NCBI GenBank assembly: GCA_016930215.1
Contig: JAFGHH010000320.1
Coordinates: forward strand, 1-39,643
From: Deltaproteobacteria bacterium
GTDB lineage: Bacteria; Myxococcota_A; Polyangia; DRWM01; JAAZOP01
Length of the DNA stretch: 39,643 nt
Reading direction: 5' to 3'
Within the stretch, counting starts at the first letter, position 1. Every line of letters starts with the position of its first letter. Below are positions 1 through 39,643 of this stretch, piece after piece. A program made the translations under genes and the position numbers. Below the pieces are notes generated by a model that did not search any database, was not told where the DNA came from, and saw nothing but the letters and a program-made list of their open reading frames with translations.

Positions 1-1589
1 CCCACGACCACGATCGTCGCCTTGAACACCGCCGCCACGTCGCGCGGCGGGAAGACGGTGTTGTGGAACGTCACGTCGAACACCACGTGGGTGCCCGGCT
101 GCACCTGGTAGAACGTGGTGTCGTCCCAGCGGTCGGCGCCGTCGGGCGGGACCGCGCGAACCGGGGTGATGTGCGTGATGAACAGCCGCGCGTCGAAGTC
201 GTACAGGTCGGTCGCGTCGTCCTCGGTCGTGGTGCTCACGTCCTGCGGCGTGAAATGCGCCAGCGTCTCGATCATGTTGACGATGCTGGTGGATACCGTG
301 CCGTCCGGCGTGATCGCCACCAGCGGCGCTCCCGTGGCATCGACGGTGCCGGTGTCGACCGCCAGCTGCGCCTGGTACTCGTACGGGTAGTCGGGGGACG
401 TGCTGCCGCAGCGGGCGCAGACGCCGACGACCCGCGCGCCGATGCCCAGCAGCTCGCTCAGCGCGTCGGCGTAGTACGGCGCGGTGAAGTAGTAGTCCTC
501 CTCGCTCGTGTTCGTCGGGTTGCCGGGGTAGTTGTGCCACGGCGCGTCGCCCACCAGGACGACGATCGGCAGCGCGCCCGGCCGGAAGCACGGATAGCCC
601 CGCCGCGGGCTCGGCTCGTCCGGGATCGCCGGGCACGTCTTGTCGGGAATGCTGGCCCCGCCCTCGTGGGTGCCGCGGCCCGAGGCGGTCATCCACAGCG
701 CCGGGACGTAGCTCTCCGACCAGTCGGCGCCGTAGCCGCGGTCCCGTGTGGCGACCCGCGACAACGCCGATTGCACCGCCGAGTCGCTCTCCGTGATGTC
801 CTGGTCGTGCCAGTACGGCTGGTCGACCCCCATCCACGACCCGTCGTCGCCGTAGGGGTCCGTCGGGTAGTCGTTGAACGCCCCGACCCCCATCTGCACG
901 TCCGGGATCGCCGCCCGCAGGCCGGGGACGATCGTCGAGGCCAGCGAGCTGACGACGTTCTCGATCGTGCCGTCCATCGAGCCGGTCGAGTCCATCAGGA
1001 AGTAGACGTCGGCCACCTGCAGGTCGGTGCCGAAGGTCAGCTCGCGGTGCTGCTCCGGCTCCATGTACGGCAGGACCACGAAGAAGTCGTCGACGGAGAT
1101 CGACGAGCCGGAATCCAGCGGGTCGGAGCCGTAGGCGGTCTCGCCCAGGTCGGTCACCGTGTCGCCGTCGCTGTCGGGGTTGAGCGGGTCGGTGTGGTAC
1201 CGCCCGTGCTCCTCGTCGTCGCCCAGCCCGTCGTTGTCGCTGTCCCGATCGAGGGAGTCGGGCACGCCGTCGCCGTCGGTGTCGCGGGGGTAGTTGCAGA
1301 AATCCCCGCCGTTGTCGGCCTCGTCGCGGTCCGGGATCGTGTCGCCGTCCGAATCGTCGTCGAGGTGGTTGGGCACGGTGTCGCCGTCGGTGTCCGCCGT
1401 CGACTCGTACTGATCGGCGATCGTGTCCCCGTCGCTGTCGGTGAGCATCGAGCAGGGCAGGATGTCCACGCGCGCGACGTCGTCGCGGCCGCCGTCCGTC
1501 GGGTAGTAGGGGTCGTCGTTCGGCGAGCAGCCGACCGCCAGCCCCGCCAGGCAGACGGCGATTCCGATGGTCCGTCGAAGACCGAGCAT
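1..1589 (-). CDS. TSP3-repeat / VWA-domain lipoprotein (3' end outside window)
   Basis: This gene is not in the ORF track because it runs off the left edge; I translated it from the reverse complement. It starts at the ATG at 1589, with the strong ribosome site GGGGAGGAAG just upstream. The product has a lipoprotein-type leader ending LAGLAVGC, so it is probably exported and lipid-anchored. Residues about 45-130 hold Asp-rich TSP3-type calcium-binding repeats ([29 protein letters not shown]). A von Willebrand factor A domain starts near residue 195, with a MIDAS motif DSTGSMDG that can bind a divalent metal. The Cys pair CARC lies further on. At least 529 residues are present. VWA plus TSP3 suggests an adhesive or structural surface protein. 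The ligand cannot be told. Confidence 0.85.
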
Positions 1590-1636
1590 CTGCGCTTCCT
1601 CCCCGGCCGGGCACCGTCCCCGCCGTTCTCAGGTTG

Positions 1637-1665
1637 ATTCTGACCCGCCGGCACCTGCGGTGCAA
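1637..1665 (-). promoter_or_regulatory. sigma70-type promoter for the VWA lipoprotein
   Basis: On the minus strand, TTGCAC (1665-1660) and CAGAAT (1642-1637) are separated by 17 bp. The expected transcription start is about 40 nt before the ATG at 1589. The gap after the FHA-GGDEF gene is short, so read-through is also possible. Confidence 0.5.
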
Positions 1666-1698
1666 GCTCGGGGATGGGACGGGGGGATTCCGGGCGGG

Positions 1699-2769
<1,071 letters not shown>

Positions 2770-2791
2770 CGCCCGCCCGCTCCGTCCCGCC

Positions 2792-3721
2792 TCAGCCGGT
2801 CGCCTCGGCGCAGGTCCGATTCCGCCCTTCGGTTCTTGCCCGATACAGCAGCCGGTCCGCCGCGTCAATCAATCCGTCCTCGGTCAACGCGGACCCGCCC
2901 CGGAACGTCGCCGCCCCGATGCTCACCGTCACCGCCAGCTCCCCGCCCGTGGCGTCCACCCGCAGCCGCTCGACCGAGGTGCGGATCCGTTCGGCCAGCA
3001 CCATCACCCCGGGCGGCGGGATCTCCCGCAACAGCACCGCGAACATCTCGTCGGCGAACCGGGCCAGCACGTCCTCCGACCGGACCTGGGCCCGCGTCCG
3101 CAGCGCCAGCTCCACCAGCATCCGGTCCCCCAGCGACCGGCCGCGGGACTCGACCAGCTCCGGCAACCCGTCGACCTCGATCAGCAGCAGGGCGACCAGC
3201 GAGCGGTGGCGCCGGGCGTAGGCCACCTCCGCCTGCAGCCGGTCCTCGAAGTAGCGCCGGTTGTACAGCCGCGTCAGCGGGTCCCGCACCGACATCTCGT
3301 AGACCCGCGCCTGGTGCTCCGTGTCCACCTCGGCCTGCCGCACGAACTTCAGCACCGTGTGTCCGAACAGGATCCGGTCGCCCTCCTGCAGCATCCGGCG
3401 CTCGATCAGCTCGCCGTTGACCGTCGTCCCGTTCGTGCTGCCCAGGTCCTCGAGCTGCCAGGCGCCGTCCGGTTGCGCGACCAGCCGCGCGTGCCGCCGC
3501 GAGACCCCGTCGTCGCCCAGGCGAACGTCGCACCCCGGGTCGCGCCCGAAGGTCAGCTCCGAGATGTCCAGCGGCACGAGCGTACCCACCGCCGAGCCGC
3601 TCAGCACCACCAGCAGGGACCGCTGCCCCCGGGTCCGCCGCAGCCGCTCCTCCAGCCGGCCGGTGTCGAGGTCGGCCGACGTCGTCGGGGGCGCTTCGTC
3701 CTGCAGTTGGTCCACCGTCAC
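2792..3721 (-). CDS. FHA protein with degenerate GGDEF domain
   Basis: A 309-residue paralogue of the next gene. The FHA domain (about residues 35-125) is intact (GRDPGC, SRRHAR, GSTNGT). In the GGDEF domain the signature has become ADEMF and the metal-binding DxD region reads IEVDGLPELVES, so cyclase activity is unlikely. The inhibitory-site motif RSED is kept in the correct place. It could therefore act as a c-di-GMP receptor or as a regulatory partner of the active paralogue; this is inference. I choose the GTG at 3721 because GGGAGGAGCGAGG stands directly before it. The track's ATGATG start at 3757 lies inside a good -10 box (TATGAT) and so should be upstream of the message. Confidence 0.9.
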   Translation of the reverse strand: MTVDQLQDEAPPTTSADLDTGRLEERLRRTRGQRSLLVVLSGSAVGTLVPLDISELTFGRDPGCDVRLGDDGVSRRHARLVAQPDGAWQLEDLGSTNGTTVNGELIERRMLQEGDRILFGHTVLKFVRQAEVDTEHQARVYEMSVRDPLTRLYNRRYFEDRLQAEVAYARRHRSLVALLLIEVDGLPELVESRGRSLGDRMLVELALRTRAQVRSEDVLARFADEMFAVLLREIPPPGVMVLAERIRTSVERLRVDATGGELAVTVSIGAATFRGGSALTEDGLIDAADRLLYRARTEGRNRTCAEATG

Positions 3722-3752
3722 CCTCGCTCCTCCCGGCCCGCGCAACGGACGC

Positions 3753-3782
3753 ATCATAGCGCGGGCGGGGGCGGACGACCAA
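3753..3782 (-). promoter_or_regulatory. sigma70-type promoter for the two FHA-GGDEF genes
   Basis: On the minus strand, TTGGTC (3782-3777) and TATGAT (3758-3753) are 18 bp apart. The start site would be near 3746, about 25 nt before the GTG at 3721. It is back to back with the promoter of the PPC gene; the two -35 boxes are 5 bp apart. Confidence 0.65.
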
Positions 3783-3787
3783 GCGCG

Positions 3788-3815
3788 TTGCTTTCCGGGC
3801 CCCCACGGCTATCAT
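3788..3815 (+). promoter_or_regulatory. sigma70-type promoter for the PPC/acyl-CoA synthetase operon
   Basis: TTGCTT (3788-3793) and TATCAT (3810-3815) with a 16-bp spacer. The ATG at 3825 is only 9 nt after the -10 box and has no ribosome site, so the message may be leaderless or carry a leader of 1-3 nt. Confidence 0.5.
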
Positions 3816-3824
3816 CGCCCCGCC

Positions 3825-4307
3825 ATGGATGCACGCAAGCACGGTTCGGTCCACGTCGTTCGTCTCGATCGCGGCGAGCCCGTGATCGCCTCCCTCACGG
3901 AGTACCTCGAGCGGGCCCGGATCCCCGGCGGCTCGGTGATCGGCCTGGGTGCCGTCGCGGACGCCGAGATCGGCTGCTACGATCCGGTACGTCGCGTCTA
4001 CGACCGCACGCGCATCCCGGAGACGCGCGAGCTGCTCTCGCTCGTCGGCTCGATCTCGCGGCTCGACGGCCGGCCGTTCCTCCACGCCCACGTCCTGCTC
4101 GGCGCCCCCGACCACTCGGTCGTCGGCGGGCACCTGTTCGAGGCGCGCGTGGCGATCACCGGCGAGTTCGTGATCCAGGGCGTGCCGATCCGCTCCGCAC
4201 GGCTGCCGGACGAGGACACCGGGCTCAAGCTGATGCGCTTCACCGCCCCCGTCCGGTCCCGGCGCCCGCGCGCCCGCCCGGCGCCCCGGCGGCGGAGCGC
4301 CCGATGA
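3825..4307 (+). CDS. PPC/DUF296 domain protein
   Basis: A 160-residue protein made mostly of the PPC (plant and prokaryote conserved, DUF296) domain. Family-typical segments are visible: GLGAVADAEIGCYD, the ELLSLVGSISRLDG strand and the His-rich HAHVLLGAPDHSVVGGHL, which in the family lies near a bound metal in a trimer. Prokaryotic members are often annotated as DNA-binding, but their biochemical role is poorly defined. The C-terminus is a short Arg/Pro-rich basic tail (RSRRPRARP), which could bind nucleic acid. The stop overlaps the start of the acyl-CoA synthetase gene (ATGA), so the two are translationally coupled and may share a function in acyl-CoA metabolism or its control. Confidence 0.88.
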   Translation: MDARKHGSVHVVRLDRGEPVIASLTEYLERARIPGGSVIGLGAVADAEIGCYDPVRRVYDRTRIPETRELLSLVGSISRLDGRPFLHAHVLLGAPDHSVVGGHLFEARVAITGEFVIQGVPIRSARLPDEDTGLKLMRFTAPVRSRRPRARPAPRRRSAR

Positions 4308-6520
4308 GCGACGGGCGGTCCCCGACCGTGCCGGCCGACCTGCGGCTGTTCTTCGAGCCCCGCAACGTCGCCGTGGTCGGCGCCTCCGCCAACCCGACCA
4401 AGTGGGGCTACTACATCTTCCACAACACCGCGGCCGGCGGCTTCACCGGCCGCCTGTTCCCCGTCAACCGGTCCGGCGGCACCCTGTTCGGGCACCCGGT
4501 GCTGCCGACGGTCGAGGAGCTGCCGCAGGGCGAGGTCGACCTCGCGGTGGTCGTCGTCCCCCCCGACCAGGTGCCGGGCTGCGTCGAGGGGCTCGCCCGG
4601 CGCGGCGTCCGCGCCGCGTACGTCGTGACCGGCGGCTACTCCGAGACCGGCGCCGCGGGCGCCGCGCGCGAACGCGAGCTGGCGGCGCTCGCCACCCGTC
4701 ACGGCCTGCTGCTCGCCGGCCCCAACGGCCAGGGCCTGCTGTCCAACCCCGTCGGCCTCAGCTCGCAAATGGCCTTCGCCCGGCCGCCTCGCGGCGGCCT
4801 GTCGATGATCACCCAGAGCGGGAACATCGGCGCCACGCTGATGCACTACGCCCACGTCAGCGGCGTCGGCTTCTGCCGCCTGGTCTCGGTCGGCAACAGC
4901 GCGCTGCTCGGTGTCGAGGAGTTCCTCGCCTTCCTGGCCCAGGACGAGCGGACGACGGCGGTGGCGCTGTACGTCGAGGGGGTGCGGGACGGCCGGCGCT
5001 TCGCCGACGCGCTCCGGGACGCGGCCCTGCGCAAGCCGGTCGTGCTGCTCAAGGGCGGCCGCACGCCGGGCGGCGCCGCGGCCGCGCTCTCCCACACCGG
5101 CGCCCTGGCCGGCAACGCCGACCTGTTCGGCCGCCTCGTCGAGCAGCTCGGCGCCGTCGTCGTCCCGTCGCTCGACCGCCTGTTCGACGTCGCCGCCGCC
5201 TTCGCGGCCACCCCGCCCGTCGCCGGACCCCGCGTCGGCGTCGTCACGGTCGGCGGCGGCTGGGGCGTCGTCGCCGCCGACGCGATCCAGGAGCAGGGGC
5301 TCGAGCTGCCCGACCTCCCCCCGGCCGTCGTCGCCGAGCTGGACGGCGTGCTCCCCGACCGCTGGAGCCGCCGCAACCCGGTGGACCTGGCCGGCGACAT
5401 CGGCCCCGGCGCGATGCACCGCTGCGTGCAGGCCGTGGTCGAGTGCGGCGCGTACGACGCCGTCCTGCACCTCGGCGGCGGCCTCGTCGGCTTCGCCGGC
5501 GGCCTGATGCGCGAGTCGCCCCTCTACCCGCGCCAGGCGCTCGACATGGTCGTCGAGGAGGCCGCGCGGCGCGACCAGCGGCTCGGCGAGGCGCTCGCCC
5601 GCCTGGCCGGCCGCCCGGACTGCCCGTTGCTGTTCGCCAGCGACGCCGCCTCCAGCCCGACCGCCGCGCAGAACCCGGGCCTGACGGCGCTGCGCGCCCG
5701 CGGCGCGCTGGTCTACCCGTCGCCCGAGCGCGCGGTGCGGGCCCTGGCCGCGCTCGTGCGGCGTACCCGGACGCAGGCCGTGGCCGACGAGCCGCCGCCG
5801 CGCGGGGCGAGCTCCGAGGCGATCGCCGGTGCGGCGGCGCGGCTCGCGGCGGCCGCGGCGGCCGGTCGCGATCGGCTGGGAGAGGTCGAGGCGGCCGAGC
5901 TGCTCGGCGCCTGCGGCGTGCCGTTCGCCGCGCACCGCACCGCGGACGATCCGGCGGGGGCCGCGGCCGCCGCGCGGACCCTCGGGTACCCCGTCGTCCT
6001 CAAGGGAGCCGGCGGCGGGCTGGCCCACAAGTCGGACCGGGGCCTGGTCCTGCTCGGGCTGCGGGACGACGCCGCGGTGCGTGACGGGGCCGCGCGGCTG
6101 CTCGCGGAGACCGGTGTCGAGCAGGTCGTCGTCGCCCGGCAGATCTCCGGCCGTCGCGAGCTGCTGCTCGGCTGGCTGCGCGACGAGACCTTCGGCTCGG
6201 CCGGCGTCGTCGGCTTCGGCGGTGTGCTCACCGAGGCGGTCCGTGACGCCGCTTTCGTGCTGCTGCCCGTCTCGGCGTCGAAGCTCCGGGCGGCCCTCGG
6301 TGGTCTGCGGTCGCGGGCGCTCTTCGAGCGCTTCCGCGGCGAGGCACCGGCGGATTTCGAGGCCTTGGCCCGGGCGCTCAACGGCCTGTGGGAGCTGGGC
6401 CGCGCCGCCCCGTCGCTCGGGGCCATCGACCTCAATCCCGTCGTGCTCGACGCCGACGGGCGCCCGACGGCGGTCGACGCGCTGGTCACGCTGCGCCCCG
6501 CCCCGGGCGGCGGGGGCTGA
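4304..6520 (+). CDS. acetate--CoA ligase (ADP-forming), fused alpha-beta type
   Basis: A 738-residue acyl-CoA synthetase (NDP-forming) of the acetate--CoA ligase family. It would interconvert an acyl-CoA, ADP and phosphate with the free acid, CoA and ATP. Order: CoA-binding Rossmann domain (VAVVGASANPTKWGYY), succinyl-CoA-ligase-like domains including SHTGALAGN, which carries the histidine phosphorylated in this family, then a C-terminal ATP-grasp_5 domain from about residue 530 (AHKSDRGLVLLGL, GFGGVLTEAVRDAAF, DLNPVVLDADG). No acetyltransferase domain is attached, so it is not a Pat-type lysine acetylase. The start is the ATG at 4304 overlapping the previous stop; the track ORF from 2549 is open only because of GC bias. 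The acyl substrate (acetate, branched-chain or aryl acid) cannot be told. Confidence 0.93.
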   Translation: MSDGRSPTVPADLRLFFEPRNVAVVGASANPTKWGYYIFHNTAAGGFTGRLFPVNRSGGTLFGHPVLPTVEELPQGEVDLAVVVVPPDQVPGCVEGLARRGVRAAYVVTGGYSETGAAGAARERELAALATRHGLLLAGPNGQGLLSNPVGLSSQMAFARPPRGGLSMITQSGNIGATLMHYAHVSGVGFCRLVSVGNSALLGVEEFLAFLAQDERTTAVALYVEGVRDGRRFADALRDAALRKPVVLLKGGRTPGGAAAALSHTGALAGNADLFGRLVEQLGAVVVPSLDRLFDVAAAFAATPPVAGPRVGVVTVGGGWGVVAADAIQEQGLELPDLPPAVVAELDGVLPDRWSRRNPVDLAGDIGPGAMHRCVQAVVECGAYDAVLHLGGGLVGFAGGLMRESPLYPRQALDMVVEEAARRDQRLGEALARLAGRPDCPLLFASDAASSPTAAQNPGLTALRARGALVYPSPERAVRALAALVRRTRTQAVADEPPPRGASSEAIAGAAARLAAAAAAGRDRLGEVEAAELLGACGVPFAAHRTADDPAGAAAAARTLGYPVVLKGAGGGLAHKSDRGLVLLGLRDDAAVRDGAARLLAETGVEQVVVARQISGRRELLLGWLRDETFGSAGVVGFGGVLTEAVRDAAFVLLPVSASKLRAALGGLRSRALFERFRGEAPADFEALARALNGLWELGRAAPSLGAIDLNPVVLDADGRPTAVDALVTLRPAPGGGG

Positions 6521-6524
6521 GGCG

Positions 6525-6908
6525 ATGGCGTTGCGGGTCGACTCCCGCGACGTGCTGGACCCCAACGCGCGGACGCGCCGGGCGTTCGCGGGCCGCATCG
6601 TCGGCCGCTTCCGCCGCGGCGGGCCCAACGCCTGGGACGACTACATCTACGAGGCGGAAGACGGCGGTCCGGTGGACGTGCTGCCGGGCGTGCCGATCCA
6701 ACTCGAGCCCCGCGGGGCGGAATTCCGCCTGCGCCGGCGCGGCCAGGTCGTGCGGGTGGCCTGGCAGGCGCCGCCGGAGGTGCTGGACGAGGTCGGGAAC
6801 GACGCGCGCGCACTGCGGCGGCGCTTCGTGGCCGAGTGCGTCGAGGGCTTCACGGAGGAGGCCGGCCAGGGCCCCGCGGCGATGATCGCCCGCAAGCTGC
6901 GCGGCTGA
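6525..6908 (+). CDS. conserved-looking hypothetical protein
   Basis: A 127-residue soluble protein that I do not recognise. It begins 4 nt after the acyl-CoA synthetase stop and is probably in the same operon. It is rich in Arg and acidic residues, has no signal peptide or membrane segment, and contains a DDYIYEAEDGGPVDVLPG segment followed by an Arg-rich strand and a C-terminal helical part ending AAMIARKLRG. Codon use resembles its neighbours. In the ORF track it is hidden inside the longer frame 5829..6908; the ATG at 6525 is the first start after the upstream gene ends. Confidence 0.75.
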   Translation: MALRVDSRDVLDPNARTRRAFAGRIVGRFRRGGPNAWDDYIYEAEDGGPVDVLPGVPIQLEPRGAEFRLRRRGQVVRVAWQAPPEVLDEVGNDARALRRRFVAECVEGFTEEAGQGPAAMIARKLRG

Positions 6909-6918
6909 TCTCCACCCC

Positions 6919-6940
6919 GGGACGGAAACGGGACGGAAAC
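6919..6940. repeat. two perfect 11-bp direct repeats upstream of the kinase promoter
   Basis: GGGACGGAAAC occurs twice without a gap (6919-6929 and 6930-6940), ending 6 bp before the -35 box of the kinase promoter. The position and one-helical-turn spacing suit a binding site for an activator; the binding protein is unknown. Confidence 0.6.
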
Positions 6941-6946
6941 GGCCGG

Positions 6947-6975
6947 TTGACCTCGCGCGCCGGCAGGACTATCAG
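6947..6975 (+). promoter_or_regulatory. sigma70-type promoter for the kinase-glgA operon
   Basis: TTGACC (6947-6952) and TATCAG (6970-6975), 17 bp apart. The start site would be near 6982, immediately before the ribosome site GGGAGG (6984-6989) of the kinase gene. Confidence 0.7.
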
Positions 6976-6995
6976 GCGGTCGAGGGAGGTTCCCC

Positions 6996-8672
<1,677 letters not shown>

Positions 8673-8684
8673 GGAGTGCCCGCG

Positions 8685-10118
8685 ATGCACGTCTGTTTCG
8701 TCGCCACGGAGGCCGTGCCGTTCGCCAAGGTCGGCGGACTGGCCGACGTCATCGGCGCCCTGCCCGCCGCGCTGCGCGCCCTGGGACACCGCGTCACCGT
8801 GCTGCTGCCGTTCCACGGCGGCATCGACCCCCGCGCCCGCTCGCTGGCCCGCCGGCTGTCGCCCGTCCCCGTGACGCTCGGGCCGGCCTCCTGGCCCTTC
8901 GAGGTCTGGGAGGCGCGCCTGGGCACCGGCGTCGACGTCGTGCTGCTGCGCCAGCCCGCGCTGTTCGAGCAGCTGCCGATCTACACCGGCGGCCCCGCCG
9001 ACCCGCCGCGCTACGCCGCCTTCTGCCGCGCGGCCCTCGAGGTGCTGGCCGAGCGCGGCACGCCGGTCGACGTCCTCCACGCCCACGACTGGCCCGCCGC
9101 GCTCGCGCCGTACTACCTCGCCCGGGGCCTGCGCGAGCGTCCGGCGCTGGCCGGGACCCGCGTGCTGCTGACGATCCACAACATCGCCCACCAGCCGCTC
9201 GTCGAGGCCGGCGAGCTCGGGCGCCTGGACCTCCGTCCGGCCGACTTCCATCCCGGCGGCTTCGAGTTCTACGGCCGGATCAGCCCGCTCAAGGCCGGCG
9301 TGCTGTGGTCCGACCGCGTGACGACCGTCAGCCCGAGCTACGCGGCGGAGCTGTTGACCCCCGAGGGCGGACACGGCCTGGACGGCGTGCTGCGCGCGCT
9401 GCCGCGCCCCGTCGTCGGCATCCTCAACGCGCTCGACCCGCAGGTCTGGAATCCGTTCACCGACCCGCACCTGCCGCACGCCTTCTCCGCCGACGCGCTC
9501 GAGGGCAAGGCCGGGTGCAAGCTGGCGCTGCAGCGCCGCCTGGGACTCGAGCCGCGCCCGGAAGCCACCCTCGCCGCCGTCGTGGCCCGCCTCGCACCGC
9601 AGAAGGGCATCGATCTCGTCGCCGCCGTCGTGCCCCAGCTCGCCGCGGCCGACGTGCAGCTCGTCGTCGTCGGCGACGGCGACGCCCCGCTGCGCGAGGA
9701 GCTCGAGCGGCTGTCGGCCGCGGAGCCCGGCCGCGTGCGGCTGGTGACCGGCTTCGAGGAGCCGACGGCGCGACTGGCCTACGCCGGCAGCGACCTGTTC
9801 CTCGTCCCGTCGCGCTACGAGCCGTGCGGCCTGACCCAGCTGATCGCCATGCGCTACGGCTCGGTGCCCGTCGCCCGTCGCACCGGCGGCCTGGCCGACA
9901 CCGTGCTCGATGTCGATGCGCGCCTGGAGACCGGCACCGGCTTCACCTTCGATCCGGTCGATCCCGACGCGCTGCTGGGCGCCGTGCAGCGCGCCGTCGC
10001 CGCTCGCGCCGACCGTCCCGCCTGGGCGCGCCTCGTGCGCCGCCTGATGCGGCTGGACCATTCCTGGGACGTCGCCGCCCGGCAGTACGACGAGCTGTAC
10101 CGGACGCTCGGCGACTGA
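8685..10118 (+). CDS. glgA: glycogen synthase (ADP-glucose type)
   Basis: A 477-residue GT5-family glycogen/starch synthase, the usual length for GlgA. It transfers glucose from ADP-glucose to the non-reducing end of an alpha-1,4-glucan. Visible motifs are the N-terminal KVGGLADV (ADP-glucose binding), HAHDWPAAL, the IHNIAHQ segment, and the C-terminal EPCGLTQL with RRTGGLADTV, typical of the retaining GT-B catalytic site. I start at the ATG at 8685, 8 nt after AGGGAG; the track's GTG at 8676 lies within that ribosome site. No branching enzyme or ADP-glucose pyrophosphorylase lies nearby. Its partner is instead the upstream kinase. It converges on thiE with a 6-bp gap. Confidence 0.95.
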   Translation: MHVCFVATEAVPFAKVGGLADVIGALPAALRALGHRVTVLLPFHGGIDPRARSLARRLSPVPVTLGPASWPFEVWEARLGTGVDVVLLRQPALFEQLPIYTGGPADPPRYAAFCRAALEVLAERGTPVDVLHAHDWPAALAPYYLARGLRERPALAGTRVLLTIHNIAHQPLVEAGELGRLDLRPADFHPGGFEFYGRISPLKAGVLWSDRVTTVSPSYAAELLTPEGGHGLDGVLRALPRPVVGILNALDPQVWNPFTDPHLPHAFSADALEGKAGCKLALQRRLGLEPRPEATLAAVVARLAPQKGIDLVAAVVPQLAAADVQLVVVGDGDAPLREELERLSAAEPGRVRLVTGFEEPTARLAYAGSDLFLVPSRYEPCGLTQLIAMRYGSVPVARRTGGLADTVLDVDARLETGTGFTFDPVDPDALLGAVQRAVAARADRPAWARLVRRLMRLDHSWDVAARQYDELYRTLGD

Positions 10119-10124
10119 CCCCGC

Positions 10125-10781
10125 TCAACGCGTTCCGAACCGCTCCACCGCCTCGCGGATCCGCCGCCCCGGGTCGCCCCCCTCCAGCAGCGTCGCGACC
10201 AGCGCCGCGGCGTGGGCCCCCGCGTCGCGCACGGCGGGCAGGTCGTCGAGGCCGAGACCGCCGATCGCCACCAGCGGCCGGGGGCTCGTCGCCGCGGCCG
10301 ACCGGAGCCCCGCGAGGCCCACCACGGGGTCGGCCCGCGCCTTGGTCCGCGTCGCGAACACCGGGCCGAAGCCCAGGTAGTCGACCGGCTCCCCGGCGGC
10401 GGCCTCGACCTGGGACGCGGAGTGCGTCGAGAGCCCGAGCAGCGGGCGCGGGCCGAGCAGCAGGCGCGCCTCGCGCGGCGGCAGGTCGTCCTGCCCCACG
10501 TGCGCTCCGTCGGCGGCCGCCAGCCGGGCGACATCGACCCGGTCGTTGACCACGAACGGCACGCCGGCCGCCCGGCAGAGCGGGGCCAGTGCGCGCGCCA
10601 GGCGCAGCAGCGCGCGGTCGTCGGCCCCCTTGGCGCGCAGTTGCAGTGCGGCGAGCGGCGCGGCGAGGAAGGCGGCGGCGGTCCGCTCCGGGTCGAGGCC
10701 GGCCGCGGCGCAGGCGTCGAGGTCCACGATCGCGTAGATCCCCCGCCGCAGCCCGACCCGTTCCCCGTTTCCGTTCGTCAT
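10125..10781 (-). CDS. thiE: thiamine-phosphate synthase
   Basis: A 218-residue TIM-barrel enzyme joining hydroxymethylpyrimidine diphosphate and thiazole phosphate to give thiamine phosphate. Family segments in order: LQLRAKG, FVVNDRVDVARL, GAHVGQDDLP, LGLSTHS, DYLGFGPVFATRTK and the phosphate-binding VAIGGLG. The ATG at 10781 has GGAGGAGGAAC upstream. No other thiamine gene is in the window, so it stands alone. The upstream region consists of a degenerate 7-bp repeat, so I could not place its promoter. Confidence 0.93.
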   Translation of the reverse strand: MTNGNGERVGLRRGIYAIVDLDACAAAGLDPERTAAAFLAAPLAALQLRAKGADDRALLRLARALAPLCRAAGVPFVVNDRVDVARLAAADGAHVGQDDLPPREARLLLGPRPLLGLSTHSASQVEAAAGEPVDYLGFGPVFATRTKARADPVVGLAGLRSAAATSPRPLVAIGGLGLDDLPAVRDAGAHAAALVATLLEGGDPGRRIREAVERFGTR

Positions 10782-10786
10782 TTCCT

Positions 10787-10881
10787 GTTCCTCCTCCCGT
10801 TCCCATCCCTCATTCCTCGTCCCCTGTTCCTTGTTCCTTGTTCCTCGTTCCCCGTTCCCCGTACCCCGTTCCCCGTACCCG
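10787..10881. repeat. 7-bp tandem repeat (GTTCCYY) between thiE and the lgt-like gene
   Basis: From 10826 to 10881 eight heptamers follow one another in phase: gttcctt, gttcctt, gttcctc, gttcccc, gttcccc, gtacccc, gttcccc, gtacccg. More degenerate copies with one phase slip continue back to about 10787. The array ends exactly where the -35 box of the lgt-like gene begins. On the opposite strand it reads as GGGGAAC units. It is not a CRISPR: the units are too short and there are no spacers. Confidence 0.85.
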
Positions 10882-10911
10882 TTGAATCCCTCTGCCCGGT
10901 TCGCCTATTCT
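10882..10911 (+). promoter_or_regulatory. promoter of the lgt-like gene, probably leaderless
   Basis: TTGAAT (10882-10887) and TATTCT (10906-10911) with an 18-bp spacer. The GTG start at 10918 lies 6 nt beyond the -10 box, about where transcription should begin, and there is no ribosome site. Confidence 0.55.
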
Positions 10912-10917
10912 CCCATC

Positions 10918-11817
10918 GTGCACCCCGTTCTGTTCAAGGTGCCACTGCTCGGATGGGAGGTCTACTCGTACGGCGTCCTGCTCGGGCTGTCGCTGCTGAC
11001 CGCCTGGTTCCTCGTGCACCGCTGGGCGCGGCGCGAGGGGCTGCCGCGGGAGACGGTGGCCGACACGTTCGTGATCGGGGCGGTGGCCGGGCTGCTGGGG
11101 GCGCGGCTGCTGTACGTGTTGATCAACCTCGGCGAGTTCGAGAACCCGCTGCGCATCGTGCAGATCGGCCAGGGCGGCCTGACCGCCTGGGGCGGCCTGC
11201 TGGGCGGAGCGCTCGCCTCGTGGCTGTTCCTGCGGCGCAAGCGGCTGCGCGCGTGGCCCTGGTTCGACGCCGCCACCCCCGCCGTGATGCTCGGGCTCAG
11301 CTTCACCGGCCTCGGCTCGTTCCTCCACGGCTCGGACTTCGGTCGCCCGACGGAGACGCTGGCCTGGGCCGTGCAGTTCCCGGCCGGGACGCCGGCCTTC
11401 GAGTGGCACGACCGGGCCTACGGGCTGGCGGCGCAGGGCATCGAGTGGTCGCGGCCGATGCACCCGGTGCAGCTCTACGCGACCGTGGTCGGCCTGTTGC
11501 TGTTCGGCCTGGTGCTGCTGGTGCGCCGTCGTCGGACCTTCGGCGGCCAGGTCTGCCTGCTCGGCACGATCGCCTTCTCGGGCGCGGTCTTCGTGCTGGA
11601 GACCTTCCGCGGGGACCCCAAGCGCGGCTGGGTCTGGCTGTGGTCGATCTCGCAGGTCATCGCGCTGGCGGTCTGCATCGCCGCCGTCGCCGTCTACGTC
11701 GTCTTGTGGCGTCGCGCCCGCCGCGATCCGACCCGGGCCTTCGAGATGGGCTCCGGCCTCGAAGCGGCGATCGAGGAGGACCGGCAGTCCCGTGCCTCCC
11801 GTCCCCCGCCCGAGTGA
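10918..11817 (+). CDS. divergent prolipoprotein diacylglyceryl transferase (Lgt) family protein
   Basis: A 299-residue polytopic membrane protein. Lgt-family landmarks are VYSYGVLLGLS near the N-terminus, GGLTAWGGLLGG, GSDFGRPTE, MHPVQLYAT and the late segment FVLETFRGDPKRG. Lgt moves diacylglycerol from phosphatidylglycerol to the lipobox cysteine. By hand alignment with E. coli Lgt, the GRLGN segment reads TGLGS here and the Arg of the last motif (E. coli R239) is Val, so two arginines considered important are missing. It may be a specialised or inactive paralogue, which is why I give no symbol. I start at GTG 10918; the track ORF from 10831 merely translates the repeat array. Confidence 0.8.
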   Translation: MHPVLFKVPLLGWEVYSYGVLLGLSLLTAWFLVHRWARREGLPRETVADTFVIGAVAGLLGARLLYVLINLGEFENPLRIVQIGQGGLTAWGGLLGGALASWLFLRRKRLRAWPWFDAATPAVMLGLSFTGLGSFLHGSDFGRPTETLAWAVQFPAGTPAFEWHDRAYGLAAQGIEWSRPMHPVQLYATVVGLLLFGLVLLVRRRRTFGGQVCLLGTIAFSGAVFVLETFRGDPKRGWVWLWSISQVIALAVCIAAVAVYVVLWRRARRDPTRAFEMGSGLEAAIEEDRQSRASRPPPE

Positions 11818-11880
11818 CCGCCGCGCCGGACCGGGTCCCACCGTGAGGACGAGCTGGCGGCGAGCGACCGTGAAGGGCGG

Positions 11881-12453
11881 CTACGGCGAGGTGTCGCGGA
11901 ACGGCTCACCCCGCCGGGCACGCTGCAGCAGGTCGGACAGGCCGAGGTTCGCGGCCCACCGCTCGAGATACGCCCACTCGAGCCCCTCGCGCTGGACCCC
12001 GATGATCCCCACGGCATCCGCGTACTGGCGCTCCGAATCGCCCAGCCGGGCCCATTCGAGCTTCGTGAGAACGGTGTCCTCCGCGGTGGCGAAGTCGACG
12101 GTGCGCCCGGCCAGCCGCCCCGGCGCCCTGCGCCGCAGCTCCTCCACGCTGAACGGCCGGTGCTTGCGGACGACGAGGTCGACCTTGAAGGCCGTCTCCA
12201 GGTGGATGGCGTTGAACATCCGCCGCTCCCGGACCGCGTCGAGCGCGTCGGCGTCACTCACGTAGAAGCGTCCTTGGAGCCGCGCGACCAGCCGGGCGAC
12301 GCCGGCTTCGTCCAGGTCGACGACGATGTCCGCGTCCTGGGTCATTCGCGGCACGCCGTGGATGTTGCTGGCGAACGAGCCGGCAACCATGTACGGCACG
12401 CCTGCTTCCACCAGGGCGTCCACCACCTGGCCGACGACCTCCTCCTGCGTCAC
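11881..12453 (-). CDS. nucleotidyltransferase-fold protein (AbiEii-like / MNT-like)
   Basis: A 190-residue protein with a Pol-beta-type nucleotidyltransferase signature: YMVAGSFASNIHGVPR followed by the paired acidic residues in QDADIVVD, and a third acidic position in FKVDLVV. Such proteins occur as minimal nucleotidyltransferases or as AbiEii-type toxins in toxin-antitoxin and abortive-infection pairs. I start at GTG 12453, which overlaps the stop of the small upstream gene (GTGA); the track start at 12510 would lie within that gene. The tight coupling suggests a two-gene module. A toxin role is inference. It converges on the lgt-like gene with a 63-bp gap and no visible terminator. Confidence 0.82.
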   Translation of the reverse strand: MTQEEVVGQVVDALVEAGVPYMVAGSFASNIHGVPRMTQDADIVVDLDEAGVARLVARLQGRFYVSDADALDAVRERRMFNAIHLETAFKVDLVVRKHRPFSVEELRRRAPGRLAGRTVDFATAEDTVLTKLEWARLGDSERQYADAVGIIGVQREGLEWAYLERWAANLGLSDLLQRARRGEPFRDTSP

Positions 12454-12710
12454 GGCTCGAGCTCTCGATCGGCGGGATAGGCGCTGTGGAACAGCTCGGC
12501 CCCCAGCCACAGGCGACGGAACGCCTGGAGCACCTCCGGCTCCCCGTACTCGGGATGCCGCCGCCGGATGCCCTCGCGCAGGAGCTTCCGGCTCAGCTCG
12601 GTCAGCTCGAGCCCCACGCGAAGCCGTCGTTCCGGCGACATCCGACGGTAGATCGCGAGCTGCATCTCCGAGGCTTCGGGGCCGGTGTCCATCGCTGCCA
12701 TCGCCGCCAT
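12450..12710 (-). CDS. small helical partner protein of the nucleotidyltransferase
   Basis: An 86-residue protein with no signal or membrane segment, mostly helical: RRMSPERRLRVGLELTELSR, then REGIRRRHPEYGEPEV and a RRLWLGAELF helix. Proteins of this look occur beside small nucleotidyltransferase genes, but I know no proven function. Three in-frame ATGs (12710, 12701, 12692) are possible starts and none has a ribosome site, so the N-terminus is uncertain. Its stop overlaps the start of the nucleotidyltransferase gene by 4 nt. It could be the antitoxin-like half of the pair. Confidence 0.72.
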   Translation of the reverse strand: MAAMAAMDTGPEASEMQLAIYRRMSPERRLRVGLELTELSRKLLREGIRRRHPEYGEPEVLQAFRRLWLGAELFHSAYPADRELEP

Positions 12711-12774
12711 CGTATCACGATGGCGCCGCGAAGGCGGTGCTCCGCACGCGCCGGGATTCTTGCCGCCTGCCGGC

Positions 12775-13431
12775 TCACGGCGCGTCGGCCGACAGCCGCG
12801 CCCGGACGGCCTCGGCCTCCGCCGCCCGGCCGCCGGCTTCGTACTGCGTCAGCAGCCGTTCGAGCGCCTCCCGGCGCTCCGGCTCGGGCAGCGCCCGTTC
12901 CAGCCGGTCGATGACTTCGGCGGGCGTTGCGTCGGCGCGCAACGCCTCGAACGTCACCAGGTCCTGCACCGCCTCCCGCCGCCGCCGCCGCTCGTCGTCG
13001 TCCCGCGGCGGGTCGGTGAGCGCCAGCAGCTGCAGCAGCCGCTCCGCGCCGTCGGCGATCCGCCCCGCGTGCTGCTCGCACCACGCCATGCGGTGCAGCG
13101 CGTGGAGCTGCTGCTCGCGCGTCCCCGTGGCGAACACCTGGCCGTAGCCGGACAGTGCCGCCGCGAGGTCCCCGGCGGCGTAGCGCTGGTCGGCGCGGGT
13201 CAGCACGACGGCCGGGTCGGCGGTTCCGCCGGTGCCGTCGGGCCACGGCCGCGGCGCCGGCGTCCCTGCATCCGACGCTCCGTCGTCGTCGTGGGCGTCG
13301 GACTCCTCGTCGGACTCCCCGGAAGGCTCGTCCCAGTCCAACGAGCCCGACGGCGACCAGGAGCTGATCTGGTGGCCGCTGCAGGCGAGCGACGCGAGCA
13401 GGAACGGCGTCGCGGCGGCGAGCGTTCGCAT
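12775..13431 (-). CDS. putative lipoprotein with helical-repeat region
   Basis: A 218-residue protein with a short leader ending LLASLAC, so a likely lipoprotein. Residues about 20-65 form an acidic Ser/Asp/Glu/Pro linker. The rest is helical and Ala/Arg/Glu-rich, with TPR-like stretches (DQRYAAGDLAAALSGYGQVF, then HALHRMAWCEQHAGR). Its ATG lies 1 nt after the stop of the large glycosyltransferase gene, so the two are almost certainly co-transcribed. The TPR-like part may hold an envelope assembly together. The specific function is unknown. Confidence 0.8.
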   Translation of the reverse strand: MRTLAAATPFLLASLACSGHQISSWSPSGSLDWDEPSGESDEESDAHDDDGASDAGTPAPRPWPDGTGGTADPAVVLTRADQRYAAGDLAAALSGYGQVFATGTREQQLHALHRMAWCEQHAGRIADGAERLLQLLALTDPPRDDDERRRRREAVQDLVTFEALRADATPAEVIDRLERALPEPERREALERLLTQYEAGGRAAEAEAVRARLSADAP

Positions 13432-13432
13432 C

Positions 13433-16390
13433 TCAGGGGGCGATCGATTCGCGGACGGGCTCGGACGGCACCGAGGACGGCCTCTTGGGCGGCAGTGTCC
13501 ACGGCGACGGCTTGCGCGGCGACGGCTCCGGCGGGCAGTCCTCGGGCGCGCACAGCCGCCCCCGCGCCAGGTCGTACTTGTTGCTCAGGTTCCCGCTCAC
13601 CACCTCGACCGTCTTCCCCGCGCCGGGGATCGCCGAGTTGAGCTTGGTCTTGAGCCCCTCGCCGCCGCCCTTGCCGAGGATGAAGTAGTACTCGCGACCC
13701 TGGTGCCGCTTGAGCCACTCCGGGAAGTCGGTCCAGTCGCGTTCGAAGCCGTGCTCGGTCATCAGGATCTTGGCCCGGTTGGCCGAGTAGCAGTTCTCGC
13801 CGTGCCAGTTGAGCGAGTAGGCGATCAGCCGCTCCTCGGGGCCGCGGCGCAGCTCGTAGTACAGCTTGACCAGGTAGCCCTCGGACCAGTGCGGCGAGAT
13901 CTCGTTGAAGTACACGTGCAGGCCGAAGCCGGCCCAGCCCAGTGCGGCGGCGCAGAACAGCGCCATCACCAGCCGCCGCGGGTGCTCGAGCAGACCCCGC
14001 GCCCAGACCGGGAGCCGCAGGCTCCGCGCCGCCCGCTCGACCCACACGCTGCCGGGGCGCGCGGACGGCAGCAGCAAGAGCGTCAGCAGCACGCCGAACA
14101 CCGCGGCGAAGACCATCATCTCCGTCGAGTAGTCGAGGTGCTCGCCGAACACCTTGGGGTCCGGCCAGATCCGGTCGTACTTGTACATGTACAGCTGGAT
14201 CAGCCGCTCGTAGCCCCGCAGCCGCGTGCCGATCGTGGTCGTCAGGTCGCGCGCGACGAAGGCGAAGAACACCATCGAGCCGAGCGTGACGATCGGAACC
14301 CAGCGGTGGCGGCTGTCGAGCATCCGATCGACGAGCAGGCCGAGGCACAGGGCGAAGCCGGGCAGCGCCGGGAATACGTAGTGATGGAACTTGGTGGAGT
14401 TCGCGGTGAAGAACGCGAACATCGCCAGGCCCCACAGCGTGGCGAACAACGCCACGCGCTCGCCCTCCGACGGTCGGTTCGGCTCCCGGCGCTCCCAGCG
14501 CAGCCACAACAGCGCGAACACCGCGGCCGGGATCAACGCGGCCCACGGGAAGGTGCCGATGCCGAGCTGCTGGACGAAGTAGCCCAGCGCCCCGCGGTCG
14601 CCGTGCACGCCGCTCGTCGAGCGCTTGAAGTGGTCGTGGACGATGAACTGCTGGAACCACTGGTTGCCGTGGCGCACGATCATCATCGTGTACCAGGGCC
14701 CCGCCGCCGCCAGGAACACCAGCAGCCCGCGCACGATCCGCAGCCGCTTGAGCTCCCGCCACTCGCCCGAGACCAGCAGGTACAACAGGACGATCAGGCC
14801 CGGAATCGCAAACCCCAAGAGCCCCTTGGCCAGCGTCGCCACCGCCGCCGCCAGGTAGAACCCGTACAGGTACACGTCCCGTTGGCTCGGGCCGTCGAAG
14901 CTGCGCGAGGTCCGGCGCGAGACGATCGCCAGCGCCCCGGCCCACAGCCCGAGGAACACCAGGCCCCACATCAGGTGCGTCTTCCCGCGCAACGGCGCCG
15001 GCAGCGGATACGCGATCTTCACCTCGGGCCGCAGCTTGTCGTTGACCTGCGCCGCGTCCACACGACCGGGCTGCCGCGAGCAGTCCAGATCCACACAGTG
15101 GTCGTGGCCGTCCTCGGTCTGCCCCAGCGAGCCCCACAGCAGCACGTCGTTCGTGATCATCGGGTCGCGCGCGACCCGCTCCACCTCGTACGCCGGCGCG
15201 TTGGCGTTGAACACCGCCAGCGTCCGGGCCTTGTTGTGCGTCAGCACCGTCAGCGCCTGCGGCAACGCCACCAGCGTGATCGCCACCAGCAGCACGTGGT
15301 AGGACGACACGCGCAGCCGGCCGCCGAACAGCGAGGTCCCGACGGCCGGTCGGTCGTCCCGCTCCCCCAGCGCCAGGGCCAGGAAGCACAGGCCGACGGT
15401 CAGCGGCGCCACGAACGGCATGTCGGTCATCGCCTGCCGCGCGATCAGGAAGAACTGCGGCATCGTCAAGAGCGCCAGCCCGGCCAGGAACCCGGCCCGC
15501 TTGCCCCAGCGCCGCGAGGCCAGCAGGTAGACCGCCATCACCGTCGCCAGCGCCAGCAGCACGATCGGCACCCGGAACGCCCACTCGATGAGCGGCGGAT
15601 TCCCGTCCGCCGCCGCGTCCTGCCCCAGCCCGACCAGCCCGAACCCCATCAGCCAGAACAGCAGGATCGGCTTGGAGAAGAACCACTCGTTCCAACCCAT
15701 GTCGAGCGTCGAGATCCAGTCGTCCTGCTCGACCATCCGCAGCGCGACCAGGCCGTAGTGCGTCTCCCAGGGGTCCCACAACCCGGCCTGCCCGAGCGTC
15801 GGGAACAGCACGGCGCAGCCCAGCGCGAACAGCGTCACCGACCAGGCGTGGCGCTTGAGCCACGCCACGAACCCCGGCTCGACCGCCGGCAGCTCCGGTC
15901 GTCGGCCCGGGAACAGCCCCGCGACGATCACCGCCGCGCCCGCCGCCACCAGCACCAGGCAGACGATGCCGAGGTAGAACATCGTCGGCGACGGGTGCAG
16001 CGAGTAGCCGGTCTTCCCGGGAATCATCGCCGGGAACCCCAGCTCGTTCAGGATCGTCATCGGCCGGCCGAGCAGATAGGCGACGAATGCGCCGGGGAGC
16101 AGCACGAGCGCCGCGCCGATCCCCACCGTGCGCCAGTTCCGCGCCGGTCGCGCCGGCCGAGTCGCGGTCGGCAGCGGCGCCGCCGCCTCCGGAGCGGGAG
16201 CGTCCCCGGTCTCCGATGCCGCCGGCTCCGTCGCCGGCCCGTCCGCGGCGTTCGGCTCGCTCGCCGATGTCGGCTCCGCCCCCTGCGGCTCGGCCGCGGA
16301 TCCGTCGCCGGTCTTCGCCGCGCCGTCGTCCCCGGTTGCCGAATTCCCCGTCGTTCCTGCGCCCTCGGGGCGCTCTCCCTCGCTGGTCAT
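13433..16390 (-). CDS. large ArnT/PMT-like integral membrane glycosyltransferase
   Basis: A 985-residue GT-C type glycosyltransferase. After an unusual 75-residue Ala/Thr/Glu/Pro-rich N-terminal tail, there are a dozen or so membrane segments. The family's first-loop motif is seen in LWDPWETHYG followed by RMVEQDDWIST, where the acidic pair is thought to act in catalysis with a lipid-linked sugar donor; SRRWGKRAG and GNQWFQQFIVHDHF follow. A soluble insert (about residues 400-470) has HDHCVDLDCS. The C-terminal 200 residues are soluble and end in a Pro-rich tail. The family's usual length is 450-600 residues, so it is enlarged. It probably modifies a lipid or envelope protein. The downstream lipoprotein gene could be its partner or acceptor. 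Confidence 0.88.
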   Translation of the reverse strand: MTSEGERPEGAGTTGNSATGDDGAAKTGDGSAAEPQGAEPTSASEPNAADGPATEPAASETGDAPAPEAAAPLPTATRPARPARNWRTVGIGAALVLLPGAFVAYLLGRPMTILNELGFPAMIPGKTGYSLHPSPTMFYLGIVCLVLVAAGAAVIVAGLFPGRRPELPAVEPGFVAWLKRHAWSVTLFALGCAVLFPTLGQAGLWDPWETHYGLVALRMVEQDDWISTLDMGWNEWFFSKPILLFWLMGFGLVGLGQDAAADGNPPLIEWAFRVPIVLLALATVMAVYLLASRRWGKRAGFLAGLALLTMPQFFLIARQAMTDMPFVAPLTVGLCFLALALGERDDRPAVGTSLFGGRLRVSSYHVLLVAITLVALPQALTVLTHNKARTLAVFNANAPAYEVERVARDPMITNDVLLWGSLGQTEDGHDHCVDLDCSRQPGRVDAAQVNDKLRPEVKIAYPLPAPLRGKTHLMWGLVFLGLWAGALAIVSRRTSRSFDGPSQRDVYLYGFYLAAAVATLAKGLLGFAIPGLIVLLYLLVSGEWRELKRLRIVRGLLVFLAAAGPWYTMMIVRHGNQWFQQFIVHDHFKRSTSGVHGDRGALGYFVQQLGIGTFPWAALIPAAVFALLWLRWERREPNRPSEGERVALFATLWGLAMFAFFTANSTKFHHYVFPALPGFALCLGLLVDRMLDSRHRWVPIVTLGSMVFFAFVARDLTTTIGTRLRGYERLIQLYMYKYDRIWPDPKVFGEHLDYSTEMMVFAAVFGVLLTLLLLPSARPGSVWVERAARSLRLPVWARGLLEHPRRLVMALFCAAALGWAGFGLHVYFNEISPHWSEGYLVKLYYELRRGPEERLIAYSLNWHGENCYSANRAKILMTEHGFERDWTDFPEWLKRHQGREYYFILGKGGGEGLKTKLNSAIPGAGKTVEVVSGNLSNKYDLARGRLCAPEDCPPEPSPRKPSPWTLPPKRPSSVPSEPVRESIAP

Positions 16391-16399
16391 GGCGGCGGA

Positions 16400-16429
16400 A
16401 ACCTAGTCGCACCTTGGCGGAAGTGTCAA
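16400..16429 (-). promoter_or_regulatory. strong sigma70-type promoter for the glycosyltransferase operon
   Basis: On the minus strand a consensus TTGACA (16429-16424) and TAGGTT (16405-16400) are 18 bp apart. The ATG at 16390 is only 9 nt beyond the -10 box, so the leader is very short or absent. Confidence 0.65.
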
Positions 16430-16518
16430 CGACGGATCGGGCACCCGGATCGGCGCCCCGAATCCCACCCTTGATCTTCCGACCGCCATCGAGTGATCTC
16501 CCGACCCGGAGCCCGTGC

Positions 16519-17239
16519 ATGCACGACGGAGCGTCGGCCCGGATCGATCCAATCCTGCTCGCCGCGGCCGAGCTGTTCGACCGCCTCGGCTACGAGAAGG
16601 TACGGCTTCGCGACGTCGCGGCTCGCAGTCACGTCTCGAAGAACACGCTCTACCGGCGGTACCCCCACAAGGCGGCACTGCTCGGCGGCCTCGTCGAGAC
16701 CTTCGCGCGGGAGTTCGCCCTCCATCTCACCGCCTTGACCGATCGGCAGCACGACCCCGGAGTGCGGCGGATGTGTGTGGATGTGTGCGGGGGGGGGGCG
16801 GGATAGGGACGCGCCTTCCGCGGCAACGCCGGAGCGTACGGGCGAGGCCGGATACGCCGACAAGCAGGGCGTCGATCCGGCGCTCCTGCTGACCGCCTTC
16901 GTGACGTTCTTGGGGCGGTATCCCGCGCTGACGCGCGTCGCGCTGGCCGCTCGCGATCCGCTCTGGTCGCACGGCGACCGCAAGGCGACGGCGGCGTTGT
17001 ACGGATCGATCCGCCACTGCATCCACGCGCGGGGCTGTTCGGACGTCTGGGTGGAACAGATCCTGGGCGTTCTGCTGTTCGTCGCGCGCGACATGCAGGG
17101 AACCGGGTCGGTTCGGCCGCCGAGCGGATGGTCGCGGGCGTTCGGGGAGTCGGATCCGTATTCCGTGCGTTCGCCCATCGGCATCCTGCTTCGGCTGTTG
17201 CTCGTGTCCGCCTACCAGGACGCGGACCCGCGTCCCTGA
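16519..17239 (+). pseudogene. TetR-family regulator interrupted at a G10 tract
   Basis: The first frame (16519-16806) encodes a clear TetR N-terminal DNA-binding domain (ILLAAAELFDRLGYEKVRLR, then AARSHVSKNTLYRRYPHKAA) from an ATG with GGAG 7 nt upstream. It then stops at a TAG just after ten Gs. The next frame (open from 16775) continues with a ligand-domain-like sequence (DPALLLTAFVTFLGRYPALT) to 17239. Removing one G would restore a single 239-residue frame, slightly longer than usual for the family. The gene could be phase-variable, decayed, or intact with a sequencing error. A regulator 231 bp before the giant surface-protein gene may control it. Confidence 0.8.
16789..16798 (+). repeat. 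homopolymer of ten G at the TetR frame break
   Basis: Ten consecutive Gs lie within a GT/G-rich low-complexity stretch, exactly where the reading frame of the TetR gene breaks. Such tracts slip during replication and are also prone to sequencing error. Confidence 0.9.
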
Positions 17240-17470
17240 GCCCGTACGTTCCTGTCCGGGGCCGGGCGCGGCCGACGCGGCTGCGTGGGTCCGCTTCGCA
17301 CCTTGGCCGACGGTGTGGGCGTGCCCGGACGGTCTGCGGCCCGTGGGGCGCACGTGTACCTCGCACCTCGCGCAGGTGAGTCCGTCGTCCCTCGATCAGT
17401 ACCCCGTGTCCCACGAGCGCGCGGCACCATCGACCTCGTCCGCTTCACGCGCGGGCAAGGAGGGGTCGCG

Positions 17471-20400
17471 ATGGGAGCATCCCGGACGGAGCGCTCGCAC
17501 CGGTGGGTCGCGGTGTTCGCATGCACGATCGCGTTGACGACGATGGCGCGACCGACGGCGGCACGGGCGAACAACGTGTACTTCGATTTCACCATCCCCG
17601 CCGACCTCGGGCCGGTCGTGGACGCGTTGGTCTACGTGCTTCCAACCTACCAGCTCCTGCCGCCGTACCTTCCATCGGCGCACGAGGCGGCGGTATACCG
17701 CGCCATCGGGCTGGCATGCGGCCCCGACGGCGACCCGTCGGAGTGCGCGTTCTACAAGGCCGACTTCAACGACTGCACCGGCTCTTCGTTCGGCGGCTGC
17801 GCGTCGTACAAGTTGTGCACCGACGGCGTGGGTCTGCCGTTTGACGACTACTGCAACACCATCGGCTACGTCGGCCTCGGCGAAGGCGGTTTCAGCACCT
17901 GGGACTTCACGGGCCTGCTGGTTGGCGCCCGCTTCGTGGACATGCGGGAGCTGACCGGACCGGAGGCGGCCGCAATCAACGAGATGGCCGACGCCTTCGC
18001 GGACGGCCTGGCCGGCAAGCGACCCTGGGAGAGCACGATCGGCACCGCCGACCAGTTTCAGGCGCAGCACGGCTACGCCACGACCCGGTTCCTCGAGGAC
18101 AACCGCTTGTACGACGTGCCGTGGACGACGACCATCGTCGGCGACGTGACGGTCCGCAGCTACTCCGTGCCCGGCCTGGTCGAACGGAACCAGGCGATGC
18201 TCACCGCCTCCGCCAGCTTCCTCCTCGACCGGATGCTCCAGGCGTCGCCGGAGGTCGTGCCGCCGAACGACCTGCCGGTCAAGGACTTCTCCACGATTCG
18301 CGCGACGCTCGGCGAACACTGGCGCGCGGGGCTCCTGGTCGCCGGAACGGCCATGGTGGCCTGTCCGGCCCCCTCCGCCGCAGTCCTAGCGACCGCCGCG
18401 CTCAGTGAAGACAGGGCGGAAGCCTGCATCGCAGTGGGAGCCATCATCACAACGTTGCCGGCGGTCGGGCTGCCGTGCATCGGAATGAGCGGCTTCCTGG
18501 GTTCCGTCGCCTGCGGCTCCGAGCATGGCGAGCAGGTGATGGTCCGTCCCGACCTGCTGTACCTCGGGCAGGGGACGCACACGATTGCGGACTCGTTCGC
18601 GCACACCGTGCGCGACTTCCGCAACGTCGTCGCGCCCGGAACCCCGGAGGACGCCCTGTCCGTGGCCGCCTTCCGGTCCAACGGCACCACGCCCTGGTAC
18701 TACCGGCACAGCGACGCGATGGACCACAATGGCAGGTACCACTATCTTGGAGAGGTCTATGCCTTCGACGCCGACGAGGAGTCCGGCGACCCGCTGTTCA
18801 TCGAACGGCTCGGCAACGCCCAGGGCGAGGCCAACATCCGCTACACCGCCGCGGCGATCCGCGACTGGCTCGCGGTGTTCGAAGGGACCGTCGGCGGACC
18901 GCCGCCGACCTTCCAGGAGCGGCTCGAACGCTTCCGCCGCTTCGTCAAGCGGCATCTGGCCTACGCGATGCCGCAGGAGCTGGCGCCGGCGAACCTCCCG
19001 GACTACCGCCGCGCCGAGAAGTGCCGCGCGGACGCCGACTGCGTCGACGCCTTCGAGGACGGCAGCGGAAGCACCGCCGTCTGCGACCTCGTTTCCGGCA
19101 TCTGTCGGCACGTCTGCGCGGCCGACGAGGATTGCCAACCGGGGTTCCGCTGCACGAGCGGCGTCCCCTGGGACTACGCCGGAGTCGTCGCCTCGAACCG
19201 CTACTGCTCCGCCCTGTGGGATCCCTGGGAAAACGTCGCCGACGAGTACCTGATCGGCATCCAGCGCTCCGAACAGGGTGACTTCACCGGCAAGCGATGG
19301 CTGGCGACCTCGAGCGCCGCGAACGAGTGGTACATGATGGAGCGGACCAACACCGGGGAGCCCGAGGGCTTCTCCTACGAACGAATCGAGTGGCACCGTG
19401 CCGGCCTTCGAGCGGGCCTCACCGGGGGCGAGGAGCTGGTCGCCCTGGCGTTCGACGGCCTCGGCTACACCGGAGACGTCCACCCCTTGACGACGTCGGT
19501 TCCGGCGGGCGTGGAGTCCCCGGCCGGCGTGGTCGTCCCGGCCGGCACGCAGTCGATCTACGTCGAGCCGCGGAGGCGCGTCTGTCTTCGCAACCCGGAA
19601 GACCGGCAGCTCTGCCTCTACGGCGGGCTGCACGGCACGGCCGAGGGGCGGCTGATGCGCGCCTGGCGCGGTCGCGTGGCGTCCGTGTCGTGGCAGAACC
19701 TGGACATCGATGGCGACGGCGTCGGCGACAGGTCGGACAACTGCGTGTTCGCCTCCAACTCCGGACAGCAGGACCTCGACGGCGACGGCTACGGCGACGC
19801 CTGCGACCGCGACGTCGACGGCGACCTGGTGCTCGACGACAGCAACGGGTGGTTCGGCTTCGCCAACGGCCTGCGCGACCCGTGCGTTCCGGCCGCGGGC
19901 CGGTGGCCGACGGCCGAGCGCTGCGACGACAACTGCCTGCGCGTCTACAACCCGGCCAAGCGCGACCTCGGCTCCCTGCCCGCCGGGCTGGAGACGCCGT
20001 CGCCCGTGCGGGACCTCGTCCCCGACCAGTTCGACCTCGACGGCGACGGCGTCGGCGACTCGTGCGACCTCGACCCCGACGGGGACCAGGCCGGCCTCGA
20101 GTACGCCTGGCCCGACGACTACGTGCAGGCCGCCGGCGAGCAGCTCCCGGGCCGGCCGCCGCCGAGCAGCCGGACGCCGTTTACCGAATGCGCCGACTTC
20201 CTCTGGTTCCTCTCCGACGACAAGGACGACGACGGCGTCTGCGACCTGTACAACTTCATCCCGTACATCAACAACCTCGTCGACTGGATGCCGGACCAGA
20301 GCTATGGCGCGGCCCCGACCGCAGGCTTCGGCTACCTCAAGCCGTGGTCGGCGCGCGCGCACATCGATACCATGAACGGCCACTACCTCTCCGAGCGGTA

Positions 20401-23400
20401 CCGGTACGATGCGGGCTCGGACGTGCGCGTCAAGCCGCCGCCCGATTCGCTCGCGGAAGAGGACCCGGGCGAGGCCGGCTACACCTGGTACCAGTACGTC
20501 GACCGTCCGGCAGGCCCCGACTACGCGACGTTCGGCTACGAGGGGTGCATGCGCAACCTGGTCGACGTCTGGCACTACTACCAGGGCGATCGGAGCATGA
20601 CGTCCATCGCGGAATCCCCGACGCCCGGCCGCCACGACGTCGAGTTCCTCCAGGCGAAGTCCGACCTGATCGAGCAGCTCGAATCCAACGCCGTCGGCTC
20701 GCCGCCGCACTGGTCGCCGACCCCGTACTACGCCGACCGGCAGGAGTTCGCCCTGGCGAGCGATCGCGACGCCTGGAACACCATGCTCGGCGAGATCAAG
20801 TTCAAGAAGGAGCAGCTCTACCGCAACCTGGAGCCCGAGCTGTGCCGGGTCGACGACTGCATCCGGTTCATGCGGATGAACGGGCCGTTCGACGTCGGCC
20901 CGAACGACCTCGACCCGCTGAGCCGCCGCATCATGGTCGAGGACCAGTATCCCGACCTGGAGCTGGGCACCAACCGCTCGGGCTGGTGCTGGACCGAGAA
21001 CCTCCACAGTGTCGCCGGCGACCCGTCGGACGAGCCGCACAGCACGCAGATCTACTGCGACTTCTGCGAGCACTTCGAGGAACCGACCCCCGCCCAGTGC
21101 CGCGAGGACGACGACCCGGACGAGACGTCGTCCGGCTACAGGAAGTGGTACCGGAACGAGAACCAGCTCGACACCAACCACGACGGCATCGGCGACAAGT
21201 GCTCGGCGTGGGTGGAGCTCGTCGACCTGGAGCAGGACCACGTCACGCAACGCCTCTGGACCGGACACTGGACCAGCAGCGGGAGTTGGGGCACCGACGC
21301 GATGCGCGACGGGTTCGTGGATTGGACCGCGCCCGAAGACCCGCGGGACCCGGAGACCGGTCTGCCGGTCCGCAACGACCAGGACTGGTCGACCGCGCCG
21401 GAGGACGCCGTCGCCCCGGCCGGCCTGTGCGAGCGGTGCACGGAGGAGGGGCTCTCCTGCGAGGTGCGCAAGTACCGCATCTGGCCCAAGCAGGAGCTGG
21501 AGTTCCGCGTCAGCGGCTCCAGCGGCGACCCCGTCCCGAGCACCCTCGGCGCCTGCGCCTGCGACTTGCCGGACCGTGCATCGTGCTACGGCAGCGACGA
21601 TCGCTGCTGGCGCCCCCTCGACGACCTGTGGAAGACGGAGCCGGACGAGTACCTGCTGCAGGCGCAGCGCCGCGAGTTCAACACGACCACAGGTAGACCC
21701 CGCTATCCCGGTTTCCGGCTGTTCGGGAACCGGACGCCGGAGATGTACGGGCGGCTGGTCGTCACCGAGCCGTGCCAGCCGCGGACGCGGCTCGCGGCGG
21801 GCGGGCCGTTCGGGCCACGGTTCTTCGTCGAGTACGGCTGGGACCGGAACCCGGTGTCCGTGGCGGACGGCTGCCAGGAGATCGCGCTGCTGTTCGAGGA
21901 GGGCGAGTACCGCCGGCTCGAATGGGGCTACCACGCGCAGGTGGAGCCGGACCGGCGGGAGCTGGAGGCCGTGGGCGGCTTCTTCGACTGGACGCGGAAC
22001 CCGCGCGGCGAGCAGCTCTGGATGGGCGATGCCGCCGGCCTCTCCTACACCACCGCGATGCGGGTCGGCATCCTCGGCACCCCGGACCCGGCCGACCCCA
22101 CGCGCAAGTACTGGCAGCGGCAGTGGCACACTCGGACCTACGGTTCCTTCGCCGAAGGCGACCCGCCGGAAGGCTCGGTGGCCGACCGCGATCGGCCGGT
22201 GCCGGACACGATGTTCGGGTTGGCGGCCGACGGCGAGGTCGGGCTCGTGACCTACGTCCCCACCTGCGGCGGCCCGATCTGGCCCGAGATCGACATCGTC
22301 GACGGGCCGGTGCCCGAGTGGCCGGGCGACATCCGCTCGATCCCGGCGTTGGACCGCGAGGCGGTTGTCGCGGTGGCGGAGCGGATTTCGGCCGACGGCC
22401 GGGCGTCCGTCGTTCTGGACGTCGCCGAGGTGACGATCGGCACCGGCGAGGTGGACCGGCGGCAGGAGAAGTTCGAGCTGCCGGCGCCCGGCTTCCCAGT
22501 CCGCGACTTCGCGCGCGCGCGGCTGCTCCTGAGCGCGACGAAGGCGGGCGAACTGTTCGACTACGGCGGCCAGAAGCAGACGGCGGAGGTCACCCTCCTC
22601 GTGAGCGGTCGCGACGCAAACGGCATCGCCTCGACCGACGTCTGGATCTCGCGGGGCTGGGACGCCGTGCCGGCCTTCGAGAAGCTCGAAGCGCCGAGCG
22701 GCCCGCCGCCGAACGTCGACCAGGACGCTGCGTCATCGCCCTCCAACCTGCCGAGCTTCGTTCGTCCGCGGCTGTGGTTCGACGCTTCCCGGACGCGGCT
22801 GCTCGTGCTGGCGGGCCGGACCGCCGACGACACGCCGCTCGACCGCGTGTGGAGCTTCGACCTCGCGACCCGCCGCTGGTCGACATTGGTCGGTGTCGGC
22901 GGCCAGGCCGTACCGATTCCGCCGCCTGCGGCGCTCGGGGAGCTGGCCCGCGACCCGGGCGGCGGCCGCGCCTACCTGGTAGCGCCCGGCGAGAACGGCA
23001 TGCACGTCTACGGCATCCGGCCGGGCGACGCGGCGCCGGCGTTCGAGGAGATTCCCGCGGTCGGCGCCCGTCCGGCGCCTCGGAACGACGCCGCGGTCGC
23101 CTACAGTCCGAGCCTGGGCCAAGTGCTTCTCTTCGGCGGGTCGCTCCTCGGCCCCGGCACGACCCCGGGAGATGACGGGACCGCCGTTGCGGCCGGCGCG
23201 GCGACCCTCGGCGACCCGGGCGGTTTCTTGGGAGACCTCTGGGGCTTCGACCCTCGCAAGGGCGTCTGGACGTTGCTGCGACCCGACGCGGGCCCCGGCA
23301 TCGTCCGCGCCGGCGCGGCCCTGGTCGTCGGCAGCGGCGAGAAGGCGTACGTCCTGGGCGGACGCAACGCCTGGGGCGGCCTGCCGGTGGATCGATCGCT

Positions 23401-24865
23401 CCGCGTCGATCTGGGCGCTTCGAACGACCAAGGATGGACGCTGACCGAGCCGTCCGCCCCGCGATTGCTCACGGTCGACGGGGCGGCCCACCACGGAGCA
23501 TGGCGGCCCGGCGACGTCGAATCGTTCCTGCTCGTCGGCCAGGATCTCCGCCCGGACCAGCGCGCCCCGGTCCAGGTGGTGCTCGAGGCGGACGGTGGGC
23601 AGCTCGGCTTCGTCGTGCAGTCGCCGACCTCCCGCGCGTGGTATTCGGGCGAGGCGGGAGACGGACGCTCTCGGGCGACCGTCGCCCTGCTGCCCGGAGA
23701 GCAGTACCGGGTCGTGGTGTTCGGCCCGCCCGGAACGGTTCCCGCAACGGGGATTCCCTACTCCCTCGAGGCGACGTCGGTGCTGCCGCAAGGGCGTCGC
23801 TGGACCATCGCCGTGCCCGGGTTGACGCGTTTCGATGCCGCCGGGAACCGGGTCTACGTCGCCGACTGGAACAAGCTCGACATCCACGAGTGGCGCGGAG
23901 CGGCGCTGGTGCGGCGCGGGTCGCTGGCGATGGGGGCCGCGGTCGATGTGGAGGTCGTCGGCGGGGTCGCCTACGTGGCCGACTTCGAGCGTGGCCTGGT
24001 GTCGGTCGACGTGAGCGACCCGACGACGCCCCGGGTGCTCGACACCGAGTGGCTGCTGGGCGCGCCCGACTCGGTGGCGGTGCGCGAAGGTCGGGCCTAC
24101 CTCGGGACGGGGGTCTTCGGCGTGGCGGTGGTCGATGCCGCCGATCCGACCGACCTGGCCTGGACGGCGCAGATCGTCCCGCCCGGACTGTCGCCGCCGC
24201 AGCACGATCGGGCCGAGGCCGCCGGCGGTAGCGGGTGTCTGGCTCGGGTCGTCGACGTTTCCATCGGCGGCAATCACCTGCTGGTCGCGGACTCGAACCG
24301 GACCGTCTGGATCTACGGGTTGGACGCCGACCAGTCGTCGGTCCTGGCCGGCAGCTACGTGGCGTTGCGACAGGTCGAGGACACGGCGGTGCACGGTCGG
24401 ACGCTCTTCCTCAGCGACGGTCGTGCCGCCCTGGAAGCCGTCGACATCCGCCATCCCGCAACGCCCACCCGGATCTCCGTCGTCCACGGCCCGGAGTGGG
24501 AGGTCTCTGCGCGCTACGGCTACGACCTCCAGGCCCGCCGCAGCGTCGCCAGCGGCATCGTCGTGCAGGGGATGAAGGAGCTTCCCGGGGAGCGTCACCG
24601 GCGCCGCTGGGGTGGCCCGCACGGCACCTGCCGTGACGGGTGGAGCGACGAGGACGAAGACAGGCGTGACGGATGCGAGGGGTGGGCCGGGTGCGACGAT
24701 CACGGCGGCGGCGACGGCGCGCCGCCCGACGACGATCCTCCCGGTCACGGTGGTCACGGGGGCCACGGTGGCGGCGGCGGCGACGGCGCGCCGTCCGATG
24801 ACGATCCTCCGGATCACGACGGTCATGGCGGCGGCTCGGGTGAGGGACGTGGAGGACGACGGTGA
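17471..24865 (+). CDS. giant secreted mosaic protein (PLC-like motif, TSP3, kelch, LVIVD)
   Basis: A 2464-residue protein. I start at ATG 17471, preceded by AAGGAGG. A Sec signal ends near ARPTAARA-NN. About residues 368-385 hold GTHTIADSFAH, an H-x3-D-x3-H pattern like the metal site of zinc-dependent phospholipase C-type domains; this call is tentative. A Cys-rich segment follows (about 517-562). TSP3-type calcium loops lie near 745-790, 855-875 and 1235 (DLDGDGYGDACD, DTNHDGIGDKC). Kelch-like repeats (LLFGGS, VLGGRN) lie at about 1765-1990, a PPC-like beta module at 2010-2110, LVIVD-type propeller repeats (VAYVADFERGLVSVDV) at 2115-2345 and a His/Gly/Asp tail from 2407. It is probably cell-surface or secreted, calcium-stabilised and adhesive or enzymatic. 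The next gene starts inside its stop codon. The 231 bp before it show no convincing promoter, only a CACCT/AGGTG inverted repeat at 17364-17378. Confidence 0.85.
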   Translation: MGASRTERSHRWVAVFACTIALTTMARPTAARANNVYFDFTIPADLGPVVDALVYVLPTYQLLPPYLPSAHEAAVYRAIGLACGPDGDPSECAFYKADFNDCTGSSFGGCASYKLCTDGVGLPFDDYCNTIGYVGLGEGGFSTWDFTGLLVGARFVDMRELTGPEAAAINEMADAFADGLAGKRPWESTIGTADQFQAQHGYATTRFLEDNRLYDVPWTTTIVGDVTVRSYSVPGLVERNQAMLTASASFLLDRMLQASPEVVPPNDLPVKDFSTIRATLGEHWRAGLLVAGTAMVACPAPSAAVLATAALSEDRAEACIAVGAIITTLPAVGLPCIGMSGFLGSVACGSEHGEQVMVRPDLLYLGQGTHTIADSFAHTVRDFRNVVAPGTPEDALSVAAFRSNGTTPWYYRHSDAMDHNGRYHYLGEVYAFDADEESGDPLFIERLGNAQGEANIRYTAAAIRDWLAVFEGTVGGPPPTFQERLERFRRFVKRHLAYAMPQELAPANLPDYRRAEKCRADADCVDAFEDGSGSTAVCDLVSGICRHVCAADEDCQPGFRCTSGVPWDYAGVVASNRYCSALWDPWENVADEYLIGIQRSEQGDFTGKRWLATSSAANEWYMMERTNTGEPEGFSYERIEWHRAGLRAGLTGGEELVALAFDGLGYTGDVHPLTTSVPAGVESPAGVVVPAGTQSIYVEPRRRVCLRNPEDRQLCLYGGLHGTAEGRLMRAWRGRVASVSWQNLDIDGDGVGDRSDNCVFASNSGQQDLDGDGYGDACDRDVDGDLVLDDSNGWFGFANGLRDPCVPAAGRWPTAERCDDNCLRVYNPAKRDLGSLPAGLETPSPVRDLVPDQFDLDGDGVGDSCDLDPDGDQAGLEYAWPDDYVQAAGEQLPGRPPPSSRTPFTECADFLWFLSDDKDDDGVCDLYNFIPYINNLVDWMPDQSYGAAPTAGFGYLKPWSARAHIDTMNGHYLSERYRYDAGSDVRVKPPPDSLAEEDPGEAGYTWYQYVDRPAGPDYATFGYEGCMRNLVDVWHYYQGDRSMTSIAESPTPGRHDVEFLQAKSDLIEQLESNAVGSPPHWSPTPYYADRQEFALASDRDAWNTMLGEIKFKKEQLYRNLEPELCRVDDCIRFMRMNGPFDVGPNDLDPLSRRIMVEDQYPDLELGTNRSGWCWTENLHSVAGDPSDEPHSTQIYCDFCEHFEEPTPAQCREDDDPDETSSGYRKWYRNENQLDTNHDGIGDKCSAWVELVDLEQDHVTQRLWTGHWTSSGSWGTDAMRDGFVDWTAPEDPRDPETGLPVRNDQDWSTAPEDAVAPAGLCERCTEEGLSCEVRKYRIWPKQELEFRVSGSSGDPVPSTLGACACDLPDRASCYGSDDRCWRPLDDLWKTEPDEYLLQAQRREFNTTTGRPRYPGFRLFGNRTPEMYGRLVVTEPCQPRTRLAAGGPFGPRFFVEYGWDRNPVSVADGCQEIALLFEEGEYRRLEWGYHAQVEPDRRELEAVGGFFDWTRNPRGEQLWMGDAAGLSYTTAMRVGILGTPDPADPTRKYWQRQWHTRTYGSFAEGDPPEGSVADRDRPVPDTMFGLAADGEVGLVTYVPTCGGPIWPEIDIVDGPVPEWPGDIRSIPALDREAVVAVAERISADGRASVVLDVAEVTIGTGEVDRRQEKFELPAPGFPVRDFARARLLLSATKAGELFDYGGQKQTAEVTLLVSGRDANGIASTDVWISRGWDAVPAFEKLEAPSGPPPNVDQDAASSPSNLPSFVRPRLWFDASRTRLLVLAGRTADDTPLDRVWSFDLATRRWSTLVGVGGQAVPIPPPAALGELARDPGGGRAYLVAPGENGMHVYGIRPGDAAPAFEEIPAVGARPAPRNDAAVAYSPSLGQVLLFGGSLLGPGTTPGDDGTAVAAGAATLGDPGGFLGDLWGFDPRKGVWTLLRPDAGPGIVRAGAALVVGSGEKAYVLGGRNAWGGLPVDRSLRVDLGASNDQGWTLTEPSAPRLLTVDGAAHHGAWRPGDVESFLLVGQDLRPDQRAPVQVVLEADGGQLGFVVQSPTSRAWYSGEAGDGRSRATVALLPGEQYRVVVFGPPGTVPATGIPYSLEATSVLPQGRRWTIAVPGLTRFDAAGNRVYVADWNKLDIHEWRGAALVRRGSLAMGAAVDVEVVGGVAYVADFERGLVSVDVSDPTTPRVLDTEWLLGAPDSVAVREGRAYLGTGVFGVAVVDAADPTDLAWTAQIVPPGLSPPQHDRAEAAGGSGCLARVVDVSIGGNHLLVADSNRTVWIYGLDADQSSVLAGSYVALRQVEDTAVHGRTLFLSDGRAALEAVDIRHPATPTRISVVHGPEWEVSARYGYDLQARRSVASGIVVQGMKELPGERHRRRWGGPHGTCRDGWSDEDEDRRDGCEGWAGCDDHGGGDGAPPDDDPPGHGGHGGHGGGGGDGAPSDDDPPDHDGHGGGSGEGRGGRR
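24699..24831 (+). repeat. in-frame duplication encoding the His/Asp/Gly tail
   Basis: Two copies of about 60-70 bp (24699-24759 and 24760-24831) encode GDGAPPDDDPPGHGGHGG and GDGAPSDDDPPDHDGHGG. The shared core is gcgacggcgcgccg followed by gacgatcctcc. The repeat gives the giant protein a tail suited to binding metal ions. Confidence 0.8.
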
Positions 24866-25242
24866 CCGGGCAACGGCCGCGGTGGACGCGGAACCGAATC
24901 GCCGGCCTCGTGGCCGGCGCTGCCGTGGTGCTGGTCGGCGGGTACCTCGTTCTGCGGTGGTCAGGCGGTCGATCGGCGGACGCGACCGACGAGAGGCTCG
25001 GACCGCCGACCACCGCCCCGGCGGCCCATGACGACGACTCGTCCGGCATGAGTCGGCTCCGCGAGGGTGCCCGGCAGGTCTCGGAGCCGGCCGCGGCGCT
25101 GGACACGGCACGCGAAGCGCTCACGCGCGTCGAGGCGGAACTGGCATCGGCGACGAGCGCAGCCGACCAGGAGCGCCTGGCGCGGAAGAAGCAACTGATC
25201 GTCGAGGCCATCGCCCGGCTGGAGGAGAACACCGAGCGATGA
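24862..25242 (+). CDS. small single-pass membrane protein with coiled coil
   Basis: A 126-residue protein beginning at GTG 24862, which overlaps the stop of the giant gene (GTGA). It has a short basic N-terminus (RPRWTRNR), one membrane segment (IAGLVAGAAVVLVGGYLVL), an acidic linker and a C-terminal helix with heptad-like pattern (residues about 75-126). With its C-terminal part outside the cytoplasm it could anchor or chaperone the giant secreted protein; that is inference from coupling. I recognise no family. Confidence 0.82.
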   Translation: MTGQRPRWTRNRIAGLVAGAAVVLVGGYLVLRWSGGRSADATDERLGPPTTAPAAHDDDSSGMSRLREGARQVSEPAAALDTAREALTRVEAELASATSAADQERLARKKQLIVEAIARLEENTER

Positions 25243-25303
25243 CGCAGTTGGATCAGCCGGAAGGCCCGCGCGAATCCACGCTCGCGTTGCGTGCGGTCGG
25301 ACA

Positions 25304-25323
25304 CCATGCTAGGCCCAGCATGG
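25304..25323. promoter_or_regulatory. perfect 7-bp inverted repeat before the propeller lipoprotein
   Basis: CCATGCT (25304-25310) and AGCATGG (25317-25323) flank AGGCCC. It could be an operator or an RNA hairpin between the second and third genes of the giant-protein cluster. Confidence 0.5.
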
Positions 25324-25355
25324 AGGAGACATACCCGTTCGGTTGGAGTAGTCCC

Positions 25356-26663
25356 ATGAGCTGTCCTCCAACCTTGCTTCATGTTGCGGCACTGGCGGCA
25401 ATGCTTGTGGCGGGCACAGCCTGCCCTTCCAACAACAACCACGAGGACGGGGCGATGGAAGCCGAGGATGGCGCCGACCAGGTGGACACGCCTTCCGACG
25501 CCGACGCCGGCGTACACGACGACGGTCCGCCCGACTTTGGGCCCGACGTGGACATCGATGCCGATGTGGACACCGACGTGCGCCCCGATGCAGACGCTGA
25601 CGTGGGCGAAGCAGAAGGCGACGACGGGTGGGACGCGGACTCGATCCTGCCGACCGGCTGCCAGTTCGTGCTTCCCGCGCGCGGCCTCGGCAACGGCTGG
25701 ACCGGCCGCAATGGCATCGATGACGGCAAGGTCGTCTGGCGTACAGTTGACTCCAGCTCCCTGCCATCGGACTCGGTCTTGATGGTCCGGGACCTCGCCA
25801 CCGGAGTCGACCGCGAGGTGCTTCGCCGAACTTACCCCGACATGCTTGAAAAACCGGCCGTCCATGGGAACGTAGTGGTCTTCTTCTCTGAGACAGCGGA
25901 GTACGTGGACGAATCGAAGGAGATCTTCCGGCTATCCCTGGCCGGCGGATCCGCCGTGCGGATCACCGACAACTCTGTCCCGGACTTCTCGCCGATGGCG
26001 GGCGAGGACTACGTGGTGTACGAATCGGCGCCTGATCCGCCTCCGCCTGGCATGGCGGGCGAGTACCGGTACGTTGACCTGAGTGACGGCTCGGACCACT
26101 CACTGGCTGGAACCGCGGGTCGCACGGAGATCACCTTCGACGGCCACCGTTGGGTGGCAATCATGAACGACAACTACCTGTACAAGTTCGACCTGACGGA
26201 CCCTGCCGCAGGAGCCCAGCAACTCGCACCGTACGCGATGGGCATCACGGGGATGGCGTTCGATCGGGACACCGGACTACTGATCACCGGGGTGCACCGG
26301 GTCGGCGAGAGCGACGACTACCGTCTCCAGACCTGGAACATGACGACAGGCGAGACTGCCGTCCTCCTGGACCAGCCTTGGAGCCAGGTGATGGGCGACG
26401 TGGACGGGCACGTGGTCGTCTACGACGACTCGCAGGCCGCCGGTGAGCCGTACTGGTCGCACCAGTACAGCGAGTTGCGGATCCTGGACCGGGACACCGG
26501 CGCGATCCGCGTCGTCATGCCGTTGGACACCTACTACGGCGTCGGGATCTGGGAGCGCTGGATCGCCTTCAACAACTACGGCATGTACGGCGACTCGCTG
26601 ATCATCTGCGACCTCGTCGCCGCCGGGTACATGGACGCGGACCTGCACGTGGTGCCGGAGTAG
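25356..26663 (+). CDS. Asp-rich-stalk beta-propeller lipoprotein
   Basis: A 435-residue protein. I start at ATG 25356, with GGAG 9 nt upstream, because a signal peptide ending MLVAGTAC begins there. The track start at 25239 (ATGA overlap with the previous gene) would place 39 extra residues before the leader. After the cysteine comes a roughly 65-residue Asp/Ala/Val-rich stalk (DVDIDADVDTDVRPDADADV), then repeated blades in the style of TolB/WD40-like propellers (GKVVWRTVD, GNVVVFFSE, EDYVVYESA, GRTEITFDGHRWVAIMND). It is probably held off the outer membrane by the acidic stalk. It is likely functionally linked to the giant protein upstream, which also carries propeller repeats. Confidence 0.82.
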   Translation: MSCPPTLLHVAALAAMLVAGTACPSNNNHEDGAMEAEDGADQVDTPSDADAGVHDDGPPDFGPDVDIDADVDTDVRPDADADVGEAEGDDGWDADSILPTGCQFVLPARGLGNGWTGRNGIDDGKVVWRTVDSSSLPSDSVLMVRDLATGVDREVLRRTYPDMLEKPAVHGNVVVFFSETAEYVDESKEIFRLSLAGGSAVRITDNSVPDFSPMAGEDYVVYESAPDPPPPGMAGEYRYVDLSDGSDHSLAGTAGRTEITFDGHRWVAIMNDNYLYKFDLTDPAAGAQQLAPYAMGITGMAFDRDTGLLITGVHRVGESDDYRLQTWNMTTGETAVLLDQPWSQVMGDVDGHVVVYDDSQAAGEPYWSHQYSELRILDRDTGAIRVVMPLDTYYGVGIWERWIAFNNYGMYGDSLIICDLVAAGYMDADLHVVPE

Positions 26664-27012
26664 CACCAACCCGCGCAAGGCGTGGCGCCCGGCGACGTCG
26701 AGTCGTTCCCGCTCGTCGGCCAGGATCGCCACCCGGATCAGAGGCGCACCGGCAGACCCCCGGCAGACCGGTGGACCCGGGTGGATCCGACCCATCGTAG
26801 CCGGGTGGAGGCTGTTCAGGTCGGCTCTGGTCCATCCTGGGCATTCGACCGATGCCTGGCCTGGGTCGCCGCCCGCGGCGGCGGCCCACGCCTGCGCCCG
26901 CACGGAAGAGGGGCTACCGCGAGGGCTTGCCCTTGGCTCACGACTTGGCGAAGCACGAAGGTCGTGACCAGGTTCGGACTGTCGCAGATGGCGAAGCACG
27001 GTGGCGCAGGCG
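26664..27012. other. 349-bp intergenic region with a decayed gene fragment
   Basis: This lies between the convergent lipoprotein gene and the Cys-rich membrane protein gene. Apart from the fragment at 26683-26741, I see no open frame with family features, no terminator hairpin with a T-run and no promoter. The remainder looks like degraded coding-type sequence. Confidence 0.6.
26683..26741 (+). pseudogene. remnant copy of the giant gene's PPC-like module
   Basis: By eye this 59-bp stretch matches 23501-23560 inside the giant gene with five mismatches and one single-base gap (about 90%). The encoded PGDVESFPLVGQDRHPDQ matches PGDVESFLLVGQDLRPDQ. No start codon, ribosome site or complete domain surrounds it, so it looks like the leftover of a duplication. 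Confidence 0.75.
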
Positions 27013-27723
27013 TCACCACGTCAGCCGCAGTCCCGTCGTACCCACCGACAGCCGGAAGCGCGAGGAGACCCAGACCGGCGTTCCGGCGCGCTCGAGCACC
27101 TCGCGCCGTAGCCCCTCGTTGTGGTTTCGAGCCACGAAGTAGGCCCAGATTGCGCCGCCGACAAAGGCCGCGAGGATCAGCCCGGCGCCGGAGATCATCA
27201 TCGCCTTCGCCTCGGTCAGGTCCTCGTCGTTGTCCTGGTGGGCGGCGATCAGCCCGATGACGATGCCCCTGAGCAGCAGAGCGTCGCCGCCGACGACGGC
27301 AGCCAGCGGCACCAGGCCCCACGGGTCACCGGCGTAGAATTGGCCAAGCCCCGGCAGCAGGAACGTCAGGCCGAAGGCGAGGCCCTCGTTGGGCTCGGCC
27401 TCCCGGGCCGCCCGGAGGCCGTCGCGGACCCCGGGTGCCTCCTGGGGGGCGAAGCACCGTTCCGCCAGGCACACGTCCGACGGTGAGCGGCAGTCTGCAG
27501 TTCGCACGCACGCCGGACGCTCGCACCTGCCGTCGGCCGAGCAGACAAGGGGTGGAGGGCAGTGCGTGGAGCCCAGGCAGTGCTGCGGTTCGTCCGCGAG
27601 CGCGGCGGCGGGAAGGGTGAGGGCGATCACGCAGCACACGGTCCGAGGCGCCGGACGATGGGCCGGAAGCGACCTCGGTCCGCGAACCGGGGCAAAGAAG
27701 TCACAAAGAAGTCCCACGTGCAT
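27013..27723 (-). CDS. exported Cys-rich / TM2-like membrane protein
   Basis: A 236-residue protein if started at ATG 27723. A hydrophobic leader ends near TLPAAALA-DE. It is followed by a compact Cys-rich region (QHCLGSTHCPPPLVCSADG, then CERPACVRTADC), like the small disulphide modules of myxobacterial surface proteins. The second half has a TM2-like segment LLPGLGQFYAGDPWG, a hydrophobic stretch GLVPLAAVVGGDALLLRGIV and a last membrane helix GLILAAFVGGAIWAYF, with a short basic end. No ribosome site is seen at 27723, and two AAAGAAGTC repeats lie just inside it, so the true start may be downstream (GTG at 27639 is possible but leaves a short leader). Function unknown. Confidence 0.75.
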   Translation of the reverse strand: MHVGLLCDFFAPVRGPRSLPAHRPAPRTVCCVIALTLPAAALADEPQHCLGSTHCPPPLVCSADGRCERPACVRTADCRSPSDVCLAERCFAPQEAPGVRDGLRAAREAEPNEGLAFGLTFLLPGLGQFYAGDPWGLVPLAAVVGGDALLLRGIVIGLIAAHQDNDEDLTEAKAMMISGAGLILAAFVGGAIWAYFVARNHNEGLRREVLERAGTPVWVSSRFRLSVGTTGLRLTW

Positions 27724-27783
27724 GGAATCCGACGCCAATCGACTTCCGGCAGACCATCGGCGCGCCCTGCCGGCACGGTCGAA

Positions 27784-27812
27784 ACCATAGCATTCGGAGT
27801 TGGCTCCGGCAA
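27784..27812 (-). promoter_or_regulatory. sigma70-type promoter for the Cys-rich membrane protein
   Basis: On the minus strand TTGCCG (27812-27807) and TATGGT (27789-27784) are 17 bp apart, giving a leader of about 54 nt before ATG 27723. Confidence 0.55.
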
Positions 27813-27830
27813 AGACGCCGGAGGCCCGGG

Positions 27831-27885
27831 CGGACCGGCGGACCGGCGGACCCGACCCCATCGACGGACCGGACGGACCGGACCC
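27831..27885. repeat. CGGACCGG-type tandem repeats
   Basis: CGGACCGG, CGGACCGG and CGGACCC follow directly (27831-27853). After an 11-bp break, CGGACCGGA occurs twice in tandem (27865-27882). Their role is unknown. Confidence 0.7.
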
Positions 27886-28064
27886 AGGTTGGTTGGGCGA
27901 AGGCCGCTCCGGTCGCCTCTGGTGCCTCCTTCGACGGGCCCCTGGGGCGTCGGAACCGGACTTCCGCCCCGAGGGCCATCCGGCCATTCGCCGATCCAGC
28001 CCGACCCGACCCGCTCGGTGCTCGAAACACGCTCCGGTGACGGGAGGTGGACCGCGTGCTGACC

Positions 28065-28076
28065 GACCGCGCGGTC
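28065..28076. promoter_or_regulatory. 12-bp perfect palindrome
   Basis: GACCGCGCGGTC is self-complementary and lies in the divergent intergenic region, about 250 bp before the lipoprotein gene. It may be an operator for a dimeric regulator, but such GC palindromes also arise by chance here. Confidence 0.35.
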
Positions 28077-28232
28077 AAGCGGGAGACCGAGGTCCGGGCG
28101 GTGTTTCGTGCGAGGGGTGGGAGTTCCAGGGGATCGGCGGGGCCGGCGGGCTCGGCCCGCGCTTCGCGCGGCCCAGCGCCGCGCCGCTGCCTCCACGGGC
28201 GGCGCTATCGGGTCCACGGGCCACCCAGTCCC

Positions 28233-28266
28233 CGGCCGCGACGGTCACACGGCCGCGACGGTCACA
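28233..28266. repeat. two perfect 17-bp tandem repeats
   Basis: CGGCCGCGACGGTCACA occurs twice without a gap (28233-28249, 28250-28266), ending 26 bp before the -35 box of the lipoprotein-tolC operon. It is a candidate regulator-binding site. Confidence 0.7.
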
Positions 28267-28292
28267 GCGCGATCCGGGCCGGTCCCGCCGCC

Positions 28293-28322
28293 TTGCCTCT
28301 CCCCCCGCACCGGGGCTAGGCT
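28293..28322 (+). promoter_or_regulatory. promoter of the lipoprotein-tolC operon, probably leaderless
   Basis: TTGCCT (28293-28298) and TAGGCT (28317-28322) with an 18-bp spacer. The ATG at 28330 is 7 nt past the -10 box and lacks a ribosome site. Confidence 0.45.
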
Positions 28323-28329
28323 TCGGACG

Positions 28330-30285
28330 ATGCGCACGACGCTGCTGCTGTTCGCCGCCCTGGCCGCCACCGGGTGCCGCAAGCCCGACACCGGTCGCCC
28401 CGACACCGGCGGGCCGTTGGTCGTGGTGGAGGCCCCGGACGTCGTGAGCGCGGCGGTCGGCCTCGACGCGGCATCCCCCTCGGCCGGCGGCTACTGCGTC
28501 GAGAACTGGCGTGTGACGATCCCGCCTCGCGCCCGGCTGCTCGACCTGGCCTGGGTCGACACCCAGGCCGTGCTGCTGCTCGAGCAGGAGGGGACGTTCA
28601 TCGCCGTCGTGGTCGGCGGCGGCGGCCAGGCCGCGGCGGCGGTGCTCCAGGACTTCGTCCCCGAGTTCGTCGGCGAGCAGGCGCCGTTCGGGCGGCTGGT
28701 GCAGAAGGGCTCGCGGACTCTGGCGCTGTACGGCTGGGTCCGCGCGCGCGAGGCGGCGCAGCTCTTCGGCCGCGTGGTCCGGACGGGCGCCGTGCTCTCC
28801 CCGGCGGCCGAGGCCGACGGCGTGCGCCGCCGCTACTTCTCCGCCCGGCCGCGCCCCGACTGGGAGCTGCCCGGCGACCCGACGGTACCGGAGAGCCGGC
28901 TGTGGACCGCCGGCTTCGAGAGCCGCTTCCTCGTCGTGCTCGACCTGTGGCAGCGGGACCGGATCGACGCCGGCCGCGTCACGCCGGTCAAGAAGCACCT
29001 GTTCGCGCTGTTCGGCGGCACCGGGAAACGCGCCGGCGGCTGGGACCTGCGTGCCTCCCGCGGCGCCCCGCCCGCCGTGCTCGGCGACCGCCTGATCCTC
29101 GCCGTCTCGTCCCGCGACCGGCAGTTCGAGGTTCTCGACGGCGGCGGCCGTCGCAAGCAGGAGCCGCTGCTCGACGCGCTCAAGGCCGACCCCTCGTGGG
29201 TCCCGCTCGTCGGCGGCTGCTTCCCCGACGCGCCGGCCGCCCCGGCCGCCGACGGCGGAACGGCGGCGCCCGACTGCTTCGCGCTGCTGCAGCCGGTCGA
29301 GCCGCCGGTCTCCGGCCTGCCGCCGGTCCGCGCGCTGCGCGCCGACGGGACGGCCTTCGAGTGGCGCCTGCCGGTCGACCTGGCCGAGACCTCGACCTTC
29401 GAGACCCTGGCCGACGGGTTGCTGTGGGCCCGTGCCCCGGACGGCTCGATGTGGGCCGCCGGCCCCGACGGCGTCGTCGTCCAGCGCACGATCCTGCCGC
29501 CCGGCGCCCGGCTCCGCCGTTGTTCCCGCCAGGAGCTGCTCGCCGCCGTCGGCGACGGACCGCTCGGCCCGAACCTCGTCGTCTCCTGCGTCCCCGGCGG
29601 CGCCAGCGCCGAGCCGGCTCGCGGCGTGGCGCTCGAGGGCACCGTGGCGCAGGCCCGCCGCGACGCCTCCGGGCCGTGGAACGAGGGCGCCCTCGCGGCG
29701 CTCGACGCGATCGAGCAGCAGCTCGCCACCGGCACGACCCCCGACCCGGAGCGGCTGGCCGAGCTGGCGACGTTCGACGACGCGCGGCGCATGGCGACCC
29801 GCTCGCGGACGCTCGACCCCGACAACCTCGTCGCCGCGCTGTCCGCGGCGCGGGCCGAGGTGCTGGCGGACGACCCCGCGGCGGCGCTGCGCGAGTTCGC
29901 CGCGATCGAGGGAGCCGAGCCGTCGCGGCGCGAACGGCTGGTGCGGCTGGCCTGCACCGACGGGCGGTTCGCCGCGCTGCGCTGGAACCCCGACCTCGGC
30001 GCGAGGCTCGGCTGCCCCGAGGCCCCGCCGGCCTGGTTCATCCTGCTGCGGCAGGGCGGTCTGCCGGCCGGGGACGCCGGCCTGCCGGCCCTCGGGCCGC
30101 TGCCGGGCACCGAGCCCGACGCGGGCGCCGTCGTGCCGGACGCGGAGCCGTCGCCGGACGTCGAGCCGCCTCCGGACATCGACGCGCGGCCGCTCGTGCC
30201 GCCGCTCGTGAACATCGTCCCGCTCCCGAAGCCGCCGCCCGACGCGACACTCGTGCCCGCGCCGCCGCCGGGTGGAACGCCCTGA
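28330..30285 (+). CDS. large lipoprotein of unknown function, coupled to tolC
   Basis: A 651-residue protein with a leader ending ALAATGC, so a likely lipoprotein. The body is beta-rich with many WxxD-like and aromatic strands (LLDLAWVDTQAVLLLEQEG) that could form a propeller. The region around 460-590 is helical, with TPR-like character (EGALAALDAIEQQLATG, PAAALREFAAIEGAEPSRRE). The last 60 residues are Pro/Asp-rich (PSPDVEPPPDIDARP) and look disordered. I recognise no family. Its stop overlaps the start of the TolC-family gene (TGATG), so the two are made together and may form part of an export machine. Confidence 0.85.
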   Translation: MRTTLLLFAALAATGCRKPDTGRPDTGGPLVVVEAPDVVSAAVGLDAASPSAGGYCVENWRVTIPPRARLLDLAWVDTQAVLLLEQEGTFIAVVVGGGGQAAAAVLQDFVPEFVGEQAPFGRLVQKGSRTLALYGWVRAREAAQLFGRVVRTGAVLSPAAEADGVRRRYFSARPRPDWELPGDPTVPESRLWTAGFESRFLVVLDLWQRDRIDAGRVTPVKKHLFALFGGTGKRAGGWDLRASRGAPPAVLGDRLILAVSSRDRQFEVLDGGGRRKQEPLLDALKADPSWVPLVGGCFPDAPAAPAADGGTAAPDCFALLQPVEPPVSGLPPVRALRADGTAFEWRLPVDLAETSTFETLADGLLWARAPDGSMWAAGPDGVVVQRTILPPGARLRRCSRQELLAAVGDGPLGPNLVVSCVPGGASAEPARGVALEGTVAQARRDASGPWNEGALAALDAIEQQLATGTTPDPERLAELATFDDARRMATRSRTLDPDNLVAALSAARAEVLADDPAAALREFAAIEGAEPSRRERLVRLACTDGRFAALRWNPDLGARLGCPEAPPAWFILLRQGGLPAGDAGLPALGPLPGTEPDAGAVVPDAEPSPDVEPPPDIDARPLVPPLVNIVPLPKPPPDATLVPAPPPGGTP

Positions 30286-31841
30286 TGCTCCGCCGTCTCG
30301 GGCCGCTGTTCCTGGTCGTTGCGTGGCTGCCCGCACGGAGCCCGGCGCAGCCGTCCGAGCCGTCCGAGCCGCCGGCCGGCCCCGCTCCGGAGATCGCCGG
30401 CCCCGCCGCCCAGGTGGCGCTCGAGGCGACCCGCGCCGCGGAGGACGAGGCGGCCGCCGCGGGCGGCACCGCGGCCGCGGAGACCGCGGAGGCCGTCGTG
30501 GGCCTGCTGCTCGACGACCTGCTGCGCCTGGCCGAGGAGCACCCGCTGGTCGGCGCCGCGCGCGCCGACGTCGATGCCGCCGAGGCGCGGCTCGACCAGG
30601 CCCACTGGGCGCCGTACTCCAACTGGTCGTTCCAGACGATGTTCACCTTCGTCCCGCCCGCCGGGGCGTGGGAGGACGAGGTTCGGGCGGCGGCCGGTCG
30701 CACGGTCGACAACCAGTGGGATCGGTCGATTCTCGACTGGGGCCCGTGGATCCGGCTGGGCGTGTCCGGCGGCATCCCGCTCTGGACGTTCGGCAAGATC
30801 ACCGGCGCCTGGGACGCGGCGGAGGCCGGCGTGCGCGCCGCCGACGTCGGCGTGCAGCGCGCGCGGGACGAGGTGTCCTGGCAGGTGCGTCGTGCGTACC
30901 TGACGCTGCTCCTGGCGCGCGACATCCTGTATCTGATCGAGGACGGCCGCGGTTACATCGACGACGCCCGCGAGGAGACGCAGAAGCGCATCGACTCCGG
31001 CGAGGGCGGCGGCTCCACCGTGGATCTGTACAAGATCGACGCGCTGGCCGCGGAGGTCGATGCCCGCGAGTTGCAGGCCCGGCGGCTCGAACGGCTGGCG
31101 CTGGCGGGGCTGGCGCTCTTGACCGGCGTCGAGGACGGCGCGGCGATCGCCGACGTGCCGCTGGCCCCGTTCGGCCTCGCCGCGGCCTCGCGCGCCGACT
31201 ACGTCGAGCTGGCCGGACGCGAGCGCACCGACCTGCGGATGCTCGAGGCCGGCATCGCCGCCCAGCGCGCGAAGGTCGAGATCGAGACCGCGCGCTACTA
31301 CCCCGATCTGTTGCTCACCGCCTCGGCCGGCTACGCCTACAGCAGCGTCACGGTCGACCAGCACAACCCGTGGGTCTCCGACCCGTTCAACACCTCGGGC
31401 GTCGGCGCCGCCCTGGTGCTCGACTACCCGCTCGACTTCGTCGCCGACCACGCCCGCGTCGAGGAGGCCGAGGCGACGCTCCGGCGGCTGGAGCAGCAGC
31501 GCGAGGCGCTGGGGCAGGCGGCGGAGGTCGAGGTCGTCGACGCCTTCGAGTCGCTCGAGGAGGCGCGCGGGCGGATGGGGGCGTACGACCGGGCCCGCGT
31601 GGCGGCCAAGCGCTGGCTGATCGCGATGCTGCAGGGGATGACGTTGGGGTTGCAGGAGGCCTCCGACATGACCGAGGCCCTGGTGTCGTTCTTCCAGAAC
31701 GAACTCCACTACCTGAACGCCGTGTACGACCTGGACCTGGCCTGGGCCCGCCTGGCGCTCGCGACCGGTTCCAACCTTCTGGAAGGTGCCGTTTTTTCGG
31801 ATTCCTGGGCCGCCGAGCCGACCGCGACCGGCTCCCCTTGA
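30285..31841 (+). CDS. TolC-family outer membrane efflux/secretion channel
   Basis: A 518-residue outer membrane channel protein of the usual TolC length. A leader (LRRLGPLFLVVAWLP, cut before QPSEP) is followed by an Ala/Glu-rich linker, then two OEP repeats of long helices: HPLVGAARADVDAAEARLDQ and ARDEVSWQVRRAYLTLLLAR in the first, ERTDLRMLEAGIAAQRAKVE and YYPDLLLTASAGY in the second. It should form a trimeric channel linking inner-membrane pumps to the outside. No pump or adaptor gene is adjacent; the only coupled gene is the lipoprotein. The TGATG overlap fixes the start at 30285; the track ORF from 28374 is open only because of GC bias. Confidence 0.93.
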   Translation: MLRRLGPLFLVVAWLPARSPAQPSEPSEPPAGPAPEIAGPAAQVALEATRAAEDEAAAAGGTAAAETAEAVVGLLLDDLLRLAEEHPLVGAARADVDAAEARLDQAHWAPYSNWSFQTMFTFVPPAGAWEDEVRAAAGRTVDNQWDRSILDWGPWIRLGVSGGIPLWTFGKITGAWDAAEAGVRAADVGVQRARDEVSWQVRRAYLTLLLARDILYLIEDGRGYIDDAREETQKRIDSGEGGGSTVDLYKIDALAAEVDARELQARRLERLALAGLALLTGVEDGAAIADVPLAPFGLAAASRADYVELAGRERTDLRMLEAGIAAQRAKVEIETARYYPDLLLTASAGYAYSSVTVDQHNPWVSDPFNTSGVGAALVLDYPLDFVADHARVEEAEATLRRLEQQREALGQAAEVEVVDAFESLEEARGRMGAYDRARVAAKRWLIAMLQGMTLGLQEASDMTEALVSFFQNELHYLNAVYDLDLAWARLALATGSNLLEGAVFSDSWAAEPTATGSP

Positions 31842-31867
31842 CTTGTCCCCCCGAAACAGCCGATAAG
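31838..31867 (+). promoter_or_regulatory. sigma70-type promoter for the ECF sigma operon
   Basis: TTGACT (31838-31843) overlaps the TGA stop of the tolC gene, and GATAAG (31862-31867) follows after 18 bp. The leader would be about 53 nt to GTG 31927. Confidence 0.65.
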
Positions 31868-31926
31868 GACACGCGTTTGAACGGCCGGGACGGCCGCGGC
31901 CACCAAGGGTTCGGGCGGAGGGCCCC

Positions 31927-32553
31927 GTGGACATTGCGGCGACGACAACCTGGCCCGGGGTGATTCTGGCATTGCCGGCGAACGACGACATCGTCGCGCG
32001 CAGCCAGGCGGGAGATGCGGAGGCGTTCCGGGAGTTGTACCGGACGCACCGTCCGCACGTGGCCCGGCTGATCCAGCGCATCCTCGGTCCGGACTCCGAG
32101 GTGGAGGACGTGATCCAGGAGGCGTTCATCCAGGTCCACCGTTCGCTGCCGTCGTTCCAGGGCACGTCGCTGCTGTCGACCTGGATCCACCGCGTGGCGG
32201 TCAACGTGGCGCTGCAGCACATCCGCCGGCGCAAGCGCCAACGCGCCGGCCCGGTGGTGATGACGGCGGAGCCGCCCGAGCCGTCGACGGGGGACGTCGT
32301 GCCGGAGGAGGACGTGCTCTGGCGCGACCGGATGCGCAAGCTCTACGCGGCGCTCGAGCAGGTCTCGCCGAAGAAGCGCGCCGTGTTCGTGCTGCACGAG
32401 ATCGAGGGGCTGAGCGCGGAGGAGATCGCGAAGGTGATGCGGGCGCCGCTGATCACGGTGCGCACGCGGCTGTTCTACGCGCGCAAGGCGCTGTACGCCG
32501 CGTTGGCCGTCGACCCGGCGTTCCGGGAGTTCCTCCCGGGAGGTGATCGATGA
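31927..32553 (+). CDS. ECF-type RNA polymerase sigma factor
   Basis: A 208-residue sigma70-family factor lacking regions 1 and 3. Region 2 spans about residues 33-105 (AFRELYRTHRPHVARLIQRI, VEDVIQEAFIQVHRSLPSF, STWIHRVAVNVALQHIRRRK). Region 4 spans about 138-195, with the helix-turn-helix GLSAEEIAKVMRAPLITVRT. The GTG at 31927 has GGCGGAGG upstream. The next gene, which encodes a zinc-finger anti-sigma-like protein, overlaps its stop (ATGA). That is the usual arrangement of an ECF factor and its own inhibitor. Its promoter looks sigma70-dependent, so autoregulation is not obvious. Confidence 0.93.
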   Translation: MDIAATTTWPGVILALPANDDIVARSQAGDAEAFRELYRTHRPHVARLIQRILGPDSEVEDVIQEAFIQVHRSLPSFQGTSLLSTWIHRVAVNVALQHIRRRKRQRAGPVVMTAEPPEPSTGDVVPEEDVLWRDRMRKLYAALEQVSPKKRAVFVLHEIEGLSAEEIAKVMRAPLITVRTRLFYARKALYAALAVDPAFREFLPGGDR

Positions 32554-33848
32554 GCGCCCACGCACCCGACCTCAAGAAGCTGTTCGCGATGCTCGACGGA
32601 CGGCTGTCGCCCGCCGACCGGCTCGCGCTCCGCACGCACCTCGAGACGTGCAAGCCGTGCGCGGACAAGCTGGCGGAGCTCGAGCGCACGCGGGCGGCGC
32701 TGCGCGAGCTGGGGACGCGGATGCCCGCACCGCCCGCCCGGGCGCCCGACGCCGAGGCGAAGCTGATGCAGGCGGTCGAGCAGCGCGGTGCGCCGGGGCT
32801 GCGCGTCGCCTGGTGGTGGCTCCCGGCCACCGCCGGCGCCACTCTGCTCCTCGCACTGCTCGTGCTCCCGTCGCTGCGCTCCGCGCCGTCGGGCGAGGCG
32901 CCGGTGACTGCGCGGGTCGAGGGGACCGGGCCGGCCGTCGCCGGCGGCTCCGTCGCCACGGTGCTTGCCCTGCGCGGCCAGGTCGACGAAGGCCCGTCGC
33001 TCGAGCAGCTGCACGCCGGCCACGCCGGCGAGGAGCTGGCCCCGTCCGTCATCGTCCACACCGGCACCGACGGCGAGATCCGCCTGGCGCTCGCCGCCGG
33101 CGGCGAGGTGACCCTCGGGCCGTCCTCCTCGCTGGTGCTGCCGGACGAGGCCGATGGGATCGTGCGGCTCGAGTCGGGGACGCTCGAGGTCGCGGTCGTG
33201 CCGCGCACCGAGGACCGGCCGCCGTTCGGCGTCGAGACGCCGCTGGCGCGCATCGAGGCGATCGGCACGAAGTTCCGCGTGGTGCACGAGGACGAGTTCA
33301 CCTCGGTCGACGTCACCGAGGGCAAGGTGCGCTTCGTCTCGCTGCGCAGCGACGAGGAGCAGCTCGTGCTGGCCGGCGCCGCGGTCCACGCCGACGGCGA
33401 GGGGCGGCTGGCGGAGGGCCCGGGCGGGACGGCGACCCACGTCGCGGCCGGTCCGCCGCCGGACGAGACGCCCGAGGCCCCGGAGGAGCTTCCGGAGGCG
33501 GGCGGCGACGAGCCCCCGGGCGACATCGCCACCGAGCCGCCCGTGCAGGTCCGCCGCGCCAACGGCACGATCGACCAGGGCAAGGTCCGCGCCCGCGTCT
33601 CGCGCCAGCGCGGCGCGCTCCAGGCCTGCTACAGCGACTACGTGATGCGGATGTCGCCGCAGGCCGTCGAGGCGCGCGTGCGGTTCGTCGTGCTGGAGAA
33701 CGGCACGCTCGGCGAGATCGAGCCCAACCTCTCGGTCGAGGACCAGCCGCTGCGCGAGTGCATCGAGCGGGTGTTCCGGGCGATCGAGTTCCCGCGCCCG
33801 CAGGGCGGCCCGGCCCGCGTCTTCTACCCCGTCCGCTTCTCGTTGTAG
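32550..33848 (+). CDS. anti-sigma / FecR / AgmX-PglI fusion protein
   Basis: A 432-residue membrane protein with an unusual domain order. A cytoplasmic N-terminus has the zinc-binding anti-sigma pattern H30-x3-C34-x2-C37 (HLETCKPC). One membrane helix follows (about 85-110, WWWLPATAGATLLLALLVL). The outer part holds a FecR-like domain (VIVHTGTDGEIRLAL, GGEVTLGPSSSLVL, PLARIEAIGTKFRV), a Pro/Glu-rich linker, and from about residue 340 an AgmX/PglI C-terminal (TonB-like) domain, seen in ALQACYSDYV, LRECIERVF and a final IEFPRPQGG strand. It probably holds the ECF factor inactive and senses an envelope signal through its periplasmic domains. Confidence 0.88.
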   Translation: MSAHAPDLKKLFAMLDGRLSPADRLALRTHLETCKPCADKLAELERTRAALRELGTRMPAPPARAPDAEAKLMQAVEQRGAPGLRVAWWWLPATAGATLLLALLVLPSLRSAPSGEAPVTARVEGTGPAVAGGSVATVLALRGQVDEGPSLEQLHAGHAGEELAPSVIVHTGTDGEIRLALAAGGEVTLGPSSSLVLPDEADGIVRLESGTLEVAVVPRTEDRPPFGVETPLARIEAIGTKFRVVHEDEFTSVDVTEGKVRFVSLRSDEEQLVLAGAAVHADGEGRLAEGPGGTATHVAAGPPPDETPEAPEELPEAGGDEPPGDIATEPPVQVRRANGTIDQGKVRARVSRQRGALQACYSDYVMRMSPQAVEARVRFVVLENGTLGEIEPNLSVEDQPLRECIERVFRAIEFPRPQGGPARVFYPVRFSL

Positions 33849-33898
33849 AAGTCGGCACCTTCCCGATCTATGCTCCGGTCCGCGAAAGGAGCCGGACG

Positions 33899-35722
33899 AT
33901 GCCGGTGCTCTCCTGGGCCGAGGCCCCCGACCGTCCCAAGCGCTACGCGATCTACAAGAAGCTGACCACGCTCGGGGCCGCTCCGGACAACGACGTGGTG
34001 CTCGAGGGCGCCGGGGTGGTGCCGTACCACGCGGTGGTGCTGTTCGACGGCCGGGACTTCGTGCTGCGCGAGGCGAGCCGTGAGGGGGAGATCGAGCAGA
34101 ACGCGCGCAAGCGCCGCCAGTTCCGCCTGCGCCACGGCGACCACGTCGGCCTCGGGTCCGTGGTGGTCGACTTCAGCGCCTACGACGAGTACGCCGGACA
34201 GAGCGCGCCGGGCACCAGTTCCTCCGAGGAGCAGCTGATCCAAGGGCTGACGCGGCTGCACGACTTCTCCAAGGCCCTGATGGGCAAGGGCGGCATCGAG
34301 GACCTGCTCCCCGCGCTGCTCGACTCCGTCGTCGCCCTGACCCAGGCCGACAAGGGCTTCCTGTTGATGTTCGACGACGGCAAGCCGACGGTCCGCGCCT
34401 CGCGCAACCTCGCCCCCGAGGTGCAGACCAACGCCGAGCAGGACCCCGGCAAGCTCGTCTCCGACTCGATCCTCAAGCAGGTCCTCGAGCGTCGCGAGCC
34501 GGTGCTGGTGGCGGACGCGCTGCACGACGCGGCGTTCTCCACGGCGCAGAGCGTGATCGAGCTCAAGCTCTGCTCCGTGATGTGCGTCCCGCTGCTCGAG
34601 GAAGGCCACCTGCTCGGCGTGCTGTACCTCGGCAACGACCGCATCGCCAACCTGTTCGACGAGAACCACCTGCGGATCCTGACCGTCTTCGCCGGCCAGG
34701 CCTCGCTGATCCTGCAGAAGGCCCGGCTGCTCGACCGCTTCCGCCAGGACCGCGACAAGTACAAGGCGCAGGCCGAGGACCAGCGCTTCGGCGACCTGAT
34801 CGGCGCCAGCCCCGCGATGCTCGACGTCTTCGCCCGCGTCCGCAAGGTCGCCCCCACCGACGTCTCGGTGCTGATCACCGGCGAGACCGGTACCGGCAAG
34901 GAGCTGATCGCCCGCGAGATCCACCGCCGCTCCAACCGCGCCAAGGGGCCGTTCATCGCCATCAACTGCGGCGCGATCCCCGAGTCGCTGATGGAGTCCG
35001 AGCTGTTCGGCCACGTCCGCGGCGCCTTCACCGGCGCCGTGGCCACCGCGGTCGGCAAATTCCAGGCCGCCAACGCCGGCACGATCTTCCTCGACGAGGT
35101 CGGCGAGCTGCCGCTCTCGCTCCAGGTCAAGCTCCTGCGCGTGCTCCAGGACCGCGTGGTGGTCAAGGTCGGCGACACCAAGCCCGAGCGGATCGACGTC
35201 CGCGTGCTCGCCGCCACCAACAAGACCCTCGAGGACGAGGTCCGCGGCCAGCGCTTCCGCGAGGACCTCTACTACCGCCTCAACGTCGTCGCCGTCGCGC
35301 TCCCGCCGGTGCGCGAGCGCGGCGAGGACCTGGTCACGCTGGCCAACTACTTCGTCCGCAAGTACCGCGAGGAGTTCAACAGCCCGGTGACCGGCTTCTC
35401 GCCCGAGGCGCTGGCGGCGATCCGGCGTTTCGAGTGGCCCGGCAACGTGCGGCAGATCGAGAACCGGATCAAGAAGGCGATGGTGCTCTGCGACGGCACC
35501 CTGCTCGGTCCCCAGGACCTCGACCTCGCCCCCGAGGACCTCGCGCCGATCCTCCCACTGGCCCAGGCCAAGGAGGAGTTCCAGCGCAAGTACGTGCTCG
35601 AGGTGCTCGAGCGCAACGGCGGGAACCGCACCAAGACCGCCAAGGACCTCGGCGTCGACCCGCGCACCATCTTCCGCTACCTCGAGAAGGAAGACGACGA
35701 GGAGCGCAGCGGGCAGGCCTGA
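33899..35722 (+). CDS. sigma54-dependent activator with FHA-like and GAF domains
   Basis: A 607-residue enhancer-binding protein. The ATG at 33899 is preceded by AAAGGAG. An N-terminal FHA-like domain (about 15-100) lacks the usual phosphothreonine contacts: GAAPDND replaces GR-x-x-x-x-D and VPYH replaces SR-x-H. A GAF domain spans about 120-280. The AAA+ domain has Walker A GETGTGKE (near residue 328), the sigma54-contact motif GAFTGA (near 375) and FLDEVGELPLSLQ. A Fis-type helix-turn-helix ends it (GGNRTKTAKDLGVDPRTIFR). It should open sigma54 promoters in response to a ligand or partner. I found no convincing -24/-12 element in the window, so its targets lie elsewhere. The track ORF from 32543 overextends it. 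Confidence 0.94.
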   Translation: MPVLSWAEAPDRPKRYAIYKKLTTLGAAPDNDVVLEGAGVVPYHAVVLFDGRDFVLREASREGEIEQNARKRRQFRLRHGDHVGLGSVVVDFSAYDEYAGQSAPGTSSSEEQLIQGLTRLHDFSKALMGKGGIEDLLPALLDSVVALTQADKGFLLMFDDGKPTVRASRNLAPEVQTNAEQDPGKLVSDSILKQVLERREPVLVADALHDAAFSTAQSVIELKLCSVMCVPLLEEGHLLGVLYLGNDRIANLFDENHLRILTVFAGQASLILQKARLLDRFRQDRDKYKAQAEDQRFGDLIGASPAMLDVFARVRKVAPTDVSVLITGETGTGKELIAREIHRRSNRAKGPFIAINCGAIPESLMESELFGHVRGAFTGAVATAVGKFQAANAGTIFLDEVGELPLSLQVKLLRVLQDRVVVKVGDTKPERIDVRVLAATNKTLEDEVRGQRFREDLYYRLNVVAVALPPVRERGEDLVTLANYFVRKYREEFNSPVTGFSPEALAAIRRFEWPGNVRQIENRIKKAMVLCDGTLLGPQDLDLAPEDLAPILPLAQAKEEFQRKYVLEVLERNGGNRTKTAKDLGVDPRTIFRYLEKEDDEERSGQA

Positions 35723-35903
35723 TTCCTCCGCGGCCAGATCGTGGACCTGGTCGTGCTCGCGCTCGACTTCCCCGGCTTCCCTCCCATCTGGCGGGCGGTC
35801 GCCGGTCGAGGTAGGATGCCGCTGCGGAGGCGACGGGGTCCAAGTGCGGGAGGAGCGGGCCGGCGGAGCAGCGGGGCAGGGGTTGCCGGACGGCCTTGCG
35901 TCC

Positions 35904-36599
35904 ATGACACGCGTGTCGGTCTTTCGTGAAGGGACCCCCTCCCGGGTCGTCGCCGGATCGAGTCATTTCCGATGGTTGCGCAATCGCCGGGTGCTGGCGT
36001 GCGCCTTGCTTCTGTCGTCCCTGGCGGCCGGGGGGGCCGCGGTGGGAGCAGGATGCCTGGTGACCGACCCCGTACCCTACGAGCCCGCGGAGAACATCCC
36101 GCCGATCATCCTGCCGGGCGTGACCCCGGACCCGAATCGACTGCACATCATCCCCAACACCGCGGAGCAGCGAGTCACGGAGATCTCGCTGTCGGTGCCG
36201 GTGCTCGAGTACAACCTGGACGACACGTTGTACTTCAAGCTGCTGTGGGACAACTGCGAGGACGCGGGTGGACTGCGGGACACGTCGATCAGCAGCCCGC
36301 CACCGGCCATCCGCTCGCGCACGCGGACCTTCACCTACGTGTTGAACCTGAGCAGCACGCCGCTGGCGACCTCGGGGACGGAGTCGCCCCCGAAATGCGC
36401 GCGCCTGGTGCTGGCGGTGTCGGACCGCGGCTGGAGTTCCGACACGCCGCCGTACTGCAATCCGCCCAAGGACGCGGACGGGGACGATCTGACCGTCGTG
36501 TCGATCGCCCAGTGGTGGTTCCTGGTGGACAACGGCACCACCGCCGACGGGCCGGGAGTGAAGACATGCGGCGACTGGACCACCGCGCTGCCCGACTAG
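35904..36599 (+). CDS. putative lipoprotein, first of a pair
   Basis: A 231-residue protein from ATG 35904. A basic N-terminus (HFRWLRNRR) leads into a hydrophobic stretch ending AAVGAGC, so it is exported and perhaps lipid-anchored. The mature part is beta-rich with several Cys (WDNCEDAGG, PPKCARLVLAVSDRG, PPYCNPPKDADGDD, VKTCGDW) and no family I know. It overlaps the next lipoprotein gene by 34 bp, so the two probably form a unit. A weak -10-like TAGGAT lies at 35812-35817 without a good -35 box. Confidence 0.78.
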   Translation: MTRVSVFREGTPSRVVAGSSHFRWLRNRRVLACALLLSSLAAGGAAVGAGCLVTDPVPYEPAENIPPIILPGVTPDPNRLHIIPNTAEQRVTEISLSVPVLEYNLDDTLYFKLLWDNCEDAGGLRDTSISSPPPAIRSRTRTFTYVLNLSSTPLATSGTESPPKCARLVLAVSDRGWSSDTPPYCNPPKDADGDDLTVVSIAQWWFLVDNGTTADGPGVKTCGDWTTALPD

Positions 36600-38395
36600 C
36601 GGTGCTGGTGTCCGCCCTGGCCGTGTCCGCGGGCTGCGGGCTGATGGCCATGGACTTCGGGGGCCACACCGACAACCGGTGTTCGGGTGCCGACGATTGC
36701 GCCTCGAACTCCACCTGCAACGAGTCGCTCGGCATCTGCGTGGCGCGGAACCGACCCGACGTCGGAGTGTTCCTGCGCTTCGCGTACCCGTCGGCCACGG
36801 GGGTGACGGTCCGCGAGTTCCAGTCCCAACCGCTCGGGACCGCCGGCGACCTGCACATCGTGCTGCCTCAGCCCGTCACCGTCGATGGATGGGTGCGCGG
36901 CGGCGACCCGCTCACGGCCCTCGAGGCCAGCATCGTCCTGCTTCGTCCGTCGCCGATTCCCGGCGGTTCGTCCGAGCAGGCGGGCACCAATGCCGACCGC
37001 GACCCGTCGTTCGACGACTGGGTCACGGGTCGGACCTTCTCGCTGGCCGTGCCGCAGTCCCAGACCGGCCGTGAACCCTACACCGCCGTCATCGAGCCGC
37101 TCGGCGACGACGCCGCGGCGTTCCCGCCGCTCACGGTCGTGGGCCTTACCTTCGACGGAAGCGGCGTCCACCGGCTCGAGGTGACCCTGCCGTCGGGCGC
37201 CGAGGTCCGCCGGATTGCCGGCCTGGTCGTCCGCAGCGACGGCTCGCCGATCCCCAACCTCTCCGTGCGGGCCGAGGACCCGGAAACCGGCCGGCGCATC
37301 TCGACCATCGACCTCTCCGCGCCGATCGTGACGCTCGCGGGCGGTGACCCGGAGGACCCCGCACCCACCGGCAGCTTCGAGCTGCTGCTGCCCGTGACCG
37401 TCGAGCGGTTCCGCCTCGTCGTTTCCCCGACCGTCGACGAGCCGATCTTCCCGACGCTGACGATCGACGGGCTGGAGTGCGCCGCGTTGGACGCCGATGG
37501 CGATACCGCCGTCGAGTTCGACGGGATCGAGCAGCCGGCGATCGCCTACCCGGCGATCGGCCTGCCGGTGCGCCTCGAGGGCACCGTCGAGGCGCTCGAA
37601 GTCGGCTCCTCGCTGCCGTCGCCCGTCGGGGGCGCCACCTTGCGCTTCGTGCGCGAGCTCGCCACCGGCCGTCCGGACGTCGCGGCGGTCTTCGAGCAGG
37701 TCGCCGTGACCGACGACACGGGGAAGATCGTGGCGTCCGGCGACGGCCTCGACGACACGCTCGGTGTTCCGCTGCTCGAGGGCGACTACGAGGTGACCGT
37801 CACGCCGCCGGACCGGTTGCGGCTGGCGGGGCTCTACGAGTCGTTCCTGCGCGTCGCACCCGCTTCGCCCACCGGCGAGCGCGTCCAGCGCGGCCAGGTG
37901 TTCCAGCTCGGGCCGCGCGCCGAGCTGCGCGGCGTCGTCACCGACCCGCTCGCCCGCCCCGCCGCCTCGCTGCTCGTCGAGACCCAGTTGGTGGCCCCGT
38001 CCGGCGACATCCAGGGCGCCGATCCCACCGACCTCAACCGCGTGGTCAGCGGCGAGACCTGGTTCGACGGCGCGTTCGACCTCCACGTCGAGCCCGGCGC
38101 GCATCTGCTGGTGCTCCGTCCCGACGCCGTCACGTACTTCCCCTGGCGCCTGCTGCCCGACGTCGTCGCCCCGGACGGCCCGGTCGATGTCGAGCTCGAG
38201 GCCCCGGTCGTCCTCACCGGCATCGTCGAGATCCCCGGTTCCTCCGGCGTGGGCGAGCCCGCCGTCGGCGTGACCGTCGACGCGCTGGTCCCCACCACGG
38301 CCGCCGGCGGGTCGGTCGTCCACGTCGGCCGCGCCACCAGCGACGCCGACGGCCGCTTCCATCTCCTGCTCTCCCCGTCGCTCGACGTCCTGTAG
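36566..38395 (+). CDS. lipoprotein with carboxypeptidase-regulatory-like beta domains
   Basis: A 609-residue protein from ATG 36566, with GGGAG 7 nt upstream and starting inside the previous gene. The leader ends ALAVSAGC. Next comes a short Cys-rich head (CSGADDCASNSTCNESLGIC). The rest is a row of beta-sandwich domains like carboxypeptidase regulatory domains: RRIAGLVVRSDGSPIPNLSV, LRGVVTDPLARPAASLLVET and LTGIVEIPGSSGVGEPAVGV, each followed by a GSF/GAF/GRF turn strand. It is probably an extended surface protein. The last domain ends right after its third strand (FHLLLSPSLDVL), which looks slightly short. Confidence 0.87.
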   Translation: MRRLDHRAARLAVLVSALAVSAGCGLMAMDFGGHTDNRCSGADDCASNSTCNESLGICVARNRPDVGVFLRFAYPSATGVTVREFQSQPLGTAGDLHIVLPQPVTVDGWVRGGDPLTALEASIVLLRPSPIPGGSSEQAGTNADRDPSFDDWVTGRTFSLAVPQSQTGREPYTAVIEPLGDDAAAFPPLTVVGLTFDGSGVHRLEVTLPSGAEVRRIAGLVVRSDGSPIPNLSVRAEDPETGRRISTIDLSAPIVTLAGGDPEDPAPTGSFELLLPVTVERFRLVVSPTVDEPIFPTLTIDGLECAALDADGDTAVEFDGIEQPAIAYPAIGLPVRLEGTVEALEVGSSLPSPVGGATLRFVRELATGRPDVAAVFEQVAVTDDTGKIVASGDGLDDTLGVPLLEGDYEVTVTPPDRLRLAGLYESFLRVAPASPTGERVQRGQVFQLGPRAELRGVVTDPLARPAASLLVETQLVAPSGDIQGADPTDLNRVVSGETWFDGAFDLHVEPGAHLLVLRPDAVTYFPWRLLPDVVAPDGPVDVELEAPVVLTGIVEIPGSSGVGEPAVGVTVDALVPTTAAGGSVVHVGRATSDADGRFHLLLSPSLDVL

Positions 38396-38414
38396 GCCGC
38401 GCGTCTCGACGGGC

Positions 38415-38443
38415 TACCCTTCGACCGGCGCGGCCGATACACT
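38415..38443 (+). promoter_or_regulatory. weak promoter candidate for the SBF-like transporter
   Basis: TACCCT (38415-38420) and TACACT (38438-38443), 17 bp apart. The ATG at 38452 is 8 nt beyond the -10 box and has no ribosome site. Confidence 0.3.
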
Positions 38444-38451
38444 CGCCGCCG

Positions 38452-39423
38452 ATGCCGCCGCGCTCGCTGCTCGCCCGCGCCTGGCTGCCGGTCGCCATCG
38501 TCCTGGCGGCCGCGGCGGGATTGGTCTGGCCCGACCCGGGACGATGGATGGCCGACGCCCGCGCCTCGACCTGGCTCGTCCCGGTGGTGATGCTGCTGGT
38601 CTCGCTGCGCGTCCCCGGCCGGCAGCTGGTCGAGGCGGTTCGCCATCCGCTCGCGCTGCTCGCCGGTCTGGTCCTCACGTTCGGCCTCTTCCCCCCGGTC
38701 GCGCTCGGCTGGCAGGCGTTGATCGGCCCGCCGGGCGACGAGGCCCGTACGGCGCTCGTGATCCTCGCCGCCCAGCCCAGCACGCTGGCGACCGCCGCCG
38801 TCCTGACGCAGCTCGCCGGCGGGAACGCCGCCCTGGCCGTGGTCTGCACCGTCACGAGCCAGCTCGTATCGATCGTCGCCACCCCCTGGATCCTGGCGCT
38901 CTACGTCGGCCGAGCCGTCCCCGTCGATGCCTGGGCCCTGACCCTCGACCTGCTCCGCGCCGTCCTGGTCCCCGTGCTGCTCGGCCAGCTTCTGCGCCCG
39001 CTGGTGGCGCGGTGGGCCGAGCGGTGGTCGGGGGTGTTGTCGGTGGGTGCCGAGCTGATCGTCGTTTCGTTCGTGCTGATGGGCTTTGCCGCCGCCGGGG
39101 CCGAGCTGATCTCCACGCCGCTGGCGGCGGGCCTCGTGCTGGCGACCGTGGTCGCCGTTCATGCCACGATGCTCGTGGGTTCCACCCTCGTCGGCTTGCT
39201 CCTGCGCCTCGACGGTCCCGGCCGCATCGGCTTCACCCTCGTCGCGTCCCAGAAGACGGTGGCCGCAGGCATCCTCGTCTGGCAGGCCGGCTTTCCGGGC
39301 AACCCGCTGGGGCCGATCTACGTCGTCCTGCATCACCTGCTCCAGACCGTCGTCGATGCGCTCCTCGCCCCTCTCATGCCCCGGATACGGCTTGGAAAAC
39401 GCCGTTTGTTTCCCTTGACCTGA
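38452..39423 (+). CDS. bile acid:sodium symporter (SBF-like) family transporter
   Basis: A 323-residue integral membrane protein with about nine or ten helices, the length of SBF/SBF-like transporters. Recognisable segments are LVPVVMLLVSLRVPGRQL, the polar helix break AAQPSTLATAAVLTQLAGGN and SQKTVAAGILVWQAGF, corresponding to the crossing helices of the family's substrate/Na+ site. The substrate of SBF-like (SLC10A7-like) members is not established and could be an organic anion. The N-terminus is short and basic, the C-terminus basic. It stands alone; the promoter of the next gene overlaps its stop codon. Confidence 0.88.
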   Translation: MPPRSLLARAWLPVAIVLAAAAGLVWPDPGRWMADARASTWLVPVVMLLVSLRVPGRQLVEAVRHPLALLAGLVLTFGLFPPVALGWQALIGPPGDEARTALVILAAQPSTLATAAVLTQLAGGNAALAVVCTVTSQLVSIVATPWILALYVGRAVPVDAWALTLDLLRAVLVPVLLGQLLRPLVARWAERWSGVLSVGAELIVVSFVLMGFAAAGAELISTPLAAGLVLATVVAVHATMLVGSTLVGLLLRLDGPGRIGFTLVASQKTVAAGILVWQAGFPGNPLGPIYVVLHHLLQTVVDALLAPLMPRIRLGKRRLFPLT

Positions 39424-39443
39424 CGGATCGATCCGACTATAAG
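39415..39443 (+). promoter_or_regulatory. strong sigma70-type promoter at the right end
   Basis: TTGACC (39415-39420) lies at the very end of the transporter gene, directly before its TGA, and TATAAG (39438-39443) follows after 17 bp. It is the best promoter match in the window. Leader about 75 nt. Confidence 0.75.
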
Positions 39444-39462
39444 CCGACCCTCCGGTGCCCAG

Positions 39463-39498
39463 GGGGACTCGGGCGGAGTCCGCCCGATGCGGGTCCCC
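39463..39498 (+). promoter_or_regulatory. nested hairpin in the 5' leader of the last gene
   Basis: An inner stem CGGGCGG/CCGCCCG with a 3-nt loop (39470-39486) is enclosed by GGGGAC (39463-39468) and GTCCCC (39493-39498). It ends 11 nt before the AAGGGAG ribosome site. No T-run follows, so it is not a simple terminator. Confidence 0.5.
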
Positions 39499-39524
39499 GG
39501 ACGTATCCCGAAGGGAGTGTCCCG

Positions 39525-39643
39525 ATGCGGTTTGGTTTGGTTACGGTGGTTTTCCTCGCCTTGGCGGCCTCCGCGGCCGCCCAGTCCCAGCCTGCGACCG
39601 AGGCTCCCGCGCCGTCGGCCCCGGCTCCCGAGTCGGCTCCGGC
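39525..39643 (+). CDS. secreted protein, N-terminus only
   Basis: The window ends 39 codons into this gene. ATG 39525 follows AAGGGAG. The visible part is a Sec signal peptide (GLVTVVFLALAASAAAQ) and the start of an Ala/Pro/Glu-rich linker (PATEAPAPSAPAPESA). The strong promoter suggests high expression. The mature domain is outside the window, so I cannot name it. Confidence 0.75.
   Translation, partial: MRFGLVTVVFLALAASAAAQSQPATEAPAPSAPAPESAP

Follow-up and report, generated by a model that had tools for sequence, protein, structure and literature searches.

The locus described here raises the question of whether a giant exported protein and the two genes that follow it form a functional system, and of which kind. 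The window, which is the whole 39,643-nucleotide stretch of DNA analysed, is one entire contig (C447) of a 6.4-Mb genome assembled in 611 contigs. A preliminary description had proposed a three-gene cluster at 17471–26663 that includes an exported mosaic protein of 2464 residues; the ORF (GC3 0.90), its N-terminus and Pfam matches confirmed it (Table 1).

Table 1. Features of the three-gene cluster in the window.
Feature	Position	Strand	Basis
Giant mosaic protein, exported, 2464 aa	17471..24865	+	ORF (start ATG 17471, stop at 24865), Pfam, relatives
Signal-peptide-like N-terminus of the giant	17471..17572	+	sequence; inference
N-terminal head, HxxxDxxxH type, putative hydrolase	17576..19030	+	conserved in G001, G003, G063
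HxxxDxxxH motif, giant residues 370-378	18578..18604	+	invariant in four homologues
Cys-rich linker of the giant	19028..19675	+	alignment with G001, G003, G063
Thrombospondin type 3 repeats of the giant	19673..20125	+	Pfam PF02412 above cut-off
Central Cys-containing region, no known domain	20123..22390	+	conserved also in trypsin-headed relative
Kelch propeller region of the giant	22748..23500	+	Pfam kelch families
PPC-like segment of the giant	23498..23800	+	conserved block; not recognised by Pfam
LVIVD repeat region of the giant	23798..24625	+	Pfam PF08309 above cut-off
His/Asp/Gly-rich tail of the giant	24623..24862	+	sequence
CC, 126 aa, one N-terminal membrane helix and helical hairpin	24862..25242	+	homologues adjoin giants in f1, f9
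PROP, lipoprotein-like, Asp-rich stalk, predicted propeller	25356..26663	+	homologues beside giants in four families

The signal-peptide-like N-terminus of the giant ends with the residues AARA. Most modules attributed to the protein earlier were recovered: its LVIVD (47 bits, cut-off 20.2), kelch (Kelch_4, 36.7, cut-off 21.6) and thrombospondin type 3 repeats (TSP_3, 32.2, cut-off 25) score above the Pfam cut-offs and the Cys-rich linker is present, but the PPC-like segment (residues ~2010–2110) found no support in Pfam and stands as a conserved block among relatives. Solved thrombospondins also match the thrombospondin type 3 (TSP3) part; the matches returned by the TSP3 search were mostly generic. 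The His/Asp/Gly tail is real, similar tails being found in the giants of same-genus relatives; the G011 copies carry a (DTD)n-type tail. No anchor signal was seen in the tail of the giant, which is hydrophilic and lacks a Cys motif, a membrane helix and an Arg cluster. We propose to regard the TSP3 loops, the Cys-rich central region and the kelch/LVIVD repeats as a scaffold for the N-terminal domain (the head). The genome of the window also encodes a 1968-residue ORF with TSP3 repeats and no scaffold match (G000:C422; L087:1047-6950).

The gene of the one-helix protein, named CC, begins as claimed within the stop codon of the giant gene (overlap GTGA, start codon GTG 24862), with GGAGG upstream. 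A hydropathy peak of 1.7–3.0 lies close to the N-terminus of the CC proteins (6/6) and, judging from the positive N-terminus, their C-terminal region is expected in the periplasm. The sequence of CC is unrelated to every family searched; weak matches in G018 and G276 were dropped as they lie in other kinds of ORF. Two further near-identical CC copies, each cut by a contig end, are found in G011 (C103, L080:3-317; C138, L081:8766-9080) and perhaps belong to further gene sets. For the third gene, PROP, an ATG at 25239 does overlap the preceding stop codon as first noted, but the start is probably ATG 25356 because of the GGAG 7–8 nt upstream, the immediate signal peptide and the agreement with the starts of homologues. 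The description of PROP as an Asp-stalked propeller lipoprotein holds for the Asp-rich stalk; the propeller is predicted from repeat-like sequence, but PROP has no Pfam match and the best hit of a PDB profile search has E=0.15. Only some PROP proteins have a canonical lipobox: LAAC (G001) and LAGC (G011) fit the consensus, GTAC in the window is imperfect, and G003 shows no clear one. Weak PROP matches beyond the class were dropped, as they too sit in ORFs of other kinds.

In 318 genomes of one class, the kelch-LVIVD scaffold lies next to a member of the PROP family at 15 places in four families (places at which both are visible), the weakest being G056:C343 and G095:C255 where the LVIVD frames are short. 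CC is present at seven of the 15, only in families f1 and f9. Three gene orders occur. Giant-CC-PROP is kept in two same-genus genomes, recorded from groundwater, whose proteins are 46 and 43% (giant), 38 and 38% (CC), and 58 and 49% (PROP) identical to those of the window. CC-PROP-giant is found in G011, which belongs to another family, at C14 and, with PROP doubled (CC-PROP-PROP-giant), at C52, where identity to the window is 34% for CC and 37% for PROP; G027 has giant-PROP-CC. PROP also lies beside a 2442-residue giant with kelch and LVIVD matches at G011:C108, and a kelch-LVIVD profile search of all 318 genomes brought up additional scaffold-PROP pairs in G056 (f21; C171, C243, C163, C343) and G095 (f16; C138, C255). 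The giant of G063 breaks at the end of contig C159, and on contig C471 an end that contains LVIVD precedes PROP and a CC-like protein with one helix; the two contigs are likely neighbours. In G026:C53 (f16), also brought up by this profile, the giant is cut by the contig end ahead of any visible PROP, and this place is outside the count of 15.

Outside the window the partners adjoin giant homologues in further genomes and families and under different gene orders, so the reading of the cluster as a system passed the neighbourhood check; since the trio recurs in relatives, its association exceeds chance. CC was not found next to the giants of G056, G095 and G011:C39 nor anywhere in f16 and f21, and it is therefore not essential everywhere. 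The preliminary description suggested display through a dedicated membrane helper; as a candidate anchor, PROP, which all complete places have, is preferable to CC, which two of the four families did not yield. It could be argued that the giant is freely released and that PROP is an unrelated neighbour carried along by operon inheritance, a reading which fits the tail devoid of anchor signal and the presence of PROP without a visible giant at G027:C30 (a contig end is near there, as at G102:C100, the other such place; L084:7064-11113, L083:611-3205). However, adjacency survives altered gene order and extends over four families, and we judge this explanation improbable.

Several observations were made beside this count. 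PROP follows a papain-like protease gene and an Asp-rich Cys-containing lipoprotein-like gene at G027:C30, and a Fic-domain gene at G102:C100. Upstream of the G011:C52 set (L035:9733-13523) are a papain-like protein with QGQCGSC (a protease motif start) and a second, long peptidase-like ORF; the two overlap at their ends. The giants of G011 on C52 and C39 (L035:1-6822, L047:6395-12730) are both cut by a contig end within the identical tail sequence DTDTGSLPIACDPSDTSM, which suggests that a C-terminal extension is repeated. At G011:C108, a match to the Reelin subrepeat, below threshold, falls in the C-terminal extension region. LVIVD-type matches were also seen in far larger ORFs of ~11,300, 11,300, 12,300 and 6,500 residues (G070:C466, G070:C19, G209:C95 and G050:C241, respectively). 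The N-terminal half of the giant gave no match among the contigs of named genomes, and the profile of the central region matched three records.

The N-terminal domain of the giant is exchanged between loci while the scaffold is retained. The HxxxDxxxH-type head is found in the window, G001, G003 and G063. Trypsin heads above the Pfam cut-off (20.6 bits) occur in two families, with 24.9 bits at G011:C52, 32.1 at G011:C39 and 36.4 at G026:C53, and the head of G011:C108 is trypsin-like with a score just below cut-off. G056:C171 has a papain head (25.3 bits, cut-off 20.7), truncated at its N-terminal side by the contig. The heads of G011:C14 and G027:C2, 34% identical, are alpha/beta-hydrolase-like with HSxGG motifs (DUF676 E=0.015, below cut-off), and G056:C243 and C163 carry a further, unassigned type of head. 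Site patterns place the head of the window nearest to that of G063 and its central region nearest to the trypsin-headed G011:C52, both in Central1 (27 versus 54 sites, p=0.004) and in Central2 (28 versus 49 sites, p=0.02). Since G011 has an unrelated head, the head part of this comparison is partly trivial, which does not apply to the reversal seen in the central region.

These heads bear on the enzyme half of the enzyme-adhesin proposed in the preliminary description, which gains from the trypsin and papain heads of relatives but draws no support from the N-terminus of the window itself. The giant might instead be mainly an adhesin or matrix protein, its head a binding module or degenerate enzyme and PROP a co-adhesin. 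Repeats of the TSP3, kelch and LVIVD types are characteristic of proteins with surface and adhesive roles, the TSP3 part has a match, far below cut-off, to the cohesion protein MtsC of NCBIfam, and a pair of G056 heads (C243, C163) has no enzyme family match. The trypsin heads of G011 nevertheless retain their His, Asp and Ser motifs (AAHC, DIA, GDSGGP), which selection would not preserve in a pure adhesin, and we regard this alternative as rather unlikely.

The motif in the head of the window, H370-x3-D374-x3-H378, invariant in the four homologues of this head, had been compared to that of metal-dependent phospholipases C. The HxxxDxxxH pattern stands, with the same spacing as in the PF00882 proteins that are common in the class and present elsewhere in the genome of the window, but the comparisons neither support nor refute a relationship to that family. 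The PF00882 profile matched none of the four HxxxDxxxH heads, the head of the window has no Pfam match, a head profile gave only a chance match in the PDB, and hhalign of the head against PF00882 (E=0.36) was no better than shuffles. The head is accordingly not filed as a Zn-dependent phospholipase C, and hydrolase activity in the window is putative. AlphaFold2 run with shallow alignments gave pLDDT values of 29 for the head and 34 for the central region, low because the alignment depth is too small.

PROP tracks the scaffold rather than the enzyme head. Across nine loci, the pairwise distances of PROP correlate strongly with those of the kelch-LVIVD scaffold (r=0.94, permutation p=1e-4), also when the two same-genus relatives are left out (r=0.90, p=4e-4). 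The G011 paralogues agree, C14 being nearer to G027:C2 than to C52 in scaffold and PROP alike. The correlation speaks for co-inheritance and not for binding, because shared descent of neighbours can suffice to produce it. It also bears on the possibility that the giant is a secreted, toxin-like hydrolase from which PROP or CC, as immunity protein or inhibitor, protects the producer in the manner of polymorphic toxins. A varying enzyme-like domain beside conserved small neighbours has some resemblance to such an organization. An immunity protein would, however, be expected to vary with the enzyme, whereas PROP remains one family across trypsin, papain and HxxxDxxxH heads, and CC occurs with three kinds of head; that PROP follows the scaffold is evidence against its being the immunity protein of the head. 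We hold this explanation to be very improbable.

The gene module is well supported, and from it we infer a mechanism in which the giant would be a carrier presenting an exchangeable N-terminal hydrolase head on the common scaffold. The signal-peptide-like N-termini suggest Sec export, which type II secretion may follow; the secretin GspD of the type II secretion system (T2SS) scores above cut-off in 5/5 genomes tested. CC would be anchored in the inner membrane by its single helix with a helical hairpin in the periplasm, possibly as a chaperone dedicated to folding or escort; because it is found with heads of different kinds, the scaffold should be what it acts on. PROP may be a docking partner at the outer membrane that grips the giant via the scaffold, a model suggested by its constancy, the lipobox of several members, the Asp-rich stalk and a giant with no visible anchor signal. 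We give about even chances to such a modular extracellular-hydrolase system with swappable heads, a common carrier, escort by CC and docking by PROP. The broader reading of scaffold, PROP and CC as an export-and-display apparatus dedicated to interchangeable extracellular enzymes of the class is a tentative one, possible though doubtful. If the proposal is right, bacteria of this group mount different hydrolases on a single standard large carrier that a common lipoprotein keeps at the cell, which would provide a testable account of surface arming and a natural modular display arrangement.

Polymorphic toxin systems have a large exported protein in which one end is swapped and the rest is constant. 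The giant likewise has one end exchanged and the remainder kept, but here it is the N-terminus that is swapped, and the neighbours track the scaffold instead of the swapped domain. No immunity gene varying along with a toxin domain was found, PROP being one family across heads, and by membership tests the gene set is not classed with the polymorphic toxins, the MYXO-CTERM proteins or PF00882. It shares with LVIVD-repeat surface proteins (PMC2447325) the repeats and the predicted surface location, but here LVIVD is a single block of a multi-module carrier with two partner genes. MYXO-CTERM signals are abundant in the genome of the window, which suggests a Myxococcota-like host. Like the MYXO-CTERM proteins, whose display is T2SS-dependent (PMC11980579), the giant is large, exported and of surface type and occurs in the same lineages; it differs in its hydrophilic tail without the Cys motif, membrane helix and Arg cluster. 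The three-part layout had been presented as undescribed, and the open-access literature indeed gave no description of this domain combination or gene set; the domains are individually known and their arrangement, exchangeable hydrolase-type heads with constant partners, appears to be new. Among T2SS chaperones, one-helix proteins encoded next to an exported protein form a class already described (LipA/LipB, CpaA/CpaB; PMC4713064). CC resembles these membrane chaperones in adjoining the exported protein (seven places, f1 and f9), in its single N-terminal membrane helix and predicted periplasmic domain, and in the T2SS secretin of the genomes (PMC4713064). In contrast to LipA/LipB and CpaA/CpaB (PMC4713064), it is much smaller, is found with several kinds of head and is part of a set with PROP as constant third gene. 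If the proposed role is correct, the CC proteins are new candidates for the T2SS membrane-chaperone class.

Follow-up and report, generated by a model that had tools for sequence, protein, structure and literature searches.

What can a TonB-like domain be doing at the end of an anti-sigma factor? The question is raised by a pair of genes on a contig of 39,643 nucleotides (C447), which we analyzed at its full length and call the window. It belongs to a draft genome (G000) of 6.4 Mb in 611 contigs, estimated to be 84% complete. The first gene of the pair encodes an ECF sigma-70 factor (31927..32553, plus strand, 208 aa, GTG start) that matches Sigma70_r2 (65.1 bits) and r4_2 (50.2 bits) in Pfam and TIGR02937 (99.3 bits) in NCBIfam. 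The second encodes the presumed anti-sigma factor (32550..33848, plus strand, 432 aa, from the ATG at 32550 to the stop codon at 33846-33848). The stop of the former and the start of the latter overlap by 4 nt in the sequence ATGA (32550-32553).

The anti-sigma protein combines four parts in one chain, all of them read on the plus strand. It starts with a zf-HC2 or zinc anti-sigma (ZAS) domain (residues 10-38, 32577..32663; Pfam, 31.7 bits for a cut-off of 22.2), whose zinc motif H30-x3-C34-x2-C37 has a nearly invariant histidine and two invariant cysteines in the alignment of relatives. Then comes a single membrane helix around residues 91-109 (32820..32876), predicted by hydropathy in 22 members of the family. 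It is preceded on the zinc-finger side by a basic residue, which fits a topology with the N-terminus inside. The FecR domain follows (residues 169-261, 33054..33332; Pfam, 51.3 bits for a cut-off of 24), and a Pro/Glu-rich linker (about residues 290-335, 33417..33554), predicted by AlphaFold to be disordered (pLDDT below 50), leads to the AgmX/PglI C-terminal, TonB C-terminal-like domain (residues 341-430, 33570..33839), hereafter the tail. The latter is recognized by its predicted fold and by the NCBIfam model NF033768, at 44.9 bits for a cut-off of 40 and over profile positions 1-91 of 92. Among PDB sequences, RsiW is a match of the window protein by itself. A profile built from the whole proteins of the family retrieves the PupR periplasmic domain (1.2e-8), a further two structures of putative FecR anti-sigma factors, and, for the zinc anti-sigma domain, DdvA, ChrR, and RsiW. 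The AlphaFold model of the full protein has a mean pLDDT of 64, with about 81-91 per block in the tail, and Foldseek retrieves with it FecR-type anti-sigma structures (4m0n, 4m0h, and PupR 6ovk), then TonB domains, and then RsiW. Hence, the preliminary description of this DNA was right in placing a zinc finger, a helix, a FecR domain, and an AgmX/PglI domain (put at residues 340-432) in one chain directly after an ECF gene. It had named a missing AgmX/PglI match of these residues as a refutation, and the match is there.

It had also called the tail TonB-like, and this was borne out by sequence profiles and the predicted fold. Modeled alone, the tail reaches a pLDDT of 94.9 and a pTM of 0.85, with its elements in the order helix-helix-strand-strand-helix-strand. 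Its best 21 Foldseek matches are C-terminal domains of TonB, TolA, HasB, or FusB, with modest E-values (about 0.01) and probabilities near 1.00. The TM-score with the TonB bound to BtuB is 0.56 when normalized by the query and 0.66 by the target. When a profile of 24 tails was compared with PDB sequences, the top 15 rows were TonB C-terminal domains or a TonB fusion (best E-value 4e-4), and HasB was matched weakly. The Pfam family TonB_C is above its cut-off in one relative (L022) and below it in the window protein. Judging from these profiles and models, the tail is of the TonB/TolA C-terminal type and not an STN domain.

Some positions of the tail, occupied by Cys, Gly, Phe, and Pro, are invariant in 22 of 22 members. 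The two cysteines, C360 and C404, fall in two of the predicted helices, and the pair, spaced by 43-46 residues, is nearly universal among relatives. Such an arrangement might be expected of a redox switch, in which a disulfide made or broken in the tail alters the access of proteases. The pair is however also present in tail proteins that have no anti-sigma parts, which makes it look structural, and we regard a redox switch as highly improbable.

The architecture could in principle have been a unique fusion or an assembly error. We rejected this explanation because the open reading frame is present in three congeners and in about 17 families. Full-length relatives are about 78-79%, 62-63%, and 62% identical to the window protein in the three congeners, and 28-30% identical in other families of the class. 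The open reading frames of relatives that we read retain the order zinc finger, helix, FecR, and tail, and this conservation of frame and domain order in the congeners and in distant families indicates that the architecture is not due to chance. Among the 22 full-length members, at an E-value of at most 0.001, NF033768 was found in all 22, the NCBIfam anti-sigma model in 20, FecR in 18, and zf-HC2 in 16. Some relatives have an extra stretch ahead of the tail, which in at least one case contains a PEGA domain. An ECF gene lies immediately upstream and on the same strand in 29 of the 29 loci examined, a set that includes seven loci with divergent or missing tails. In a phylum-wide sample of 379 genomes, both ends of the profile were covered solely in the class of the window. 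Within this class, the match extends from the zinc finger through the whole tail in at least around 46 of 318 genomes, from about 17 families (a hand count of the listed rows), and in at least around 61 of 318 when the branch with divergent tails is added. These counts are lower bounds, as scoring was limited to a few top candidates in each genome and the domain check to 22 proteins. A narrower scan of public data with one alignment (A5) gave six loci only, the genus of the window among them. Hence, the three-domain architecture that accompanies this ECF gene is real, recurrent, and conserved across one class. A literature search with partial journal coverage found no paper naming it.

Among 66 ECF proteins placed in a tree, those paired with this architecture and those of relatives with a divergent tail or no tail form one branch (SH-aLRT 99), separate from 25 other ECF factors of the window's genome. 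As the relatives were chosen by the similarity of their anti-sigma factors and the comparison set comes from one genome only, the tree reveals clustering and not a dated origin. In one branch of this lineage (L060-L064, families f10 and f13), the tail has departed from the usual motif and keeps the pair of cysteines. Two others (L065 and L066) have no recognizable tail and are placed outside the class of the window. The position of this tailless pair would fit, tentatively, a gain of the tail within the class. The genome of the window also encodes, on another contig (L040, C598, approximately 10634-11512, minus strand), a zinc-finger/FecR anti-sigma factor within a frame of 1608 aa, the end of which is unlike the AgmX/PglI tail. 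It is accompanied by a second ECF gene (C598:11581-12054).

These divergent branches bear on the possibility that the tail is a structural or dimerization module that stabilizes the FecR domain, with the signal acting elsewhere, e.g., on FecR or on the proteases. Degenerated tails that still follow a ZAS-FecR protein, and proteins without a tail, speak for such a module, and some TonB C-terminal fragments are dimers in crystals. Yet, the tail has positions that are invariant in 22 of 22 members despite an overall identity of 21-28% outside the genus, and the linker ahead of it is predicted to be disordered. An independent binding domain fits these two features better, and we find a purely structural role rather unlikely.

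What the tail might bind can be approached through the neighborhood. Directly upstream of the ECF gene is a gene for a TolC-type outer membrane efflux protein (30285..31841, plus strand; Pfam OEP, 111 bits), which adjoins the pair in three of the three congeners. It is preceded by a gene for a predicted lipoprotein with a Pro-rich C-terminus (28330..30285, plus strand), for which a Pfam search gave no match, and which is also the neighbor in both congeners whose contigs extend that far (G001 and G003). The TolC-type protein and the lipoprotein are no more than candidate partners of the tail in this genus. The loci outside the genus that we read (L034, L038, and L039) share no matching neighbor apart from the ECF gene, and there is no outer-membrane receptor gene beside the pair. 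Downstream, a gene for an FHA-GAF-AAA-Fis regulator, a sigma-54 activator (33899-35722, plus strand), lies close to the anti-sigma gene. We discarded it as an obligatory member of the operon: it is separated from the pair by two genes in G001 and by at least two others in G003, and gene order suggests that it is probably outside the ECF/anti-sigma unit. Elsewhere, the window encodes two neighboring FHA-GGDEF proteins, diguanylate cyclases that seem to form a tandem pair (1699-2769 and 2792-3754, minus strand), and a protein of 2450 aa with LVIVD, Kelch, and thrombospondin type 3 repeats (17513-24865, plus strand).

A possible, weak housekeeping promoter of the pair, TTGACT-18-GATAAG, is found at 31838..31867 (plus strand), where its TTGACT overlaps the stop codon of the TolC-type gene. 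A strict promoter scan of the window did not report this candidate. The elements TTGACTT and ATAAGG before the ECF gene are kept in the window and in three of three congeners (alignment A4), and the conservation of TTGACT and ATAAG hints weakly at such a promoter. We also considered an auto-regulated ECF promoter upstream of the ECF gene, GAAAC-N16-CGTTTG, which has one exact match in the window when none is expected. Its elements change in the congeners (to GAAAA or GAACC, and to AGTTTG or AGATTG), whereas TTGACT and ATAAG are kept, so we do not claim it.

Taken together, we favor, with a probability of roughly 60%, a switch of the cell-surface-signaling type made of an ECF factor and a transmembrane anti-sigma factor, in which the TonB-type tail is a passive sensor. 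The zinc-finger N-terminus would sequester the sigma factor in the cytoplasm; as zf-HC2 domains are also found outside anti-sigma factors, this binding is one that we infer from the family. The periplasmic part would consist of the FecR domain as a relay, the flexible linker, and the TonB C-terminal-type domain. The latter, at the position where FecR-type proteins have their STN domain, would passively bind an envelope or outer-membrane protein or peptide. When this contact is gained or lost, the chain would become exposed to periplasmic proteases, after which a site-2 protease of the RseP type might act and free the sigma factor. There are precedents for these steps. In FoxR, the C-terminal STN domain contacts the signaling domain of the outer-membrane transducer, and this binding protects the anti-sigma factor against proteolysis (PMC11637429). 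Escherichia coli FecR self-cleaves between G181 and T182, and the site-2 protease RseP cuts the membrane part of the anti-sigma factor (PMC8144685). The genome of the window encodes M50 site-2 proteases. Gly239-Thr240 of the window protein (33264..33269, plus strand) aligns with the E. coli G181-T182 (alignment A8, where a check of positions gave G181 as the residue aligned to G239), and the chain may be pre-nicked there as in FecR. Of 22 relatives, 18 retain the GT dipeptide, two have GA instead, and the remaining two have neither. The retention of GT in the window protein makes stepwise proteolysis plausible, and its loss in some relatives implies that self-cleavage is not general.

The preliminary description had gone further, relating the tail to gliding and the switch to envelope force or TonB-type contacts. 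The tail might indeed join energized contacts of the TonB/Tol/Agl type, so that the sigma factor reads envelope force or the work of the proton-motive force. It shares its domain with GltG and GltJ, and GltG binds the motor protein AglR (PMC3169522). The genome has four MotA/TolQ/ExbB genes, but contig C447 has none of them. TonB plug-domain genes occur at 11 places in this genome, none on C447. The membrane helix lacks His, Asp, and Glu in 22 of 22 members, whereas E. coli TonB uses a conserved His in its membrane helix. The full-length GltG model (NF033760) scores 31 of the 650 bits required, and motility genes were not found nearby, which led us to reject the protein as a gliding component. 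The tail is a common module: NF033768 has 23 matches in the genome, 16 of them over the cut-off, on proteins of widely varying length. A short protein of the sister genome G003 that looks like a lipoprotein (L042:8191-9045, minus strand) has a tail and linker akin to those of the window, with about 51% identity to the anti-sigma factor over 129 residues. This carrier, away from any inner-membrane motor, suggests that the module moves from protein to protein and does not require such a motor as a partner; it is possibly a competitor or a partner of the window's tail. Hence, of the earlier proposal, we retain the placement of an envelope-contact domain on a presumed transcription inhibitor, and we drop the link to gliding or mechanical force. 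An energized role looks very unlikely to us.

If the tail is a passive sensor, as we favor, a bolder version can be considered. In this receptor-less cell-surface signaling of Polyangia, the TonB-type domain would directly read TonB-box-like peptides of outer-membrane proteins, in competition with the real TonB or Glt proteins, and transcription would follow the engagement state of the outer-membrane partners. We hold this as a speculative and rather doubtful extension. TonB C-terminal domains are the arm that energizes outer-membrane receptors. The presence of such a domain on an anti-sigma factor, and its retention within a single ECF lineage in about 17 families of the class, suggest an arm turned sensor. 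It may also give an entry to what the common AgmX/PglI tails of myxobacteria bind, as this one is small, confidently predicted, and tied to a transcriptional read-out.

How does this system compare with the known ones? It resembles FecR, PupR, and FoxR in its ECF partner gene, single membrane helix, periplasmic FecR domain, and the further periplasmic domain that a linker joins to it at the C-terminus (PMC9249621, PMC11637429, PMC8144685), and shares with FecR and FoxR the Gly-Thr self-cleavage motif. It differs from the three in having a zinc-finger anti-sigma domain at the N-terminus, where theirs is of the FecR type with a conserved Trp, in ending with a TonB-type domain instead of STN, and in the absence of a gene for a TonB-dependent transducer beside the pair. 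The sole precedent that we found for a TolA/TonB-type C-terminal domain in ECF surface signaling is the VreA/VreI/VreR (PUMA3) system of Pseudomonas aeruginosa (PMC2729926), where VreA, a periplasmic protein of its own, has the domain together with STN, whereas here it is within the anti-sigma factor. GltG (PglI) and GltJ (AgmX) of Myxococcus gliding, the namesakes of the domain, are described as having one membrane helix and TonBC motifs, and contacts with outer-membrane proteins have been proposed for them (PMC3169522, PMC5349195). Like them, the window protein has an NF033768/TonBC domain at its C-terminus after a single membrane helix, but on the cytoplasmic side it has a zinc anti-sigma domain where they have, e.g., FHA, and its scores with their full-length models are far below the cut-offs. 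With RsiW, ChrR, and DdvA, it shares the N-terminal sigma-binding domain with HxxxCxxC, while the other parts of those proteins are different domains or absent. With this motif in an N-terminal zf-HC2/ZAS domain and a co-encoded ECF factor, it is a putative member of the ZAS class I anti-sigma factors. Hence, it recombines known parts and is not a new kind of system: it is nearest to FecR-type signaling, with the last domain swapped and a ZAS end.
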